From contig NZ_JAPDDS010000008.1 of NCBI RefSeq assembly GCF_025950085.1, forward strand, positions 186,001 through 250,000: a stretch of 64,000 bases of DNA, written 5' to 3'. The stretch's first letter is position 1, and the number at the start of each line of letters is the position of its first letter. Below are positions 1-64,000 of this stretch, one piece after another. This DNA comes from Luteolibacter flavescens. GTDB taxonomy: Bacteria > Verrucomicrobiota > Verrucomicrobiia > Verrucomicrobiales > Akkermansiaceae. The notes under the pieces were generated by a model. It saw only the letters and a program-made list of their open reading frames with translations. It did not search any database and had not been told where the DNA came from. Both the position numbers and the translations under genes were made by a program.

Positions 1-643
1 CCAGCGTCACCGGGATGGTGAGCGGGGAGCCGACGATGCCCTGACCGGTGACGACCACATTGATCGTGCCGGTGGCGGCGGTGGCATCGATGGTGCCGGC
101 GGCCACGGCGGTCTCCACCTGGCGGACGGAGCCGTAGCGGCGGACCATTTCGTAGAAGGCCAGATTGTACTGGGTGACCTGCGGCGTGCGGAGGTCATGG
201 AAGACGGTCACCTTGCCGTCGCGGAAAAGCTTCAGCGGGCGCGGCAGCTTGCTCGGCGGAGCGGAGATCAGCGAGCAAAGGTCCGGGAAACCGGGAGCGA
301 CGCGGAAAGCGGGAACCACGCTGTCGATGGACCAATACTGGTTCGCGTCGGACACGCCGTCGCGATTGAAGTCACCATAAGCGACATATCCCGTGATACC
401 GAGGGCGCAGCCGAGGTGCGGGCCGTAGAAGAAAAGCTGCGGGTCGCTCGAGCAGGCGGCGAGATTCACCTCGCCATCCTGGAGATAGAGGTTCATGTCG
501 CCCTGGTCGAACCGGACGGCAAATCCACCCGTCTGGAGGTGGCGCTTGTTGATCTGCAACTCCATGTACAGATCCGCGCGGGCCGCCGTGAGAGTGAGAC
601 CAAGAAATGTTGCTGCAGTGGCTACAAGCCGGTGGGTTTGCAT
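1..643 (-). CDS. Secreted hypothetical protein, 3' end outside the window
   Basis: An open frame starts at ATG 643 and runs off the left edge after 214 codons without a stop. The N-terminus (MQTHRLVATAATFLGL, then a small-residue stretch ending ARA before D) looks like a Sec signal peptide, so the product is probably exported. A DFNRDGVSDANQYWS stretch near residue 87 resembles the calcium-binding DxNxDG loops of dockerin or EF-hand-like extracellular proteins. The sequence after it is rich in T, V, G and A with no motif I recognise. An AAAGG stretch lies about 10-15 bases upstream of the ATG. It lies on the same strand as coaE-rho, 133 bases downstream of it. The secreted call is fairly safe; the function is unknown. 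Confidence 0.7.
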   Translation of the reverse strand, partial: MQTHRLVATAATFLGLTLTAARADLYMELQINKRHLQTGGFAVRFDQGDMNLYLQDGEVNLAACSSDPQLFFYGPHLGCALGITGYVAYGDFNRDGVSDANQYWSIDSVVPAFRVAPGFPDLCSLISAPPSKLPRPLKLFRDGKVTVFHDLRTPQVTQYNLAFYEMVRRYGSVRQVETAVAAGTIDATAATGTINVVVTGQGIVGSPLTIPVTL

Positions 644-776
644 GGGCTGAAACCTTTCGCGCACGTTTCGCTTTGACAAGAAGATTTCTCAGATCGAAAG
701 CAGCCTGAAAACCCCGCTGTTTCAAGCATCTCAACCTTTCAGGGACCAACGCGTTACATGGTCTTTACAAGGTCCA

Positions 777-2702
777 TCATCGCAATCCGCGGAGCAATAA
801 TTCCGCGTTTGTCTTCGTGGCCCTGAGATTTTTCAGGAGTGTCTCGATCGCATCTCCGATCGGCAATTGGGCGAGTTGGCGGCGCAGGTCGAGCACCTTC
901 ACGAACTCCTCGGGATGATACAGGCGCTCGTCATTCCGGGTGCCGCTCTGCGGGATATGGATGGCCGGGAAGACACGTCTTTCCGCGAGCTCGCGGTCCA
1001 GACGGACCTCCATGTTGCCCGTGCCCTTGAATTCCTCGAAAATCACGTCGTCCATCCGGTTCTCCGTCTCGATGAGCGCGGTCGCCAGGACGGTGAGGCT
1101 GCCGCCTTCCTCGACATTGCGGGCATTGCCGAAGAACTTGCGCGACTTCTGCAGGGCCGCGGGGCTGATGCCGCCGCTGCCGATCGGGCCGCCTTGGTTC
1201 GCGGAATTGTGGCCGCGGGCGAGGCGGGTGAGGCTGTCGAGCAGCAGCACGACATCCTTCCCCTGCTCCACCAGCCGGCGGGCGCGCTCGATGACGAGGT
1301 CCGCGACCTGAGCATGGCGGCGGGCGGGCTCGTCAAAGGTGGAGGCGTAAACGGCGGCACCCACGGTCTCCTCGAAGTCCGTGACTTCCTCCGGGCGCTC
1401 ATCCAGCAGCACCACGATCAGCTCCACCTCCGGGTGATTCCGGCGGATGGACTTGGCGATCTGCTTCAGCAGGATGGTCTTACCCCCGCGCGGCGGCGCG
1501 ACGATGAGGCCGCGCTGGCCCTTGCCCAGCGGCGCGACGAGGTCGAGCACGCGGACGCCCACCGACTCCGGGCCATCCCCTTCCAGCACGATGCGTCGGT
1601 CGGGGAAAAGCGGGGTGAGCTTGTCGAATTCCTTCGGCGTCTTGTAGTCGGCGACCGGGATGCCCTCGATCTCGAGGATCTCAGTAGCGGAAAGATATTT
1701 GTCCCGGTCGCGCGGCGCACGGATGCGCACCTTCACGCGATTCCCCGGTCGCAGGACGTGGTCACGCAGCAGGTGGCCATTGATGTAGAGATCGTCCGGC
1801 GAGGTCCGGAAGCTCCGGGCCGGGTCGCGCAGCATCGCGTAGTTTTCCTTCGCCTGCTCCACGATGCCCTCGCCGATCAGCGTTGCACCCTCGTTCGCGT
1901 AAAAGCTGAGCAGCTCGAAGACGAGCTGGGTCTTTGGCGCGCCCGGCGTGATGCGGGCGGGCACGGCCTCGGCCATGGTCAGCAGCTCTCCGAGCGGCTT
2001 CTGGCGGAAGGCATTGATATCGATGGTCTGGGGCAAGGGTGCTGCTTCCTGGACGGCCGGTGCGGCAGTGGCAGGGGTTTCAGGCAGGCTGGTATCGTCG
2101 CTCATGATGGCGTGGGAGTGGAGGAAGCGCAGCCACTGCGCTCCGAGAACGGAGGGCGGTCCCTCGTTCCATAAGACATGGTCGGCCCTGCGCAGCTTTT
2201 CCTCCTGGGGCATCTGCGCCGCGAGGATGGAAGCGATGGTGGCATCGTCGAAGCCATTCCGCTCGCGGATCCGCCGATACCGGGTTTCGAGACCGGCCGC
2301 CACCAGGAGGTTTCCGTGCTGCCCGAAGTCGAATGCGTTCTCGAACAGGAGCGGGATGTCCGCCACGAACAGGGACGCCGGGAGTTTGCGGGCAACCGCC
2401 AAAGATTCAAGACATTCCTCCCGCACCCGGGGATGAACGATCCGCTCCAGGTCCCTCCGCGCTTCCGCATCGCCAAAGACGGCACCGCGCAGGGCGCCGC
2501 GATCCACCGCCCCGGCCGCCGTGATCACCCCGTCGCCAAACCGCTCCCGCACGGCGGAAACGACCGCCGCATCCCACGCGAAAAGCCGGTGGACGCACGC
2601 ATCCGCGTCAAAGATGACCGCACCGGGACACACTTCCTGCAGGATGCGGCAGGCGGTGGATTTCCCGCTGGCGATCCCGCCACTGAGGCCAAAGACAAGC
2701 AC
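777..2702 (-). CDS. coaE-rho: Dephospho-CoA kinase / transcription termination factor Rho fusion (CoaE-Rho)
   Basis: One uninterrupted 641-residue frame with GTG start encodes two complete proteins. Residues 1-195 are dephospho-CoA kinase, the last step of CoA synthesis: P-loop GGIASGKST at 8-16, FDADACVH near 31-38, and ADIPLLFE at 114-121. Residues about 228-641 are Rho, the RNA-dependent hexameric helicase that terminates transcription: Rho_N-like start, cold-shock RNA-binding fold around 275-345, Walker A PPRGGKT near 403-409, Walker B LLDERPEEV at 432-440, and the conserved SGTRNDERLYHPEEF near the C-terminus. A proline/alanine linker (about 200-226) joins them. An internal ATG at 2105 (residue 200) could start a free Rho, but no Shine-Dalgarno is visible before it and no stop separates the domains. 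Either a true fusion or two overlapping in-frame products is possible. Confidence 0.9.
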   Translation of the reverse strand: MLVFGLSGGIASGKSTACRILQEVCPGAVIFDADACVHRLFAWDAAVVSAVRERFGDGVITAAGAVDRGALRGAVFGDAEARRDLERIVHPRVREECLESLAVARKLPASLFVADIPLLFENAFDFGQHGNLLVAAGLETRYRRIRERNGFDDATIASILAAQMPQEEKLRRADHVLWNEGPPSVLGAQWLRFLHSHAIMSDDTSLPETPATAAPAVQEAAPLPQTIDINAFRQKPLGELLTMAEAVPARITPGAPKTQLVFELLSFYANEGATLIGEGIVEQAKENYAMLRDPARSFRTSPDDLYINGHLLRDHVLRPGNRVKVRIRAPRDRDKYLSATEILEIEGIPVADYKTPKEFDKLTPLFPDRRIVLEGDGPESVGVRVLDLVAPLGKGQRGLIVAPPRGGKTILLKQIAKSIRRNHPEVELIVVLLDERPEEVTDFEETVGAAVYASTFDEPARRHAQVADLVIERARRLVEQGKDVVLLLDSLTRLARGHNSANQGGPIGSGGISPAALQKSRKFFGNARNVEEGGSLTVLATALIETENRMDDVIFEEFKGTGNMEVRLDRELAERRVFPAIHIPQSGTRNDERLYHPEEFVKVLDLRRQLAQLPIGDAIETLLKNLRATKTNAELLLRGLR

Positions 2703-2781
2703 GACCGGAGTTGACGCCGGGCCGCCGCCACGGGCAACGCCGAAATGATGCGCCCACTTCCCCCTCGCCTTTCTGGAAACG

Positions 2782-2814
2782 AAAAAACGGCCGGGAGATC
2801 GCTCTCCCGGCCGT
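2782..2814 (-). terminator. Intrinsic terminator of the pilus-like operon
   Basis: A perfect 12-bp stem (2787-2798 with 2803-2814) closes a four-base TCGC loop. On the minus strand it is followed by a run of six T (2787-2782). It lies 38 bases past the secretin stop codon and before coaE-rho, so it should end the 10.2-2.85 kb operon and separate it from coaE-rho. Confidence 0.9.
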
Positions 2815-2852
2815 CTTCAGATAGTTTGATCCTCGTGTGGATCAGTGACGAA

Positions 2853-5465
2853 TCACTGCTCGATCGGAGGCAGCACACCGGTGCCGACATCCATCATCGG
2901 GTCACCACCCAGGTCAGCGCGAGGGGTAGCCTCGACGCCGCGGAGCGGACGACCGGTCGCATCGATGATGTTCGCGGTCACGAAGATGATCAGGTTGCTC
3001 TTGATCCGGTTTTCAGCCTTCGACTGGAACAGACGACCAACGATCGGGATATCACCGAAGATCGGCACCGAGTCCTCAACCGTCTGCACGTCCTCGCGCA
3101 TCAGGCCGCCGACCGCGACGGTGTAGCCGTCATAGATGGTCAGGGCGGTGGTCACGCGGCGGGTCGAGAAGACCGGCATTTCGATACGGTTTTCCGTGAT
3201 GGTCACCGTGGTCGGGTTGCCGAGGAAGTCGGTCGCCGGGGACTGGATCGGGCTGCCGTAGTTGACGAAGCCTTCGAACTCGACGATTTCCGGTGCGAAG
3301 CGGAGGTCGATCACGAAGTCATTGCCACCGATGGTCGGCTCGATCTCGAGGGTGATACCGGTGTTCCGGGTCTCGAACGAGGTCGGGGTCGCCGGGGTGA
3401 CCGGGAAGGAGCTTGCGCTGCCCAGGCCGAGACCGCCGCCACCGCCGCCATCGAAGCTGCTGCCGATGGAGTTCGGGAGTTCGGGGGGCTCGTATTCGGT
3501 CGGGTAGATGAATTCGCGGATGATCTCGATGAGCGCCTTCTCACCGGAGCGAGCAGTGATGCTCGGCGCGGTCATGAGGTCGGTGCCCTTCTTCTGCGCG
3601 AGACCGCGCATGATCATCTGCACCTGGCCATCCGAGAACAGGCCGGTCAGGGCGGCGATGCCCGGAGCCGGGGTCGCGCTCGAGTCGGAGCGGTCGGTGT
3701 TGTTCAGGATCGCATCGATGCTGTTGCGGTTCACCGCGCCGAGGCCGGAGCGGTTGCCGGCGGTCACGATGTTCGAGACATTGGTGCTCGGATCGGCAGG
3801 GATACCCGGGATCGTGACACCGGCGATCTCGCCGATGAAGTCGGTGTTCCTGCGGGACTGGCCGTTGCCGACCGTGCCACCGCCTGCGAAGACCTGGTTC
3901 GCGGAGAGACCGAAGGGAGAAACGATCCAGTCGAAGCCGAGCTCGTCGGTGTTCTCCTGGGAGATTTCGACAAACTTCGTCGAGATCTTCACCTGCTTCG
4001 GCGTCTGATCCTTCACGTTGTCCACGAGGGACTCGATGAGGTCGATGTTCGTCGGGGTGTTGCGAACCACCAGGCGGGAGCCGGTGAGGGACGCGGAAGA
4101 GCCTGCTGCATCCGTAACACCGTTCTGCTTGAGCAACTCACCGATCGTACGACGGACAGGAAGCGTCGTACCACCGCTGCCGCTATCCGCGAACGGATCG
4201 TCACTACCACCACCACCGCCGCCACCACCGGCACCCTCGCCAAGAAGGCTGAGGAAGTTCGGCGGCACGGTGAAGGTGCGGTTGATGAGGTCTTCGCTGG
4301 TCTCGGAAGCCGGGACGAGGGTGACGGCATAATCGTCCACCTTGTAGCGCAGGCGGGTCTTTTCGCAGATATAGCGGAGGACCTCGGAGAGCGGCATGTT
4401 CCGCAGGCTGAGCTGGTCGATGCGCAGCGCGCCGGGATCCTGGGCAGCACCCAGACCGGCGGTTGCGTCGCCCTCAGCAGCAGCGGCACCACCATCGGCG
4501 CGCGGCTTGCGGATCACGAAGTTGATACCTTTCTTGGCTGGATCGAGTTCGCTGGTGTCGAACTCGACGGCACGCACGCGAAGGAAGTCGATGGCTTCCT
4601 CGACCGACGTATTGTCGAAGTCGATCACCGGAATGATGATCCGGCGGAGCTTTGCGGTGATGGAGACGGAGCCGAGGCTGGCGTCGTTGCCACCGCCCGG
4701 GGTGATCAGGTCCTCATTGACGATCGGAGGCACGGCCAGTTCCCAGGCGCGGTCCACTTCGGCGAGAAGGGTGGCGCGGGTCTGGTCGTAGGCAGCGCGG
4801 TAGTAGTCGGCGCGGGCCTGGGCCACGACTTCCATACCACGGCGGGCAGCCTTGTTGTATGGGTCGATGCGGAGCACTTCCTCGTAGGTGAGGTTGGCTT
4901 CGTCGAACTTGCCGAGGTTGTAGGCACCTTCGGCGGTGTAGAGCTTGCGGCGGACCTCGTCGGCATTCTGCGTGTGCTCGTAGGTGAGCGCAGGATTCGT
5001 GCGGATCGGGTCGTCGAGGTAATCGTTGAGGCGCTTGGCTTCAGCGTTGTTCGGGTTCAACGCGAGCACGTCATTCGCGAGCTGACGGGCCTCGCTGTAC
5101 TTGCCAACCTTGCGGTATTGCTCACCAAGGGCGGAAGAACCGTCGGCAAGGAGCTGCGTCAGGTAGTCCCGGCGGTCCTTGACCATCGGTGCATCCGGAA
5201 GCACGTCCAGAGCGGCCTTGTACTTGTCCACTGCCACCTTGTAGTCACCCTTGGCATAGGCTTCACGACCTTCGTCGCGGAGCGTGTCCGACTGGGAGAC
5301 CGCATTCTGGCGGCGGATCATTTCTTTCTGGGCAAGTCCGCTGTAGCTGCCGCTGGAGTATCCTTCTCCGGCGTTGGCGGTGGTCAGCGTGACCGGCATC
5401 ACAGCGGCCACGGCCATCAGGGCGGCAGCGGTGCTGTAGGTGCGATGCATTGGCGTTTTTTGCAT
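2853..5465 (-). CDS. Secretin-family outer-membrane protein (PilQ/GspD-like, Amuc_1098-type)
   Basis: This would form the outer-membrane pore of a type IV pilus-like machine. A signal peptide (hydrophobic AAALMAVAAVMPV, cleavage near ANA/GEG) is followed by a TPR-like helical region in the first 230 residues (AYAKGDYKVAVDKYKAALD). Then come N-type domains with glycine-rich linkers and a C-terminal secretin domain. The secretin signature VGGLMREDV...VPIFGDIPIVG is near residue 785 and RSNLIIFVTA-like SNLIIFVTANI follows. An ATG at 5546 sits directly after the upstream stop, but the extra 27 codons are poor in third-position G/C, unlike the rest of the gene, and would put a long stretch before the signal peptide; I therefore start at 5465. 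It is last in the operon, as Amuc_1098 is beside Amuc_1099 in Akkermansia. Confidence 0.88.
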   Translation of the reverse strand: MQKTPMHRTYSTAAALMAVAAVMPVTLTTANAGEGYSSGSYSGLAQKEMIRRQNAVSQSDTLRDEGREAYAKGDYKVAVDKYKAALDVLPDAPMVKDRRDYLTQLLADGSSALGEQYRKVGKYSEARQLANDVLALNPNNAEAKRLNDYLDDPIRTNPALTYEHTQNADEVRRKLYTAEGAYNLGKFDEANLTYEEVLRIDPYNKAARRGMEVVAQARADYYRAAYDQTRATLLAEVDRAWELAVPPIVNEDLITPGGGNDASLGSVSITAKLRRIIIPVIDFDNTSVEEAIDFLRVRAVEFDTSELDPAKKGINFVIRKPRADGGAAAAEGDATAGLGAAQDPGALRIDQLSLRNMPLSEVLRYICEKTRLRYKVDDYAVTLVPASETSEDLINRTFTVPPNFLSLLGEGAGGGGGGGGSDDPFADSGSGGTTLPVRRTIGELLKQNGVTDAAGSSASLTGSRLVVRNTPTNIDLIESLVDNVKDQTPKQVKISTKFVEISQENTDELGFDWIVSPFGLSANQVFAGGGTVGNGQSRRNTDFIGEIAGVTIPGIPADPSTNVSNIVTAGNRSGLGAVNRNSIDAILNNTDRSDSSATPAPGIAALTGLFSDGQVQMIMRGLAQKKGTDLMTAPSITARSGEKALIEIIREFIYPTEYEPPELPNSIGSSFDGGGGGGLGLGSASSFPVTPATPTSFETRNTGITLEIEPTIGGNDFVIDLRFAPEIVEFEGFVNYGSPIQSPATDFLGNPTTVTITENRIEMPVFSTRRVTTALTIYDGYTVAVGGLMREDVQTVEDSVPIFGDIPIVGRLFQSKAENRIKSNLIIFVTANIIDATGRPLRGVEATPRADLGGDPMMDVGTGVLPPIEQ

Positions 5466-5546
5466 GGTTGGGGCTGTGTTCTGCCGGGCGAACCGGCTGT
5501 TGGGAAGCGCTATTTTCAAAAACGATTTGATTTTTCCAAAAGGCAT

Positions 5547-6593
5547 TCAGCCCTTTGGAATTTCGCGGGTTTGGGTCGCTCCGCTGGCGTCGGTGTACTC
5601 GACTTCGATGCCGGTGGGCGTGACTTTCTTGAGCAGGTAATTCTTCTCGGGAGCATCCGGCGGAAGCGCGAACTTGGTGCGCTCCTCGACCTTGAATTCC
5701 TTGCCACCGTAGCCGATGGCGCGGAGGTCCAGCACGGCAATGCGGTCGTAGTAGGCCTTCGACTCCAGTTCGGCGTCGGGGAGACCTGCCTGGGACTCAT
5801 ACTTGTCCCCCGCCTTGTTGGCCTTGAGCTCTTCGAAGATGCCGATCTTGACGTTCTGGGCCAGGCCGGTGCGCTCGCTCTTCACCTCGCGTTCCTCGAT
5901 TCCGACGAATTTGAAGCGGTTCGCGAAGTCGCCTTCCTTGAAGAAAGTGTCGCCGACAGCGAGCATCTCGGCGGCGCTCACGCGGTTCTGGAGCTTCTTC
6001 GACTTGTCCGGGGTCAGCGCGACGAAACGCGGTGCCCACTTGCCTCCCGACTCAAGGCCGAACTGGACATACCACATGGTGGATTCGTCCTTCACATAAG
6101 CGAGCTTCGTCACGAGCGGCGGATATTTAGTAGCATCGACCGGGTGGGTCTTGGCCAGGAATTCCTCGCGGTTGGTGAAGCCGTCGCCATCGTCATCGCG
6201 GTCGGGCGAATTGGCGAAGGTCATGTTCGCGCCATTGTCGAGCCACCAGCTGTTCGGGATACCCTCGTGAACGGGGGTTCCCTTGCGTGGATCGACGGAA
6301 CGGTTCAGATCGTTCTTATCGGCGAAGAGCGCGATGCCGACGAAGGTATCCACCTGGCTACCGTCGTGCTCCTGCTTGATGATCTCGCGATTCGAGGTGA
6401 GGGAGGAGACGGCCTTTGCGGCCTCCGGTGCCTCTGGCACCTCAATCTCCTCCTTGCCGGAGGACGGAACAGAGCGGACGAAATCAGCATCGACCGCGCT
6501 GGTCTTCATGACACCCAGGCCGACGCATGCAAGGGCGGTGACACCGCCGACACCGAGCAGGATTTTTTCGAGGTTTTTTGGAAGCTGGGACAT
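5547..6593 (-). CDS. Membrane-anchored pilus-locus protein (Amuc_1099-type)
   Basis: A 348-residue protein with one N-terminal membrane segment (ILLGVGGVTALACVGLGVM) and a long periplasmic part. A DRDDDGDGFTNREEF segment matches calcium-binding thrombospondin-3/EF-hand-like repeats. The C-terminus has several beta-rich stretches ending EVEYTDASGATQTREIP. The start is ATG 6593, seven bases after the upstream stop, because it places the anchor at the usual N-terminal position; an upstream ATG at 6641 would overlap the previous gene. Gene order and topology match Amuc_1099, which has no assigned biochemical activity. A structural or scaffold role between the inner-membrane proteins and the secretin is inference from position. 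Confidence 0.75.
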   Translation of the reverse strand: MSQLPKNLEKILLGVGGVTALACVGLGVMKTSAVDADFVRSVPSSGKEEIEVPEAPEAAKAVSSLTSNREIIKQEHDGSQVDTFVGIALFADKNDLNRSVDPRKGTPVHEGIPNSWWLDNGANMTFANSPDRDDDGDGFTNREEFLAKTHPVDATKYPPLVTKLAYVKDESTMWYVQFGLESGGKWAPRFVALTPDKSKKLQNRVSAAEMLAVGDTFFKEGDFANRFKFVGIEEREVKSERTGLAQNVKIGIFEELKANKAGDKYESQAGLPDAELESKAYYDRIAVLDLRAIGYGGKEFKVEERTKFALPPDAPEKNYLLKKVTPTGIEVEYTDASGATQTREIPKG

Positions 6594-6600
6594 GTCGGGA

Positions 6601-7623
6601 TCAGGATTGGGCTTTGGGTGCTGCGGCGGCGGGAGCCTCAAGGAACTGGATGATGTCGATGCGGAGGAAGACGTTGAGCTTCTCCGATCCGAGGACCTGC
6701 TGAAGAATCACTCCATCGCCACCGGCGGCAGGAGCGGGAGCAGCAGCATCGGCAGGAGCCGCGTCATCGGCAGGAGCGGCCGCGTCATCGCCAGGCAGCA
6801 CGAAGCCACCGGCACCACCGAAGGGATCGGAGGAGCCTGCACCGGCATCCGGCTGGGCTTCTTCGGTCTTCTCGAAGTTGCCATCGGCGGAAGTCGGGGC
6901 GACCTGCCTCTCATTCACGATACGGATCGAGCGCACCACATAGTAGTGGGTCTTCGAATCATCGAGCGAGGAGAGGAACTTGCGGACGGAAGCCTCGGTG
7001 CCATTGAAGGCGATCTCGACCGGCAGGGCGCGGTAAGACTTGCCTTTCGCATCGAAGGGCTTCGCACCAGCCTTCTCTTCATCAAGCTGCGGGCGGTGGA
7101 TGTTCAGGAGCTTGGCCGGCGTTGCAGCAGCCAGATTCGCCATGAGCTCGCTGAGGGCCTCAAGCTGGTAGGTCAGGATGCCGGTGGCACCCCGCTCCGG
7201 CGGAGAGGTGGTGTAGGCTTCCATGCCGAGGAAGAACTCCGCAGGCACTTCGGTCGGGGTCGGAAGGATCTCCGCGAAGGCCTTGGAGGCGACCTCCTTC
7301 GCCTTCAGCAGCGTGTCGCTGAAGGCGGCGGGATCGACATTCGCCGGGGTCGGCGTGCGGAATTTCTCGAAAGCAGCCTGCATGTCCTCCACCGACTTCT
7401 TGTAGTCGGCGACTGCCTTCTTCTTGGCCTGGAGGTTGTCTTCGCTCGGATAGACCTTGCCACCAGCCATGAGGTCCACCTCATCGGCGGCGGAGGTGTA
7501 TTCCTCCTTGGCAGTGGAGTAGTCGCCGGAAGCCTTGATGCCCCAGAAGATGAGGCCCGCGGCAGCGACTGCGGTGATGCCGCCCAATCCGGCGGCGAAA
7601 CGGTTTTCCTGGATCCAGCTCAT
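6601..7623 (-). CDS. Amuc_1100-type membrane-anchored pilus-associated protein
   Basis: A 340-residue homologue of Amuc_1100, the Akkermansia outer-surface protein known for its effects on the host. Shared landmarks are the MSWIQENRFAA start and single N-terminal membrane helix, a coiled-coil region (about 35-90), and the conserved block PVEIAFNGTEASVRKF with the nearby SIRIVNERQ. The Amuc_1100 equivalents are PLEIAFQGDRESVLKA and SIRIRNERM. A low-complexity alanine/proline/aspartate insert (about 245-300) precedes a last beta segment (LNVFLRIDIIQFLE). The fold is PilO-like in this family as I recall. It sits third in the operon between the PilM-PilN gene and the Amuc_1099-type gene. Identification is firm; the role in assembly is inferred. 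Confidence 0.88.
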   Translation of the reverse strand: MSWIQENRFAAGLGGITAVAAAGLIFWGIKASGDYSTAKEEYTSAADEVDLMAGGKVYPSEDNLQAKKKAVADYKKSVEDMQAAFEKFRTPTPANVDPAAFSDTLLKAKEVASKAFAEILPTPTEVPAEFFLGMEAYTTSPPERGATGILTYQLEALSELMANLAAATPAKLLNIHRPQLDEEKAGAKPFDAKGKSYRALPVEIAFNGTEASVRKFLSSLDDSKTHYYVVRSIRIVNERQVAPTSADGNFEKTEEAQPDAGAGSSDPFGGAGGFVLPGDDAAAPADDAAPADAAAPAPAAGGDGVILQQVLGSEKLNVFLRIDIIQFLEAPAAAAPKAQS

Positions 7624-7660
7624 GGTCGAGGCGTGTTGAAAGGGGTTTTAAAGAGTTGAA

Positions 7661-9535
7661 TCACTTGATGGGAACCTCGCGGGAAAGCGGGATTACGACT
7701 TCGAACGGAGCGGCGAAATCCGAAGAGGCCGGAGCACTCTCGAGCTTCGGAACGAGCTTCGAGTCTTCGAGATCGACGACGGTGACTTTCTTGGTCTTCG
7801 GATCGATCTGGTCGACAGTGAAACGGAGGTGCAAGGGCTCCTTGCGAAGGCGGCCGATCAGTTCATAGACCAGATTGCTACCTTTGGGATTCCCCTCGCC
7901 CGCGCGCCAGAAGCCGCGAAGGCGGATGGCATTTGCAGTGGGAGTGATCTCCGGTGCCGGAGCGGCATTCCGCGGTGCATTGCGGGCAGGAGCCGGTGCC
8001 TCCACCTTGATGCCCTCAAGGCCGCTGACGCCGTATCCCAACGTGTAGAACTCGCCCTTCACCGTGGACTTCGACTTCTTGAGGTCGTCGGCAGTACCAA
8101 GCGGGTTGTAATTGAAGACGGGATCGAAGTCGGTGATCCAAGCGGAGTCGCTGGCGAAACCGGCCTGAATCTCCTGGATCAGCTCGAGCCAGAAGGTGCG
8201 ATCGGCCTCCGAGCTGGTGAACTGGGTGGCAAGCGCGACGAGCTGCTCCTGCTTCTTGAACTCCGAGGAAATCGGGCCCGCGATGCTGGTGAGCTGCTCC
8301 TTCTGCTCGGTCATCTTGCTGGCCTCTTCCTTCGCCTTCGAGGCGGCGACGGTGGTGAGACCGGCCCAGGCACCGAGGCCGATGAGCAGGGCTGCAGCGG
8401 CACCGATGAAGAACGGCTTCTGCTTCTCGGCGAGGCGGGCGGCCTGGACCTTCGTCGGGACGAGGTCGATATTGACGGACGACTTGCCGGTGGCGCGGAG
8501 GCCGAGGCCGATGAGCTCACCCATGAGGTGCGCCTCGCGGCCGAGCTTGTCGGTATCGACGCCCTTGCCCACGGCGATGGCGCCGACGGGATTGAAGAAC
8601 TCGACGGGCAGGTGGAGCTTTTCTTCGAAGAACTCCTTCGTGTAGGGCAGGTTCGCGCCACCACCGGCGAGGATGATGCGCTTCGGCGCATTACCACCCT
8701 GCTGGCTGCGGTAGTAGTTCGTGGTGCGGGCGATCTCCGAGGGGAGCTGGCCCAGCGCATTGCGGATGGTGGTGGCCAGGGCAGCGGTCGTTTCGTCGAG
8801 CTGCTCGGTGTGGCCGCCGCCGAGGGCGACGAGACCGCCGTGGGTCTTGTGGCCTTCCGCATCGGCGAAGGAAACGCCGTACTCCTTCGAGATGGCGGAG
8901 GTGATGGAGACGCCGCCGCGGTTCACGCTGCGGGTGAAGAAGCGCTTGCCCTCGATGTAGAGCAGGTCGGTGGACTTCGCGCCGATGTCGATGAGCAGGA
9001 TGGGCTCGTCCACGCCCGGATAGGCGGCGCGGAAGGCATTGTAGAGGGCCATCGGGGCCACATCCACCTCGGCGGTGGCGAGGCCGGTGCCGGTGACGGA
9101 CTCATTGAGCTCGTCGAGCGACTCCGCCTTCATGGCGACGATCACGACTTCCTTTTCGCCGGCGCTTTCGAGGATCTCGTAGTCCCAGACCACCTCGCTG
9201 AGGGGGAAGGGCACGTGCTGCTGCGCCTCGAAGGTGACGAGCTGCTCGATATCGTCATCGCCGAGCGGCGGGAGCTTCACGAAGCGGGTGAAGACGGACT
9301 GGCCGGAGACCGCGTAGCGGACCTTTGCCTTGCCGGCCTTCAGCCGCTGGGTGAGCTGGCCGATGGCGTAGCCGATCTGGGCCGGGCGGGATGCTTCAGT
9401 GGCGGGATCGGCGAGGATCACCTCGCTGTCATATGCCTTGAGAACGAGGCCGCCGGATTTCGACGGTTCGAACACGGCCATGCTCACGCGCTGGGAGCCG
9501 ATATTGAGTGCGATAGAGGACTGTGTGTCAGCCAT
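7661..9535 (-). CDS. pilM: PilM-PilN fusion (Amuc_1101-type actin-like ATPase with PilN-like domain)
   Basis: Residues 1-350 are a PilM-type actin-like ATPase: ALNIGSQRVSMAVFE phosphate-1 loop at the start, LIDIGAKSTDLL at 181-192 as the second phosphate loop, and ILAGGGANLPY near 288-297 as the adenosine motif. PilM is normally a cytoplasmic disc that binds the N-terminal tail of PilN. Here a PilN-like NIDLVPTKVQ tail (355-364) follows in the same chain, then a membrane helix (about 375-397), a coiled coil (395-440) and a periplasmic part to residue 624. Separate PilM and PilN would be about 350 and 180-200 residues. It is the second gene of the operon, with a 37-base gap to the Amuc_1100-type gene. 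Confidence 0.88.
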   Translation of the reverse strand: MADTQSSIALNIGSQRVSMAVFEPSKSGGLVLKAYDSEVILADPATEASRPAQIGYAIGQLTQRLKAGKAKVRYAVSGQSVFTRFVKLPPLGDDDIEQLVTFEAQQHVPFPLSEVVWDYEILESAGEKEVVIVAMKAESLDELNESVTGTGLATAEVDVAPMALYNAFRAAYPGVDEPILLIDIGAKSTDLLYIEGKRFFTRSVNRGGVSITSAISKEYGVSFADAEGHKTHGGLVALGGGHTEQLDETTAALATTIRNALGQLPSEIARTTNYYRSQQGGNAPKRIILAGGGANLPYTKEFFEEKLHLPVEFFNPVGAIAVGKGVDTDKLGREAHLMGELIGLGLRATGKSSVNIDLVPTKVQAARLAEKQKPFFIGAAAALLIGLGAWAGLTTVAASKAKEEASKMTEQKEQLTSIAGPISSEFKKQEQLVALATQFTSSEADRTFWLELIQEIQAGFASDSAWITDFDPVFNYNPLGTADDLKKSKSTVKGEFYTLGYGVSGLEGIKVEAPAPARNAPRNAAPAPEITPTANAIRLRGFWRAGEGNPKGSNLVYELIGRLRKEPLHLRFTVDQIDPKTKKVTVVDLEDSKLVPKLESAPASSDFAAPFEVVIPLSREVPIK

Positions 9536-9592
9536 GACGGGCTTTGTAAAAAACGGGGTTTTGGCGTCGGGGACCGGGGACGCGAAGGAAAA

Positions 9593-10228
9593 TTAGCGCT
9601 CCTTCTGGATCTCGGCGTAGCGATCCCACCAGAGCATGGAGAACGGGGTCTCGTCCTTGTTGAGGAGCGGGAACTTGTCGCTCTGGTCGGAAAGGCTGCC
9701 GGCATTCCACCAGCCGACCTTTTCCTTCTCGGCGGCTTCGCCGACCTTCACTCCATCGACGAGCACTTCCACGCCCACGGCGCGGACGGCGCTCTTGCCG
9801 GCCTTGTCCTTGCCGGTCAGGCGCTTGATGGCGGACGGCGACATGTAAACGGAGCTGAAGATCTCCTCATCGATGGGGACATTGATGTGGTTGATGGTCT
9901 TCGAGAGCTTGATCACGCCCTTGCCGTCGGGATTCGCCATCGCGACATACCACTTCACGGTCACCTGGTTGATGAAGCCGATCTTCTTCTGCTCGGCGTT
10001 GCCAGCGGGGATCTTGATGCCCACTTCAACTTCGAGCCAGTCCTTGGGGCGGAAGCTCTTGGCCTTGCCGGTGTTGACTTCCGGCGAAGGGATGTCGTCG
10101 AAAACGAGGGTGCCCACGTTCGCCTTCGTTTGGGCGGAAGCGGGTGCCGCCATGAAGGCGAGCGCGGCAAAGGAGGCAGCGATGGCGGCGAGCGCCGGCC
10201 TACGGAACAGACTGTGACGATGTTTCAT
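9593..10228 (-). CDS. Secreted Amuc_1102-type protein, first gene of the pilus-like operon
   Basis: A 211-residue protein with a clear Sec signal (RRPALAAIAASFAALAFMAAPASA/QTK). The mature part is beta-rich with repeated V-x-V strands (WLEVEVGIKIP, AVRAVGVEVLVDGVKV) and ends MLWWDRYAEIQKER. Position next to pilM and overall shape match Amuc_1102; family assignment rests mainly on synteny. It opens the five-gene minus-strand cluster; gaps between genes are 7-81 bases and no internal terminator is visible. No PilB, PilC, PilT or prepilin gene is in this window, so the motor and pilins must be elsewhere. Confidence 0.75.
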   Translation of the reverse strand: MKHRHSLFRRPALAAIAASFAALAFMAAPASAQTKANVGTLVFDDIPSPEVNTGKAKSFRPKDWLEVEVGIKIPAGNAEQKKIGFINQVTVKWYVAMANPDGKGVIKLSKTINHINVPIDEEIFSSVYMSPSAIKRLTGKDKAGKSAVRAVGVEVLVDGVKVGEAAEKEKVGWWNAGSLSDQSDKFPLLNKDETPFSMLWWDRYAEIQKER

Positions 10229-10362
10229 GGTGGGCTTTCTGTTTTTGGAGAACTAGGGAATGGCTCCGGGTATTGACCAGAGAAAATCGCGCCGCGTGCT
10301 AGAAAAATCCATCACGTATTTACATCGGAGACGCGGAGCATCGACCACCGCGGTTGACAGCC

Positions 10363-11106
10363 ATGCGGGCCGCCGTTTCTGCTTCCCGGGTGAGCCACGC
10401 GCAATGGATTCTGGACCCCGCGAAGCCGCGGGTGGTGGGGAGTTTCGGAAATGTGGATAGCCTCGTCGCGACGACTAACAAGGAGGCCGAAGAGGCGTGC
10501 GATCTGGTGGAGATCCGGCTGGATCTTTTGGAGAATCCGGCGGCGCGTCCGTGGGCGCATCTGGCGGGTATACCAATGCTTTTCACTGCACGACGCGGGG
10601 ACGAGGGCGGCGCGGGCGACCTGACGGCGGCGCAGCGGTCCGGGCTGCTGGAGGCGGTGCTCGCCGAGGCGGCGCTGGTGGATGTGGAGCTGGTGTCCGC
10701 GGGGACCGGGGAGATGGCCGGGGCTCTGGAAGCGACTGCGGGCCAAGGAGTGCCGTGGGTGGCCTCGTGGCATGATTTCGAGGGCCGGGCGGATTCCTAC
10801 GGGAAGATCCCGGCGATGGCGGAGCAGGCGGCGGCAGCGGGCGCGGCGTGTTTCAAAGCGGCGATCCGGCTGCATGAGATGGCGGATCTGGAGAGACTGG
10901 CGGGCCTGCTTCAAATGAAGCATCCCCTGCCCCTCTCGCTGATGGGGATGGGGCCGCTGGCACCGGTGTCGCGGTTGCTGTGTGCGCAGTACGGGTCGGT
11001 TTTGAATTACGGCTATATCGGGAATGCGCCGACGGCACCGGGGCAGTGGAGCGCGCGGTTGCTGAAGGAGGCAGTGGGGGTGTCGGTGATAGGGTGCGGG
11101 GGGTGA
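10363..11106 (+). CDS. aroD: Type I 3-dehydroquinate dehydratase
   Basis: This converts 3-dehydroquinate to 3-dehydroshikimate in the shikimate pathway by a Schiff-base mechanism. The 247-residue length fits type I enzymes. Visible family features are the VEIRLDLLE strand (ELRLD-type motif), MLFTARRGDEGG (TxRxxxEGG), a histidine in WHDFEG (the catalytic His region), a lysine in CFKAAIRLHE (the Schiff-base lysine segment), and the C-terminal LNYGYIGNAPTAPGQW matching the usual GQ loop. ATG 10363 is preferred to an upstream in-frame TTG at 10354. It is divergent from the pilus operon, with about 130 bases between the starts. Confidence 0.9.
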   Translation: MRAAVSASRVSHAQWILDPAKPRVVGSFGNVDSLVATTNKEAEEACDLVEIRLDLLENPAARPWAHLAGIPMLFTARRGDEGGAGDLTAAQRSGLLEAVLAEAALVDVELVSAGTGEMAGALEATAGQGVPWVASWHDFEGRADSYGKIPAMAEQAAAAGAACFKAAIRLHEMADLERLAGLLQMKHPLPLSLMGMGPLAPVSRLLCAQYGSVLNYGYIGNAPTAPGQWSARLLKEAVGVSVIGCGG

Positions 11107-11165
11107 TAGTGCCGGGGAATTTTCGGCCCGTCCGATTTCGAATGCCCTGTGGATCACGGCGAGTC

Positions 11166-11398
11166 CATAGGGCCAAAGGCCCGGGCATCGCCCGGGGTAG
11201 GTGATCCGATGGGGATTTGCGGTCTGTAGGGCCGTGACCGGTGAAGACCAAGCGCGAGTCGTGGTAATCCGGCGAAGGCGGGCCTGACACTTATCGCGGA
11301 CCTTTGGCCCGCCACTTTCGTCTGCATCCAACCCGGGCCGTTGGCCCGGGCTTAGGAATGGCCGGGCCTTTGGCCCTTTTGAACCGTGGCCCTTTTGA
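11166..11398. repeat. Degenerate a-type stem-loop repeats, inverted pair, downstream of aroD
   Basis: The 421-base gap between aroD and the helicase gene carries two diverged copies of the a-type repeat described at 19495-20032. A forward fragment starts near 11166 (GGGCCAAAGGCCC stem). A better reverse copy runs 11289-11385 (ACCCGGGCC and GGCCCGGGCT stem, then GGCCGGGCCTTTGGCCC). They lie between the two convergent stop codons, a typical place for this family. No gene is visible in the gap. Confidence 0.7.
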
Positions 11399-11527
11399 AC
11401 CGCAGCTCTTTGGAGCAGTGAGATCTTGGAACCGCTTATTTCACGGGAGTCGTCGGAGCGGGCTTTGCACTTGCCGGCTGAAGCCAGCACTCCGCCTGCG
11501 GCAGCCAAGACAATCACTCCCCCGCCC

Positions 11528-13498
11528 TCACTGGACGATCTCGACGGGTGCCTTTGGCAGGGCGTCGAGGAAGAGGCGGCCGTAGCGCTTGGTGAGGATG
11601 CGGTTGTCGAGGATGCTGACGAGGCCGCTGTCCTTGGCCGTGCGGATGAGGCGGCCGACTCCCTGGCGGAGCTTCAGGATGGCCTCGGGGACGGAGTAGT
11701 CCATGAAGGGATTTCCCCCCTCGGCCTCGAGCGCCTCGAGGCGGGACTGGGTGAGCGGGTGATCCGGCACGGCGAAGGGCAGGCGCGTGACGACCACATT
11801 CGACAGGGTCTCCCCGGGTACGTCCACGCCGGTCCAGAAGCTATCCGTGCCGAAGAGGACGCTGTGCACATCCCGGCGGAACTCCTCCACCATGCGATGC
11901 CGCGGCATGCCATCTCCCTGCACTAACAGCCGCCAGCCATTTCCCTCGAAGTGTGCCTTCAACTTCTCCGCGGCATCCCGCATGGTGCGGTAGCTGGTGA
12001 AGAGCACGAAGGCCTTGCCCTCGCTGGCTTCCACGGCGGCACGGATCGCATCCACCAGCGCCCGGCCATACTGCGGGCTGGTGGGTTCCGGCATGTTCTT
12101 CCAGATACGGATCTTCATCTGCCGCTCGAAGTCGAACGGGCTGCCAATGCACAGCGGCGGCACATCTTCCGCACCGACGCGGCCGCGGAACCACCCGAGC
12201 AGCGGATCCCCCACCCCGAGCGTGGCGCTGGTCATGATGCAGCTCTTCCCCTCGCCGAAGAGGATGGAGCGCAGCCGGTCCGCGACGTGGATGGGCGCGG
12301 CGTGGAGGGAAAAAAGGCTCTCGTCGCGACCGGAGCGCTCGATCCAGTGGACGGTATCGTCATTGCTCTGGTCGAGGAAGCACCCGATCGCCCCGTGGGC
12401 CTCGCGTAGCTTCCGCGAGGCGTCGAGCAGCTCGGCCTTCGTCGTCTCGCTGTCCACGTCGGCGGCGAGGGCGTCGATCTCCTGCCAGAGCTTCCGCAGC
12501 GGCTCGGCGGCACGGTTTGGCACCAGCTCCGGGGCACGGACGCGCCATTCCTTCGAGTACTGGCCGAAGGTGGCGGCGTGGCCGAGGTCGCCGAAGAATT
12601 CGTCGGCAGCCTTCAGCGCCTCCTCCACGGCGAAGAGCACGGAGGACTTCCGGAAGGGACGCAGCACGCCCTTCTTCGTCCGCGGATTGTAGAGCCGCTG
12701 GAGATCGAAGCGCATGCCCGCCTGGCTCACGCGCAGGCCGAGCTGCACGGCGGCCACCTGCTCGAGCGTGTGGGCCTCGTCGAGAACAACGAAGTCATTC
12801 GGGAAAAGGAACCCGGATGGCCGCTCCTGCTCCAGATTGTCCCCCGTATCCAGCAGCGCGAAGAAGAGGGTGTGATTCACCACCACCAGCTTCGCGTCCG
12901 CGGCGGCCTTTCGCGCTTCCTGGAAGAAGCAATTCCCCCGCGGGCCGCAGTAGCGTGCGGTGCAGATGTGGGGCTCCGAGCAGACCTGCAGCCAGATCTT
13001 CATGGAGGGCTGGAATTCCAGGTCGCTCAGCGTGCCATCCCGCGTGGACTCGGCCCAGCGGCGGATCTGCTCCAGCTCCTCGTTTTCCGTGGAGGTGAAA
13101 AGGTCGCCGGATTGCTCGAAGGCGCGCTTCAGCCGGGCGGGGCAGAGGTAGTTTTGCCGGCCCTTCAGCAGCACCGCGGGCAGTTCCTCGCCGAGCAGCT
13201 TGCGGACGATGGGGATGTCCTTGCGGATGAGCTGCTCCTGAAGATTGATCGTGTGGGTGGAGATGATCGCCTTTCGCCCGGTCTGGAGGGCGTAGCGGGC
13301 GGCGGGGATGAGGTAGGCGAGCGACTTCCCTACGCCAGTGCCCGCCTCGGCGACCAGGCAGCGCTTTTCCACGAGCGCCTGCGCCACGGCCGTGGCAAGC
13401 TGCTGCTGCTCCCGCCGGAACTCGAAGTCGCGGGACTTCGAGAGCCTGCCCTCGCTGGAAAAGGCCAGCGCGATCTCCTCGACGAAGGCATCGGGCAT
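11528..13498 (-). CDS. dinG: DinG-type ATP-dependent DNA helicase (XPD-like superfamily 2)
   Basis: A 656-residue superfamily 2 helicase of the DinG/XPD group, which unwinds 5'-tailed, forked or R-loop DNA during repair. Walker A EAGTGVGKS is near residue 51, the Walker B box is VVLDEAHTLEQ, and four cysteines (one at RQNYLCPAR, then CSEP, CTARYC and GNC) form the expected iron-sulfur cluster site. C-terminal motifs include FTSYRTM, FGTDSFWTGVDVPGE (motif V) and QGVGRLIRTAKD (motif VI). I chose ATG 13498 because GAGGGA lies six bases upstream; ATG 13525 is also possible. The frame stays open to 13804, but that part is translated repeat sequence, not protein. Confidence 0.9.
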   Translation of the reverse strand: MPDAFVEEIALAFSSEGRLSKSRDFEFRREQQQLATAVAQALVEKRCLVAEAGTGVGKSLAYLIPAARYALQTGRKAIISTHTINLQEQLIRKDIPIVRKLLGEELPAVLLKGRQNYLCPARLKRAFEQSGDLFTSTENEELEQIRRWAESTRDGTLSDLEFQPSMKIWLQVCSEPHICTARYCGPRGNCFFQEARKAAADAKLVVVNHTLFFALLDTGDNLEQERPSGFLFPNDFVVLDEAHTLEQVAAVQLGLRVSQAGMRFDLQRLYNPRTKKGVLRPFRKSSVLFAVEEALKAADEFFGDLGHAATFGQYSKEWRVRAPELVPNRAAEPLRKLWQEIDALAADVDSETTKAELLDASRKLREAHGAIGCFLDQSNDDTVHWIERSGRDESLFSLHAAPIHVADRLRSILFGEGKSCIMTSATLGVGDPLLGWFRGRVGAEDVPPLCIGSPFDFERQMKIRIWKNMPEPTSPQYGRALVDAIRAAVEASEGKAFVLFTSYRTMRDAAEKLKAHFEGNGWRLLVQGDGMPRHRMVEEFRRDVHSVLFGTDSFWTGVDVPGETLSNVVVTRLPFAVPDHPLTQSRLEALEAEGGNPFMDYSVPEAILKLRQGVGRLIRTAKDSGLVSILDNRILTKRYGRLFLDALPKAPVEIVQ

Positions 13499-13585
13499 CG
13501 GCTGTCCCTCGAGGGTGGAAATCATGCGGACCGCATTGCGCCGGGAGGAGGGGGGAATGCCAAGCGCCAATGCGTTGTGATGGGG

Positions 13586-13775
13586 TGATTGGGGGGAAAT
13601 GAGGGATTGGGATATTGAGCGATTGGGAGAGGGAGGGAGGACATCAGGGGGACAGACTTTCGTTCGTTTCGTTGTCGATCCAGTTGCATCCGAGGAGGCG
13701 GGCCGTTCCCGGGGGCACACGGTTTCCAGCAGCAGTCGGGGACCATTCGGGCCGGTCTGATGACCGGCGCTCCCG
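13586..13775. repeat. Partial repeat island: ATTGGG-rich tract, C module and B palindrome
   Basis: The 439-base gap between the divergent dinG and LptF/LptG genes holds the right-hand part of the island seen at 38634-39345. From left to right: an ATTGGG-rich tract (13590-13650), a GTTTCGTTGTC module ending at about 13677, a spacer matching 39255-39314, and the B palindrome GCCGGTC-TGAT-GACCGGC with flanking GCTCCC (13748-13774). The sequence after it to 13870 is another ATTTCCCAATCCC tract. The left half of the island is absent here. Confidence 0.75.
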
Positions 13776-13937
13776 GGGCGGGAAGCCTCCGGGGCCTTTC
13801 CCATGCTCTATCCCCTTAATTTCCCAATCCCTGAATCCGCCAATCTCCCACTCCTCTCCCCTGCTTGATTTCAACAGGAACCGACGGCCTTTACAAACGA
13901 CCGTTCCATCGCATGCTCCGGACTTCGCTTCGTCGCC

Positions 13938-15302
13938 ATGCCGCGCTTTCTCGTTCCCCTGCTCCTCGCCCTCGGTGGCGTGCTGCTCGCCCTGAAGATC
14001 GGGCCGACCGAGCAGGCGGCCGTCCAGCAGCAGTTGGAAAACTTCCCCGACGTGCAGGCAAAGGCGCACCTGATGCGACCGGTCATCGCCGTCTTCCTGT
14101 GTTTCCTCCCGGCGATCGGCGGAGTGCTCTACTACGCGGGTGACACGCTGGCGCGGTATGTGAGCCGGCAATTCGTGTCGAATTTCCTGATCTGCATCCT
14201 CGGCCTGCTGGCGGTGTGGCTGCTGACCGACCTGGGCGACAACATCGACGACCTGAAGGACAGCAAGAATGTGGCGGGGTTTGCCCTGCAGCTCTACCTG
14301 GCGCGGATGCCGGAGGTGCTGGTGACGCTGCTGCCATACTCGCTGATGCTGTCCGTGCTCTACAGCCTGGGCCTGCTGTCGCGCTCGCGGGAGATCGTGG
14401 CGATGATCCAGACGGGACGCGGCCTGACGCGGCTGACGATGCCATTCTTCGTCGGTGGAGTGCTGGCAGCGCTGCTGTGCGCGGGGCTGAACTACCAGTG
14501 GGCCCCCGCCGCCGTGGGCGCGGAAAAGGCCATCCTGCGCAAGGCAAAGGGCCAGGACAGCGTGGCCGAGCCGAACATCCGCTACCGCAACCACGACGAT
14601 CGCCGCCTGTGGATGATCGGCTCCTTCCCCGCCGACTACCAGATCGGCGCGCCGCTCCAGCGCGTGACCGTGATCCAGGAAAACCCGAACGGTTCGATCG
14701 CCCGGATCATCTCCGCCAAGACCGCCGCGTGGTCCCCGCTGACGCGCGACTGGTCCTTCACCGAGCCGCGCGTGGCCGAGTGCACCACGGGCACCTCGCC
14801 GGATGGCCAAGCCCCGGATTTCACGAAGAACCCGCCGTCCGACCCGCTGGTGGTGAAGGGCTGGAGCGAGGTCCCCGCCCAACTCATCCGCCCCGGCCTA
14901 CCCGCCGGACAGCTCGGCATCCCGGATCTGAATGATTGGCTGACGGCAAACCCGCAGGGCACCTGGGCAAGCCGCGGCGGCCACCTGACGCAGTGGCACT
15001 ACCGCTGGGCGCAGCCGGTGAATTGCATCATCGTGGTGATGCTGGCCGTGCCGCTCGGGGTGGTATTCAGCCGCCGCGGGGCCGGTGGCGGCGTGGCCGT
15101 GGCGGTCTTCCTCTGCGCAGGCATGCTCTTCGTCTCGAATGTCTGCCTGGCCCTCGGCGACTCCAGCCACATGAAGCCGGCGCTGGCCGCGTGGCTGCCA
15201 AATGCGATCTTCGGCGGGGTGGCGATCTTCCTCTTCCAGCGCCGCATCTCCGGCCGCCCGATCTACCAGACGCTGCGGAAGATCATCCCTGCTGCTGCCT
15301 AG
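13938..15302 (+). CDS. LptF/LptG family (YjgP/YjgQ) lipopolysaccharide-export permease
   Basis: A 454-residue inner-membrane protein of the YjgP/YjgQ family, one half of the LptB2FG transporter that extracts lipopolysaccharide from the inner membrane. It shows three membrane helices in the first half (around 50-66, 77-97, 120-145), a fourth near 165-182, a large periplasmic beta-jellyroll region (about 185-350) and a cluster of C-terminal helices (about 360-440) containing VVMLAVPLGVVFSRRG. ARMPEVLVTLLPYSLMLSVLYSLGLLSRSREI (coupling-helix region) is family-typical in position. The extra hydrophobic helix at residues 1-20 may mean the real start is the ATG at residue 46. Whether this is LptF or LptG cannot be decided. 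Confidence 0.82.
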   Translation: MPRFLVPLLLALGGVLLALKIGPTEQAAVQQQLENFPDVQAKAHLMRPVIAVFLCFLPAIGGVLYYAGDTLARYVSRQFVSNFLICILGLLAVWLLTDLGDNIDDLKDSKNVAGFALQLYLARMPEVLVTLLPYSLMLSVLYSLGLLSRSREIVAMIQTGRGLTRLTMPFFVGGVLAALLCAGLNYQWAPAAVGAEKAILRKAKGQDSVAEPNIRYRNHDDRRLWMIGSFPADYQIGAPLQRVTVIQENPNGSIARIISAKTAAWSPLTRDWSFTEPRVAECTTGTSPDGQAPDFTKNPPSDPLVVKGWSEVPAQLIRPGLPAGQLGIPDLNDWLTANPQGTWASRGGHLTQWHYRWAQPVNCIIVVMLAVPLGVVFSRRGAGGGVAVAVFLCAGMLFVSNVCLALGDSSHMKPALAAWLPNAIFGGVAIFLFQRRISGRPIYQTLRKIIPAAA

Positions 15303-15389
15303 GAATTGGGAAATTGAGAGAATTGGAGATTGGGTTTTTCCAACGGACCCAATTTCCCTAATCACCCGATGTCCCAATTTCCGTAACAA
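15303..15389. repeat. ATTGGG-type tract between the permease and the acidic protein
   Basis: The 87-base gap is made almost wholly of ATTGGGAAATTG-like units followed by their inverse (CCCAATTTCCC). Together they can fold around TTTTTCCAACGGA (about 15334-15346). The same motif forms the loop sequence of the repeat islands at 24716 and 38634. It may act as a weak terminator for the permease gene. Confidence 0.6.
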
Positions 15390-16178
15390 ATGGCCCTCCA
15401 AGAATCCTGGCACATCCGCTCCCGCTCCCGTTCCTGCGCTGCCACCGAGCGCTCGTTTGACGATGGCGAGGCGATCATGACGGCGCTCTTCCCCGATCCG
15501 GAGTCCTCGGGCTACCTGCGGAAGGACTACTGCCTCGCCTCTTGGAAGGCCCGCACCACGGAGGACGAGAAGCCGCTGTCCTTCTGGAAAACCATCTACC
15601 ACGCGCCCGTGGCGGGTGAGAAAAAGGAGGACGTCTTCAAGAAGGAGAGCCCGGAGGAACTGCTGCGCCGCCTGGTGGAGGAGGACGAGGACCACACCGA
15701 GAACGTCCGCTACATCCTGGCCGTGATGCTGGAGCGGCGGAAGATCCTCCGCGAGACCGATACCCAGCGCACCCCCACCGGCATCCTGCGCGTGTATGAG
15801 CACCGCAAGCTCGGCGACCTTTTCATCGTCCGCGACCCGGACATCCCGCTTTCCCAAGTGGAAACCGTACAGCAGGAAGTCTTCGACCTGCTGGAAAACG
15901 GCGGCCGCGTCGCCGGACCGGAAGAGGAAGAAACCCCTCGAGTCCCCGAGGGCGAAGTGACCGCCCAGCAAGCGGAAGCCGAGGCAGAAGCCGAAGCGAT
16001 CGCCGCCGCCGAAGAGCCAACCGAAGACTCCGCCCCCGATCTCGACGCTCTAACAGAAATCCCCGTCGCTGAGGAAGCTGAGGAAGCTGAGGAAGCTGAG
16101 GAAGACGAGGAAGACGAGGAAGACGAGGAAGACGAGGAAGACGAGGAAGACGCCAGCGAGGCTGAGAAGAAGGCGTGA
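15390..16178 (+). CDS. Conserved hypothetical protein with an expanded acidic tail
   Basis: A 262-residue soluble protein. The first 180 residues look folded (SFDDGEAIMTALF, YLRKDYCLASWKA, RYILAVMLERRKIL), with helical, charged segments and two cysteines, but no family I can name. The tail (about 185-262) is nearly all E, A and D and is encoded in part by a nine-base tandem repeat. It follows the permease gene on the same strand and is followed by a gene-free stretch. A cytoplasmic location is inferred from the absence of any signal or membrane helix. Function is unknown. Confidence 0.75.
   Translation: MALQESWHIRSRSRSCAATERSFDDGEAIMTALFPDPESSGYLRKDYCLASWKARTTEDEKPLSFWKTIYHAPVAGEKKEDVFKKESPEELLRRLVEEDEDHTENVRYILAVMLERRKILRETDTQRTPTGILRVYEHRKLGDLFIVRDPDIPLSQVETVQQEVFDLLENGGRVAGPEEEETPRVPEGEVTAQQAEAEAEAEAIAAAEEPTEDSAPDLDALTEIPVAEEAEEAEEAEEDEEDEEDEEDEEDEEDASEAEKKA
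16071..16151 (+). repeat. Nine-base coding microsatellite (9 units)
   Basis: Three GAGGAAGCT units are followed by six GAGGAAGAC units without interruption, encoding (EEA)3(EED)6 near the C-terminus of the acidic-tailed protein. The period is a multiple of three, so copy-number changes keep the frame. Confidence 0.95.
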
Positions 16179-16591
16179 CGCCTATGGAAACTTGGAAAGG
16201 AGCGCTTCAGAGAAGACCGCTCCCAAGTGCTTTCTGCTCAGAAAGTCCGACCGCTAAAAACGCGAAAGGACGCGAAATTTGTTAGAGCCGGATTCTCTTC
16301 CTGCCTTTCAGATTTCGCGCATTTTCGCGTTTTTCGCGGTCTCACGAAAGGCCGCAACAAGCATCGCGGCGCACTCCATCCACGATGCCCGGGATGGGGC
16401 ATTGGCATTGCAAGCGAAGTAGCACGCCTCCCCCACCCTACCGGGTTGAAAAATGCACTCTCCCGGATGCGCGCTGCTCGATTTCGTGCCACCTGCAACC
16501 CTCGCACAATACGTTAAACGACTGGAAACCAATGACCGGACCTCTCCGGCACGGGGCTTGCGATTGGGATACAGCCCCGAATTCAAGTCCC
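16179..16591. other. Gene-free stretch with an imperfect inverted repeat
   Basis: No supported gene lies here. Positions about 16250-16283 (AAAAACGCGAAAGGACGCG) and 16309-16345 (TTTCGCGCATTTTCGCG, GTTTTTCGCGG) are imperfect inverses separated by some 25 bases. They resemble the C modules of the repeat islands in structure, not in exact sequence. The rest is plain upstream sequence of the BON gene. Confidence 0.5.
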
Positions 16592-17608
16592 ATGAAGAAC
16601 CTTGCAAGAACGACCCGACGCCTTCTGGCGATTACTGCTCTGACACTTGCGACCGCCCACGCCACGCCGGAAATCGTTCCGACGGATGACGCCGGACTCG
16701 CGGACTTCATCAGCATGACTTTCAGCGCCGACGAGCGCCTCGCCGAGGACGGCATCCGCGTCTCGGTGAACCAGGGAATCGCCACCCTCACGGGCCGCGT
16801 GACCACTCTCAATCAGGCCGAGCGCGCCGTGGAACGCACCAAGTCCGTTGAGGCGGTGCGCGGCGTCATTTCCCTGATCAAGATCGCCCCGGCCCGCACC
16901 AGCGACCAGCAGGTGGGCGCCGAGATCGCCCGCCGCATCGGAGCTTCGCCAGGCATCGGTACCAGCTCCGTGACCGTCGGCGTGCGTGGCCAATTCGCCG
17001 TGATCGACGGCAAGGTCGGTACTTGGGACGAGCAGGAGCTTGCCCGCGAGATCGCCTCAGAAATTCCCGGTATTTCGATGATCGAGAACCGCGTCGAGGC
17101 AAGCGACAGCTCCGCTCGCAGCGACCGCGCCATCCGCTGGCAGATCCAGCGCGACATCGCCGATGATCCGCTTCACGACGGCCTGAACATTTCCGTCTCC
17201 GTGAATGGCGGCAGCGTCCGCCTCGCCGGGGAAGTCGGCACGACCGGAGAGAAGTCCCAGCTCATCCATCGTGCGAAAGTCGCCGGTGTGGGCACGGTGA
17301 ATGGCGATGGCCTCGACGTAACGCGCAGCCTCTCCATGGAGGGCATGACGGGCAAGGTGCCGAGTCAGAATGCCATCCGCCAGACCCTCAATGATGTCTT
17401 CGCCCGCGACAAGCGCCTGAAGGGCGCGGACGTGACCATCGACCTCCAAGGCCGCATCGTGAAGCTGGGCGGAAGCGCCGCCACCGCCGAGGTGAAGGCC
17501 GCAGCCGAGTCCACCGCCCGCGGTGTCCCCGGTGTGGAGATCGTGGTCAACCGCATCACCGTCGGCAGCCCCGATCGCCAGGTGGCCTCGGTCGGCACGG
17601 GTGAATGA
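16592..17608 (+). CDS. Secreted protein with four BON domains
   Basis: A 338-residue exported protein. A signal peptide (ARTTRRLLAITALTLATAHA) precedes four consecutive BON domains at about 40-95, 103-160, 170-232 and 258-318. Each has the pattern of a helix, then a V-x-V/G-x-V-x-L-x-G core (GIATLTGRV, QFAVIDGKV, GSVRLAGEV, GRIVKLGGS) and a helix leading to a final I/V-x-N strand. BON domains are known from OsmY and some secretins and are thought to bind phospholipid membranes, so a periplasmic envelope-stability role is likely. The start at 16592 gives a clean signal peptide; the open frame upstream is ignored. It is a single-gene unit with its own terminator. Confidence 0.85.
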   Translation: MKNLARTTRRLLAITALTLATAHATPEIVPTDDAGLADFISMTFSADERLAEDGIRVSVNQGIATLTGRVTTLNQAERAVERTKSVEAVRGVISLIKIAPARTSDQQVGAEIARRIGASPGIGTSSVTVGVRGQFAVIDGKVGTWDEQELAREIASEIPGISMIENRVEASDSSARSDRAIRWQIQRDIADDPLHDGLNISVSVNGGSVRLAGEVGTTGEKSQLIHRAKVAGVGTVNGDGLDVTRSLSMEGMTGKVPSQNAIRQTLNDVFARDKRLKGADVTIDLQGRIVKLGGSAATAEVKAAAESTARGVPGVEIVVNRITVGSPDRQVASVGTGE

Positions 17609-17674
17609 GTGACCGAGATACGGGACAGCATCCCGTGAATTTCATGCCCCCTTTACAGGGGGTTAACGGAGGGG

Positions 17675-17701
17675 AGCCGGTGGCGTGAGCCACCGGCTTT
17701 T
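17675..17701 (+). terminator. Intrinsic terminator after the BON gene
   Basis: A perfect 10-bp stem (17675-17684 with 17689-17698) has loop GTGA and is followed by TTT. A smaller CCCCC/GGGGG hairpin lies just before it (17647-17662). Confidence 0.85.
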
Positions 17702-17795
17702 CGATTGAGGTAAAGCAGCGGTTGCGGAAGGAGATGGGAGATAAGTCTCGGCATTGGACACTACCGCCGACTCCCGACTTCCGCCCCGCACGGCA

Positions 17796-19265
17796 TCATG
17801 CCTGGAGCCTCGCGAAGGGATCGGTGAACTTGTCCTCCTGCTTCCCCTCGATCTCTTCCCAATCCCCGGGCATCTCGATTTCCTCGACGGGCGTCTGGAT
17901 GCCGGCAGCTTCGAGACGGGCTGCATGGGCGGCGGCGTCTTTCCTCATCAGCTCGCCAAAGGCCTCACCGCTCTCCACGGTCATCGCGGAAATGCCTGCG
18001 CAACGCTGGCGATGGATCTCCCATACCTCCGAGGAATCGCCGCCCTTCACGTGCCGATATTCCACATGCTCCGGCATCTCGGGCATGGGGTGGGCCGTGG
18101 AGGTGACGAGGCACCGTCCATCCGTCGTCCAAGTGCGGAAATCAACCTCGTGGATCTCCACGAAAATGCGCATCTTTGAGACACGCGCCTGCGTGACGTG
18201 ACAGAAATGCCTGTGGTCCGGCGAGCCGAGGAGCGCCACACGGATCATCAACTCGCCGTGCGGTGAATGCAGATGGTTGCAGCCTTGGTTCAGCCATGTG
18301 CCGAGCTCGGGGTGCTCCCGCAGGCGGGCCACCCGCGCGGCGAGCTCCGGGCCGGGTGCCACATTCTTGCAGGCCTCCGCATTCGCGAAGAGCTGCCGCA
18401 CCAGTGCCGGCGAACTCTTTGCCTTCAGGATCGCGAGGATGAAGCGGAGCCATGGATTCCGCCGCGAGCCCATCAAGAGGGCCATCGGCAGCTTGTATTG
18501 GTAGATCGTATAGACCTTCCGCGGGCGGACCGGTGGCGCGCTGACGGTCATCGCGGAAAGCCGGACCAGCGAGGTCGCGGGCACACCGGAAAGATAGAAC
18601 CACCCATCCACGTGGCGGACGCACTTCAGCCCGCGCTCCATGGTCGCCCAGATGGCAGAGACGAAGAATGACAGGATGGCAATCGTTCCCGCCGTGGCCA
18701 GCACGCTGAGGCTGGAGATATGGACAGGCAGGTCTTCCATCGCGATCTCCGCCTGGGTGATCAAGCTCTCCACCTCTCCCAGGAACACGATGATGAGGCC
18801 GAAGAGGAGCATCGATCCGCCGGTCAACCATCCCCTCAGTCGATCTCGCCGGAGCCGGGCTTTCGTCGCGGGGACGGAGAGGTGGCACTGGAGATTCGCG
18901 ACGCTCCGGGTGCCGCGAGCGAAGGGGCTGATCAGCAGCTTCGTGAGGAAGAGCGCGAGCAGGAACTCCAGGAAGGGGAAGCGGCGGGTCTCGACGTAAA
19001 GGAAACCCGCGACCGCCGCGGCGACCGCCAGGGGGATGAGCGAGAGAAGGATGGCCGGGCCATTCGCCGCGACGAAGATCTGGTGGGACGAGGTGGTTTC
19101 ATCGCCCTCCCTGCCGGTGAGCGGGATCGCGGGCAGGCGTGCGCCATCGCGGATGAGCAGGTGATCGCCATTCACCATCCACAAGCGCCCGTCCGCCGCC
19201 GGAGTGGAGGCATCCACCGCGACCGGCGGGATATAGGGATTCAGCGAGGGAGGGTCTTCAGGCAC
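17796..19265 (-). CDS. Multi-helix membrane protein of unknown function
   Basis: A 489-residue protein with a soluble N-terminus (about 60 residues), four likely membrane helices at about 70-90, 97-115, 150-172 and 190-210 (AILLSLIPLAVAAAVAGFLY and SMLLFGLIIVFLGEV are the clearest), and a 270-residue soluble C-terminal region. That region holds YYLSG-like WFYLSGVPATSLVRL and many histidines (CNHLHSPHGE, SPDHRHFCHVTQA), but no catalytic signature I recognise. It ends with an acidic segment. It is a lone minus-strand gene convergent with the BON gene; repeat cluster 19495-20032 lies upstream of it. Confidence 0.72.
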   Translation of the reverse strand: MPEDPPSLNPYIPPVAVDASTPAADGRLWMVNGDHLLIRDGARLPAIPLTGREGDETTSSHQIFVAANGPAILLSLIPLAVAAAVAGFLYVETRRFPFLEFLLALFLTKLLISPFARGTRSVANLQCHLSVPATKARLRRDRLRGWLTGGSMLLFGLIIVFLGEVESLITQAEIAMEDLPVHISSLSVLATAGTIAILSFFVSAIWATMERGLKCVRHVDGWFYLSGVPATSLVRLSAMTVSAPPVRPRKVYTIYQYKLPMALLMGSRRNPWLRFILAILKAKSSPALVRQLFANAEACKNVAPGPELAARVARLREHPELGTWLNQGCNHLHSPHGELMIRVALLGSPDHRHFCHVTQARVSKMRIFVEIHEVDFRTWTTDGRCLVTSTAHPMPEMPEHVEYRHVKGGDSSEVWEIHRQRCAGISAMTVESGEAFGELMRKDAAAHAARLEAAGIQTPVEEIEMPGDWEEIEGKQEDKFTDPFARLQA

Positions 19266-19494
19266 GACAGCACTCCAGCGTGGTAGATCCGCGGGGGCAA
19301 GGACGGTCGTTGGTTCTTGGGTGGGGTGTTTGGTCGGCTTGGGGTTTGGCCGGGGCTCTCAAGGGCTGAGCGCCGACCGTAGTCGCACTCGTGACGGTGC
19401 GGGGGCTGTCCTTGTGGCGGACCTCACCCGTGGCTCGCGTGGTGCCCAGCGGAGGATGGGAAATGCAGGCTGCTCAGGTAGCGTCCCTCTCTCC

Positions 19495-20032
19495 AGGGCC
19501 AAAGGCCCGGCCATCCCTCAGCCCGGGCCATCGGCCCGGGACAAATGCCGTGCAAGCATGGCGGCCTGAAGGGCCGCGATACGTGACAGCAAGCCTCGAC
19601 CTGAAGAACACGCCGTGACGGCCATGCCGGGCAATGTCCTACCCGGGCAAGAGGCGGCGTTTGTTTGACCGGCAGGCCTGCATCCTATCGCAGCCCTTCA
19701 GGCCGCCGACCTGTGTCGATCACCCAACCCCGGCCGATGGCCGGGGCTGAGGGATGGCCGGACCTTTGGTCCTGAAAACCGGAGCTTTTGATGGCGGACT
19801 TCACCCGCGACTCCGCGTGATGTCACCACCGCTTCTACGGTGGGTGGGAAAGCACCGCTCACAGCATGGCCGACTGTAGTCACACCGGTAACAGTGCGGA
19901 GGCCGGATGAATTGCTGGCTTCTCATATGGCTCTCTACAGGGCCAAAGGCCCGGCCATCCCTCAGCCCGGGCCATCGGCCCGGGAACAACGTGGTGCGAT
20001 CATGGCGGCCTGAAGGGCCGCGATACGTGACG
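19495..20032. repeat. Repeat cluster a(+) b(-) a(+), three stem-loop elements
   Basis: The gap from 19266 to 20065 has no gene. It carries an a-type element forward (19495-19588), a b-type element reverse (19655-19830) and a second a-type element forward (19938-20032). Each element contains three hairpins: GGGCC-AAA-GGCCC in a or GGACC-AAA-GGTCC in b; CCCGGGCC-ATC-GGCCCGGG in a or CCCCGGCC-ATC-GGCCGGGG in b; and GCGGCC-TGAAG-GGCCGC. Between hairpins 1 and 2 lies the constant GGCCATCCCTCAG. The a element ends CGATACGTGAC; the b element continues through a GTTTGTTTGAC-containing (minus-strand reading: GTCAAACAAAC) segment. Confidence 0.92.
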
Positions 20033-20065
20033 GCTACACTTTATACTTCACGGTTCTCCGCTCCC

Positions 20066-20530
20066 TCACGCCTTCCAGCCGCCGAGCTTGCAGATCCGCT
20101 TGAAGTGCTTCGCTTCGACGGGGGTGATGGAAAGGCGGGTGCCTTTCTGGAGGACCATCATGCCTTCGAGGGCAGGGTCGTCCTTCATCTGCTGGAGCGG
20201 GACTTCGCTGGAGAACTTCGCGACGAACTCGAAATCAACGAGCATCCAGCGCGGGTTCTCCGGCGTGGACTTCGGGTCGTGATACTCGGACGCGGGGTCG
20301 AATTGCGTGGGGTCCGGATACGGTGCACCGACCACGCGGGCGACGCCGACGGAACCGGGCGGCGTGGCATTCGAGTGGTAGAAGAGGGCGAGGTCGCCGG
20401 GCTTCATCTCGTCCCGCATGTAGTTCCGCGCCTGGTAGTTCCGCACGCCGCTCCAAGGCTCCTGCTTCACCTTCGCAAGGTCGTCGATGCCGAAGACATC
20501 GGGCTCGGACTTGATCAACCAGTGACGCAT
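20066..20530 (-). CDS. EVE domain protein
   Basis: A 154-residue single-domain protein, the full length of the EVE/thymocyte nuclear protein 1 family. Family features are the start HWLIKSEPDVFGIDDL, the WSGVRNYQARNYMRDEMKPGD block and FYHSNATPPGSVGVARVV. EVE is a PUA-related fold that binds modified bases in DNA or RNA; in bacteria the precise target is usually unknown. Sixteen bases separate its start from the stop of the 432-residue gene upstream, so it is likely co-transcribed with that gene and valS. An a-type repeat begins about 33 bases after its stop. Confidence 0.9.
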   Translation of the reverse strand: MRHWLIKSEPDVFGIDDLAKVKQEPWSGVRNYQARNYMRDEMKPGDLALFYHSNATPPGSVGVARVVGAPYPDPTQFDPASEYHDPKSTPENPRWMLVDFEFVAKFSSEVPLQQMKDDPALEGMMVLQKGTRLSITPVEAKHFKRICKLGGWKA

Positions 20531-20546
20531 GAGAGACAGGGGCTGG

Positions 20547-21845
20547 CTACTTCTTGATGCGGATGGAGGTGCCGCAGAAGGTGCAGTTGTACCACTTGAA
20601 GACCATCACCTGCAAAGCCACGGCACCGATGTAGCCGAGCAGCGGCAGGTGGTGGGCCTTGCGGTTCTTCAGGCACTGCTTCGGCACATACATGCGCTGG
20701 GCGCAGACACGGCACTTCGCGCCAGTGCTGATGATCGCGTAGAGCACGCCGAAAACGGGCAGCGCCAGCGGGAAGGCGATGATCCACGGCGGCACCCAGG
20801 GGAATTTCTCCGGCTTCATGTCGGAGAGGATGAGCAGCGGCGCGGCGATGATGGCGAGCGGCACCAGGAGCTGGAGCAGCACGGTGATGAGCCCGCCGAA
20901 CCAGACCTGCAGCGGCTTGTCATGCAGCACGCCGCGAATGAAGAAGCGCGATCCGGGCTTGCGACCGCGATTCGTCTTTTCCAGCGGCGAGCGCAGCAGG
21001 GCGATGCGCTCGTCCTGCATGCCGGATTTGCTGGAGGAGGCGCGCACCGGCGGGGCGTCGCCCTGGAATTCCTCGATGGTGCGGATCTTCGACGAGTCAA
21101 AGCCGCGGCGGCCAGCGGGGAAATTCGAGTCCGAGACCTGCACGGAGGGCGCGGGCGAACGACGTGCGGGCGAAGCTGCGGTGCCGGTCGATACCGAAGA
21201 TGATGATGACGATGCCGAGGAAGCGGGCGCCTCCGGCAGCTCGGTGCGCTGCGGCTTCTCGATGGTCACGCGGACATCGAGGTCGCCGAGCGCGCGATTG
21301 AGCAGCGGGGCGACGGCGATCTCCGAGGGGGCGATGCCACGCGCGGCAAGCTCGCGTGCCGGGATGGGCAGGGCGAGCGGCGCGGCGGCGAGCATCTCGG
21401 CGACATCCGGGTCCGCCTCGAAATTCACAGGGCCGGATACCGCGGCCAGCGCGAGCTCCCCGCTCTGGTCGGCCTCGGCAGAGGATTCCTGTGGGGCGGG
21501 CGCTTCCTGCTCCTTTTTCGTGGAAGTGGCGGCACCGGTGGTGGCGACGCGCTTCCGCCGCGGGCGATCTGCCGGGGTCTCCGCGGGCGATGAGTCCCTG
21601 CGGGTGCGGACGGTGCGCGCGGCACCGGACTCCAGCGAGCGGGCTGCCGCGGCGATCCAGCGCTCCACCTTCCGACGCTCCGGCGTGCGGGCGACGATGC
21701 GGAGCATGGCATTCGCGTCGGCGATCTCCCGGGTCAGCACCTCGGGATCCGCCTTGGCAAGTGTCTGCGCATCGGCCCAGCCGGTGGCTTCCAGCAGTTC
21801 CGCGTCATCAGGTCCGATGCCTTCGATATCAACAAGCTTCCCCAT
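20547..21845 (-). CDS. Helix-hairpin (DUF4332-like) protein with C-terminal membrane helices and zinc-type cysteines
   Basis: A 432-residue protein of three parts. Residues 1-72 (MGKLVDIEGIGPDDAELLEATG start) form a helix-hairpin-helix domain resembling DUF4332. Residues about 75-280 are low-complexity and probably disordered, with a serine run near 220. Residues about 300-432 carry three or four membrane helices (VLLQLLVPLAIIAAPLLIL, WIIAFPLALPVFGVLYAII) and two Cys pairs, CRVC and CTFC, spaced like a metal-binding site around the last helix. The C-terminus is IRIKK. It lies 63 bases after valS and ahead of the EVE gene. The combination is unusual; I cannot assign a role. Confidence 0.7.
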   Translation of the reverse strand: MGKLVDIEGIGPDDAELLEATGWADAQTLAKADPEVLTREIADANAMLRIVARTPERRKVERWIAAAARSLESGAARTVRTRRDSSPAETPADRPRRKRVATTGAATSTKKEQEAPAPQESSAEADQSGELALAAVSGPVNFEADPDVAEMLAAAPLALPIPARELAARGIAPSEIAVAPLLNRALGDLDVRVTIEKPQRTELPEAPASSASSSSSSVSTGTAASPARRSPAPSVQVSDSNFPAGRRGFDSSKIRTIEEFQGDAPPVRASSSKSGMQDERIALLRSPLEKTNRGRKPGSRFFIRGVLHDKPLQVWFGGLITVLLQLLVPLAIIAAPLLILSDMKPEKFPWVPPWIIAFPLALPVFGVLYAIISTGAKCRVCAQRMYVPKQCLKNRKAHHLPLLGYIGAVALQVMVFKWYNCTFCGTSIRIKK

Positions 21846-21908
21846 TTTTCTCCCCGGGTCCCGAAAGAAAGGCGCGACTCTAGGGTCCCGCGTGCCGCTG
21901 GCAAGGAC

Positions 21909-24623
<2,715 letters not shown>

Positions 24624-24715
24624 GGGCGCGGAGGCATGCCAGAGGGCTCCCGGTTTGTAAAGGAGGGCGGCAAGCGAACCGCGATCACGGGTGGGGCTCG
24701 TTGCGGCGCCCCCCT

Positions 24716-25405
24716 GGGAGCGCCGGTCATCAGACCGGCCCGGATGGTCCCCGGCTGCGGACGGAGACCAGGTGCCCCCCGGGTGAGGCAGGTCCTTTGG
24801 AAAGTCAGGCGGAGGACAACGAAACGAACGAAACAGGCTAAAGAAAGGCGATGAAAACCAAGAAATTGGATAATTGAGAAAGCAGGCGATTGGGCGTTTT
24901 CGGATTCGAGCGCTTGGGTGAGGGCGGAAAGCCCACGAGGCATTTCAAATTTCGTCCATTTCGCTCGTTTCGTTGTCCTCCCTCTCCCTCCCGCCAAACG
25001 CACCGCACGGAGCCCCACCCACCGTGGTCGTGGTGGTGACACCATGCGAAGCTACGGGTAAGGTCTCCTATCAGAAACTCCGGTTTTCAGGACCAAAGGT
25101 CCGGCCATCCCTCAGCCCCGGCCATCGGCCGGGGTTTGAGGATCAAGATGGATCGGCGGCCTGAAGGGCTGCGATAGGATGCAGGTCGGTCAGTCAAACA
25201 AACGCCGCAAGTCGGCCGAGCCGAACATTGCCCCGCGCTGCCTTTACGTCGGGGCTTTCAGGGCGAGGCCCGCTGTCACGTATCGCGGCCCTTCAGTCCG
25301 CCATGCTCACGCAACGTGATCCCCGGGCCGTTGGCCCGGGCTGAGGGATGACCGGGCCTTTGGCCCTGGAGAGCTGAAGGGCCGGTCTGATGACCTTCGC
25401 TCCCC
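24716..25405. repeat. Composite repeat island 1: B - C - tract - C' - b(+) - a(-) - B
   Basis: The gap from valS to the YiiX-like gene (24624-25470) has no gene but is filled by an ordered island. A reverse B palindrome lies at 24717-24743; a C module (GGACAACGAAACGAACG) near 24825-24845; an ATTGG-rich tract to about 24925; the inverse C' (CGCTCGTTTCGTTGTCC) near 24960-24980; a forward b element 25023-25210; a reverse a element 25273-25370; and a degraded forward B (GCCGGTCTGATGACC) at 25381-25405. The same parts in the same order, inverted, make up 38634-39345. Confidence 0.9.
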
Positions 25406-25470
25406 AAGCCCCCAAGAAGACGCTTCCCCATGGACTCCCGGCGGATCGCGGTTATTCTCGGCGGAAAGAT

Positions 25471-26109
25471 ATGATGACGCGTTGCTCCTCCTCCGCTCTC
25501 GTGCTGTCCGCGACCCTCTCGCTCGCCGGTCTCGCCTCCGCCGATGTGGCGGCGGTACCGTATGACCTCCGCGAGGGCGATATCCTCTTCCACGGCACCG
25601 GCGGGCAACAGGCGGACGCGGTCCGCGGCGCGACGGATTCGCCCTACACGCACTGCGGCGTGGTGCTCAGCGACAAGGGCCGCCTGCTGGTGCTGGAGGC
25701 CGTGCAACCGGTGAGCATCACCACCGTGGAGGAATTCGAAAAACGCTCGAAGGCCGGCACCTTCCACGCCCGCCGCCTGAAGTCCGCGCCGGACGCCGCC
25801 GCGGTGGAAAAGGCGAAGGCCTGGGGAAAGAAGCAGGTCGGCCTGAACTACGACACCGGCTTCAAGTGGGGCGATGACAAGCTGTACTGCTCCGAGCTGG
25901 TCTGGAAGGTCTTCCACGAAGCCGGCGTGAAGCTCTGCGAGCCGCGCCGCTTCCACGACTACAAGCTCGACCACCCGGACGTGAAGCCGCTCATCGCCCA
26001 GCGCTACGGCTCCGCCGACAAGCTGCCGAAGAACGAGCCCGTCGTCGCCCCCAGCGACCTCGCGGAGTCGGACCTCCTAGTGGAAGTCCCGCGCGTGGAG
26101 AAGAAGTGA
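25471..26109 (+). CDS. YiiX/YebB-like papain-fold hydrolase, secreted
   Basis: A 212-residue protein with a signal peptide (CSSSALVLSATLSLAGLASA). It belongs to the permuted NlpC/P60-like YiiX/C92 group: YDLREGDILFH at the start of the mature protein, SPYTHCGVVL with the catalytic histidine, and YCSELVWKVF with the nucleophilic cysteine, in the permuted order (His before Cys). Such enzymes are thought to act on amide or thioester bonds in lipids or peptides; the substrate here is unknown. Start 25471 follows GGCGGAAAG by a few bases; an open frame upstream is repeat sequence. It lies directly beside island 1. Confidence 0.85.
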   Translation: MMTRCSSSALVLSATLSLAGLASADVAAVPYDLREGDILFHGTGGQQADAVRGATDSPYTHCGVVLSDKGRLLVLEAVQPVSITTVEEFEKRSKAGTFHARRLKSAPDAAAVEKAKAWGKKQVGLNYDTGFKWGDDKLYCSELVWKVFHEAGVKLCEPRRFHDYKLDHPDVKPLIAQRYGSADKLPKNEPVVAPSDLAESDLLVEVPRVEKK

Positions 26110-26180
26110 GGCCCGCCTCGCCGACGGGATGAATTTCCGGCTGGGGATTTGCGTCCCATGGAGCTTCAATCCCCGACGCC

Positions 26181-27683
26181 TTGAAGAAGACAGCTTCCAT
26201 CGCCGCAGCCATCGCCATCGCCGCCGGGGCCATTGCGATCTTTGCCTTGTCGAGCAGTGACGACGGGGAAGCCGCGGCGACCGGCAATGCCACGGGGACG
26301 CGCCCGGGCAGCCTGCCCTCGAAGACGGAAAGGATCGACGACGAGCGCGACCCCGAGCGCTTTGACACGCTGGATGCCGGGATGAAGGAACTGGCCCTGG
26401 AACTGGAGAAAGCCGCCATCAAGTGGCAGCGGAACCGGCCGGAAGATGAAGGTTTCCACCAACTCACGAATGACTGGCGGGAGTTTTCGATGGCGAAGAT
26501 CTCGGCTCTCGATATCGAACAAATCCGGCAGCTCGGCGAGTGGATGGACTCGGGCTCTTACTCGGAACTTCACGACTACCGGAAAGAGCTCATCACGATC
26601 TGGGCCTCCCGCGAGCCGGAGGTGGTTCGGGCGAGATTGATGGATATCGCGGAAGACCGAGGATTTCTGGGCGAGGGGGAGAGCGGTTGGAAGAATGCCT
26701 TCCGTGATGAATTTGCCGACGACCTCCACCATGCCTATGTCGGCCACGCCATGAAGGATCCCAAGTCGGCATGGGAGACATTCCTCAAGGACGAGGCCGA
26801 TCCCCGGATGAAGAGGCTGGTAAACGGAGTCATCACCGTCTCCGGAATTTTCAAGGAGTATGCCGCCCAGCTCCCGGGCGAGGCCTGGAGCCTAGCGCTG
26901 GCGACACAAGATCCCGACCATTCCACGCAGATGGTGGAGGGATTTGCGGACGGGGCACCCACCGGGCAGGACTGGGAGAAAAAAGGCTATGAGCTGGCGG
27001 AGTCGCTTGCCGCCCGCGGAATCGAAGCATCGCAATGGCCGTTCCAGTCGATCGGCGAACGCTGGCTCGCGGAAGATCCCGTCGCGGCCTTGGATTGGTT
27101 TGCCCGTTGCGCCCCGGAGGATGCCTTGAAGTCGGCCCGCGACCGTCTCAAGCGTGGTCGCAGTGACGATCCCTTCGAGGACGCTCCAGCACGCAACTCC
27201 GAGGAAGCCGCGATGCTACTGAAGACCTATCTCCTCGTCGAAATGTTCCACTCCTACAAGGATCGGAGCCGCGAGACCGTGACCGCCTTGCTTCACCTCA
27301 ACAAACACGGGGAGGATCAGGTGGCGCTCGAAGCCCTTGGCGAACTTTTGGGAGCGGGGCTCTATCCCATGAAGGTCCCGTTGCTCGAAGTGATTCCCGG
27401 AATCCCCTCGCCGGAGGACCGTAACTCCCTGTTTCTCCTAGCAGTGCGCGGGATTCCGAACCGGAGCAATGGGTTTCCTTTGGGGATCCTCGACCCGCAA
27501 CTTGAAGATCCGAATTCCAGCCTCGTCGCCATGCGTGCTCTCGCTGAGCGCCTCGACCTGCCAGCAGAGATCCGCGCCGAGGCGGAAGCAACTTTCCGAA
27601 ACGTGGAAGAACAGGAACTCAAGGCGCTCCAGAAATTAAAGCAGATGCGCCGCGATGGGGATAATCCCTTCGCTCCCCGCTGA
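26181..27683 (+). CDS. Membrane-anchored hypothetical protein, tandem copy 1
   Basis: A 500-residue protein with a short N-terminus, one membrane anchor (ASIAAAIAIAAGAIAIFALSS) and a large acidic, tryptophan-containing extracytoplasmic part. It has repeated W-x-x-x-D-P-x-A-A-like units (WLAEDPVAALDWF, MKDPKSAWETF), a helical-repeat style common in large Verrucomicrobia paralogue families without known function. It is about as long as copy 2 (27896-29398) and closely similar throughout. Compared with copy 2 the ATG is changed to ATC (26169-26171), so the only in-frame start is TTG 26181; the upstream ATG at 26158 is out of frame and stops at once. Expression may therefore be reduced. Confidence 0.72.
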   Translation: MKKTASIAAAIAIAAGAIAIFALSSSDDGEAAATGNATGTRPGSLPSKTERIDDERDPERFDTLDAGMKELALELEKAAIKWQRNRPEDEGFHQLTNDWREFSMAKISALDIEQIRQLGEWMDSGSYSELHDYRKELITIWASREPEVVRARLMDIAEDRGFLGEGESGWKNAFRDEFADDLHHAYVGHAMKDPKSAWETFLKDEADPRMKRLVNGVITVSGIFKEYAAQLPGEAWSLALATQDPDHSTQMVEGFADGAPTGQDWEKKGYELAESLAARGIEASQWPFQSIGERWLAEDPVAALDWFARCAPEDALKSARDRLKRGRSDDPFEDAPARNSEEAAMLLKTYLLVEMFHSYKDRSRETVTALLHLNKHGEDQVALEALGELLGAGLYPMKVPLLEVIPGIPSPEDRNSLFLLAVRGIPNRSNGFPLGILDPQLEDPNSSLVAMRALAERLDLPAEIRAEAEATFRNVEEQELKALQKLKQMRRDGDNPFAPR

Positions 27684-27714
27684 TTCATTCGATCATTCGC
27701 CTTTCCGGGCGTTC

Positions 27715-27850
27715 GGGGTTGGACGTGGGCGTTGGATCGCCACCTATCACGGCACAACTGGTCCCGTCGATCTCCTCCAGCAGCTCGTCCGCATCCCTTC
27801 CGTAAATCCGGACAAGCCGGGCTGGCCAAACCTGATCGCCGGGCTCGCCG
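27715..27850 (+). pseudogene. Relic of the 5' end of the M20 peptidase gene, copied with the tandem duplication
   Basis: The 212-base spacer between the two 500-residue genes repeats the sequence found before and inside the M20 gene at 29455-29560. It encodes TGPVDLLQQLVRIPSVNPD, identical to M20 residues 8-26 (counted from 29480). It then jumps to KPGWPNLIA, which matches KPGRPNLIA some 40 codons later in the intact gene, and then runs into the upstream region of copy 2. Both candidate ATG codons of the intact gene are changed here. It is a dead fragment with an internal deletion. Confidence 0.9.
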
Positions 27851-27895
27851 ACGGGATGAATTTCCGGCTGGGGGTTTGCGTCCCATGGAGCTTCA

Positions 27896-29398
27896 ATGCT
27901 GGACGCCTTGAAGAGGACAGCTTCCATCGCCGCAGCCATCGCCGCCGGAGCCCTGTTGATCTTTGCCTTGTCGGGCAGGGACGACGGGGAAGCCGCGGCG
28001 ACCGGCAATGCCGCGGGGACGCGCCCGGGCATCCTGCCCTCGAAGACGGAAAGGATTGACGACGAGCGCGACCCCGAGCGCTTTGACTCATTGGATGCCG
28101 GGATGAAGGAGCTGGCGCTGGAACTGGAGAAAGCTGCCATCAAGTGGGACCGGAACCGGACGAAGGATGTAGGTTTCTACCGGCTTAAGCATGACTGGCA
28201 GAAATACGCCCTCGAACGAATCGCCGATCTGAGCACCGACGAACTCCGTCAGCTCTACGAATGGATGGGAGAGGGCACTCGCTTCGTCTCGGAGCTCCAT
28301 GACTACCGGCAGGCCATTATAACGATCTGGGCATCCCGCGAGCCCGAGGTTGTCCGGACACGGCTGATGGAGATCGCTGAAGCCAATGGCTCGCTGAAGG
28401 AAGACGTCAGCCAGCTCGGAAACGATGCCCTTGCGCAGCTCGCCGACGACTTCCAAAGAGCCTATGTCGGCCACGCCATGAAGGATCCGAAGGGGGCATG
28501 GGAAGCCTTTTTGAAAGACGAGGTCGACTCCCGGGTTGATCAACTTACCCCCTTTGATGACGATATTGTCCCCGAAATTTTCAGAGAGTATGCCGCCCGG
28601 CTTCCGGGTGAAGCATGGAGCCTGGCGCTGACCACCAAAGGTGGGGACCGATGCAGGCTGATGGTGGATGGATTTGCGGACGGGGCACCTGCCGGGCAAG
28701 ACTGGGAGGTGAAAGGCCGTGAACTGGCCGACTCGCTGGCTGCCCGTGGAATGGAAGCATCGCATTGGGCCTTCCGCTCGATTGCCGGGCGCTGGGTCAT
28801 GGAGGACCCCATCGCGGCGCTGGAATGGTATTCCCATTCGGCCCCGGAGTCCGTGCTGCAACCGGCGAGCCACAGTCTTTATCCCGAAACTTGGGACGAT
28901 CCTTACGCAAACTCGTCTCCCCTGCGACCTGACGATGCCCCGAGGCTGCTCAAGGCGGATCTGCTCGTTGAAATGTATCACCCGCCCAGGGACCGGCGCC
29001 GCGAGATGATTTCCGCATTGGATCACCTGAATAAGAACGGTGAAGATCGATTGGTCTTTTTGACTGCTACCCGAATCTTGGGCAGGGAAATGGAGCCCTC
29101 GAAAATCCCCATACTCGGAGCGCTTCCCGCAATGCCCCCTTCCGGTGACCGGGACGCACTGTTTCTCCAGGCGGTCCGTGGAATTCCCACTCGGAACAAT
29201 AGAGATCAGAATTTCTCGATGCCGAACATGACATTGGACGGGCCGAATGCCAGCCTCGTCGCCCTCCAGGATCTCGCGGCTCGGCTCGACTTGCCGCCCG
29301 AGGTCCGCGCCGAGGCAGAAGCGAAGTTTCGGGAAGTGGAAGCGGCGGAAGAGGCACAACTCAAGGCACGCCAGAATTCGAAGCAACGGAGCCGGTAG
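27896..29398 (+). CDS. Membrane-anchored hypothetical protein, tandem copy 2
   Basis: A 500-residue paralogue of 26181-27683. It keeps the ATG start (MLDALKRTASIAAAIAAG) and a membrane anchor at about 8-27. The shared segment TERIDDERDPERFD is identical in both copies, while the middle (about 90-190) and C-terminus differ more. The W-x-x-x-D-P-x-A-A units recur (WVMEDPIAALEWYSH, MKDPKGAWEAF). About 70 bases of upstream sequence are also nearly identical between the copies. Topology suggests a periplasmic or surface helical-repeat protein; no enzyme motif is visible. The M20 gene follows after 81 bases. Confidence 0.8.
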   Translation: MLDALKRTASIAAAIAAGALLIFALSGRDDGEAAATGNAAGTRPGILPSKTERIDDERDPERFDSLDAGMKELALELEKAAIKWDRNRTKDVGFYRLKHDWQKYALERIADLSTDELRQLYEWMGEGTRFVSELHDYRQAIITIWASREPEVVRTRLMEIAEANGSLKEDVSQLGNDALAQLADDFQRAYVGHAMKDPKGAWEAFLKDEVDSRVDQLTPFDDDIVPEIFREYAARLPGEAWSLALTTKGGDRCRLMVDGFADGAPAGQDWEVKGRELADSLAARGMEASHWAFRSIAGRWVMEDPIAALEWYSHSAPESVLQPASHSLYPETWDDPYANSSPLRPDDAPRLLKADLLVEMYHPPRDRRREMISALDHLNKNGEDRLVFLTATRILGREMEPSKIPILGALPAMPPSGDRDALFLQAVRGIPTRNNRDQNFSMPNMTLDGPNASLVALQDLAARLDLPPEVRAEAEAKFREVEAAEEAQLKARQNSKQRSR

Positions 29399-29479
29399 AG
29401 GAGCGATCCCTTCCCCCCGCTGATTATTCATTCGCTCATTCGCCTTTCCGGGCGTTCGGGGTTGGACGTGGGCGGCTGG

Positions 29480-30625
29480 ATGGCCTCCTATCCCCTCATG
29501 ACTGGTCCCGTCGATCTCCTCCAGCAGCTCGTCCGCATCCCATCCGTGAATCCGGACAATCCGGCGGGCACGGACAAGACGGGCGAGGCGGCGCTGGCGG
29601 AGTTCCTGTCCGGCTGGCTGGCCGCGCTGGGCGCGGAGGTGGCGCTGGAGGAAATCAAGCCGGGCCGGCCGAATCTGATCGCCCGCTTCGCGCCGCGCGA
29701 TGGCAGGCCGCGCATCCTGCTGGGCCCGCACCTAGATACGGTGGGCGTGGGCAGCATGACCATCGACCCCTTCGGCGGGGAGATCGGTGACGGCCGGGTG
29801 TGGGGCCGCGGCACCTCGGACACGAAGGGCCCGATGGCGGCGATGCTATGGGGGCTGAAGGAAAACGCGGCGAGGCTGGCGGATCTGCCGGTGGCGGTGG
29901 ATTTCGTGGCCTTCATGGGCGAGGAGTCGGGCCAATGGGGCTCGAAGGATTTCGCGCGGCACCACGCGCATGACTACGCCTTCGCCATCGTGGGCGAGCC
30001 GACTTCGCTCGACATCGTCTATACGACGAAGGGCTCGCTATGGGCGACGCTGCGGGCGACGGGGAAGGCAGCGCATTCCTCGCAGCCGGAGCGCGGGGAC
30101 AATGCGGCGATGAAGCTGGCGCGCGCGCTGGACGTGCTGGAGCGCGAGCTGGCCGCGGAACTGGCGACCTACACGCACGACGTGCTGGGCCGCTCGACGA
30201 TCAATGTGGGCGTGCTTCGCGCGGGTTCGCGGCCGAATATCGTGCCGGATCTGGCAGAGGCGGAGATCGACATCCGCATCACCCCGGCCCTGCGCGATGC
30301 GGGCGGGGCGCTGGCGCTGCTGGAGAAGACGATCTCGCGGCTGGCATTGCCGCTGGAGATCGTGAAGCCGAAGGAGAATCCGCCGATGGAAATGCCGGAG
30401 ACGCACCCGTGGATCGGGCGCATCCGGGAGGTGCGCGCGGCGTCGAGGCCGGTGGGGGCACCGTGGTTTTCGGATGCGGCGCACTTATCCGATGCGGGGC
30501 TGGCATCGGTGTGCATGGGGCCCGGGTCGATCGACCAGGCGCACACGTGCGATGAATTCATCGAGATTGCCGCGCTGGAAGAGGGCGCGGTGTTTTTCTC
30601 GGAGTTGGTGAGGTCTTTGGGGTGA
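29480..30625 (+). CDS. M20 family metallopeptidase (ArgE/DapE/carboxypeptidase G2 type)
   Basis: A 381-residue zinc amidohydrolase. Metal and catalytic residues of the M20 family are in place: GPHLDTVG (His ligand and Asp), GRGTSDTKGPMAA (bridging Asp), MGEESGQWGSKDF (Glu-Glu), GEPTSLD (Glu ligand region), and a C-terminal MGPGSIDQAHTCDEFI with the last His ligand. A dimerisation insert with GKAAHSSQPERGDNA lies in the middle. The family includes N-acetylornithine, succinyl-diaminopimelate and [LysW]-aminoadipate hydrolases; the sequence alone does not choose between them. ATG 29480 is used; TTG 29462 and ATG 29498 are alternatives. Its first codons were copied into the relic at 27715. Confidence 0.88.
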   Translation: MASYPLMTGPVDLLQQLVRIPSVNPDNPAGTDKTGEAALAEFLSGWLAALGAEVALEEIKPGRPNLIARFAPRDGRPRILLGPHLDTVGVGSMTIDPFGGEIGDGRVWGRGTSDTKGPMAAMLWGLKENAARLADLPVAVDFVAFMGEESGQWGSKDFARHHAHDYAFAIVGEPTSLDIVYTTKGSLWATLRATGKAAHSSQPERGDNAAMKLARALDVLERELAAELATYTHDVLGRSTINVGVLRAGSRPNIVPDLAEAEIDIRITPALRDAGGALALLEKTISRLALPLEIVKPKENPPMEMPETHPWIGRIREVRAASRPVGAPWFSDAAHLSDAGLASVCMGPGSIDQAHTCDEFIEIAALEEGAVFFSELVRSLG

Positions 30626-30684
30626 GGGGACTTTCTTCGTGGCGCGCTTCGCGCTTCGTAGCGGAGCGACTGCGTCGCTCCGGC

Positions 30685-30943
30685 GGGGTGCGGGCCGCCT
30701 GATGGGGCGACGTGGCGATTTCCCGTCACGCCGCGCCCAGCCCGAATGGCGAAGCCATTCTGCTACGTTCGGGGTGCGGGCCGCCTGATGGGGCGACGTG
30801 GCGATTTTCCTTCACGCCTCGCCCAGCCCGAATGGCGAAGCCATTCTGCTACGTTCGGGGTGCGGGCCGCCTGATGGGGCGACGTTGCGGTTTCCCTTCA
30901 CGCCTCGCCCTGCCCGAATGGCGCAGCCATTCTACTACGTCGG
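30685..30943. repeat. 86-bp tandem repeat, three units
   Basis: Units start at 30685, 30771 and 30857, a constant 86-base period. Each holds GGTGCGGGCCGCCTGATGGG and a hairpin GAATGGC-GAA-GCCATTC. A separate perfect hairpin GGAGCGAC-TGC-GTCGCTCC lies just before the array (30663-30681). The array fills most of the gap between the M20 gene and prmC; the third unit has drifted most. Confidence 0.95.
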
Positions 30944-31015
30944 CCACGTTGCCTGCGTCGAAAATCCACTTTGCCTTGCCTCATCCGCTTCCGGCGCGCT
31001 GACTTTCCCCCGCGC

Positions 31016-31882
31016 ATGACGACCGTTCTGGAGACCCTCGACAAGGGCACCGCCTATCTGACGAAAAAGGGCATCGAGGACGCTCGGCGAAACATGCAAC
31101 TGCTGGTGGCCCACCAGCTTGCGTGCACGCGCATGGATCTCTACCTGCGCTTCGACCAGCCACTGGAGGAGACCGATCTGGCCCCGCTGCGCGACCTGCT
31201 GAAAAAGCGCGGCGAGGGCGTGCCGATCCAGCACCTCATCGGCTACGTCACCTTTCACCGCCGCGACTTCAAAACGGACGCCCGCGCGCTGATCCCCCGC
31301 CCGGAGACGGAGGAGCTGGCGGAGTGGCTGCTGAAAAATGCAAAGCTCCCGCCCAATCCGCGTATCCTCGACATGGGCTGCGGCAGCGGCGTGCTCGGCC
31401 TGACGCTGGCGGCAGACACCCCCGGCTCGCATGTCACGCTCGCAGACGTCTCGCCGGAGGCTCTCGCGCTCGCCCGGGAAAACGCGGCGGAGCTGGAAGT
31501 GACCAATGTCACCTTCGTCGAAAGCGATCTCTTCACCGCTCCCCAGCTCGGCGGGCCGGGCTACGACCTGATCGTGGCAAATCTTCCCTACGTCCCGGAG
31601 GTGGACCGGCCGACGCTGGCGAGGGAGCTGGCGCACGATCCCGCGCTGGCGCTCTTCAGCGGGGCGGACGGGCTGGATCTCATCCGGCGCTTCGTCCCCG
31701 AGGCGGCGGCGCGGCTGGCTCCCGGCGGCTGGCTTGCCTTGGAAATCGGCATCGACCAGTCGCGCGAGGTCGAGGGCTTGATGCAGCGGGCTTCCCTGAC
31801 CGGCGTCTTGACTCTCAAGGACCTTTCCGGCATCCCCCGCTTCCCGATCGCGCGATGCGGTGGTTCCCCCACGGATCACTGA
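31016..31882 (+). CDS. prmC: Peptide chain release factor N5-glutamine methyltransferase
   Basis: This methylates the glutamine of the GGQ motif of release factors RF1/RF2 using S-adenosylmethionine. The 288-residue protein has the N-terminal helical domain, the linker with PIQHLIGYVTF and ALIPRPETEEL, the AdoMet-binding LDMGCGSGVLGL at 118-129, and the catalytic NLPY at 189-192 (usually NPPY; Leu for Pro is a tolerated variant). ATG 31016 aligns with the usual N-terminus. It ends 31 bases before murA, so the two genes are probably one transcript. Confidence 0.93.
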   Translation: MTTVLETLDKGTAYLTKKGIEDARRNMQLLVAHQLACTRMDLYLRFDQPLEETDLAPLRDLLKKRGEGVPIQHLIGYVTFHRRDFKTDARALIPRPETEELAEWLLKNAKLPPNPRILDMGCGSGVLGLTLAADTPGSHVTLADVSPEALALARENAAELEVTNVTFVESDLFTAPQLGGPGYDLIVANLPYVPEVDRPTLARELAHDPALALFSGADGLDLIRRFVPEAAARLAPGGWLALEIGIDQSREVEGLMQRASLTGVLTLKDLSGIPRFPIARCGGSPTDH

Positions 31883-31913
31883 TCGATCACCGGTCACCCT
31901 TTTCACCACTTCA

Positions 31914-33182
31914 ATGGACAAGCTCATCGTTCACGGCGGCACCCCGATTCACGGCGCGATCACGATCTCCGGGTCGAAGAACGCCTCGCTGCCGATCCTA
32001 GCCGCCACGCTGCTGACCGATGAGGACTGCGTGATCCGCCGCGTGCCCGATGTCTCGGACACGAACTACATGGTGCAAATCCTCAGCGCGCTGGGTGCGG
32101 ATGTGGAGCGCTTCTCCGGTACGGTGCGGGTGACGGCGGCGGATATCTCGGACACCGCGGACTACGAGATCGTGCGCCGCATGCGAGCGTCCGTCTGCGT
32201 GATGGGCCCGTTGCTGGCGCGGAAGCGCCGCTGCGTGGTGGCGCTGCCCGGCGGCTGCGTCATCGGGGACCGGCCGGTGGACCTGCACGTCCGCGGCTTG
32301 GAAGCCCTCGGCGCGAAGGCGGAGATCGAGGGGGGAAATGTGGTGCTCTCCGCTCCGGACGGCCTGAAGGGCGCGACGATCGACCTCTGCGGCCCGATGG
32401 GCCCGACCGTGCTGGGCACGGACAATGTGATGATGGCCGCGACGCTGGCCGAGGGCATCACCACGATCACCTCCGCGGCGTGCGAGCCGGAGGTGGTGGA
32501 CCTGGCGGATTTCCTGAATTCCATGGGCGCGAAGATCACTGGAGCCGGCACGCCGGTCATCACGATCGAGGGCGTGGAAAAGCTGAAGGGCACGGTGCAC
32601 AATGTGATCCCGGACCGCATCGAGGCCGGCACCTTCATGGTGGCCGCGGCCATCGCGGGGGAGGGCGTCACGCTGCGCCGCCTGCGCCACGAGCACCTCA
32701 CGGCCGTGACCGCGGCGCTGCGCAAGGCTGGCCACCAGGTGCACTTCAATGACGTGGGCGATGCCTGCACCATCCACCGCGCGGACAATCCGATGCCCGC
32801 GGAGATCGTGACGGAGCCGTATCCCGGCTACCCCACGGACATGCAGGCGCAGATGACGGCGCTCTTTGCCACCACGCCGGGCACGAGCATGGTGGTGGAC
32901 ACGATTTTCCCGCAGCGCTTCATGCACTGCGCGGAGCTGAAGCGCATGGGCGCGGACATCCAGGTGAATGACGGCAAGGCCGTGATCAAGGGCGTGGACC
33001 AGCTCAGCGCCGCCCCGGTGATGGCCAGCGACCTGCGCGCCTCCGCCGCCCTCGTCCTGGCCGCCCTGACGGCAAAGGGCAGCACCGAGATCCGCCGCCT
33101 CTATCACATCGACCGCGGCTACGAGCACATCGATGAAAAGCTCCAGGCGCTCGGTGCAAATCTGGAGCGCGTGCGCGAGTAG
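31914..33182 (+). CDS. murA: UDP-N-acetylglucosamine 1-carboxyvinyltransferase
   Basis: This is the first committed step of peptidoglycan synthesis: enolpyruvyl transfer from PEP to UDP-GlcNAc. The 422-residue length is standard. The UDP-GlcNAc site SGSKNAS has K22-N23, and the catalytic cysteine C115 lies in LPGGCVIGDRPVDLH, so the enzyme should be fosfomycin-sensitive (C115 not replaced by Asp). YPTDMQAQMTAL near residue 305 is also family-typical. ATG 31914 matches the family start; the frame is open further upstream into prmC. Confidence 0.97.
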   Translation: MDKLIVHGGTPIHGAITISGSKNASLPILAATLLTDEDCVIRRVPDVSDTNYMVQILSALGADVERFSGTVRVTAADISDTADYEIVRRMRASVCVMGPLLARKRRCVVALPGGCVIGDRPVDLHVRGLEALGAKAEIEGGNVVLSAPDGLKGATIDLCGPMGPTVLGTDNVMMAATLAEGITTITSAACEPEVVDLADFLNSMGAKITGAGTPVITIEGVEKLKGTVHNVIPDRIEAGTFMVAAAIAGEGVTLRRLRHEHLTAVTAALRKAGHQVHFNDVGDACTIHRADNPMPAEIVTEPYPGYPTDMQAQMTALFATTPGTSMVVDTIFPQRFMHCAELKRMGADIQVNDGKAVIKGVDQLSAAPVMASDLRASAALVLAALTAKGSTEIRRLYHIDRGYEHIDEKLQALGANLERVRE

Positions 33183-33258
33183 TATCCATCCCGCATCGGC
33201 GCGCCGGGCGGCGACGGGGAGATCCCGGGCATTCCGCCCAGGGCGCGCGGTACCTCAA

Positions 33259-36129
33259 TCAATGTGAGGATACCTCAGGCAACGCCTGCGTCCCATAGAG
33301 CGGGCAATCGTAGTCCAGCGGCGGGCTGATGGTGGGCAGCGGCAGCGTCGGCGGGATGAGCCAGCCGGGCACGGAATTCTGGATCTGGTCCGTGCGGTCG
33401 GTCAGGCGGATGTAGGGTTCCGCGCCGCCGCTCATGCGGAGTTGCAGCTCTGCGCCTCCGGGCACGCTGTGCTTCCAGTGGTCGGGGAAGCTGCCTTTCT
33501 TCTGGCGGAAGCCCTCCAGGCGCAGCGCGCTGAGGGTGACGATGCGCCGCCACGAGAGCTGGCGGTGATCTTCGCAGAAATTCAGGATGAGATTCGCCTC
33601 GCCCGGCTCCACCGCGACCCTCATGCCGATCTGCGGCGGCAGGTCGCCCACGCGGCGGCTGCTCCGCCAGTGGCGGGCCAGCGCGACGGACGCGGGCAGA
33701 GCGGGGGTATTCTTCTCCGCCAGCAGGCGGCGGACGACGCGGATCCGGGGATAGAGATCCCGCCAGAAGCGCGGGTCCAGCGAGGCCTGCGCGGCGGCGT
33801 CGGCGATGGCGGAGAGCTGGCTGCGCTCCGACCACGCGGCCACCAGCAGCAGGCTCTCCACCTCCGGGTTTGGCGCGACGTTCCGACCGGAAATCAGGGT
33901 GTCCAGGCGATCAATGTCCGCCGCCTTCAGGTGACCGGCGGAGGCCTCGCGTTCGATCACGGACAGCACGCGGAGCTCGATGCCGGAGAGCTGCTCGCGC
34001 CGCTCCAGGCTGGTGGCGGGCTCGGACGCACCGAGGATGATGAGCATTTCCTCCGCCCGCTCCAACGTGTCGGCTCGGTTCCCCGCGGCGGCGCTGCGCT
34101 CGAGCTGCTGGCACTGCACCTCCACCCAGACGGGCAGGGCACGGGAGTCGATGAGATTGGTACGGGTGGCGATGTTCGCCTTTTGCCAGTCCAGGCGGTC
34201 CAGCCGCTTCGCCAGCACGGGGAGGAGGTGGGTGGCCGCATTGCGAGTGTCCTGCTTCCGCAGGATGGGGTCGGCATTCACCGGCGGCCTGCCGGCTTCC
34301 GTCTCTGTGGCCAGCGCTACCAGTGCGGCCTTGTCCTCGGTGCCGAGCTGGCGGGTCTCGCGGGGGAAGGTGCGGCGGAATTCCAGCACATGCTCCGCAT
34401 TCCGCACCACGCGGCCGGTATCGCTGAGCACCGGGCCGAGCAGCACGCCCACCAGCAGCAGCGCGGGCGCGGCGCAGGCCACGGCCAGCAGGGTGCCCCC
34501 GGCCAGCCGGGTGAAGAAGATGGGCCGCTTGCGCATCACCTCGATGAGCAGCGCCTCGATCTTCTTGTGCCAGCCCTCGCTGCCGATGAAGGCACCCTGG
34601 CCCTCCTCCCGCATGCCGCGGAAGATCCGGCGCAGTGCCTCCGGCTCGTCATTGATCTCGCCCGCCCATGGCAGCTTGCGCGCGCCGCGCACCACCTGGA
34701 TCGTCTTCACGTCCCACAGCACCCCGCCGAACATGGCGGCGGCGACGTAACGCAGCACGCGGGACTTCAGCAGCACCGCTGCGGCGAAGGTGGTGAGCGA
34801 CGAGGTGACGGTGAAAAAGGGCCGTAGCATCGGCATGTCGCGGAAGACGAGCAGGTCCACTACCTTGCCCCCGTCCATCGGCAGCACCGGCAGCAGGTGC
34901 AGGGCATTCAGCGCCACCGCCATGCCCGCCGCATCCAGCAGCCACAGCGGCGTCGTCGGCTCGAAGTAACCGTGGCCCAGCATCGAGAGGCCGGCGACCA
35001 GGCCGGGCAGCGGGCCGCCCAGATGGACCATGAGCTGCTGCCAAGCCGGCGCGTGCAGCTTTCTCGCGCGCTCCGTGGCCCCGGTGAAGGGGATGAAGAC
35101 CGGCGGCACGCCCTTGTAGCGGAAGAACCGCATCGGCAGCCAGTGGCCGGCCTCGTGCAGCGCCATCAGCACCAGCACCGTCAGCGCCGTCTGCAGGGGC
35201 TGGTCCCGACCAAAAATGGCGATGAAGGCCGCCACGGTGCCAAGCACCACGACGATGCGGCGCAGGTGATCGAGCGGGCTGGAGCGCACGGCGATGAGTG
35301 CCCGGTAGCGCGCAAGATCCTGCTCCACCGCTTGATTCAGCGACAGGCCGATGGGTCCGCCCACACGCTCCCCCTCGTCCACCCGCGCCTTCGCCGGGGC
35401 GGCCACGTCGCGACGGGTCGCCGAGCGGAAACTGCGGCCGGAGAAAAAGTCCGCCAGCAGCGGCAGCACCCGGGACGGCAGGCGCGTGTAGCGCAGCCGC
35501 AGGATGTCCGGGTCATTTTTCGTGGGGACGAATTCGCCTCCCTTCACCTGGGCTTCGTGGCGCGCCTCCTCGTCCGCCTCCAGCATTCCGGCGAATTTCT
35601 CCACCGGCGGCAGCACGCGCTCCGTGAGGCCGCGCACCCGGGCGTAGTGGAGCTTCCACTGCGACGCCACGGTGCCGAAGAACCGCTGGATATCTTGCCA
35701 CCATGCCGGCGGGTGGTGCGTGATCCGGCGGTCTGCCGTCACCACCAGCGTGCCATCCCGCTGCGCCGTGAAAAATGTCAGCGACACGCTCGCCCCCGCA
35801 CCGCTCACCGGCACCGTGCGCTCCAGCGTCGCGTAGGTCTTCTCCTCGTCATTGAGCAGGATCCAGCGGTGCGCCTCGGCATAGCCCGCGCTCTCGAGCC
35901 GCGACACCTGCGCCTGGCGGAAGCCGAAGTGGCCCAGCCGATTCACCCACGGGGCCATCCTCCGCCGCACGTCCGGCGGCACCTGATAGGCATCGCAGGG
36001 ATGCGCCTTCACCCGGTAGCGCCGCACATTCGCCACTGCCACGAAGGCGCAGAAGAGCGGAAGCCCCGTCGCGAATACGAGGGCCAGGAGGGCGAGACCA
36101 AAGGACATCCCTGGAAATGCGGCGAGCAT
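33259..36129 (-). CDS. Large M50 (site-2-protease-like) membrane metalloprotease
   Basis: A 956-residue polytopic protein. The zinc motif HEAGH is at 325-329, inside a membrane helix (VLVLMALHEAGHWLPM), and the second M50 signature NALHLLPVLPMDGG supplies the third ligand D419. Helices flank both. An N-terminal helix (about 8-30) precedes a 250-residue cytoplasmic or periplasmic domain; after the protease core another helix (about 555-580) leads to a 370-residue C-terminal region rich in helices, resembling a repeat solenoid. Site-2 proteases cut membrane-bound regulators such as anti-sigma factors. ATG 36129 is chosen; a TTG at 36168 in AT-rich sequence is less likely. It is a monocistronic minus-strand gene, convergent with murA. 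Confidence 0.85.
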   Translation of the reverse strand: MLAAFPGMSFGLALLALVFATGLPLFCAFVAVANVRRYRVKAHPCDAYQVPPDVRRRMAPWVNRLGHFGFRQAQVSRLESAGYAEAHRWILLNDEEKTYATLERTVPVSGAGASVSLTFFTAQRDGTLVVTADRRITHHPPAWWQDIQRFFGTVASQWKLHYARVRGLTERVLPPVEKFAGMLEADEEARHEAQVKGGEFVPTKNDPDILRLRYTRLPSRVLPLLADFFSGRSFRSATRRDVAAPAKARVDEGERVGGPIGLSLNQAVEQDLARYRALIAVRSSPLDHLRRIVVVLGTVAAFIAIFGRDQPLQTALTVLVLMALHEAGHWLPMRFFRYKGVPPVFIPFTGATERARKLHAPAWQQLMVHLGGPLPGLVAGLSMLGHGYFEPTTPLWLLDAAGMAVALNALHLLPVLPMDGGKVVDLLVFRDMPMLRPFFTVTSSLTTFAAAVLLKSRVLRYVAAAMFGGVLWDVKTIQVVRGARKLPWAGEINDEPEALRRIFRGMREEGQGAFIGSEGWHKKIEALLIEVMRKRPIFFTRLAGGTLLAVACAAPALLLVGVLLGPVLSDTGRVVRNAEHVLEFRRTFPRETRQLGTEDKAALVALATETEAGRPPVNADPILRKQDTRNAATHLLPVLAKRLDRLDWQKANIATRTNLIDSRALPVWVEVQCQQLERSAAAGNRADTLERAEEMLIILGASEPATSLERREQLSGIELRVLSVIEREASAGHLKAADIDRLDTLISGRNVAPNPEVESLLLVAAWSERSQLSAIADAAAQASLDPRFWRDLYPRIRVVRRLLAEKNTPALPASVALARHWRSSRRVGDLPPQIGMRVAVEPGEANLILNFCEDHRQLSWRRIVTLSALRLEGFRQKKGSFPDHWKHSVPGGAELQLRMSGGAEPYIRLTDRTDQIQNSVPGWLIPPTLPLPTISPPLDYDCPLYGTQALPEVSSH

Positions 36130-36168
36130 CCGGGTGAAGTAAGTGGGGAGGGTATTTTTAAAAATCAA

Positions 36169-36497
36169 GGTTCATTTAAATTCGGATATTTCTTGAAATT
36201 CCGAAATCGCGGTCCCGTGAGACCACCTGAGCCTTGATTCTGTTCAATTTTTGTTTGCGACGGGCACGCCGCCCCCACCTGTCGTATCAGGTGGTAATGG
36301 GGTAATAAGGGATTCCACCAATAGTTAAAGAAACTTAATCAAATTGCAGCAATTTTTGCAGGGTGCTGGTGTTGCAGGGCTTGCAAATCCGCGGTCCGAT
36401 TTTCCCTCTGGATTTAAAAATTCCCGGGCAACGCGGTTCTTTGAATGGTCCGGTCCAGAGCCGACGATCCTGGGTTTAGGAGCCGATTCTTTCTCGG
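36169..36497. other. AT-rich gene-free stretch upstream of the M50 gene
   Basis: No supported gene. The region is clearly lower in GC than its surroundings, with runs such as AACTTAATCAAATTGCAGC near 36330-36350. A CCACCTG/CAGGTGG hairpin lies near 36275-36295. It probably contains the promoter of the M50 gene, but I could not pick out defined boxes. Confidence 0.5.
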
Positions 36498-36873
36498 TAG
36501 TCGTGGTGGTAACACCACGCGGAGCCACGGGTGGTCACCACTGAAGCCAAGGGTAAGGTCCGCCGCCAGCAGCTCCGGCTTTGAGAACCAAGGGTCCGGC
36601 CATCCCTCAGCCCCAGCCATCGGCCGGGGTTGGCTGATCGACACAGGTCGGCGGCCTGAAGGGCCGCGATACGATGCAGGCCGGTTAGACAAACAAACGC
36701 CGCAACCGATCTCGACGCAGGATACCTCGACGCGTTGCCTCCACCCTGTGACCTCCAGGCCGAGGCCCACCATCACGTATCGCGACCTTTCAGGCCGCCA
36801 TGCCCGCGCAACGTGATCCCCGGGCCGCTGACCCGGGCTGAGGGATGGCCAAGCCTTTGACCCTGAAGAGAAG
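36498..36873. repeat. Repeat pair b(+) a(-), tail to tail
   Basis: A b element runs 36498-36705 and an a element in reverse 36773-36873, with a 67-base spacer. The b copy has GAACC/GGGTCC in stem 1, partly decayed, and CCCCAGCC/GGCCGGGG in stem 2. The a copy keeps the constant GGCTGAGGGATGGCC. The remaining sequence to 37007 holds a decayed extension and no gene. It lies upstream of the M50 gene and downstream of the TPR gene. Confidence 0.85.
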
Positions 36874-37007
36874 GACGCTACCTGAGAAGCCTGCATTTCC
36901 ATCCTCTGCTGGACACCACGCGAGCCACGGGTGGGAACCGCTACAGGGCCGGCTTCCGCACTGTGCCCAGTGCGACTATGGTCACCAGTGCAGCTACGGG
37001 AAGCGGG

Positions 37008-37556
37008 TTATGCGGAGGTCGTGCGCGTACGATGGGCGGCGAGGAGTTCCAGCAGCCAGGGGCGGATGGCCTCGAGGTCGGGGTCGATGAGGCCCATTTC
37101 CAGCATTTGCTCGGGATCAGTGGCGGTGGCGCGGTGGAAGTAGCCGCGTGCTTCATCGGTGCGGCCCTGCATGCAGGCGTAGCAGGCGAGATTGTAGAGC
37201 ATCATGCCATTCGCCGGGTGGCGGGTGAGGCCGGCGCGGAGGATCATCTCGGCTTCCTGGAGGGAGGCGGCGCGGCGTTGGGCGTAGGCGGCTTGGATCC
37301 ACCAGCCGGGATCGGAGGGCTCCTGCTCGGTCATGGGCACGCAGATCGCGGCGGCGGCGGGCCAGTCGCCGAGGCGGAAGAGGACATCGACGCGCAGATG
37401 CAGGGCGAGGCTGCCGGGTGCGGTGATTTCATCCAGCTCGGCGAGAGCTTCCTCCGGCAGGCCGAGTTCCAGGTAGCCCATCGCTCGGCGGCAGGCGGCA
37501 TCGGGGTCGTGGGTCACGGGGATAGCTTCGATGCGGCGGCGGAATTGGCAAAGCAT
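37008..37556 (-). CDS. Tetratricopeptide-like repeat protein, coupled to the YheT-type hydrolase
   Basis: A 182-residue soluble protein of paired helices. The clearest TPR units are AMGYLELGLPEEALAELDEI, LRVDVLFRLGDWPAAAAIC, WIQAAYAQRRAASLQEAEM and YNLACYACMQGRTDEARGYF, each with the small-residue/large-residue spacing of the family. These make a right-handed solenoid that would bind partner proteins. The start ATG (37556-37554) overlaps the stop of the upstream hydrolase by one base (TGATG), so translation is probably coupled. The C-terminus is RTRTTSA. The partner is unknown. Confidence 0.8.
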   Translation of the reverse strand: MLCQFRRRIEAIPVTHDPDAACRRAMGYLELGLPEEALAELDEITAPGSLALHLRVDVLFRLGDWPAAAAICVPMTEQEPSDPGWWIQAAYAQRRAASLQEAEMILRAGLTRHPANGMMLYNLACYACMQGRTDEARGYFHRATATDPEQMLEMGLIDPDLEAIRPWLLELLAAHRTRTTSA

Positions 37557-38527
37557 CACTCGCCGGCGAGGAACTCCGCCGCGCGGGTCTCCGCCCAGCT
37601 CTCCCCTCCCCTGCCGCCGCCGTGGAATCCGCAGTGCCCGCCATCCTGCGGCACCTCCAAGTGGAAGCACGCGCTGGCCTCCGCCTCCTCGCGGGGGAAG
37701 CACCCGGGGCCGAGGAAGGGATCATTCGCCGCATTCACGAGCAGCGCGGGGATGGCGATGCGCGGGAGAAAGGGCCGCGAACTACTACGTCTCCAGTAGT
37801 CCTCCGCATCGGCGAAGCCGTGGAGCGGCGCGGTGTAGCGGTCGTCGAAGCCGCGGAAGTCGCGGATCTTCCACGCGCCGCGGAGGTCGATGCGGTCCGG
37901 GAAGCGCGGGCGCTTTTCGGCGAGCTTCCTCCGCAGCGAGACGAGGAAGCGCCGCATGTAGATGTGGCGGTTGATGGCGGAGGAAAGCCGGGCGGACGAG
38001 CACGCGAGATCGCACGGCACCGAGAAGGCGGCCGCGCGGTGCAGGCGCGGGTCGATGTCGCGCGCATCCCCACGCTCGCCGAGATACTTCAGCGTCATGT
38101 TTCCCCCGAGGCTGAAGCCGACGAGATCGACGCGCGACGCCCGGTGGACGGCGAGCGCGTGGCGCACGACATGATCGAGGTCATCGGACGCGCCGCTGTG
38201 GTAGAATTTCAGCAGGCGGTTCGATTCGCCGCTGCACCCGCGGTAGTTCCAGGCGAGCACGTCCCAGCCGCGGGCCTGCAGCGCGCGGGCCATGCCCTGG
38301 ATGTAGGTCGCCTTTGAATCCGCCTCGAGGCCGTGAGACAGGATGACGAGGCGGTCATTGCCGCGGGTGGACCAGTCGAGGTCGAGGAAATCGCCATCGG
38401 GGAGCTCAAGGCGTTCGCGGCGCATCTCGAGCGGCGGGACTTTCCGGAAAAGCGCGGGGACGATGGTCTGCAAGTGCCCGCCCCGCAACCACGCCGGGGC
38501 ACGATAGCGGGATGGGACGACAGGCAC
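37556..38527 (-). CDS. YheT-type alpha/beta hydrolase (UPF0017)
   Basis: A 323-residue alpha/beta hydrolase of the YheT/EMB8 group. Family landmarks are RAPAWLRGGHLQTI at the N-terminus, HGLEADSKATYIQGMA after the oxyanion strand, WNYRGCSGESNRL, and the nucleophile elbow VGFSLGGNMTLKYLG (Ser in GFSLGG). An Asp in ANDPFLGP and a His in GGHCGFH complete the triad. The family is widespread, with esterase-like activity reported but no settled substrate. It is translationally coupled to the TPR gene; composite island 2 lies upstream. Confidence 0.9.
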   Translation of the reverse strand: MPVVPSRYRAPAWLRGGHLQTIVPALFRKVPPLEMRRERLELPDGDFLDLDWSTRGNDRLVILSHGLEADSKATYIQGMARALQARGWDVLAWNYRGCSGESNRLLKFYHSGASDDLDHVVRHALAVHRASRVDLVGFSLGGNMTLKYLGERGDARDIDPRLHRAAAFSVPCDLACSSARLSSAINRHIYMRRFLVSLRRKLAEKRPRFPDRIDLRGAWKIRDFRGFDDRYTAPLHGFADAEDYWRRSSSRPFLPRIAIPALLVNAANDPFLGPGCFPREEAEASACFHLEVPQDGGHCGFHGGGRGGESWAETRAAEFLAGE

Positions 38528-38633
38528 GCGGCGGGTGTAGTGGACGGACTGGCGCGGGGCGATGAAAATGGAGGGGGATGAAGGCGGAGGAGATTGAGGG
38601 ATTGGGGGATTGGTGATTGAGGGGCGTTTTCCT

Positions 38634-39345
38634 GGGAGCGCCGGTCATTAGACCGGCCCGGGTGATGCAGGGTGGTCCTTCTCAAATAGCGTCCTTCTCT
38701 TCAGGGCCAAAGGCCCGGCCATCCCTCAGCCCAGGCCAACGGCCCGGGAAACGGGTTGCCCTGAAGACGGCGGCCTGAAAGGTCGCGATACGTGATGGCG
38801 ATTCTCAACCTGAATGCCACCGCGTGGAAGCAATGCGTCGGGATCACTTGCGGCGTTTGTTTGACTGACCGGCCTGCATCCTATCGCAGCCCTTCAGGCC
38901 GCCGATCCATCTTGATCCTCAAACCCCGGCCGATGGCCGGGGCTGAGGAATGGCCGGACCGTTGGTCCTGAAAACCCGGGCTTCTGGCGGCGGACCTCAA
39001 TCGTCGCTTCCGTCGCTTCCGGGGTGGCACCACCACGACTACGGCGGGTATGGGGGCAGCCCGGACGATGCTGTTAGAGGGAGGGGACAACGAAACGAGC
39101 GAAATTGGCGAAATTTGAAATGCCCTTGGTCTTTCTTTCGCCACCCAAACTCTCAAACGCCCAATTACCCAATCACCTGATTTCTCAATCCCCCAATCCC
39201 ATTTCCCCTGCCTTTCTTTCGTCAATTTCGCTCGTTTCGTTGTCCACCCATGTCTTTCCAAAAGACCACCGCTTCCCGGGGGCGACGGGTTTCCATCGGC
39301 AGTCGGCGACCATTCGGGCCGGTCTGATGACCGGCGCTCCCGGGG
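38634..39345. repeat. Composite repeat island 2: B - a(+) - b(-) - C - tract - C' - B
   Basis: The gap 38528-39397 has no gene. It contains a reverse B palindrome (38634-38662), a forward a element (38703-38795), a reverse b element (38849-39045), a C module (GGACAACGAAACGAGCG near 39078-39094), a CCCAATTACCCAATCACC tract, an inverse C' (near 39220-39242) and a forward B (39315-39342). Read on the other strand it has the same order as island 1. The HIT gene starts 53 bases beyond the island end. An ATTGG-type tract (38590-38632) also precedes it. Confidence 0.92.
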
Positions 39346-39397
39346 GAGGATCGCGCGGTGCTTGCAGGGGCGGGGCGGATCGCGCTTCGCTGTGGGC

Positions 39398-39808
39398 ATG
39401 TCCTTCACCCTCCATCCGCGATTGGCGGCAGGCAGCTTCGAGCTGGGCGAACTCCTCGGCTGCCGCGTGCTGCTGAAGAACAACGCGATCTTCCCGTGGA
39501 TCCTCATCGTGCCGCAGGTGGAGGAGGGCATCGAGGACCTGCACGAGCTGGACCCGGAGACCTACGGCGATGTCGTCGTGGTCATCCGCGAGGTCTCCGA
39601 CTTCGTCGCCAGCCACTTCCACCCGGACAAGCTGAACGTGGCCTGCATCGGCAACCAGGTCCGCCAGATGCACATCCACGTGGTGGGCCGCACGGAGGAT
39701 GATCCCGCATGGCCGGGCGTGGTGTGGTCCTTTGAGGGGAAGCGGGAATACCGGGCGTCCGAGGTGCAGTCGATCCGCACGGCCTGGGAGGTCTTCACGG
39801 ACCAGTGA
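39398..39808 (+). CDS. HIT-family protein
   Basis: A 136-residue HIT-like nucleotide-binding protein. The histidine-triad region is QMHIHVVGR, with HxH retained but the third histidine position occupied by another residue, so it may be a diverged HIT enzyme. The N-terminal half (LKNNAIFPWILIVPQV) matches the usual strand order. HIT hydrolases act on adenylylated or phosphoramidate nucleotides; activity here is uncertain. ATG 39398 is used because upstream in-frame sequence belongs to the repeat island border. It is a single gene. Confidence 0.85.
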   Translation: MSFTLHPRLAAGSFELGELLGCRVLLKNNAIFPWILIVPQVEEGIEDLHELDPETYGDVVVVIREVSDFVASHFHPDKLNVACIGNQVRQMHIHVVGRTEDDPAWPGVVWSFEGKREYRASEVQSIRTAWEVFTDQ

Positions 39809-40077
39809 GGCCCGTGAAACGGGCAGGAGCAAGGGGTGAACTCCCAACTAGAGATAGGTATTTCACCTATGCCGGGAAGCGGACTGTTAGACAATTGCAA
39901 AAGCGAGTTGAATATCCAACCGCACCTCTGATTTCCCAAGCTGCTGAAAATCAGAAACAACCCTGAATATCAGCAATTTGCACGATGAAAGAGAAGGTCA
40001 GCGCTGCCGTATTTTCGCTTGATTCGCATCTATCAGAATCCTAACAGCACCTCGGCTACTCCTGGCCATCTCCTCCT
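39809..40077. other. Intergenic region with a small hairpin before the secreted-protein gene
   Basis: The gap is lower in GC than the genes. ATAGGT-ATTTC-ACCTAT near 39853-39869 forms a six-pair hairpin shortly after the HIT gene. The rest presumably holds the promoter of the next gene; no boxes can be named with confidence. Confidence 0.4.
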
Positions 40078-40548
40078 ATGAAAAAGCTAATCGTCAGCGC
40101 ACTCGCGCTCATCGCCGCCGTCCTCCCCATGGCTGAAGCAGCACCGAAGCCGAAGGCTCCGAAGATCTTCGGCGACTTCACTCCGGGCAAGACCTTCACC
40201 TTCACCGTGACGACCGCGCAGACGTCCGCCACGCAGGGCACGACGGTCCTCCCGACGGCCCCGGTGCCGAAGGGCGTGCCGGCCTATACCGTGGGCCAGC
40301 AGGTCACCTTCAAGATCGGCAAGAAGGGCGAGCTCACCGGCCCGGGCTTCAAGCTCGGCTTCCTGTCCGGCTCGGTCGGCGCGAATGCCTACTTCAACAA
40401 GCCGAAGAAGAATACCTCCCCGAGCACGGGCGCGGTCCACAAGAACACCACGACGAACGAGCCGACGGCGGTGTCGTTGAGCTTCTTCACCTTCAAGCTC
40501 ACGAAGCGCATCCCGTACGTGACGCAGACGACCTACATTCTCCAGTGA
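40078..40548 (+). CDS. Small secreted hypothetical protein
   Basis: A 156-residue protein with a strong signal peptide (KKLIVSALALIAAVLPMAEA/APK). The mature part is basic and rich in K, P, T and G, with repeated KPKAPKIFGDF / FTPGKTFTFTVTT / KIGKKGELTGPGFKLGF segments. It has no cysteines and no known domain. It is a single gene followed by a small hairpin. It could be an envelope or surface protein; function is unknown. Confidence 0.78.
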   Translation: MKKLIVSALALIAAVLPMAEAAPKPKAPKIFGDFTPGKTFTFTVTTAQTSATQGTTVLPTAPVPKGVPAYTVGQQVTFKIGKKGELTGPGFKLGFLSGSVGANAYFNKPKKNTSPSTGAVHKNTTTNEPTAVSLSFFTFKLTKRIPYVTQTTYILQ

Positions 40549-40612
40549 GACAGGACCGCGGGCCGGTGACGGCGGCGCGGACCACACCATAGCATTGTCA
40601 GTATCCATAGAG

Positions 40613-40634
40613 GGAGGGCCGGGTGGCCCTCCTT
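40613..40634. terminator. Hairpin between the secreted protein gene and folC
   Basis: A perfect 8-bp stem GGAGGGCC/GGCCCTCC (40613-40620 with 40625-40632) has loop GGGT and a short TT tail. It lies between convergent stop codons and may terminate either transcript, but the T-run is too short to be sure. Confidence 0.55.
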
Positions 40635-40661
40635 CGCTGCGTACGGGTGCTGTGATCTGAT

Positions 40662-41918
40662 CTACTGGGTGCTGGCCTGGAAGGAGCCGCCTTCCAGCCA
40701 GGCCTTTGCCTCGCCGACGAGGAAGAGCGAGCCCGCGATGAGGATGGGGCGCGGCTTCCCCCCCTCCCCTGCAACTTCACCATCTACGGTCTCGGCCAGC
40801 GCCGCGGCCATGGCAGCCTCGAAGCCGGGATGGCAGACGTGCGGGGGCGCGCCGGGTGGCAGGACGGCGGCGATCTCCTCGGGCGCGACAGCCCGCGGGG
40901 TATCGACCGGGCAGAGATGGATGACCGCGGCGAGCGGGGCGACGAGGGAGAGGATGCCGCCGATGTCCTTTGCCGCGACGGCGCTGAAGACGAGCGTGGC
41001 TTTCTTCCCGGGAAACTCCTCCTGCCAGGTGCTGGCGAGCACGGCGGCTCCCTGGGGATTGTGCGCGCCATCGAGGATGACCTCGCGGCCCGCACGGGAG
41101 ATGCGCTCGAAGCGGCCGGGCCAGCGGACGGAAGAGAGGCCGTGCATGACTACCTCGTAGTCGAGCCGCAGGTCGGCGGCGTGCAGGCACTCCAGCGCGA
41201 GGGCGGCATTCCACCGCTGGTGCGGGCCGGGCAGGGCGATGGGGTAGCCCTGCAGCGGGGCATCGATGAAGGTGAGCGGGCAGCGGCGCTCGTTTGCCTC
41301 CTTTTCCAAGACCCGACGCGCGCCGGGCTCCTGCGGGGCGGAGAGGGCGGGCGCTCCCTCGACGAAGATGCCTGCCTTTTCCATGGCGATGGCCTCCACG
41401 GTATCGCCGAGCCACTGCATGTGATCCAGCCCCACGGGGGTGATTGCGCAGACATCCGCGGGCACGGCGGTGGTGGCGTCGAGGCGGCCGCCCATGCCGG
41501 TCTCGAGCACGATGATCTCGCACTCGCACTGGCGGAACCAGCGCATGGCGAGCGCCAGGGTGATCTCGAAGAAGGTCGGGTGCGGGTCCAGCGTCTCGCA
41601 CAGCGCGCGCAGCTCCGTGAGCATGTCCGCGCAGGCATCCTCCGGGATCTCCACTCCGGAGACGCGGATGCGCTCGCGGTAGTCGATGAGGTGCGGCGAG
41701 GTGAAGAGGCCGCAGCGATGGCCCCCGGCGCGGGCGACCGAGTCGATCATCGCGCAGGTGCTGCCCTTGCCATTCGTCCCGGCGACGTGGATGACCTTCA
41801 CGCCATGGGCGGGATAGGCGAGGTATTCCTTCAGCAAGCGCCGCGGCCCATCGAGCCCGAGCTTGATGCCGAACATCTGCGTCGAGAAGAGCCAGTCGAT
41901 GGATTCAGGGTAGGTCAC
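40662..41918 (-). CDS. folC: Bifunctional dihydrofolate synthase / folylpolyglutamate synthase
   Basis: This adds glutamate to dihydropteroate and then to folates, an ATP-dependent Mur-ligase-family reaction. The GIKLGLDGPRRLL N-terminus, ATP loop HVAGTNGKGSTCAM, LFTSPHLIDYRERI and ETGMGGRLDATTAV are all typical. ILDGAHNPQGAAVL marks the C-terminal Mur-ligase domain. GTG 41918 (VTYPESIDWLF) aligns with the family start; ATG 41966 would add a 16-residue tail (MFRGGWSLLFPF...) not seen in the family. A ParE-type toxin-antitoxin pair lies just upstream on the same strand. Confidence 0.93.
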   Translation of the reverse strand: MTYPESIDWLFSTQMFGIKLGLDGPRRLLKEYLAYPAHGVKVIHVAGTNGKGSTCAMIDSVARAGGHRCGLFTSPHLIDYRERIRVSGVEIPEDACADMLTELRALCETLDPHPTFFEITLALAMRWFRQCECEIIVLETGMGGRLDATTAVPADVCAITPVGLDHMQWLGDTVEAIAMEKAGIFVEGAPALSAPQEPGARRVLEKEANERRCPLTFIDAPLQGYPIALPGPHQRWNAALALECLHAADLRLDYEVVMHGLSSVRWPGRFERISRAGREVILDGAHNPQGAAVLASTWQEEFPGKKATLVFSAVAAKDIGGILSLVAPLAAVIHLCPVDTPRAVAPEEIAAVLPPGAPPHVCHPGFEAAMAAALAETVDGEVAGEGGKPRPILIAGSLFLVGEAKAWLEGGSFQASTQ

Positions 41919-41987
41919 GGTGGGGCGTGGGAACGGGAAAAGCAAACTCCAGCCACCCCTGAACATTCAAACCGAACTTGCCGCGCG

Positions 41988-42305
41988 TCACAATATCCGT
42001 GGATCGGGGACGCGGCGTCTCATGCCGTAGCCCGGATGGCGGCGATCATGACGCACCGCCATGATCCAAGTCTCCCCGCGACCATCGGGCGCTATGTAGA
42101 TCAAGTGGTAGGGAAACTTCCTGAAATTCCAGCGTCTGAAGCGTCTACAAGGATGCCCTGCCCCGGGATGCCGCGTGATAAATTCTGCGGCAGCATCGAG
42201 TTCGACATAAAACTGCTCCACCGCCCTCTCCGAATCGTTCGACAGTTGATCCAGAATCTCGCGAAGATCGCGGATTGCTCCTTCATGGAGACGCACTTGA
42301 ATCAT
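41988..42305 (-). CDS. ParE/RelE-superfamily toxin
   Basis: A 105-residue toxin of the RelE/ParE fold: VRLHEGAIRDLREILDQL, FYVELDAAAEFITRHPGAG, and the C-terminal FRKFPYHLIYI...IMAVRHDRRHPGY match the ParE pattern (F-P-Y-x-L-x-Y then A-V-x-H-x-R-R-P-x-Y). ParE members poison DNA gyrase; RelE members cut mRNA, and the sequence alone leans to ParE. The start overlaps the antitoxin stop by four bases (ATGA, 42302-42305), typical of such operons. A longer in-frame start upstream would lie inside the antitoxin gene. Confidence 0.85.
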   Translation of the reverse strand: MIQVRLHEGAIRDLREILDQLSNDSERAVEQFYVELDAAAEFITRHPGAGHPCRRFRRWNFRKFPYHLIYIAPDGRGETWIMAVRHDRRHPGYGMRRRVPDPRIL

Positions 42306-42514
42306 CGCCCGAGCATCCGCATCGCATCCTCCCACGGAACCATCCGGGCTTCACCCCGCTCGACTTCTGCCAGCCTTTCTTCGGCGATCCGGATGCCTTC
42401 CTCGTCGGATTCATCTTCTGAAAAGCTTTCGAACAAGGCTTCCGCCAACCAGCGGCGATCCTCAGGATCAAGGGCCAACGCCTTCTCCAGAAGGGCCTGC
42501 GGCTTTTCGCTCAT
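42302..42514 (-). CDS. Antitoxin of the addiction-module component family
   Basis: A 70-residue acidic protein (MSEKPQALLEKALALDPEDR start) of the family often found just upstream of ParE/RelE toxins. It is mostly helical and acidic, as needed to wrap the basic toxin. The antitoxin-first order with ATGA overlap is classic. A close paralogue without a toxin is at 44543-44749. Confidence 0.85.
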   Translation of the reverse strand: MSEKPQALLEKALALDPEDRRWLAEALFESFSEDESDEEGIRIAEERLAEVERGEARMVPWEDAMRMLGR

Positions 42515-42597
42515 GGAGAATTTTTAGCACAGCGAGATCGTGGCGTCGACAGAATGTCGACGCTCCTCAGCGCGTTGTGCGGGTCACGGACCGCACT

Positions 42598-42780
42598 CGT
42601 TTGATTGGTCTCCACCTGCATCCTATCGCGGCCCTTCAGGCCGCCGACCTGTGTCGATCAGCCAACCCCGGCCGATGGCCGGGGCTGAGGGATGGCCGGA
42701 CCTTTGGTCCTGAAAACCGGAGCTTCTGATGGCAGGCCTCATCCGTGGCCCCCGTGGTGTCAGCACTACGACTATGGATG
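42598..42780 (-). repeat. Single b-type repeat element
   Basis: A lone b element in reverse, from a TTTGATTGG border through CCTATCGCGGCCCTTCAGG, the CCCCGGCC/GGCCGGGG stem and GGACC-AAA-GGTCC (minus strand reading). No convergent a partner is next to it; the nearest a element (44447-44536) is on the same strand 1.7 kb away. The rest of the gap from 42515 to the terminator at 42813 holds no gene. Confidence 0.9.
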
Positions 42781-42812
42781 GTGGGTGAGGAGGGAGAGGA
42801 GCGCGGGGAAAC

Positions 42813-42857
42813 AAAAAGCCCGGCGGGACTGGCGCTGGGTGCGCTTCCCGCCGGGCT
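42813..42857 (-). terminator. Intrinsic terminator of the BSP-type peptidase gene
   Basis: A perfect 12-bp stem (42817-42828 with 42846-42857) encloses a 17-base loop. On the minus strand it is followed by TTTTT (42817-42813). It lies 62 bases past the peptidase stop codon. Confidence 0.88.
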
Positions 42858-42919
42858 GGAGATGTCAGATGCCTTGTCGGTCAGGCCGGGAATCCGGTGG
42901 CCCGATGGATCAAATCAGA

Positions 42920-44254
42920 TCACTTCTTCTCGAGGCGCTTGCGGAGGTCTTCCTTCCACTCCTTTTCCAGCTCCTCGACGGGCTTGCCGGTCCAGGTCTG
43001 CCAGAGGTCCTTCGAGTAGCCTTCATGGATGGCGATGTGGGCCTTCTGGATGAGGTCCTTGGTGTAGGTGCGCATGACCCACTCCATGAAGTTCGCGGTG
43101 GTGCGGTAGCTGTCGTCGTACTTCACCGCGTCGGGATTGCGGATGACGGTGCCATTCCGCTCGGGCTCGAAGAGGTACCAGCGGATGTAGTCCGTGGCGC
43201 CCTCGAAGAACCAGACCGGCACGCCGCGGGCGGCGCGCTTGCCGGAGCCGAACTGGACGATGTGGACCATCTCGTGGATCAGGCAGCCGAGGGCCTCGCC
43301 GTCCTTCTGGTCGCGCATGAACTTCGAGCTGACGACGATCTGCTCGCCGCTGGCGTAGCCCGGGATGCCATCGCGGCCGGGGATGATCTGGCCTTCGCGG
43401 AGCTCGATGCGGAAGGTCTTCGGCGCTTCAGGGGTCTTGCCCGGGATGACGATGAGGTGGGCGACCTTCGGGTACCACTCCTGCAGGGCGGGGATGGCCT
43501 TTTCCTTGAACCATGGCAGGAGGTCCGGGCTGGCGGTGGAGTCGAGGATGATCTTGAACTCGCCGCCTTCGGTCTCGAAGGTGGTGAGCTGCTTCTCCGG
43601 GGCCTTGTAGCGGGTGAGCTCGGGGCCGCCGGCTTCGACGACGTCGATCTCGCTGAAGAAGGTATTGCCGAAGCCGCGCGGGTCCTGGTTCGGCTTGATG
43701 TCGAAGAGGAGGTGGCGGTACTTGCCGAGCGCGCCTTCCTTCTTCGAGGAGATGGTCACGCCGTGCTGGCCGGTGCGGTCGGCGGGCGTCTGGACGGTGG
43801 CGACTTCCACCCAGCCGACGGTGGCCGGGTCCTCGCCTGCGGCGGGGGCCTTCGCGTCACCGGCTGCGGCGTAAAGCTTGTAGTTCTGCGCGGAGCGCTC
43901 GCCGCTGTGCCACGAGTAGGTGGCGAGCGAGGCGATATCGACGTCCTTGCCGAGGTCGAGGGCGAGACGGCCGCCCTGGCCTGCGAAGAAGAAATTGGCG
44001 CGCGGCTCGTCGTCGCCGCTCGGGATCTTGCCGTCATTCAGCACGGCGAGGCCGCCGGAATTCGGGTCCATGGTGCCGGAGACGACGGTGAATTTCGCGC
44101 CGGTGGCGGCGTCATTCGTGGCCGGAGGGAGGATGGAGTCGAACTTGAATCCGGCATCGGACGCGGAGTGCCCGGTCTCGACCTTGGCTTCCGGGACGTC
44201 TGCGAGCAATGGGGCGGCTGCCAAGGGCAGTAGAATCAGGGGACGGAACTTCAT
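42920..44254 (-). CDS. Secreted plant-BSP-type metallopeptidase with an N-terminal discoidin-like region
   Basis: A 444-residue exported protein (signal KFRPLILLPLAAAPLLA). Residues about 30-210 look like a beta-sandwich of the F5/8 type C (discoidin) class: FTVVSGTMDPNSGG, YSWHSGERSAQNY, YRHLLFDIKPN, SEIDVVEAG. Residues about 225-440 match the basic secretory protein peptidase family (PF04450): zinc motif HEMVH at 327-331, then VPVWFFEGATDYIRWY with a likely third ligand around D355. The family includes plant defence proteins and bacterial gluzincin-like peptidases. It is a single gene with its own terminator. Substrate unknown; the N-terminal domain may bind a glycan. Confidence 0.85.
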   Translation of the reverse strand: MKFRPLILLPLAAAPLLADVPEAKVETGHSASDAGFKFDSILPPATNDAATGAKFTVVSGTMDPNSGGLAVLNDGKIPSGDDEPRANFFFAGQGGRLALDLGKDVDIASLATYSWHSGERSAQNYKLYAAAGDAKAPAAGEDPATVGWVEVATVQTPADRTGQHGVTISSKKEGALGKYRHLLFDIKPNQDPRGFGNTFFSEIDVVEAGGPELTRYKAPEKQLTTFETEGGEFKIILDSTASPDLLPWFKEKAIPALQEWYPKVAHLIVIPGKTPEAPKTFRIELREGQIIPGRDGIPGYASGEQIVVSSKFMRDQKDGEALGCLIHEMVHIVQFGSGKRAARGVPVWFFEGATDYIRWYLFEPERNGTVIRNPDAVKYDDSYRTTANFMEWVMRTYTKDLIQKAHIAIHEGYSKDLWQTWTGKPVEELEKEWKEDLRKRLEKK

Positions 44255-44446
44255 GGATCTGGTGATGGCTCAATAACGGTCCCGTGAGGCCGTTTGGTTT
44301 AGCGAAATCATGATCCTAGGCGAAGAGGTAGGCCGATTGGCGGAACGAGGGGCGAGGGATCACCTATGGGGGCGATAAGTGCCGATGGAGAGAAGAGGCA
44401 TCGCCGGGGTGGGAAGCGACGTGAATGGTGAGGCGGCGACTTCCCC

Positions 44447-44536
44447 TATCGCGGCCCTTTAGGCCGCCGACGGTGCGGCGATCCATACCCGGGCCGATGG
44501 CCCGGGCTGAGGGATGGCCGGGCCCTTGGCCCTGAG
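44447..44536 (-). repeat. Single a-type repeat element abutting the orphan antitoxin gene
   Basis: A reverse a element: CTATCGCGGCCCTTTAGG, then CCCGGGCC-GAT-GGCCCGGG and GGCCGGGCCCTTGGCCC. It ends only about seven bases before the antitoxin stop codon (44543-44545), exactly where a toxin gene would begin. The gap 44255-44542 has no gene. Confidence 0.9.
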
Positions 44537-44542
44537 AGTAAA

Positions 44543-44749
44543 TCATCTCCGCTTCAAGAGCTTCACCACCTCGTCATGGCTGACCCAAGAATCAGGATTC
44601 TCTCCCAAGGAGTTCCAACGGGTGTCCAGTTCTTGCAGAACCGCTTCGTCATCATCAAAGCTTTCCCACAAGGCCTCTGCCAACCAGCGCCGGGCCTCGG
44701 GGTCGAGGGACAGCACGGCATCCAACAGGGCCTGCGGCTTTTCGCTCAT
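44543..44749 (-). CDS. Orphan antitoxin (paralogue of 42302-42514)
   Basis: A 68-residue acidic protein sharing MSEKPQALL at the start and LDPEARRWLAEALWESF with the antitoxin at 42302. It ends ELDTRWNSLG...EVVKLLKRR. No toxin frame follows; an a-type repeat begins directly after the stop. It may protect against the neighbouring ParE, regulate it, or be a remnant of a pair that lost its toxin. The strong sequence match makes the gene real; its role is inference. Confidence 0.8.
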   Translation of the reverse strand: MSEKPQALLDAVLSLDPEARRWLAEALWESFDDDEAVLQELDTRWNSLGENPDSWVSHDEVVKLLKRR

Positions 44750-44795
44750 GGGAAACCTCTACCACGCAGAGCAGCCGCCGTCCACTCCCCCGCCA

Positions 44796-45629
44796 TCAGG
44801 CGGCGGGCATCATGAAGGACAGGAGCTGGGCGAGCTTGTCGCGCAGCTTGTCCCGCGGGACGATGGCGTCCACGAGGCCGTGATCGAGCATGAACTCGGC
44901 GGTCTGGAAGCCGGGAGGCAGGTTCTGGTGGGTCGTTTCCTTCACGACGCGCGGGCCGGCGAAGCCGATCATGCACTTCGGCTCGGCGAGATTGATGTCG
45001 CCGATGGTGGCGAAGGACGCGGTGACACCGCCCGTGGTGGGGTCGGTGAGCAGGGAGATGTAGGGCAGGCCGGCCTCGGAGAGACGGGCGAGCGCGCCAC
45101 AGGTCTTCGCCATCTGCATGAGCGAGAGCATGCCCTCCTGCATGCGGGCGCCGGAGGAGGCGGAGACGATGATGACGCCGCGCTTTTCCACGATGGCCAG
45201 CTCGATGGCGCGGGTGATCTTTTCCCCGACGACGGAGCCCATGGACCCGGCGAAGAACTTGAAATCCATGACGGCGATGACGGCGGGCTGGCCACCGATG
45301 GCAAGGCGGCCGGTGACGACGGCGTCATTCATGCCGGTCTTCGCGCGCATGCCCTCGATCTTCTCGCGGTAGTTCGCGAAGCCGAGCGGGTTTGCGGAGA
45401 CGAGATCCTGGTCGGTTTCCTCGAAGGTGCCCTCGTCGGCGAGCAGGGCGATGCGGTCCATGGCATCCATGCGGAAGTGGTGGCCGCAGTGGTGGCAGGT
45501 CTGGTGAAACTGCTTCAGCTCCAGCGTGTGAAGCATGGCCCCGCAGTCCGGGCACTTCGTCCAGAGGCCCTCGGGCATGCTGTCGCGACCGCGTGCGCCG
45601 CGGAGAGGTGGCTTGTTGAAGATGCCCAT
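44796..45629 (-). CDS. accD: Acetyl-CoA carboxylase carboxyltransferase subunit beta
   Basis: This transfers carboxyl from biotin to acetyl-CoA, giving malonyl-CoA for fatty-acid synthesis, as part of an A2B2 complex with AccA. The 277-residue protein has the N-terminal zinc ribbon C26-x2-C29...C45-x2-C48, the ANPLGF and SSGARMQEG crotonase-like loops and PTTGGVTASFA. ATG 45629 places the zinc ribbon as in the family; an open frame upstream to 45719 overlaps comF and is discarded. It is the last gene of a CAAX protease-comF-accD cluster (64 bases after comF). Confidence 0.96.
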   Translation of the reverse strand: MGIFNKPPLRGARGRDSMPEGLWTKCPDCGAMLHTLELKQFHQTCHHCGHHFRMDAMDRIALLADEGTFEETDQDLVSANPLGFANYREKIEGMRAKTGMNDAVVTGRLAIGGQPAVIAVMDFKFFAGSMGSVVGEKITRAIELAIVEKRGVIIVSASSGARMQEGMLSLMQMAKTCGALARLSEAGLPYISLLTDPTTGGVTASFATIGDINLAEPKCMIGFAGPRVVKETTHQNLPPGFQTAEFMLDHGLVDAIVPRDKLRDKLAQLLSFMMPAA

Positions 45630-45693
45630 GGAGATTCGTTCTTTCTTGCTGGCGGCTTTCGCCCGGCTCGCTGCCGTGCGGGAGGCGGCGACG

Positions 45694-46464
45694 CTAGCCG
45701 CGCATGACGGTGACGACAACCACCTTTTGAATGCCCGCCTTCCTCAAAACGCGGGCGCACTCGCTGGTGGTGGCCCCGGTGGTGAAAACATCGTCCACGA
45801 TGATCGCGCCGGACGGCACTCCAGCGGCGAGGCTGCGGCCACCCTCCCGGGAGAGGTCGAAGGCCCCGCGGAGATTCTGCAGCCGCTGGGCGCGCGTCAG
45901 GCTGGTCTGGCTGTCGGTCGGGCGGGTGCGGGCGATGGCGCGGCACATCGGCAGGCCGGTAAGCGCGGCGAGCGGGCGGGCGATTTCCTCGGCCTGATTG
46001 AAGTGTCGCCAGAGCAGCCGCCGCCGGTGGAGCGGCACGGGGACGAGCGGCCAGCGCTCCGCGAGCGCGGGGGAGAGCCGGGGATCGTCCTGGAAGGAGC
46101 GGGCGGCGAGGCGGGCGAGCTCTTCCCCCAGTTCGATGTGGCGACCGTATTTCAGCCCGTGGATCATTTCCAGCAGGCGCGGGTGATGGGGCAAGGCGGG
46201 CCGGGCGAAGTCGAAGGCGAGCTTTTCCCCGCGGCAGTTCGGGCAATCGTCGAGGGACGCCGCGTGGCCTTCGAATTCCTCGCCGCACTTCAGGCAAAAG
46301 GGCTCGCGCAGGGAGGGCAGCTCGGCCGCGCAGGCATCGCAGAGCGAGCGACCGGCGGGCAAGCCGGCGGCGCAGTGGTGGCAGCGGCCGGGATAGACCA
46401 TGTCCAGCACCCGCCTCCCCCACCCTCGCCATGCGGCGCTGCTGACGATATGCGGCGTGCCCAT
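45694..46464 (-). CDS. comF: ComF family phosphoribosyltransferase-like protein
   Basis: A 256-residue double-zinc-ribbon plus phosphoribosyltransferase protein, needed for DNA uptake in naturally competent bacteria and sometimes called GntX. Cys pairs CHHC, CDAC, CLKC and CPNC form the zinc part; ALAERWPLVPVPLHRRRLLWRHFNQAE and the PRPP-binding AIIVDDVFTTGAT complete the core. Starts 25 bases after the CAAX-protease stop on the same strand. With the secretin/PilM locus at 2.8-10.2 kb it supports a possible competence system, though the motor genes are not seen. Confidence 0.93.
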   Translation of the reverse strand: MGTPHIVSSAAWRGWGRRVLDMVYPGRCHHCAAGLPAGRSLCDACAAELPSLREPFCLKCGEEFEGHAASLDDCPNCRGEKLAFDFARPALPHHPRLLEMIHGLKYGRHIELGEELARLAARSFQDDPRLSPALAERWPLVPVPLHRRRLLWRHFNQAEEIARPLAALTGLPMCRAIARTRPTDSQTSLTRAQRLQNLRGAFDLSREGGRSLAAGVPSGAIIVDDVFTTGATTSECARVLRKAGIQKVVVVTVMRG

Positions 46465-46488
46465 GGCGGGTGAGCTTTTCCTATCCGG

Positions 46489-47589
46489 CTAGCTGCGATA
46501 GCTCGCGGGCGGTTCCGGCACGCGGGTCATGATGTGGACCAGCACGCCGGTGACAGCCACCACGGACAGCGGCAGGAGGCCCTCGCGCAGGGTGGTGCCG
46601 ACGAACCAGCGGGTGATCTCCGGCAGGCCGCCGACCGCCCAGGTGGCGGACTTGAAGATGCCAAAGCCGACCACCCAGCCGAAGTGCAGGCCTATGGGCA
46701 GCCACAGCGAGGCGGTGCGGATGCGGGCGTAGGCGAGCACCAGACCGACGGCGAAGAGCACCGTGAGGCCGGAGACCAGCTCCAGAGGATTCGCGAAGCG
46801 GGCGAAGATCTGGCCGAGCAGGTAAAAGCCCGCCGAGGACGACTCCGGATCCGGCACCCGCACATAGGGCGAGGGCTCCAGGAAGTGGACGAAGGCGAAA
46901 AGCAGCGAGAGGGCGATGACCGCGGGCGTTGCCCGCATGGCTCGCAGGAAGATGCCGAGCAGCACGCCGCGGAAGAGGACCTCCTCGATGAGCGAGACGA
47001 TCAGAGCGCCGGGGACCACTTTCTTGAAGGACTTCGCCCAGTCGATGGGCTGCTGGAAAAGATTCGCCGCGCCGCGGGTGGAAGCCTCGGCGTCCTTCCA
47101 CATGAAGCAGCCGGCCTGCAGCATGAGCCAGCCCGAGAGCAGCAGCAGCCCGGCGGCGATGATGAAGCCGGTGCCGAATTGTAGCCAGCCCTGCGGATTC
47201 CGCCGGAGCGGCTGGCCGAGATCGGACGAGATCACATTGTCCGGCAGGCGCAGCGACCAAGGCGTATCCCGGTAGCTGCCGGGCGCACGACCGAGACGCA
47301 GCCAGGCGGTGAGCGGGAAGATGAGCACCAGAGCGGAGAGCATCATCGCGCGGTCGAAGAAGCGCGGGAATTCGGCACGGCCCGCCGCCTTGGCCAGGGC
47401 GTCGATTGCCTTGTTCGTCTGCTTGTCCGCAGTGACCTCCGCCAGGCCCTTCCCGAGCTGATAGAGCCACGGGGAAATGATCGCGGCGAGGACGAGGGTG
47501 GCGGCCACATAGGCAAGGATCTTCAATACATCACTCTGCTGGCCACGTCGCACGCGGCGGAAGGTGAGGCGACCCGGGGAAACTTCCAA
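46489..47589 (-). CDS. CPBP (CAAX-type) intramembrane glutamic endopeptidase
   Basis: A 366-residue polytopic protein of the CPBP/Rce1-like family. The catalytic EExxxR motif is EEVLFRG with E202, E203 and R207, and later FAFVHFL and GLHFGW supply the conserved histidines. About eight hydrophobic segments are visible. In bacteria these proteases process small peptides or prenylated-like proteins; the target is unknown. The start is uncertain: TTG 47589 is the first in-frame option, GTG codons follow at residue 13. First gene of the comF-accD cluster. Confidence 0.88.
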   Translation of the reverse strand: MEVSPGRLTFRRVRRGQQSDVLKILAYVAATLVLAAIISPWLYQLGKGLAEVTADKQTNKAIDALAKAAGRAEFPRFFDRAMMLSALVLIFPLTAWLRLGRAPGSYRDTPWSLRLPDNVISSDLGQPLRRNPQGWLQFGTGFIIAAGLLLLSGWLMLQAGCFMWKDAEASTRGAANLFQQPIDWAKSFKKVVPGALIVSLIEEVLFRGVLLGIFLRAMRATPAVIALSLLFAFVHFLEPSPYVRVPDPESSSAGFYLLGQIFARFANPLELVSGLTVLFAVGLVLAYARIRTASLWLPIGLHFGWVVGFGIFKSATWAVGGLPEITRWFVGTTLREGLLPLSVVAVTGVLVHIMTRVPEPPASYRS

Positions 47590-47707
47590 GTGCCAAGTGA
47601 TGATACGACGCGATGAGCCCCGCGGGCCGGGAAATGAGGGGAGCCCGCCGGAAAATTCACCCTTCTTTCATCAAGGTGCCCGCCATGCCACTCCAGATCC
47701 CCTCTTC

Positions 47708-48325
47708 ATGAAACGGACGCCGATGACCCCGATGGCGCAGGCCAGCCTGGCGCTCCCGCCCCTGATGGCCGTCACGGGGATACTGGGCATGATGATCGCG
47801 ATGCGGGGGATGATCGTCGGTGCCCTCCTGATCGCCGTGCTGCCGCTGCCCCTCCTCCTTACCCTTCCGATACTCATCCGCGGGGTGATGGGCAGATATG
47901 GCATGCGGGCACCGGTGCGCGGGCTTTTCATCGCAACGGCATCGCTCTCTACAGCCGTCATCACCATCGCCGGGAATGAGGCCACGCTCCCGCTGCTGTC
48001 GGACCCGGTGCGCCCGCTACCGAGGGTGGCAGGGGGAGAAAGGGCGACGAGGCTGGAGTTCCGCTTCCCCGAAGTCACCCGGGTGGTGCACGATCCCCAT
48101 GGGAAAATCCGCTTCTACCGTGGGGAAGCGCCGCAGATGGAGCCCCTGCCCGATGGCTCTGCGATGTTGGTTTTCCGCGGTGAATACACGAGCCTCGATA
48201 CCTGGCGCGATCACGCCACCGTGGAGGCAGATGCCTTCGATCTCGGCGGGTGGATGGGAGCCCGGATCGATATCGACCGGATCAGCGTGACGGACGAGGG
48301 CGGATTTGAGAGCGGGTCCGAGTGA
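47708..48325 (+). CDS. Membrane protein of unknown function
   Basis: A 205-residue protein. Three hydrophobic helices at about 12-30, 33-55 and 68-90 (LPPLMAVTGILGMMIAMRG, LLIAVLPLPLLLTLPIL, LFIATASLSTAVITI) are followed by a soluble C-terminal domain (about 105-205) with LEFRFPEVTRVVHDPHGKIRFYRG. No family recognised. ATG 47708 removes 48 codons that would overlap the divergent CAAX protease start. Single gene, divergent from the protease. Confidence 0.75.
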   Translation: MKRTPMTPMAQASLALPPLMAVTGILGMMIAMRGMIVGALLIAVLPLPLLLTLPILIRGVMGRYGMRAPVRGLFIATASLSTAVITIAGNEATLPLLSDPVRPLPRVAGGERATRLEFRFPEVTRVVHDPHGKIRFYRGEAPQMEPLPDGSAMLVFRGEYTSLDTWRDHATVEADAFDLGGWMGARIDIDRISVTDEGGFESGSE

Positions 48326-48403
48326 GCGCGCGGGAGTCCTCCGGAAAGCACCCGCTCGCCGGAGGACTCCACGCTATCCTGTCATGTCATGGGCTCACTG
48401 CAC

Positions 48404-48640
48404 TCACTTCAGCGCGCTGAGGTCGGCTCCGTGATTGATGTGATAGACGGACCCGCCGAGCACGATGGCGGGGACGCTTTTCACACCGGCCTGCTCGGCC
48501 TCGCCCAGGCGGCCGGGGGACTCGCCGAGGTGGACGATTTCCACGTCGAAGCGAGCGGGGTCCAGCGAGGCGGCCAGGGATTGCTCGGCATCGACACAGA
48601 CGGGGCAGCCGGCGTGGTAGAAGGTGGCGTGTTGTTTCAT
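48404..48640 (-). CDS. Thioredoxin/glutaredoxin-like protein with a CPVC site
   Basis: A 78-residue small redox protein: KQHATFYHAGCPVCVDAEQSL holds the CPVC dithiol after the first strand, and VKSVPAIVLGGSVYHINHG contains the cis-proline (VPA) and following strand. It is the minimal thioredoxin-fold size typical of glutaredoxin-like proteins. The start ATG at 48640 is chosen; upstream in-frame codons are in the divergent promoter. It is divergent from the HxlR gene, with about 80 bases between starts, so HxlR may control both. Confidence 0.88.
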   Translation of the reverse strand: MKQHATFYHAGCPVCVDAEQSLAASLDPARFDVEIVHLGESPGRLGEAEQAGVKSVPAIVLGGSVYHINHGADLSALK

Positions 48641-48720
48641 CGCTTCGATTGGTTGGTTGTTGGTTCGGTTGGTTTTGCGTTTGATGCGGCGGGTTGCCGT
48701 GACGTAGGAAAGCACCCGCG
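48641..48720. promoter_or_regulatory. Divergent promoter region between the thioredoxin-like and HxlR genes
   Basis: The 80-base gap holds a GGTTGG-rich series (GATTGGTTGGTTGTTGG followed by TTCGGTTGGTTTTGCG). Repeated half-sites like this suit a dimeric winged-helix regulator such as the adjacent HxlR protein. This is inference from layout; no binding consensus is known to me for this protein. Confidence 0.45.
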
Positions 48721-49158
48721 ATGAATCGGGAAATCGGGCAGGATTCGGGAGGGACCCCACCGGAAAGTGCCCGGGTGACACCCCCGGCCGACATGCCGCA
48801 GGATGCCCCGGTGAGGACCGCCCCTGCCTATCTCTCGCTGGACGACCGGAACCGCTACCGGAGCCTGGAGGAGGTGGTGGGCTGCAAGTGGGCCGTGGCC
48901 GTGGTGGCGGCCATCGCGCGCGGCGTGAAGCGCCCCGGGGCGCTGGAGCGCTTCATCCCCGGCATCTCGGCGAAGGTGCTGGCGGAGCGGCTGAAGAAGC
49001 TGCTGGAGCACGGGCTGGCTGAGCGCACGGAGTATCCCGGCCTGCCCGCCCGGGTGGAATACGATCTCTCGCCGCGCGGGCAGAGGCTCGCCGGCATCAT
49101 CGAGCAGCTCCGCGAGCTCGACACCCACTACGCCGCCGGAGAGGAGGCTGCCCCATGA
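48721..49158 (+). CDS. HxlR-family transcriptional regulator
   Basis: A 145-residue winged-helix protein of the HxlR family (MarR-like). WAVAVVAAIARGVKRPGALERFIPGISAKVLAERLKKLLEHGLAERTEYPGLPARVEYDLSPRGQRL contains the W-x-x-x-I/L start, the recognition helix (ISAKVLAERLKKL) and the wing (RVEYDLSPRG). These regulators respond to redox or electrophile signals. A disordered N-terminus of about 45 residues precedes the domain, longer than usual; a later start is possible. It overlaps the MOSC gene by four bases (ATGA), so the two are one operon. Confidence 0.88.
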   Translation: MNREIGQDSGGTPPESARVTPPADMPQDAPVRTAPAYLSLDDRNRYRSLEEVVGCKWAVAVVAAIARGVKRPGALERFIPGISAKVLAERLKKLLEHGLAERTEYPGLPARVEYDLSPRGQRLAGIIEQLRELDTHYAAGEEAAP

Positions 49159-49895
49159 CCACGACCGCCACCGCCATTCCCATGACATCCCCCGCGACCA
49201 TGGACGTGCTCGCGCTGCACTACGGCCCCGCCACGGACGTGCCAGGCGGCGGCAGCGGCGAGTGGTGGGACAAGGACTGGCGCACCGGCTTCTACAAGGT
49301 GGCGCACGAGGGCCCGCAGTGGCTGGGCTACCTCGGCTTCCGCGGGGACGAGGTGGCGGACACGCGCGTCCACGGCGGCGTGGACAAGGCCGTCTGCGTC
49401 TATCCCTCCGAGCACTACGCGCACTGGAATACGATCGAGGACCTGGAGGGCCTGCCCACCGGAGCCTTCGGCGAAAATCTCACCACCCGCGGGCTGGTGG
49501 AGGAGGAGGTCTGCATCGGCGACACCTTCGCCATCGGCACCGCCATCGTCCAGGTCTCCCAGCCGCGGCAGCCGTGCTGGAAGCTCGCGCGCCGCTGGCA
49601 CGTGAAGGACCTCGCCGTGCAGGTGGAGCGGAATGGCCGCACCGGATTCTACTTCCGCGTGCTGCGCCACGGCGAGGTGGCCGCCGGGGACGCCTTCCAG
49701 CTCCAAGAGCGCCCGCACCCGGAGTGGACGCTCGCCCGCTGCAACCGCATCATGCACCAGCGCGAGGGCGGCCCGGATGCCGCGCGCGCCTTGGCCGGAT
49801 GCCCCGCCCTCTCCGCAAGCTGGAAGGACGGCCTCTGGAACCGCGGCCGCGCCAAGGAAGCCGACCCCGCCGCCCGCCGCGAACAGCCGAAGTGA
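49155..49895 (+). CDS. MOSC domain protein (YiiM-like) with C-terminal 3-alpha domain
   Basis: A 246-residue protein. The MOSC core, a molybdenum-cofactor-linked fold, covers about 15-160: VHGGVDKAVCVYP, PTGAFGENLTTRG and QVSQPRQPCWKLARRW with the essential cysteine. The last segment (about 165-215) matches the 3-alpha domain of YiiM. YiiM-type proteins reduce or detoxify N-hydroxylated base analogues such as 6-hydroxylaminopurine. Pairing with an HxlR regulator and a divergent thioredoxin-like protein fits a small redox/detoxification module. The 3' end is arginine/proline rich. Confidence 0.88.
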   Translation: MTTTATAIPMTSPATMDVLALHYGPATDVPGGGSGEWWDKDWRTGFYKVAHEGPQWLGYLGFRGDEVADTRVHGGVDKAVCVYPSEHYAHWNTIEDLEGLPTGAFGENLTTRGLVEEEVCIGDTFAIGTAIVQVSQPRQPCWKLARRWHVKDLAVQVERNGRTGFYFRVLRHGEVAAGDAFQLQERPHPEWTLARCNRIMHQREGGPDAARALAGCPALSASWKDGLWNRGRAKEADPAARREQPK

Positions 49896-49909
49896 CGGGA
49901 TCTTCACCG

Positions 49910-50206
49910 ATGTCACACCCGCCGACGAATCAGCAGGAAATGCCCGCCCATTCCCCAAGCCTGGCGCCCGGGCTCGCGCTCATCGCTCTCGCCCTGCCCT
50001 GCTGCACCCCCATCGGCACCGCCGATCCGCTCGACAGCGGGGAGCACTCGGCCGCCGTGCTCAACCTCGGCCCCACCTCCGCCAACCGCGAGGAAGAGCG
50101 CAAGCTGCAGGACGACCGCGTCCGCCGCCTCTCCGGCGGGAGCGAGGAAAACCACGGCTCCTCCTTCCGCGGCTCCGTGGGAGTGGATGCGGTGTCGGAT
50201 TTCTGA
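49910..50206 (+). CDS. Small putative lipoprotein
   Basis: A 98-residue protein: a hydrophobic segment ends in the lipobox-like LALPC (then CTPIG), consistent with lipidation at Cys and membrane anchoring. The mature part (DPLDSGEHSAAVLNLGPTS, later REEERKLQDDRVRRL) is short and charged, no family. The start ATG 49910 gives a somewhat long n-region; ATG 49940 would be a shorter alternative. It follows the MOSC gene by 14 bases and may share its transcript. Confidence 0.65.
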   Translation: MSHPPTNQQEMPAHSPSLAPGLALIALALPCCTPIGTADPLDSGEHSAAVLNLGPTSANREEERKLQDDRVRRLSGGSEENHGSSFRGSVGVDAVSDF

Positions 50207-50277
50207 AGAAGCGGCGGCAAAGTCATTGACCTGAATTCCAAACAGGAATATCCCCGAAGCTCATCCGCCCCCATCCG

Positions 50278-50664
50278 ATGAGTTGGACACTCGACGCGAC
50301 AGAGCAATTTTTGCGCGACTTCGAAAAGCTTGGCCCGAATGAGCAAGCTGCCATCTCATTCAATTTGCAGGTCTATCAGGATGCCCTGAACCAATGCAAA
50401 AACCCCATTCACGTCCAATTGGGATTCCTTCATCAGGAACCCAAGGGAATCAGAGCCGTTGACCAGCGCGGCGGCGCTTATCCGGATGGAACGAAGCGCC
50501 CCAAAATGAAGGAAGTCCGGGCCTACACGTATTCCAATTTGAAATCACACACCCTTCATTTATTGTGTGTGGGAGGAAAGGGAGAGCGGGAGCAAGCGAG
50601 GGACATCAGATTTGCCTCCAAGGAAGTTGAGAGAATTTTGCAGGAGTCCGAACAGGAAGATTGA
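50278..50664 (+). CDS. Putative HigB/RelE-like toxin
   Basis: A 128-residue basic protein. The N-terminus (TLDATEQFLRDFEKLGPNEQ) resembles the first helices of RelE-superfamily toxins, and the gene lies nine bases upstream of an XRE-type regulator gene on the same strand, the toxin-first order of HigBA systems. The centre (KMKEVRAYTYSNLKSHTLHLLCV) could hold the toxin beta-sheet. It is lower in GC than its neighbours, as toxin-antitoxin genes often are. Assignment depends mostly on context, so moderate confidence. Confidence 0.6.
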   Translation: MSWTLDATEQFLRDFEKLGPNEQAAISFNLQVYQDALNQCKNPIHVQLGFLHQEPKGIRAVDQRGGAYPDGTKRPKMKEVRAYTYSNLKSHTLHLLCVGGKGEREQARDIRFASKEVERILQESEQED

Positions 50665-50673
50665 TCCGACAAC

Positions 50674-51255
50674 ATGAGCACGAAATTCAATTCCGTTTCC
50701 GATCTGCTGAAGAAGCATGGGAAACCCGAGGCGATCTCGGAATTCGACGAACTTCTCAAAGGCTCGTCGATTGTCCGCACCTTGGTCTCAAAGCGGATCA
50801 AAGCCGGCCTGACGCAAAAGGACGTGGCCGCAGCCATGGGGATCACTCAAAGCGCCGTTTCGAAGTTCGAGGCGTCGATGGACTGCGACGTGACGCTAGG
50901 CGAAATCGCGCGTTACTCCGAAGCTCTCGACTCCCCGATGACCATCCAGATCGGCGCGCCGATGAGCTTGGTCCAGAGCGTGAAAAGCCACGCGTTTGCG
51001 ATGAAGCATGATCTGGAGAGGCTCGCCGCCCTTGCTTGTGAGAATGAGGAAGACTCCGACTTTTCCCATAACGTCGAGAGGTTCTTCGCGGAAGCCGGAT
51101 TCAACCTGATGGCTTTCCTGGTGGACGCTTCCGACAAGCTTCCGGCTTCTGTCGCGAAGGCCCGAACCAGCCGATTCAGGGTATTGGACAAGGAGCCCTA
51201 CCACAGCCCGGGGATTGATCCGAAGCCTGCGAAAAAGCGGAAGGCGACGGCCTGA
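50674..51255 (+). CDS. XRE-family helix-turn-helix protein, putative antitoxin
   Basis: A 193-residue protein with an XRE helix-turn-helix near residues 40-95: VSKRIKAGLTQKDVAAAMGITQSAVSKFEASMD is the classic pattern. The C-terminal half (about 105-193) is helical and ends basic (KPAKKRKATA). It would repress the operon and neutralise the upstream toxin. AGGAAG lies about 13 bases before the ATG. It is also possible that this is an ordinary regulator with an unrelated partner. Confidence 0.72.
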   Translation: MSTKFNSVSDLLKKHGKPEAISEFDELLKGSSIVRTLVSKRIKAGLTQKDVAAAMGITQSAVSKFEASMDCDVTLGEIARYSEALDSPMTIQIGAPMSLVQSVKSHAFAMKHDLERLAALACENEEDSDFSHNVERFFAEAGFNLMAFLVDASDKLPASVAKARTSRFRVLDKEPYHSPGIDPKPAKKRKATA

Positions 51256-51442
51256 AGACTTCCCCTCATCGACCGAGCGGGGCTTTCCAAAAGCGACCTG
51301 GCCAACGGGAGCGCGTCCGATTTCCGGTCCATATCTGGTGCCGCCCCCTTGGGATGCGAATGGACTCGCCGGGGTGGACGCAACGGAAACGGACCGAATC
51401 CGGCATTGAAAAAGCCGCCGCCCCGGCCAATCTCCCCGCCCC

Positions 51443-53317
<1,875 letters not shown>

Positions 53318-53363
53318 TCCGGCGGGATCCGGGTTGGGAGTGCTGATTGGTGAGGAATTGTGA

Positions 53364-53385
53364 GCCGCACGCTCCGGCGTGCGGC
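53364..53385. terminator. Perfect palindrome downstream of thrS
   Basis: GCCGCACGC and GCGTGCGGC (9-bp stem, loop TCCG) lie 47 bases after the thrS stop. There is no T-run, so it may be a weak or Rho-related terminator. The remaining gap 53386-53530 has no recognisable gene. Confidence 0.5.
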
Positions 53386-53530
53386 GCGAGGCTGTATTGT
53401 GGCCCCAGCGGGCTTCGGTGCTGAAGGCGGCTTCAAGGTTTTACCTCGGCTTTAAAGCTCACCCAAAGCCATGCGGGGCAACGGTCCAGAACGCTTATTC
53501 GGGTAGACCGCTCCTACTCTTGCCCACCCT

Positions 53531-53570
53531 GGGAAATAAAACCGGCCGCGCACTTGCATGCGCGGCCGGT
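53531..53570 (-). terminator. Intrinsic terminator of the peroxiredoxin gene
   Basis: A perfect 12-bp stem (53541-53552 with 53559-53570) has loop CTTGCA. On the minus strand it is followed by TTTTATTTCC (53540-53531). It lies about 50 bases past the peroxiredoxin stop. Confidence 0.82.
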
Positions 53571-53620
53571 GGATAAATCAGTTCGGCCTTGTTAGATCGG
53601 GCCGGACAAATGTGCGGAAC

Positions 53621-54247
53621 TCAGTTCGCAAGGTAACCGGAGACTCCCTCGTGGTCCGGCTTCATCGCCTTGTCGCCGCGGGTCCAGTCCATCGGGCAGA
53701 CTTCGCCGAATTGCTCGAAGTGCTGCAGAGCATCCACCACGCGCAGCGCCTCGCGAATCGAGCGGCCGAGCGGCATGTCATTGATGACCTGGTGGCGGAC
53801 GATGCCCTCCTTGTCGATGAGGAAGAGGCCGCGGTAGGCGACGAGTTCGCCGCGCACCGTGAGCGAGCCGTTCTCGTCGAAGTCGTAGTCGCCGGCGAGG
53901 ACGTCATAGGCGTCCGAGATGGTCTTGTTCACATCGGCCACGAGCGGGTAGGTCACGCCCTCGATGCCGCCCTTTGCCTTCGGCGTCTGGAGCCAGGCCC
54001 AGTGGGAGAATTCCGAGTCGGTCGAGCAACCGACCACCGCCACGTTCCGCGACTCGAACTCGGCCAGCTCTTCCTGGAAGCGGTGCAGCTCCGTCGGGCA
54101 GACGAAGGTGAAGTCCTTCGGGTAGAAGAAGAAGATCACGTACTTCTCACCGAGGAATTGATCGAGGGAGAATTCCTCGATGATGGTCGAGCCGGCGACG
54201 GCCTTGGCGGTGAAGGAGGGGGCTTTCTTTCCTACGAGGACGGACAT
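53621..54247 (-). CDS. Typical 2-Cys peroxiredoxin (AhpC/TSA family)
   Basis: This reduces hydrogen peroxide and alkyl hydroperoxides. The 208-residue protein carries the peroxidatic C50 in DFTFVCPTE and the resolving C184 in GEVCPMDW, so it is a typical 2-Cys enzyme working as a dimer or decamer. STDSEFSHWAW and NDMPLGRS are further landmarks. ATG 54247 is right for the family; an open frame to 54445 upstream is discarded. No AhpF or other reductase is next to it; the thioredoxin system presumably supplies electrons. Confidence 0.95.
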   Translation of the reverse strand: MSVLVGKKAPSFTAKAVAGSTIIEEFSLDQFLGEKYVIFFFYPKDFTFVCPTELHRFQEELAEFESRNVAVVGCSTDSEFSHWAWLQTPKAKGGIEGVTYPLVADVNKTISDAYDVLAGDYDFDENGSLTVRGELVAYRGLFLIDKEGIVRHQVINDMPLGRSIREALRVVDALQHFEQFGEVCPMDWTRGDKAMKPDHEGVSGYLAN

Positions 54248-54499
54248 GATGTTGGGGATTGGTTGGTGAAATGTTTGCGGCCCGGCGGGTAGCCGCGCGG
54301 GGCGTGACGGGCAACCCTTTTCCGGGCAGCGGCGAGGCCCGGGAAGGAAGCATCCCGCGGACCGGGATTGCCGCCGCAGCGCGATCCGCGTATTCCCACG
54401 CACCCGTGGAAACGCTGACCGATCATGAATGCTCCGAATGGGCAATCGGTCGCGCCGCGCGAATGTCGTGCGCTCTAACAGGCCTCTCCCCGCCGCAAC

Positions 54500-55183
54500 C
54501 TACTCCTCCAGAAAGGTCGCCAGCACCACGGGATCGGCCAGGCTTTCCACCACCACGTCCGCACCGTATTCGCGGAGCTGGGCGGCGGTGAAGTGGCCGG
54601 TGGCGACGGCAAGGCAGCGCGCACCGATGGCGCGCGCGCAGGCGATGTCCTTTGGCGTGTCGCCGATGACAAGCGTCTCCTCCGCCGTGAAATCCCGGCC
54701 CGCATGGGCGGCGGCCCGCTGCAGGGCCACCGGGCCGAGCAGATTCCGGTCCGCGTGGTCGCAGCCGTAGGCGCCAAAGGCGAAGTGGGCATCCAGCCCG
54801 TAGTGCCGCATCTTTGCCGCAGCTCCACCGGCGATATTCCCGGTCAGCAGGCCGACGGTCACCTCCCGGATGCCGGCCAGCCTTTCCAATAGCTCCGCCG
54901 CACCCGGCAGCACGCGGCCATCATAGCCGCCGCGCTCCAGATTCCCCTCCAGATGACGGAGGTAGCTGGCGAAAAAGCACGCCTCCTCCTCCGGCCCGTG
55001 GGCCCGGTCAAAGTGGGCGAGGATGCCGGCCAGCACGCCGAGGTCGGTGCTGCCGGCCAGATCCAGCGCGGGCCCGCTGCCGCCGAAGCACTCCTCGGCG
55101 GCCTGCTGCAGGGCCCGCATCCCGGCACCACCGGTATCCACCAGGGTGCCGTCGATGTCGAATAGCCAAAGCCTGATAGCCAC
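54500..55183 (-). CDS. HAD-superfamily phosphatase (phosphoglycolate phosphatase-like)
   Basis: A 227-residue HAD hydrolase. Motif I is LWLFDIDGTLVDTGG (nucleophile D9, acid D11), motif II LLTGNIAGGA (Thr), motif IV VIGDTPKDIACARAIG (Asp). The C1 cap, between about 20 and 85, fits the phosphoglycolate phosphatase/beta-phosphoglucomutase subgroup. The substrate cannot be named from sequence. It lies 19 bases downstream of infC on the same strand and is probably co-transcribed. Confidence 0.88.
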   Translation of the reverse strand: MAIRLWLFDIDGTLVDTGGAGMRALQQAAEECFGGSGPALDLAGSTDLGVLAGILAHFDRAHGPEEEACFFASYLRHLEGNLERGGYDGRVLPGAAELLERLAGIREVTVGLLTGNIAGGAAAKMRHYGLDAHFAFGAYGCDHADRNLLGPVALQRAAAHAGRDFTAEETLVIGDTPKDIACARAIGARCLAVATGHFTAAQLREYGADVVVESLADPVVLATFLEE

Positions 55184-55202
55184 TGAACCGGAATGAATCA
55201 GA

Positions 55203-55934
55203 TCACTCCTTCTCGGCCGTGACTTCTTCCTTCGCTGCCGCGGCTTCCTCCTTGGCGTCCTGCGCCTTGGATTCCTCCTCGGTGAGGCCTTCGTTGCCGA
55301 CTTCCTCGTCGAAGCCTTCTTCGTCTTCCTCGAAGTCGTCTTCCTCCATCAGCTCGCCGTGGAAGAGGTGGAATCTCCGCTTCCGCTGGTGCTCCGGGAG
55401 CGGCGAGAGGGTCATGCCGACGGCACGACCGTTCAGGCGCGGCTCCTGGTCCACGTGGGCGATCTGCTTGAGGTCCTCGATGATGCGCTTCATCATCACG
55501 AAGCCGAGTTCCTTGTGGGCGTTCTCACGACCGCGGAATTGCAGGACCATGCGCACCTTGTGGCCCGTATCGAGGAAGCCCTCGGCCCGGCCCATCTTGA
55601 TGTTGTAGTCATGCGTGCCCGTGCCCACGCGGAATTTCACTTCCTTCATGCGGGTGGAGCTCTTCGACTTCTGCTTCTTCAGCTTGGACTGCTCGTACTT
55701 GTACTTGCCGTAGTCCACGATGCGACAGACCGGCGGATCGGCGTTCGGGGCGATTTCGACCAGGTCGAGCCCGATCATCTTCGCCTTTTCGAGCGCCTCG
55801 CGGGAGCTCATGACTCCCATCTGGTCTCCGTTGAAAAGCACGACACGCACCTTGGGCGCGCGGATACGGTCGTTCACGCGCGTCATATCGCGCTGCTGAC
55901 GACCCTTGAAGTTACCTTTTGATGGCTTGGCGAT
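55203..55934 (-). CDS. infC: Translation initiation factor IF-3 with acidic C-terminal extension
   Basis: This binds the 30S subunit and checks the start codon. The 243-residue protein has the N-domain (VNDRIRAPKVRVVLFNGDQMG, LDLVEIAPNADPPVCRIVDYGKYKY), a lysine-rich linker and the C-domain (MKEVKFRVGTGTHDYNIKMGRAEGFL, KVRMVLQFRGRENAHKE). It ends with about 55 extra residues rich in E and D, absent from E. coli IF-3. I place the start at ATC 55934 because AAGGAGG (55949-55943) lies eight bases before it; infC is known for non-canonical starts (AUU in E. coli) used for self-control. A GTG at 55976 is the alternative. rpmI and rplT, usual neighbours, are not next to it. Confidence 0.9.
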   Translation of the reverse strand: MAKPSKGNFKGRQQRDMTRVNDRIRAPKVRVVLFNGDQMGVMSSREALEKAKMIGLDLVEIAPNADPPVCRIVDYGKYKYEQSKLKKQKSKSSTRMKEVKFRVGTGTHDYNIKMGRAEGFLDTGHKVRMVLQFRGRENAHKELGFVMMKRIIEDLKQIAHVDQEPRLNGRAVGMTLSPLPEHQRKRRFHLFHGELMEEDDFEEDEEGFDEEVGNEGLTEEESKAQDAKEEAAAAKEEVTAEKE

Positions 55935-55941
55935 GGCTTTG

Positions 55942-55949
55942 TCCTCCTT
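55942..55949 (-). promoter_or_regulatory. Strong Shine-Dalgarno that selects the ATC start of infC
   Basis: AAGGAGGA on the minus strand, the best ribosome-binding sequence I found in the window, is placed eight bases before ATC 55934. No ATG, GTG or TTG lies at a usable distance after it. Confidence 0.7.
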
Positions 55950-56379
55950 GGGGTTCAGTGCGACGCGGGCAGGCACGGGAAATCCGCGCCTTCGCCTGCG
56001 AAGGGGTAAGTGGAATGCTGGCCCGGATCCAGATCGATCATACGTGGCCCAATGACGCTAGCCGTTCACAATGAACGGCTGGCAAACTTCTCATACCTTG
56101 GCATTCCAATAAAATCATCAGGTGGCGCTGAGGCCCGAAATCATCGCATAAAGCGCGGCGGCGGGGCACATGACCCTGCTTCGCGAGCGACTGAAGCAAG
56201 TGTATAAGTCGGAACGGGTGAGCGGGCAAGCGGGATTTTTTCCGGGGAGTCGGCATCCCAATTAGATGGCAGTCGACTTGAACTGCCGCCAAGGCTGGCG
56301 GAACGGCTCCCTGCAAACCATCGTGGCCGAGGCCCAGCTGCAAGGTGGACCGCATCGTTCCCGTGGGAGCGCCAGCCCT

Positions 56380-56583
56380 GGGAGCGCCGGTCACCAGACC
56401 GGCCCGAAGTGGTGCCTCGCTGACCACCTCACCAAAACCGTCCGCATGGCCCTCACGGGGAACGCGAAATTCATTCCGCCCGAGTTCACATCACTGCCGA
56501 CGGAAGCCCTGTGCCATCGTGGTCCGCACAGGGCGATGTGGGCCGGCAGATTGCTTCGGGCCGGTCTGATGACCGGCGCTCCC
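56380..56583. repeat. B palindrome pair enclosing a short module, between infC and the SGNH gene
   Basis: The gap 55977-56617 has no gene. A reverse B palindrome (56380-56407, with GGTCACCAGACC core) and a forward B (56556-56583) bound 148 bases. Inside is a segment (GAACGCGAAATTCATTCCGC, 56459-56478) whose inverse recurs at 62955-62974 in the next B pair. A partial B copy (GGGAGCGCCAGCCC) precedes the left one. Confidence 0.85.
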
Positions 56584-56617
56584 AGGTTCCCGCTCCCAGG
56601 TCTCTGCTGCCGTCCGT

Positions 56618-59600
56618 TCAATCCGAGGCGACGGAGAGGCGGAGGAAGAGCCTTTCCACGGGCGTGCTCGGGATGGCGAGGACGTTGGCGGTGGTGGCTG
56701 TTCCGGTGATGCTGGCGGTGACGGTGGGGCCGCCTGCGGGGCCGTCGGTGCCATCGGCATCATGCCACTGGAGCAGGTCGGTGGACCATTGGTAGCTGGC
56801 GCCGAGACCGGCGGGTGGCGTGGCATTCAGCGAGTGGCTGAAGCTGAATCCCGTGCCGGAGCCCGCGCCCGCGGCGGGGACCGCGACGAGCGCTCCCAGT
56901 CCCGCATTCGCCTCGCCGGGATGCGTGCCGAGCCAGGCTTCCACGCCATTCGGGATGCCATCGCCATCCGGGTCGCTCGCAAAGCCACGATCCCCCACGG
57001 CAATGCCGTAGGCAGGGTTCGCGATCCACTCGCTGTAGCTGACCTGGTTCAGGCCAAGCGCCTCGATGCCGCTGAACCACACCGCAGCCATCTTGTCGTA
57101 GCCGTCGTTGTCGGGATGGTTGATGCCATTCGAAAAGAGCGACCGGTCGATCGACTCGAGGTCCGCGGGGTTCGTCAGGAAGGGCGCATACTGGTCCACG
57201 CGGGAGACGCGCTTGCCGAGGTTCTGGTACTTCGGCACGAGCGTCTGGCGGATCCACGAGTTGTAGTTCACCACGCCCTGCTCGTAGTTGTACTTCGGCA
57301 TGATCTCGGCGACGATGACGTAGGTGTCCGGGCTCGTCGTGGTGATGGTCTGGATCAGCGTGTCGAGGCCGTTCTGGTCGGCGGAGTTCGTGCCGATCTT
57401 CAGGAGAATGACGTCCGGGTCGTCGTTCGCCAGCCAGCCTTGGATGTTCGCATTCAGGTAGCCCGCGGCCTGTCCGCCGTAGCCGTTGTGCTTGTTCTGG
57501 TCGAGCGCGGCGAGGTCCGCTGGAGGCGTGGTGCCCGCCACGTGCGAGGGCAGCTCGGTGGACTGGCCCACGAAGGTGAAGTCGTAGCCCGCCGCGTGCA
57601 GTCGATTGTAGAGACCGCTGCGGTAGCCGTACCAGAAGGGCTCGTTCCACACCGGATTGTCCGTGTAGCCCGCGGTGATCGAGTCGCCCATCGGCATGAT
57701 GCGCAGCGGCGTGCGGCCCGTGGTGAAGCTCCACGTGACATCGTCCGCGATGCCCGCGAAGGCATCGTCATGGAAATCCTCCACCGCACCGGCATCGATG
57801 AGCACGGCGTAGCGCGTCAGCGGCGCGAGGCGCGGCGACGGCGTGATGGTCAGCGTGGTGCCCGCGAGCGAGATGCGCGGGTCGGTCACGGGGATCACTG
57901 TCTCCGCCGCGGTGTCCAGATTCCGGATGCGGATTGAGCCGCTGCCCGCGGTGATCGCTTCGTCAAAGGTGGCGACCAGGGCGGCGGACGGCGAGACGTC
58001 CGTGGCATCGTCCGCAGGGACGAGCGACACCAGCGTCGGCGGCGTGCCATCGTCCACCAGCGGTGCGGCGGCGTGACCGAAGACATCCAGCTCTCTCCAC
58101 ACGAAGGCACCCGCATTCGCGCCGCCATTCACCTGGTTCGCGGTGAAGCGGATCGCCTCGATGCCCCCGGCGAGCAGCGGGCCGGTGCCGCCGAGCACCA
58201 CCTTCGTCGCGCCCTTTCCATTGAGCGGCTGGTAATTCACCGTGGCCAGCGTGGTGTAGCTCCCGCCCAGCGGCTTCACGTCCACGGTCCATGCCTGGTT
58301 GCCGAAGGAGACATCCACCCAGCTCGCGATGGAGTGGATGGAGGTGAGATCATAGCCCGTGCCATTCGGACCCGCGCCGAGCTGATACACGGCGGTCGCG
58401 CCCACGGTGGTCCATGCGCCTTCCACGCTGTTGCCGATCGAGGCGAAGTTCCGCCCGTGGATGCCGTCGGTCAGCTCCGTGGGATGCGCGCCATTGCCCG
58501 TATTCCAGCCGGTGGTCACGGGCGTGATGCCGTGCAGGAGGTCGTGCGCGCTCGCGTCTCCGGTGTAGGCCAGCTCGTCGAGCGTGAAGGTCCGCGTGTC
58601 CGGTGCCGCCGTGGTGAAGCTCCACGTGGTGTCATCGGCGATGCCCGCGAAGGAATTCCCCGCGGCATCCGCGACCACGCCCGCGGAGAGGCGCACGGCA
58701 TACGGCGAGGAGCCCGCCACCAGCAGGCCGGGGCGAATGGCCAGCGTGCGTCCGCTGACGGTGACGCGCGGGTCCGGCAGGGTGATGACGGTCTCCGCCT
58801 GCGTGGTCGTGTTCTTCAGCGTCACGGTCCCGGTGCCGAGCGTGATCGGCTCGTGGAAGTCCGCCGTGAGCGTCGCTCCCGCACCCACCGAGACGGCGCG
58901 GTTTTCCGGGAAGAGCGACACCACCACCGGTGCTACGGTATCCGTAGTAGATGCGGTCGGTGCGCCGTGGACGTCGATCTCGCGGAAGACGGTGCCGCCC
59001 GCGGCATTCCCCACGGTATCCAGCACGTCGAAGCGGATGGCCTCCACGCCGCTGGCCAGTTTGCCGGTGCTGTCCGTGATGCGCACGCGGGTCGCGCCGC
59101 CTTCATTCAGCGTGGCGCTGTACGGCTGGTAGTTCACCGTCGCCACGGGCGAGGTCTGGAAAGCGGACTCGCCCACCAGACGCACGCGCACCTCGTAACG
59201 CTGGTTCGCGAAGCCCGCCCCCTGCCACGCGGCGATGGACTGGATATTCGTGATGTCGTAGCCGAGCCCGCCGGGGCCCGCGCCGAGGACGAATTCCCGG
59301 AAGGAAACATTGCTGCCGTCCCGCGACCATGCCGTGCCCGCAAGCGCCGAGATGCCCGCGGCATCCGAGTCCGCGCCGTGCACGCCGTCATTCAGCCCGG
59401 CCGGGCTGGAGCCGTTCGCATTCCACGTGCCGCCCGTGCCGGTGAGGCCGTGCAGCAGGTCCGTGGTACTCACGTCCTCGGCGTAGGCCAGCTCGTCCGT
59501 GGCGGTGGACGGGGTATTCGGCCCGCTGTTCCGCGGCGTGATGATCGGCGCGGCGGCCACGCTGGCGATGCCGGTGAGCCATGCGGCGGCCAGCGGCGCG

Positions 59601-59638
59601 GCGAGCCGAGGCGAGGAGGAGGCGACGGGTTTTCTCAT
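56618..59638 (-). CDS. Large secreted SGNH/GDSL hydrolase with repeated sandwich domains
   Basis: A 1006-residue exported protein. After the signal (LAAPLAAAWLTGIASVAAA) come a beta-sandwich domain (49-225), a Big_5-like Ig domain (236-343), a second copy of the sandwich (354-521), a second Ig domain (533-640), an SGNH hydrolase (from 645) and a short C-terminal DPDGDGIPNGVEAWLG calcium-type repeat. The SGNH blocks are IMPMGDSITAGY (S653), ILLKIGTNSADQ, and GINHPDNDGYDKMA with the Asp/His. SGNH enzymes remove acyl groups, often from glycans. The sandwich domain recurs in the neighbouring PEP-CTERM and FecR-like proteins. The protein itself ends RLSVASD without a PEP-CTERM tail. Confidence 0.9.
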   Translation of the reverse strand: MRKPVASSSPRLAAPLAAAWLTGIASVAAAPIITPRNSGPNTPSTATDELAYAEDVSTTDLLHGLTGTGGTWNANGSSPAGLNDGVHGADSDAAGISALAGTAWSRDGSNVSFREFVLGAGPGGLGYDITNIQSIAAWQGAGFANQRYEVRVRLVGESAFQTSPVATVNYQPYSATLNEGGATRVRITDSTGKLASGVEAIRFDVLDTVGNAAGGTVFREIDVHGAPTASTTDTVAPVVVSLFPENRAVSVGAGATLTADFHEPITLGTGTVTLKNTTTQAETVITLPDPRVTVSGRTLAIRPGLLVAGSSPYAVRLSAGVVADAAGNSFAGIADDTTWSFTTAAPDTRTFTLDELAYTGDASAHDLLHGITPVTTGWNTGNGAHPTELTDGIHGRNFASIGNSVEGAWTTVGATAVYQLGAGPNGTGYDLTSIHSIASWVDVSFGNQAWTVDVKPLGGSYTTLATVNYQPLNGKGATKVVLGGTGPLLAGGIEAIRFTANQVNGGANAGAFVWRELDVFGHAAAPLVDDGTPPTLVSLVPADDATDVSPSAALVATFDEAITAGSGSIRIRNLDTAAETVIPVTDPRISLAGTTLTITPSPRLAPLTRYAVLIDAGAVEDFHDDAFAGIADDVTWSFTTGRTPLRIMPMGDSITAGYTDNPVWNEPFWYGYRSGLYNRLHAAGYDFTFVGQSTELPSHVAGTTPPADLAALDQNKHNGYGGQAAGYLNANIQGWLANDDPDVILLKIGTNSADQNGLDTLIQTITTTSPDTYVIVAEIMPKYNYEQGVVNYNSWIRQTLVPKYQNLGKRVSRVDQYAPFLTNPADLESIDRSLFSNGINHPDNDGYDKMAAVWFSGIEALGLNQVSYSEWIANPAYGIAVGDRGFASDPDGDGIPNGVEAWLGTHPGEANAGLGALVAVPAAGAGSGTGFSFSHSLNATPPAGLGASYQWSTDLLQWHDADGTDGPAGGPTVTASITGTATTANVLAIPSTPVERLFLRLSVASD

Positions 59639-59689
59639 GGAAGCGGGAGCGGGAGAGGAGACGGGAGCAATGCGGCGTGTAGGATCAGA

Positions 59690-60412
59690 TCAGCGCGCGT
59701 TGCTGACGCGGCGGCGCTTGACCAGCAGCAGCGTGCCGAGCGCACCGAGCAGCGCGGCACCGGGCTCTGGCACAGTGGACGCGCCGAAGACATCGATCTC
59801 GCGCGGGACGAAGGCACCTGCATTCGTCCCGCCATTCACCTGCAGCGCGGTGAAGCGGATGGCATTCACACCCGTGACATTCAGGCCCGTGAGGGACACC
59901 TGCGTCGCCCCTCCGGCGGTGAGCGGCTGGTAATTGATGGTGGCCAGATCGGTGAAGCTGATGCTGCCGACCGGGCGCACCGCGACGGTCCACGCCTGAT
60001 TGCCAAAGCGGACATCTACCCACGCGGCGATGCTCTGGAGCGAGGTGATGTCGTAGCCCAGGCCATTCGCGCCGCCGCCGAGGTCGTAGGTGGCGGTCGC
60101 GCCGACCGTGGTCCAGCCGCCGTCCACGAGATTCCCCGCCGCGGCGAAGGTGGCACCGTGGACGCCATCGGTGAGTTCATTCGGATGGGCTCCATTGGTG
60201 AGGTTCCAGCCGGTGATGGCAGGCACCTTGCCATTCAGCAGGTCGGTGCTGCTGACATTCGCGGCGTAGGCGAGCTCGCTGGTGCTATTCACCTCGGAGA
60301 CGCTGCCGGTGAAGCCATTCAGAAAGGTGACCGCGGCACGGGCCGGTGCGGCGGCGAGGAAGAGCGAGGCGAGTGCGGAGAAAGCGATGCGCGGGGAGCT
60401 GTGGTTTTTCAT
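59690..60412 (-). CDS. PEP-CTERM protein made of one shared sandwich domain
   Basis: A 240-residue exported protein: signal (SALASLFLAAAPARA), one copy of the sandwich domain at about 46-213 (SELAYAANVSSTDLLNG...ELTDGVHG...WTTVGATATYDLG...FVPREIDVFGAS), then VPEPGAALLGALGTLLLVKRRR, a textbook PEP-CTERM sorting signal with transmembrane helix and basic tail. PEP-CTERM proteins are processed by exosortase and delivered to the surface; no exosortase is in this window. It lies just downstream of the divergent sigma promoter region and 51 bases upstream of the SGNH gene on the same strand. Confidence 0.93.
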   Translation of the reverse strand: MKNHSSPRIAFSALASLFLAAAPARAAVTFLNGFTGSVSEVNSTSELAYAANVSSTDLLNGKVPAITGWNLTNGAHPNELTDGVHGATFAAAGNLVDGGWTTVGATATYDLGGGANGLGYDITSLQSIAAWVDVRFGNQAWTVAVRPVGSISFTDLATINYQPLTAGGATQVSLTGLNVTGVNAIRFTALQVNGGTNAGAFVPREIDVFGASTVPEPGAALLGALGTLLLVKRRRVSNAR

Positions 60413-60422
60413 CGGTATCGGG

Positions 60423-60514
60423 GATTCCTGCGGAGATTCCCGACCTGCCTCCGGCGTTAACGGATTCCTGAGAAAATTTTCACCGCGGAGATTTCCCGGA
60501 AAAATCTGTTAACG
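60423..60514. promoter_or_regulatory. Divergent promoter region with a direct repeat
   Basis: Between the PEP-CTERM and sigma genes, CGGAGATT-(T)CCCG followed by GTTAACG occurs twice in the same orientation: CGGAGATTCCCG 60431 with GTTAACG 60456-60462, and CGGAGATTTCCCG 60486 with GTTAACG 60508-60514. GGATTCCTG also repeats (60423, 60462). It could be a pair of promoter or operator elements for the ECF system; the two copies differ in internal spacing, which argues for caution. Confidence 0.45.
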
Positions 60515-60556
60515 TCCCGCCTCCATCGGGAATCCTTGCAAAGAGCACAAGACCGC

Positions 60557-61093
60557 ATGGACCCCGAGGACGCCCTGCAAGCCGAGTTTGTCTGCCAGAT
60601 CGCCCGTCACCAGGCGAGCCTTCACGCCTTCATCATCTCGCTGATGCCCGGCGTGGATGGCGTGGATGACGTGCTGCAGGAGACGAACATGGTGCTGTGG
60701 CAGAAGCGCGAGACCTACGAGCCCGGCACGGACTTCCGCGCATGGGCGTGCACCATCGCGCGCTTCAAGGCGATGGCGCACCGGCGGAGGGTGGCGAAGC
60801 TCGGCGTGCGCTCCTTCGAGGACGATCTGCTGGAGCTGCTGGCCACGGAGAGCGAGGCCGGGCCGGATGAGCTGGAGGAAAAGCTGCGCGCGCTGGAGAA
60901 GTGCCTGGGCCGGCTGGACGAGCCGGAGCGCGGGCTCATCGAGCACCGCTACTACACGGCCACCGGGCTGGAGGACTTCTCGGCGAAGTGCGGCCGCCCG
61001 GTGGAGTCGCTGCGCGTCAGCCTCTTCCGCATTCGCGCGGCACTGAGGAAGTGCATCTCCGGGGAAATCGCCATCGCCCACCTGCGCTCATGA
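60557..61093 (+). CDS. ECF-type RNA polymerase sigma factor (Rhodopirellula/Verrucomicrobium family)
   Basis: A 178-residue sigma-70-like factor. Region 2 (FIISLMPGVDGVDDVLQETNMVLWQKR...FRAWACTIARFKAMAHRR) matches the ECF type found widely in Planctomycetes and Verrucomicrobia; region 4 (LDEPERGLIEHRYYTATGLEDFSAKCGRPVESLRVSLFRIRAALRKCI) is the helix-turn-helix for the -35 element. ATG 60557 is preferred to TTG 60536. Its stop overlaps the next start (ATGATGA, 61090-61093), so sigma and anti-sigma-like protein are made together. Confidence 0.95.
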   Translation: MDPEDALQAEFVCQIARHQASLHAFIISLMPGVDGVDDVLQETNMVLWQKRETYEPGTDFRAWACTIARFKAMAHRRRVAKLGVRSFEDDLLELLATESEAGPDELEEKLRALEKCLGRLDEPERGLIEHRYYTATGLEDFSAKCGRPVESLRVSLFRIRAALRKCISGEIAIAHLRS

Positions 61094-62523
61094 TGAACCG
61101 CCGCGATCTGGAAAGACACCTGCAGGCTTTCTTCGACGGCACGCTGGAGGACGAGCACTTCGCCGCGCTGCAGGAGGTGCTGCGCCGGGACCCGGAGGCG
61201 CGCGCGTGCTACCGCGAGTACCTGCACCTGCATCACCTGCTCAGCTTTCGCGCGAAGGGACCGGACCGGCTGCCCGCGGATTTGTTAGAAGAGATCATGC
61301 CGCCCGCCCCGCCGGTACGCTTCCCGCGGAGGGGGCGGTGGATGCTGGCCGCCGCCGCGGTGGTGGCACTGCTGGCGACGCTCGCGGGGAGCATGATGGC
61401 GTGGCGCCAATCGCAGCGACCGCCGCTGCGCTACACGGCCAGCCCGGGCACGGACATCAGCGTGACCAGCGAACTGGCCCCGACGGGACAGAGGGCACAG
61501 GGGCCATTTCTGGAGCCGGGATCGCAGCTCGAGATCGGCGACGGCACCATGGAGCTGGAGTTTTCCTCCGGCGTCCGCGGCATCGTGCGCGGGCCCGCGA
61601 GCTTCCGGCTGTATCGGAAGGATCTGCTGGAGCTGGAGCGCGGCACCGCGTGGTTCCACGTGCCGGAAAAGGCGGCGGACTTCAAGGTGAGCACGCCGGA
61701 CCTGATCCTGAAGGAAACGGGCGCGGAATTCGGCGTGATCGCGGACCCGGCCTTCCTCTCCGAGGTGCATGTCTTCCACGGCAGCATCGAGGCGACGAGC
61801 CGCCATGGGCGCCGCACCAGCAAGCGCGTGGGCGCGGGCACGGCGCAGGCGGCGGAGGACACGGGCGAGTGGCAGGAGATCCCGGTGAGGCGCGGGCGCT
61901 TCCTGACCAGCCTGCCGGGCGTGGAGCCGGAGTCGAATGTGATCGTGAGCAAGGAATCCAGCCCCGTGGATCGCGCTTATGAGAATGAGGCGAGCGCGGA
62001 CGACCTGCTCACGGGCATCGTCCCGCTGACCACCGGCTGGAAGCTGCAGAACAACGCGAGCCCGCTGGAGCTGACCGATGGCATCCACGGCGCGGGCTTT
62101 CAGAAAGTGCAGGGCGACATGGTGCAGGGCGCGTGGACCACGGTAGGTGCCACCGCCGAGTATCGGCTCGGCATCGGCCCGAACGGTGCCGGATACAACA
62201 TCACCATGATCCGCTCGCTGGCGGATTGGGAGAATGTCGGCTTTGGCAACCAGGCATGGACCATGGAGGTGAAGCCGGTGGGCCGCGACTGGATGCCGCT
62301 GGCGTCCGTCGTTTACGATCCCTTGCCAGCGCAGCTCACCAGCGGCGGCTCGACGAAGGTCACGGTGACCGGCAAGGACGGTCGCCTCGCGCAGGGAATC
62401 GAGGCCATCAAGGTAACCGCCGGCCGCGTCCCCGGGTCCGTGCAGCACGGGTTCGTCTGGCGCGAGCTCGATGTCTTCGGCGCCCCCGCGGACGTGCCGG
62501 TCACGGGCAGCGGGAGGGAGTAG
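61090..62523 (+). CDS. FecR-like transmembrane protein (putative anti-sigma) with the shared sandwich domain
   Basis: A 477-residue type II membrane protein. The N-terminal 75 residues (RRDLERHLQAFFDGTLEDEHFAAL) form an anti-sigma-like cytoplasmic domain; a membrane helix lies at about 85-107; then a FecR domain (about 140-250: LELEFSSGVRGIVRGPASF, LELERGTAWFHVPEKAADF, LKETGAEFGV, VHVFHGSIE). The C-terminal 175 residues are the sandwich domain (YENEASADDLLTGIVPLTTGW...ELTDGIHG...VWRELDVFGAPA). Position right behind the ECF sigma gene implies signal-controlled release of sigma. That the same domain occurs in two divergently encoded surface proteins suggests that the receptor and its targets bind the same kind of ligand. 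Confidence 0.9.
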   Translation: MMNRRDLERHLQAFFDGTLEDEHFAALQEVLRRDPEARACYREYLHLHHLLSFRAKGPDRLPADLLEEIMPPAPPVRFPRRGRWMLAAAAVVALLATLAGSMMAWRQSQRPPLRYTASPGTDISVTSELAPTGQRAQGPFLEPGSQLEIGDGTMELEFSSGVRGIVRGPASFRLYRKDLLELERGTAWFHVPEKAADFKVSTPDLILKETGAEFGVIADPAFLSEVHVFHGSIEATSRHGRRTSKRVGAGTAQAAEDTGEWQEIPVRRGRFLTSLPGVEPESNVIVSKESSPVDRAYENEASADDLLTGIVPLTTGWKLQNNASPLELTDGIHGAGFQKVQGDMVQGAWTTVGATAEYRLGIGPNGAGYNITMIRSLADWENVGFGNQAWTMEVKPVGRDWMPLASVVYDPLPAQLTSGGSTKVTVTGKDGRLAQGIEAIKVTAGRVPGSVQHGFVWRELDVFGAPADVPVTGSGRE

Positions 62524-62640
62524 GGCGGAGATCGGAGGACGGAGATCAGATGTCGGATGTCGGAGATCAGAAATTTGAGATCTGAGATTTGAGATTTGAG
62601 ATTTAAGATTGTAGATCGCGGATCTGCTGGAATCAGAGGC
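62524..62640. repeat. GAGATTTGAGA-type simple repeat tract
   Basis: GGAGATCAGATGTCGGATGT units pass into several GAGATTTGA units (about 62570-62600). The tract is unlike the neighbouring coding GC content and precedes the B pair at 62651. Nothing in it codes for a plausible protein. Confidence 0.7.
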
Positions 62641-62650
62641 GCAGCCTCCC

Positions 62651-63077
62651 TGGGAGCGCCGCTCATCAGACCGGCCCGAAGCCATCTCGCCGCGGGCCAC
62701 ACCCCAAAGGCCGAAGCCGCCCTCCAAAGTGGTCCGCACCGCTCCGCGTACGGCGAAGCAGTTCTGGAGGCGCGCCTCGTATAGTGGCTTCGGAGCGGTC
62801 GGTTTTGCCAAGAAGCCTGCTTCAAGGAGCGGCGTGCTTTCATGCGAGTGACGATCGCGGATCTCTTCACCTACTTCCCTACCGATGCACCGCACGCGGA
62901 GCGATGCGGACCACGATGGCACGGGGTGATGGCGGGCTGTTAGACGGTGCTCGGGCGGAATGAATTCCGCGTTCCCAGTGGGGGGCGATGCGGGCTTTTC
63001 ACGGAGATGTTTTGGAGCAATTGGGGAGACGAGCGGGGCGCGGGGTGAGGCGGGCCGGTCTGATGACCGGCGCTCCC
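62651..63077. repeat. B palindrome pair enclosing a mosaic segment, before the final membrane gene
   Basis: A reverse B (62651-62678, one base off in the stem) and a forward B (63051-63077) bound 372 bases. Inside are GTGGTCCGCACCGCTCCGCG (62730) and its near inverse CGGAGCGATGCGGACCAC (62898), and CTCGGGCGGAATGAATTCC (62950), the inverse of a segment in the pair at 56380. The surrounding gap 62524-63176 has no gene. Confidence 0.85.
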
Positions 63078-63176
63078 AGGGCTGGCGATCCCCCACCCCT
63101 CCCCTTCTCAAAGTCAGGGCCAAGTTTTCACCCGCGGTTCATTCCGCATTCACGGTGAGGGATTTCCCTCCGCATC

Positions 63177-63968
63177 GTGATCCGCCGCCTGCTGCAACCG
63201 CAAGCCGACCTGCTCGATGACCCGACGCCGGGGAAGATCGCGCGGATCGCGGGCCTCGCGGCATTGTCACTCGCGGCGTATGGCTTCACCACAGGCTACT
63301 GGCGCTCGCCGGTGATGGGCCTGTATGTGGCGGTGAAGATGCCGCTGCTCGTCGCCTGCACGCTGTGCTGCAATGGCATCCTGAATGGCCTGCTGGGCAT
63401 CCTGCTCGGCGGGCTCGGCTTCCGCCAATCGCTGCTGGCGCTGCTCAGTGCCTTCGCCGCTTCCGCGCTGATGCTCGGCTCGCTGGCCCCGGTGACGCTG
63501 ATGCTCGCGCTGGATGCGCCGCCGCCGGATTCCCCTCAGGCGGGAGCGGCGCACTCGGGCTACCTGCTCTTCCATGTCTTCCTCGTGGCGCTCGCGGGCA
63601 TCGCCGGGACGCTCACGCTGCATCGCATCCTGCGCCAGCGTTGCCCCTCCCCCGGCGTGGCGACGCTGACGATGCTCGCGTGGCTGGCGGGGAATGGATT
63701 CCTCGGCGCGCAATTCTCCTGGATCCTGCGGCCCTTCTTCGGCTCGCCGCGGCTGGAGGTCGCCTTCTTCCGGCCGGACCCCATGAATGGCAGCTTCTAC
63801 GAGGCGGTGTGGCTCGCGCTCGACCGCAGCACCGGCGGGAATGCCGCCCTCGCCATCGCCGGACTCCTCGCCGCCCTCGCGCTCATCGCATGGCCGGTGG
63901 TCCGCACGCTCCATCCACGGAACCAATCTCCAACCCGCAATCTAACAGAAACCACCACGAGACCATGA
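63177..63968 (+). CDS. Polytopic membrane protein of unknown function
   Basis: A 263-residue protein with GTG start and about six membrane helices (IARIAGLAALSLAAYGFTTG, MGLYVAVKMPLLVACTLCC, ILNGLLGILLGGLGF, LLALLSAFAASALMLGSLAP, LLFHVFLVALAGIAGTLTL, ALAIAGLLAALALIAWPVV). The loops have no recognised motif; CTLCCNG and FRPDPMNGSFYEAV could be tested as signatures. The stop overlaps the next gene's ATG by four bases (ATGA, 63965-63968), so the two genes form an operon, probably encoding an envelope complex. Confidence 0.8.
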   Translation: MIRRLLQPQADLLDDPTPGKIARIAGLAALSLAAYGFTTGYWRSPVMGLYVAVKMPLLVACTLCCNGILNGLLGILLGGLGFRQSLLALLSAFAASALMLGSLAPVTLMLALDAPPPDSPQAGAAHSGYLLFHVFLVALAGIAGTLTLHRILRQRCPSPGVATLTMLAWLAGNGFLGAQFSWILRPFFGSPRLEVAFFRPDPMNGSFYEAVWLALDRSTGGNAALAIAGLLAALALIAWPVVRTLHPRNQSPTRNLTETTTRP

Positions 63969-64000
63969 GCCAGGACAACACGCCACCGCCCCACCACTGG
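63965..64000 (+). CDS. Start of a further gene, cut by the window edge
   Basis: ATG 63965 overlaps the preceding stop (ATGA) and reads 12 codons, MSQDNTPPPHHW, to the end of the window without a stop. It is the second gene of the same operon. Too short to identify. Confidence 0.6.
   Translation, partial: MSQDNTPPPHHW

Follow-up and report, generated by a model that had tools for sequence, protein, structure and literature searches.

The closest described systems to the repeats reported here are the GTAG REPs and REPINs of class-2 RAYT (TnpA_REP) transposases, which the published accounts (PMC3733652, PMC6006769) present as short tagged hairpins in head-to-head doublets with the tags outside, occurring in many copies, with one family per RAYT located beside its gene. 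Subclass 1.2 of the TnpA_Y1 transposases, with a median length of 148 residues, was tabulated in 2018 without REPs and mostly from Cyanobacteria and Bacteroidetes (PMC6006769); "without REP" describes that sample and is not a defining feature of the protein. IS200/IS605 elements (subclass 1.1) combine a Y1 HUH transposase with subterminal hairpins and leave no target duplication. The TIRtrons, or TIR-associated tyrosine transposases, which we compare by description only, are depicted as a Y1 gene between inverted repeats whose copies also form dimers and clusters across the genome (PMC3733652). The Rfam motif Acido-Lenti-1 (RF01687), made of two hairpins, is filed as a small RNA and is a probable RNA according to its authors; a 2026 paper states that little is known about it and suggests a possible regulation of neighbouring proteases.

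The locus described here is a window of 64,000 nucleotides from Luteolibacter flavescens (assembly GCF_025950085.1, here G000; contig NZ_JAPDDS010000008.1, positions 186,001 to 250,000), which contains two islands of repeats in opposite orientation. The earlier note could not place them in a known family; both of their parts are REP/REPIN-type repeats, a known type of which the islands form a new variant. They resemble GTAG REPINs in their tagged, head-to-head hairpins, but the outer tag is GGAG (GGAA in copies of a sister family) instead of the canonical GT[AG]G, a point against the explanation favoured below, and the doublets reach about 700 bp and include filler.

Anatomy of the islands

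When island 1 (24716-25404) is aligned with the reverse complement of island 2 (38634-39341), the two match over 678 columns (77.9%, E 3e-110), which confirms the coordinates and the internal order given in the earlier note. This common order is B, C, ATTGGG tract, C', a/b, b'/a', B' (Table 1), and C', the linker and D can all be aligned between the islands. Because a and b each recur as mirror copies, the inner part of island 1 is an inverted doublet, and its D module is common to ab copies near 19.6, 36.5 and 42.7 kb. The B' of island 1 is degenerate, with GGTCATCAGACC intact and CGCCGG changed to CGAAGG. The junctions adjoining B' are not alike in the two islands, which weighs against our explanation. 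Several REP families crowd into this part of contig 8.

Table 1. Repeat features of the window, numbered from its first nucleotide.
Feature	Position	Strand	Basis or parts
B at the left end of island 1, a hairpin tagged GGAG	24716..24740	+	motif and sequence
C module, island 1	24811..24842	+	arm of inverted repeat I2
Tract rich in ATTGGG, between C and C'	24866..24935	.	limits by eye
C', inverse C module, island 1	24950..24981	-	inverted-repeat arm
D module, leading part of inserted ab element	25022..25075	+	limits by eye
ab unit, island 1	25090..25175	+	H1 25090-25102, H2 25116-25134, H3 25152-25175
b'a' unit, island 1, inverted	25279..25366	-	H3' 25279-25302, H2' 25322-25340, H1' 25354-25366
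B' at the right end of island 1, a degenerate hairpin tagged GGAG	25380..25404	-	motif and sequence
B of island 2, ab side	38634..38658	+	motif and sequence
ab unit, island 2	38700..38790	+	H1-H2 38700-38748, H3 38768-38790
Inverted ab unit, island 2	38882..38972	-	H3 38882-38904, H2-H1 38924-38972
D module, island 2	39023..39045	-	limits by eye
C-type arm, island 2	39085..39113	+	inverted repeat
C-type arm, island 2, inverse	39217..39245	-	inverted repeat
B' of island 2	39317..39341	-	motif and sequence
More of the ab family, lacking B: a doublet plus one unit	19489..20031	.	alignment and unit scan
Further ab-family doublet without B	36543..36889	.	alignment and unit scan

The outer repeat

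Allowing up to three mismatches, the B motif gives 16 matches in the window (nine sites, some on both strands), compared with 0.88 expected from shuffles; with at most one mismatch there are 66 matches in the organism's own genome and none for the reversed control. Like the GTAG REPs, B is a short palindrome present in many copies. Among the 68 copies with up to two mismatches in the fetched sequence, taken without hand selection, 15 of the 16 pairs of neighbours no more than 1 kb apart point toward each other, which is the REPIN arrangement of two inverted REPs with the tags outside and agrees with the earlier note in that the B sequences form constant inverted boundaries of variable interiors; an alternative list including eight near-exact copies picked by hand gives 15 of 17. 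The dinucleotide CT precedes GGGAG in 58 of the 68 copies. Simple B-C-spacer-C'-B' elements exist elsewhere in the genome (C7:34847 and C10:85897), and they align with the islands apart from the insert adjoining B'.

A sister-stem family, tagged GGAA or GGAG, has 55 copies in G000 and 77 in the congener G009, where it is located on both sides of a class-2 RAYT gene and is paired at a spacing of about 52 bp, again in the manner of REPINs. B itself lies beside no RAYT gene among the loci examined. In a further difference from the GTAG systems, no class-2 RAYT gene was found in G000, which leaves the outer part without a resident mover and counts against our explanation; this assembly consists of 71 contigs at 97.5% completeness, and its gaps could hold such a gene if repeats flank it. 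The outer B...B' portion is a doublet of inverted hairpins, tagged GGAG, that resemble the REPs of class-2 RAYT transposases. Subclass-1.2 genes were also considered as movers of B. They are not taken as such, because GGAG or GTAG hairpins with a B-type tail gave only scattered matches beside them and because B and its tail words are absent there, save single CGAAACGA or ATTGGG words at loci L160, L169 and L185.

The inner repeat and its candidate transposase

The ab units flank a resident Y1/HUH transposase gene of G000 (C22:42398-42847), and in the congener G007 they flank its orthologue, which is 80% identical. The 150-residue C22 protein has the subclass 1.2 signature (DHVH, WQ and Y-I-x-x-Q-x-x-HH) and is close to the median length of the subclass as given in PMC6006769. 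The matching NCBIfam model is named IS200/IS605 (64.1 bits, cut-off 55), which we count against our explanation, and the assignment to subclass 1.2 is for this reason based on motifs and length. The system differs from IS200/IS605 in the HH of the Y motif, in that each repeat family of G000 has a single divergent gene, and in the many end copies that carry no gene. PF01797 has three matches in G000, the C3 and C14 copies being 57% and 45% identical to C22, and the near-identical tnpA-bearing copies characteristic of IS200/IS605 were not found in this genome. No upstream-downstream repeat was seen at the C3 gene (L172), another unfavourable observation.

BLAST matches to ab number 121 in G000, 38 in G007, 22 in G009 and 0-3 in each of the other 15 congeners; yet the closest protein in G009 is only 55% identical, which does not favour our explanation either. 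For the 57 units in the fetched G000 sequence, 21 of 29 neighbours no more than 400 bp apart point toward each other, as an inverted pair with the tags outside in the REPIN fashion, and 20 of these 21 pairs are spaced 232-270 bp. The scan of G000 caught H3 in none of the 57 units, its stems being imperfect, and in the window this hairpin was read from the sequence. The inner D-ab-spacer-b'a' part thus described resembles what a deletion derivative of "H1-H2-H3, tnpA, H3'-H2'-H1'" would look like.

Subclass 1.2 as tabulated lacked REPs or IS-type ends, whereas repeats are found on both sides of the gene at 86 of the 96 distinct loci tested here, in Verrucomicrobia, Planctomycetes, Acidobacteria and others; the cross-locus control of this test is not clean (25 of 101), because units of different genomes are alike and five loci are duplicates. 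The Y motif is present in 111 of the 119 related loci examined, some of which are the same gene twice. A fixed two-hairpin geometry is often present, and a three-hairpin detector scores upstream at 58 and downstream at 67 of 101 loci, compared with 1 of 275 control windows and 0 of 101 shuffled sequences. Because every hairpin is palindromic, however, the detector responds to the opposite strand as well, at 40 and 42 loci. In a covariation test the stems vary with compensation, at 99.7% paired cells, a value inflated by the preselection of units for pairing.

These ends also recall Acido-Lenti-1: at 18 of 80 subclass-1.2 loci, ends within 250 bp of the gene reach the RF01687 score. Altogether 28 of 37 matches lie within 250 bp of a transposase gene, a zone representing 9.7% of the sequence, and 24 of these 28 are on the outward strand; the loci were picked by that gene, and the result does not speak for copies elsewhere. 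RF01687 has no match in the window at the gathering cut-off and none in 11000-45000 at E values up to 5, the window's own ab units included.

Discussion

Probably, each island is a non-autonomous REPIN-like doublet nested inside another. The outer B-C-spacer-C'-B' would consist of two inverted REP hairpins, tagged GGAG, like those found beside class-2 RAYTs in congeners, and the inner D-ab-spacer-b'a' would be served by the tnpA on C22; as the earlier note proposed from the lack of a transposase in the window, a mover, if any, would act in trans. The data show how the islands are built, how many copies exist, the bias in their orientation, their association with transposase genes and the short congener sites; we infer that each enzyme may recognise its hairpins in single-stranded DNA, that its tyrosine would cut a short site beside the tag (for the outer family, probably the CT preceding GGGAG), and that the cut strand would be rejoined elsewhere without target duplication. 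The simplest history would be a single nesting event adjoining B' and, later, a single duplication that placed the composite at a site 14 kb away, the outer family's own enzyme having presumably been lost from this genome. Movement of neither element was observed, and this counts against our explanation.

A wider reading, which we find reasonably likely when its parts are taken together, is that subclass 1.2 of TnpA_Y1 constitutes a widespread, unrecognised REP-moving family in Verrucomicrobia, Planctomycetes, Acidobacteria and others; that a conserved unit of several hairpins forms its ends (H1 5-3-5, followed by a 12-nt linker that ends in AG, then H2 8-3-8 and often a third hairpin); that Acido-Lenti-1 is such a DNA end and not an independent RNA; and that here the doublets are nested in GGAG-tagged REPINs whose RAYT was lost. 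The wider link between subclass 1.2 and Acido-Lenti-1 appears to be new. A transposase class tabulated without a repeat partner would thereby gain a concrete high-copy candidate substrate, an orphan Rfam "RNA" becomes a transposon-end hypothesis open to test, and this genome offers a natural comparison between one REP family with a transposase and one apparently without. It is improbable, in our view, that the hairpins are kept for a role as RNA, whether as regulators, as terminators or as small RNAs like Acido-Lenti-1, with the transposase link being secondary. RNA function would also predict the compensated variation of the preselected stems, agrees with the rating of RF01687 by its authors, and has a precedent in the RNA roles that PMC3733652 mentions for REPs in other bacteria; however, the units occur as inverted doublets, and the RF01687 matches at these gene-chosen loci gather near the transposase gene and point outward.

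Nested doublets also have to be weighed against a single non-autonomous MITE-like transposon of about 700 bp, bounded by B as terminal inverted repeats and moved as a unit, which was in essence the one B-to-B element of the earlier note. This is very unlikely. Such an element would explain the inward-facing B pairs and the short sites in congeners, and the C'-D linker, which aligns between the islands, suggests that the composite itself was copied once; but the full-length composite is limited to the two islands, the best of the remaining genome matches to the 721-base query spanning 360 bases, and B-C-C'-B' elements and ab doublets are also found apart. Nor did the target-site duplications that had been suggested as a check, and that a MITE of a DDE transposon should leave, appear at 15 B pairs, whose flanks share 14 letters compared with 11.5 once the partners are shuffled. 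Alternatively, the repeats may have come together independently, by chance or through successive insertions into the same intergenic regions, and the order common to both islands would then be a convergence (for instance, if ab favoured the neighbourhood of B). This would suit the crowding of REP families on this part of the contig and the differing B'-side junctions, but the alignment of the islands through C', linker and D speaks against it, and we consider it improbable. The expectation of empty orthologous sites holds in part: both sites are short in congeners keeping the neighbour genes (taken from Pfam and synteny), the gap at site 2 being 91-304 bp in nine congeners versus 870, but in one relative site 2 is not simply empty, since a single B-type hairpin stands there. 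A HIT gene adjoins island 2.

Nested structure of the islands

The two islands are nested REPIN-like doublets from two different transposase systems, an outer element (B-C-spacer-C'-B') and an inner inverted doublet of ab units. The common internal order described in the earlier note holds in both (B, C, ATTGGG tract, C', a/b, b'/a', B'), and BLAST aligns 24710-25373 with the inverse of 38697-39346 at 77.9% over 678 columns. An ATTGGG-type tract also occurs at 38589-38625, just outside island 2, and the tract is therefore not confined to the element. The B-to-B unit proposed as the mobile entity is upheld insofar as B pairs in the fetched sequence are mostly inward-facing, but the full composite has only two copies in the 5.9-Mb assembly (71 contigs, 97.5% complete; the window lies on contig 8), and simple B-C-spacer-C'-B' elements without the inner part exist at C7:34847 and C10:85897 (contigs 7 and 10). 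These simple elements match the islands in alignment, except for an insert adjoining B'. Because the C'-linker-D junction aligns between the islands, one nesting event followed by one duplication is the simplest history. Every sampled 60-mer of locus L162 (congener G012) recurs in L246 of Luteolibacter marinus, which would make the host a congener of that species.

Sites of the two islands and their neighbouring genes (start, strand)
Site	Gap	Left neighbour	Right neighbour
Island 1	847 bp	valyl-tRNA synthetase (24623, minus)	C92 peptidase (25471, plus)
Island 2	870 bp	alpha/beta hydrolase (38527, minus)	HIT (39398, plus)

The empty orthologous sites expected of a mobile element are borne out in part. 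At site 2 both neighbours are kept in 9 of 13 congener loci, with gaps of ~91-304 bp, and at site 1 both fall within the fetched flank in only 1 of 13 (congener G009; gap ~265 bp). These gaps are short, but G009 carries a lone hairpin at each site, B-type at site 2 and GTAG-type at site 1; small REPs may thus have preceded the islands. The GTAG-tagged hairpin (locus L125) has a B-like tail (CCGAGTGGTCCCC) and stands at the same distance from valS as window position 24716, a pattern that would fit replacement of the hairpin with retention of the tail. Target-site duplications, a further expectation, were not seen at 15 B pairs (14 shared flank letters versus 11.5 with shuffled partners).

The outer element and its apparently missing enzyme

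Most copies of B read GGGAGC-GCCGGTC-ATNA-GACCGGC-CCGAG. There are 16 matches (9 sites) in the window versus 0.88 expected by chance, and 66 genome-wide versus none for the reversed control. In the fetched sequence of the L. flavescens assembly (G000), CT immediately precedes GGGAG in 58 of 68 copies, and 15 of 16 neighbouring pairs within 1 kb face inward, as do 15 of 17 pairs in a second list (spacings 38-681 bp). CT cutting sites are described for TnpA_REP of E. coli (PMC8266576). By analogy with established Y1 HUH chemistry, the hairpins would be recognised in single strands, with the tag guiding the position of the cut.

Across 257,884 fetched bases the B frame recurs with different stems, mainly GCGGAA-TTCA-TTCCGC (28 copies). 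This sister family is matched genome-wide 77 times in G009, 55 times in G000, 33 times in congener G007 and 0-3 times per genome in the remaining 15. Its repeats bracket a class-2 RAYT gene of G009 on both sides (81.4 bits against NF047646, cut-off 80); repeats on both sides were found in 28 of 29 testable RAYT-type loci of the genus, a figure with no usable control. Neither NF047646 nor the RAYT protein of G009 finds a match in the G000 assembly, while both are matched in all 15 other genus genomes at least 90% complete. B therefore looks like an orphan REP whose enzyme is absent, provided that the RAYT gene does not sit in an assembly gap. B is tentatively tied to this RAYT clade by a common tag, spacing and tail, and not by any copy of B adjoining a RAYT gene. 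G000 is the sole genome of these 16 without a class-2 RAYT match, despite which it carries >100 class-2-type hairpins.

The inner element and its probable Y1 transposase

Each arm of the ab doublet consists of H1, a linker ending in CTCAG, H2 and H3, with loops mostly AAA or AAC (H1), mostly ATC or AAC (H2) and TGAA (H3, read from sequence). The fetched G000 sequence holds 57 H1-H2 units; of 29 ab neighbours no more than 400 bp apart, 21 face inward, and 20 of those 21 are spaced 232-270 bp. Units of this kind flank the 150-aa Y1 transposase gene of G000 on both sides, and likewise its G007 orthologue (80% identical). BLAST matches to the ab query, which are matching pieces and not copies, number 121 in G000, 38 in G007, 22 in G009 and 0-3 per genome in the remaining 15; G009 is the exception, its closest protein to the G000 transposase being 55% identical. 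Copies within 11.3-44.5 kb of the window are ~80-84% alike, whereas their similarity to those on most other contigs does not exceed 78% across the full doublet, and because of this higher mutual similarity they appear as if spread or converted locally.

The G000 protein, labelled IS200/IS605 transposase by NCBIfam, has the motifs DHVH, WQAGY and YIAGQAEHH. PMC6006769 gives subclass 1.2 as DH[IV]H, WQ and YIKNQKEHH with a median of 148 aa, mostly in Cyanobacteria and Bacteroidetes, and REP as 'no'. We surveyed 30 genus loci and 80 from wider genome contigs (the best 80 of 359 relatives), and in 101 of these 110 each flank reached 300 bp or more. An upstream-downstream repeat (E <= 1e-4) was present at 89 of the 101 subclass-1.2 loci; among the controls, it turned up at 5 of 121 pseudo-gene positions within those loci and in 25 of 101 pairings across loci. 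With 5 duplicate loci removed it was present at 86 of 96 (E <= 1e-8 in 79, inverted match in 71). A fixed-geometry unit (H1 5-3-5, 12 nt ending in AG, H2 8-3-8) occurred 73 times at 50 of the 101 genes, versus 14 of 3550 control windows. Variation in its stems is compensatory, 11 of 13 pairs being altered on both sides, with a covariation score of 0.443 versus 0.130 shuffled among units preselected for pairing. L063, a third subclass-1.2-like gene of G000 (C14:114740-115075), is flanked by its own, distinct repeat (CCCCGGAGGGGC and CCGGTGGC...GCCACCGG).

Acido-Lenti-1 as a proposed transposon end

The Rfam family Acido-Lenti-1 (RF01687), presented in its source paper as a probable RNA of Acidobacteria and Lentisphaerae, gave 37 matches at gathering score in the same 80 wider loci. 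Of the 37, 28 (in 18 of 80 loci) lie no more than 250 bp from the Y1 gene, a zone making up 9.7% of the non-gene sequence, and 24 of the 28 point outward; the window's own ab units do not reach this score level. REP-like ends for subclass 1.2, with the reading of RF01687 as a transposon end, are a general finding reaching beyond the window. We found no earlier statement of either in open-licence papers, among them the running text of PMC3733652, which describes TIR-flanked tyrosine transposases, and no link of Acido-Lenti-1 to a transposase in passages that treat it by name. The RF01687 matches beside subclass-1.2 genes are mirrored in position and often 42-66 bp away (loci L218, L239, L253, L276, L280 and others). 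Locus L241 has two Rfam abiF RNA matches at 5143-5265.
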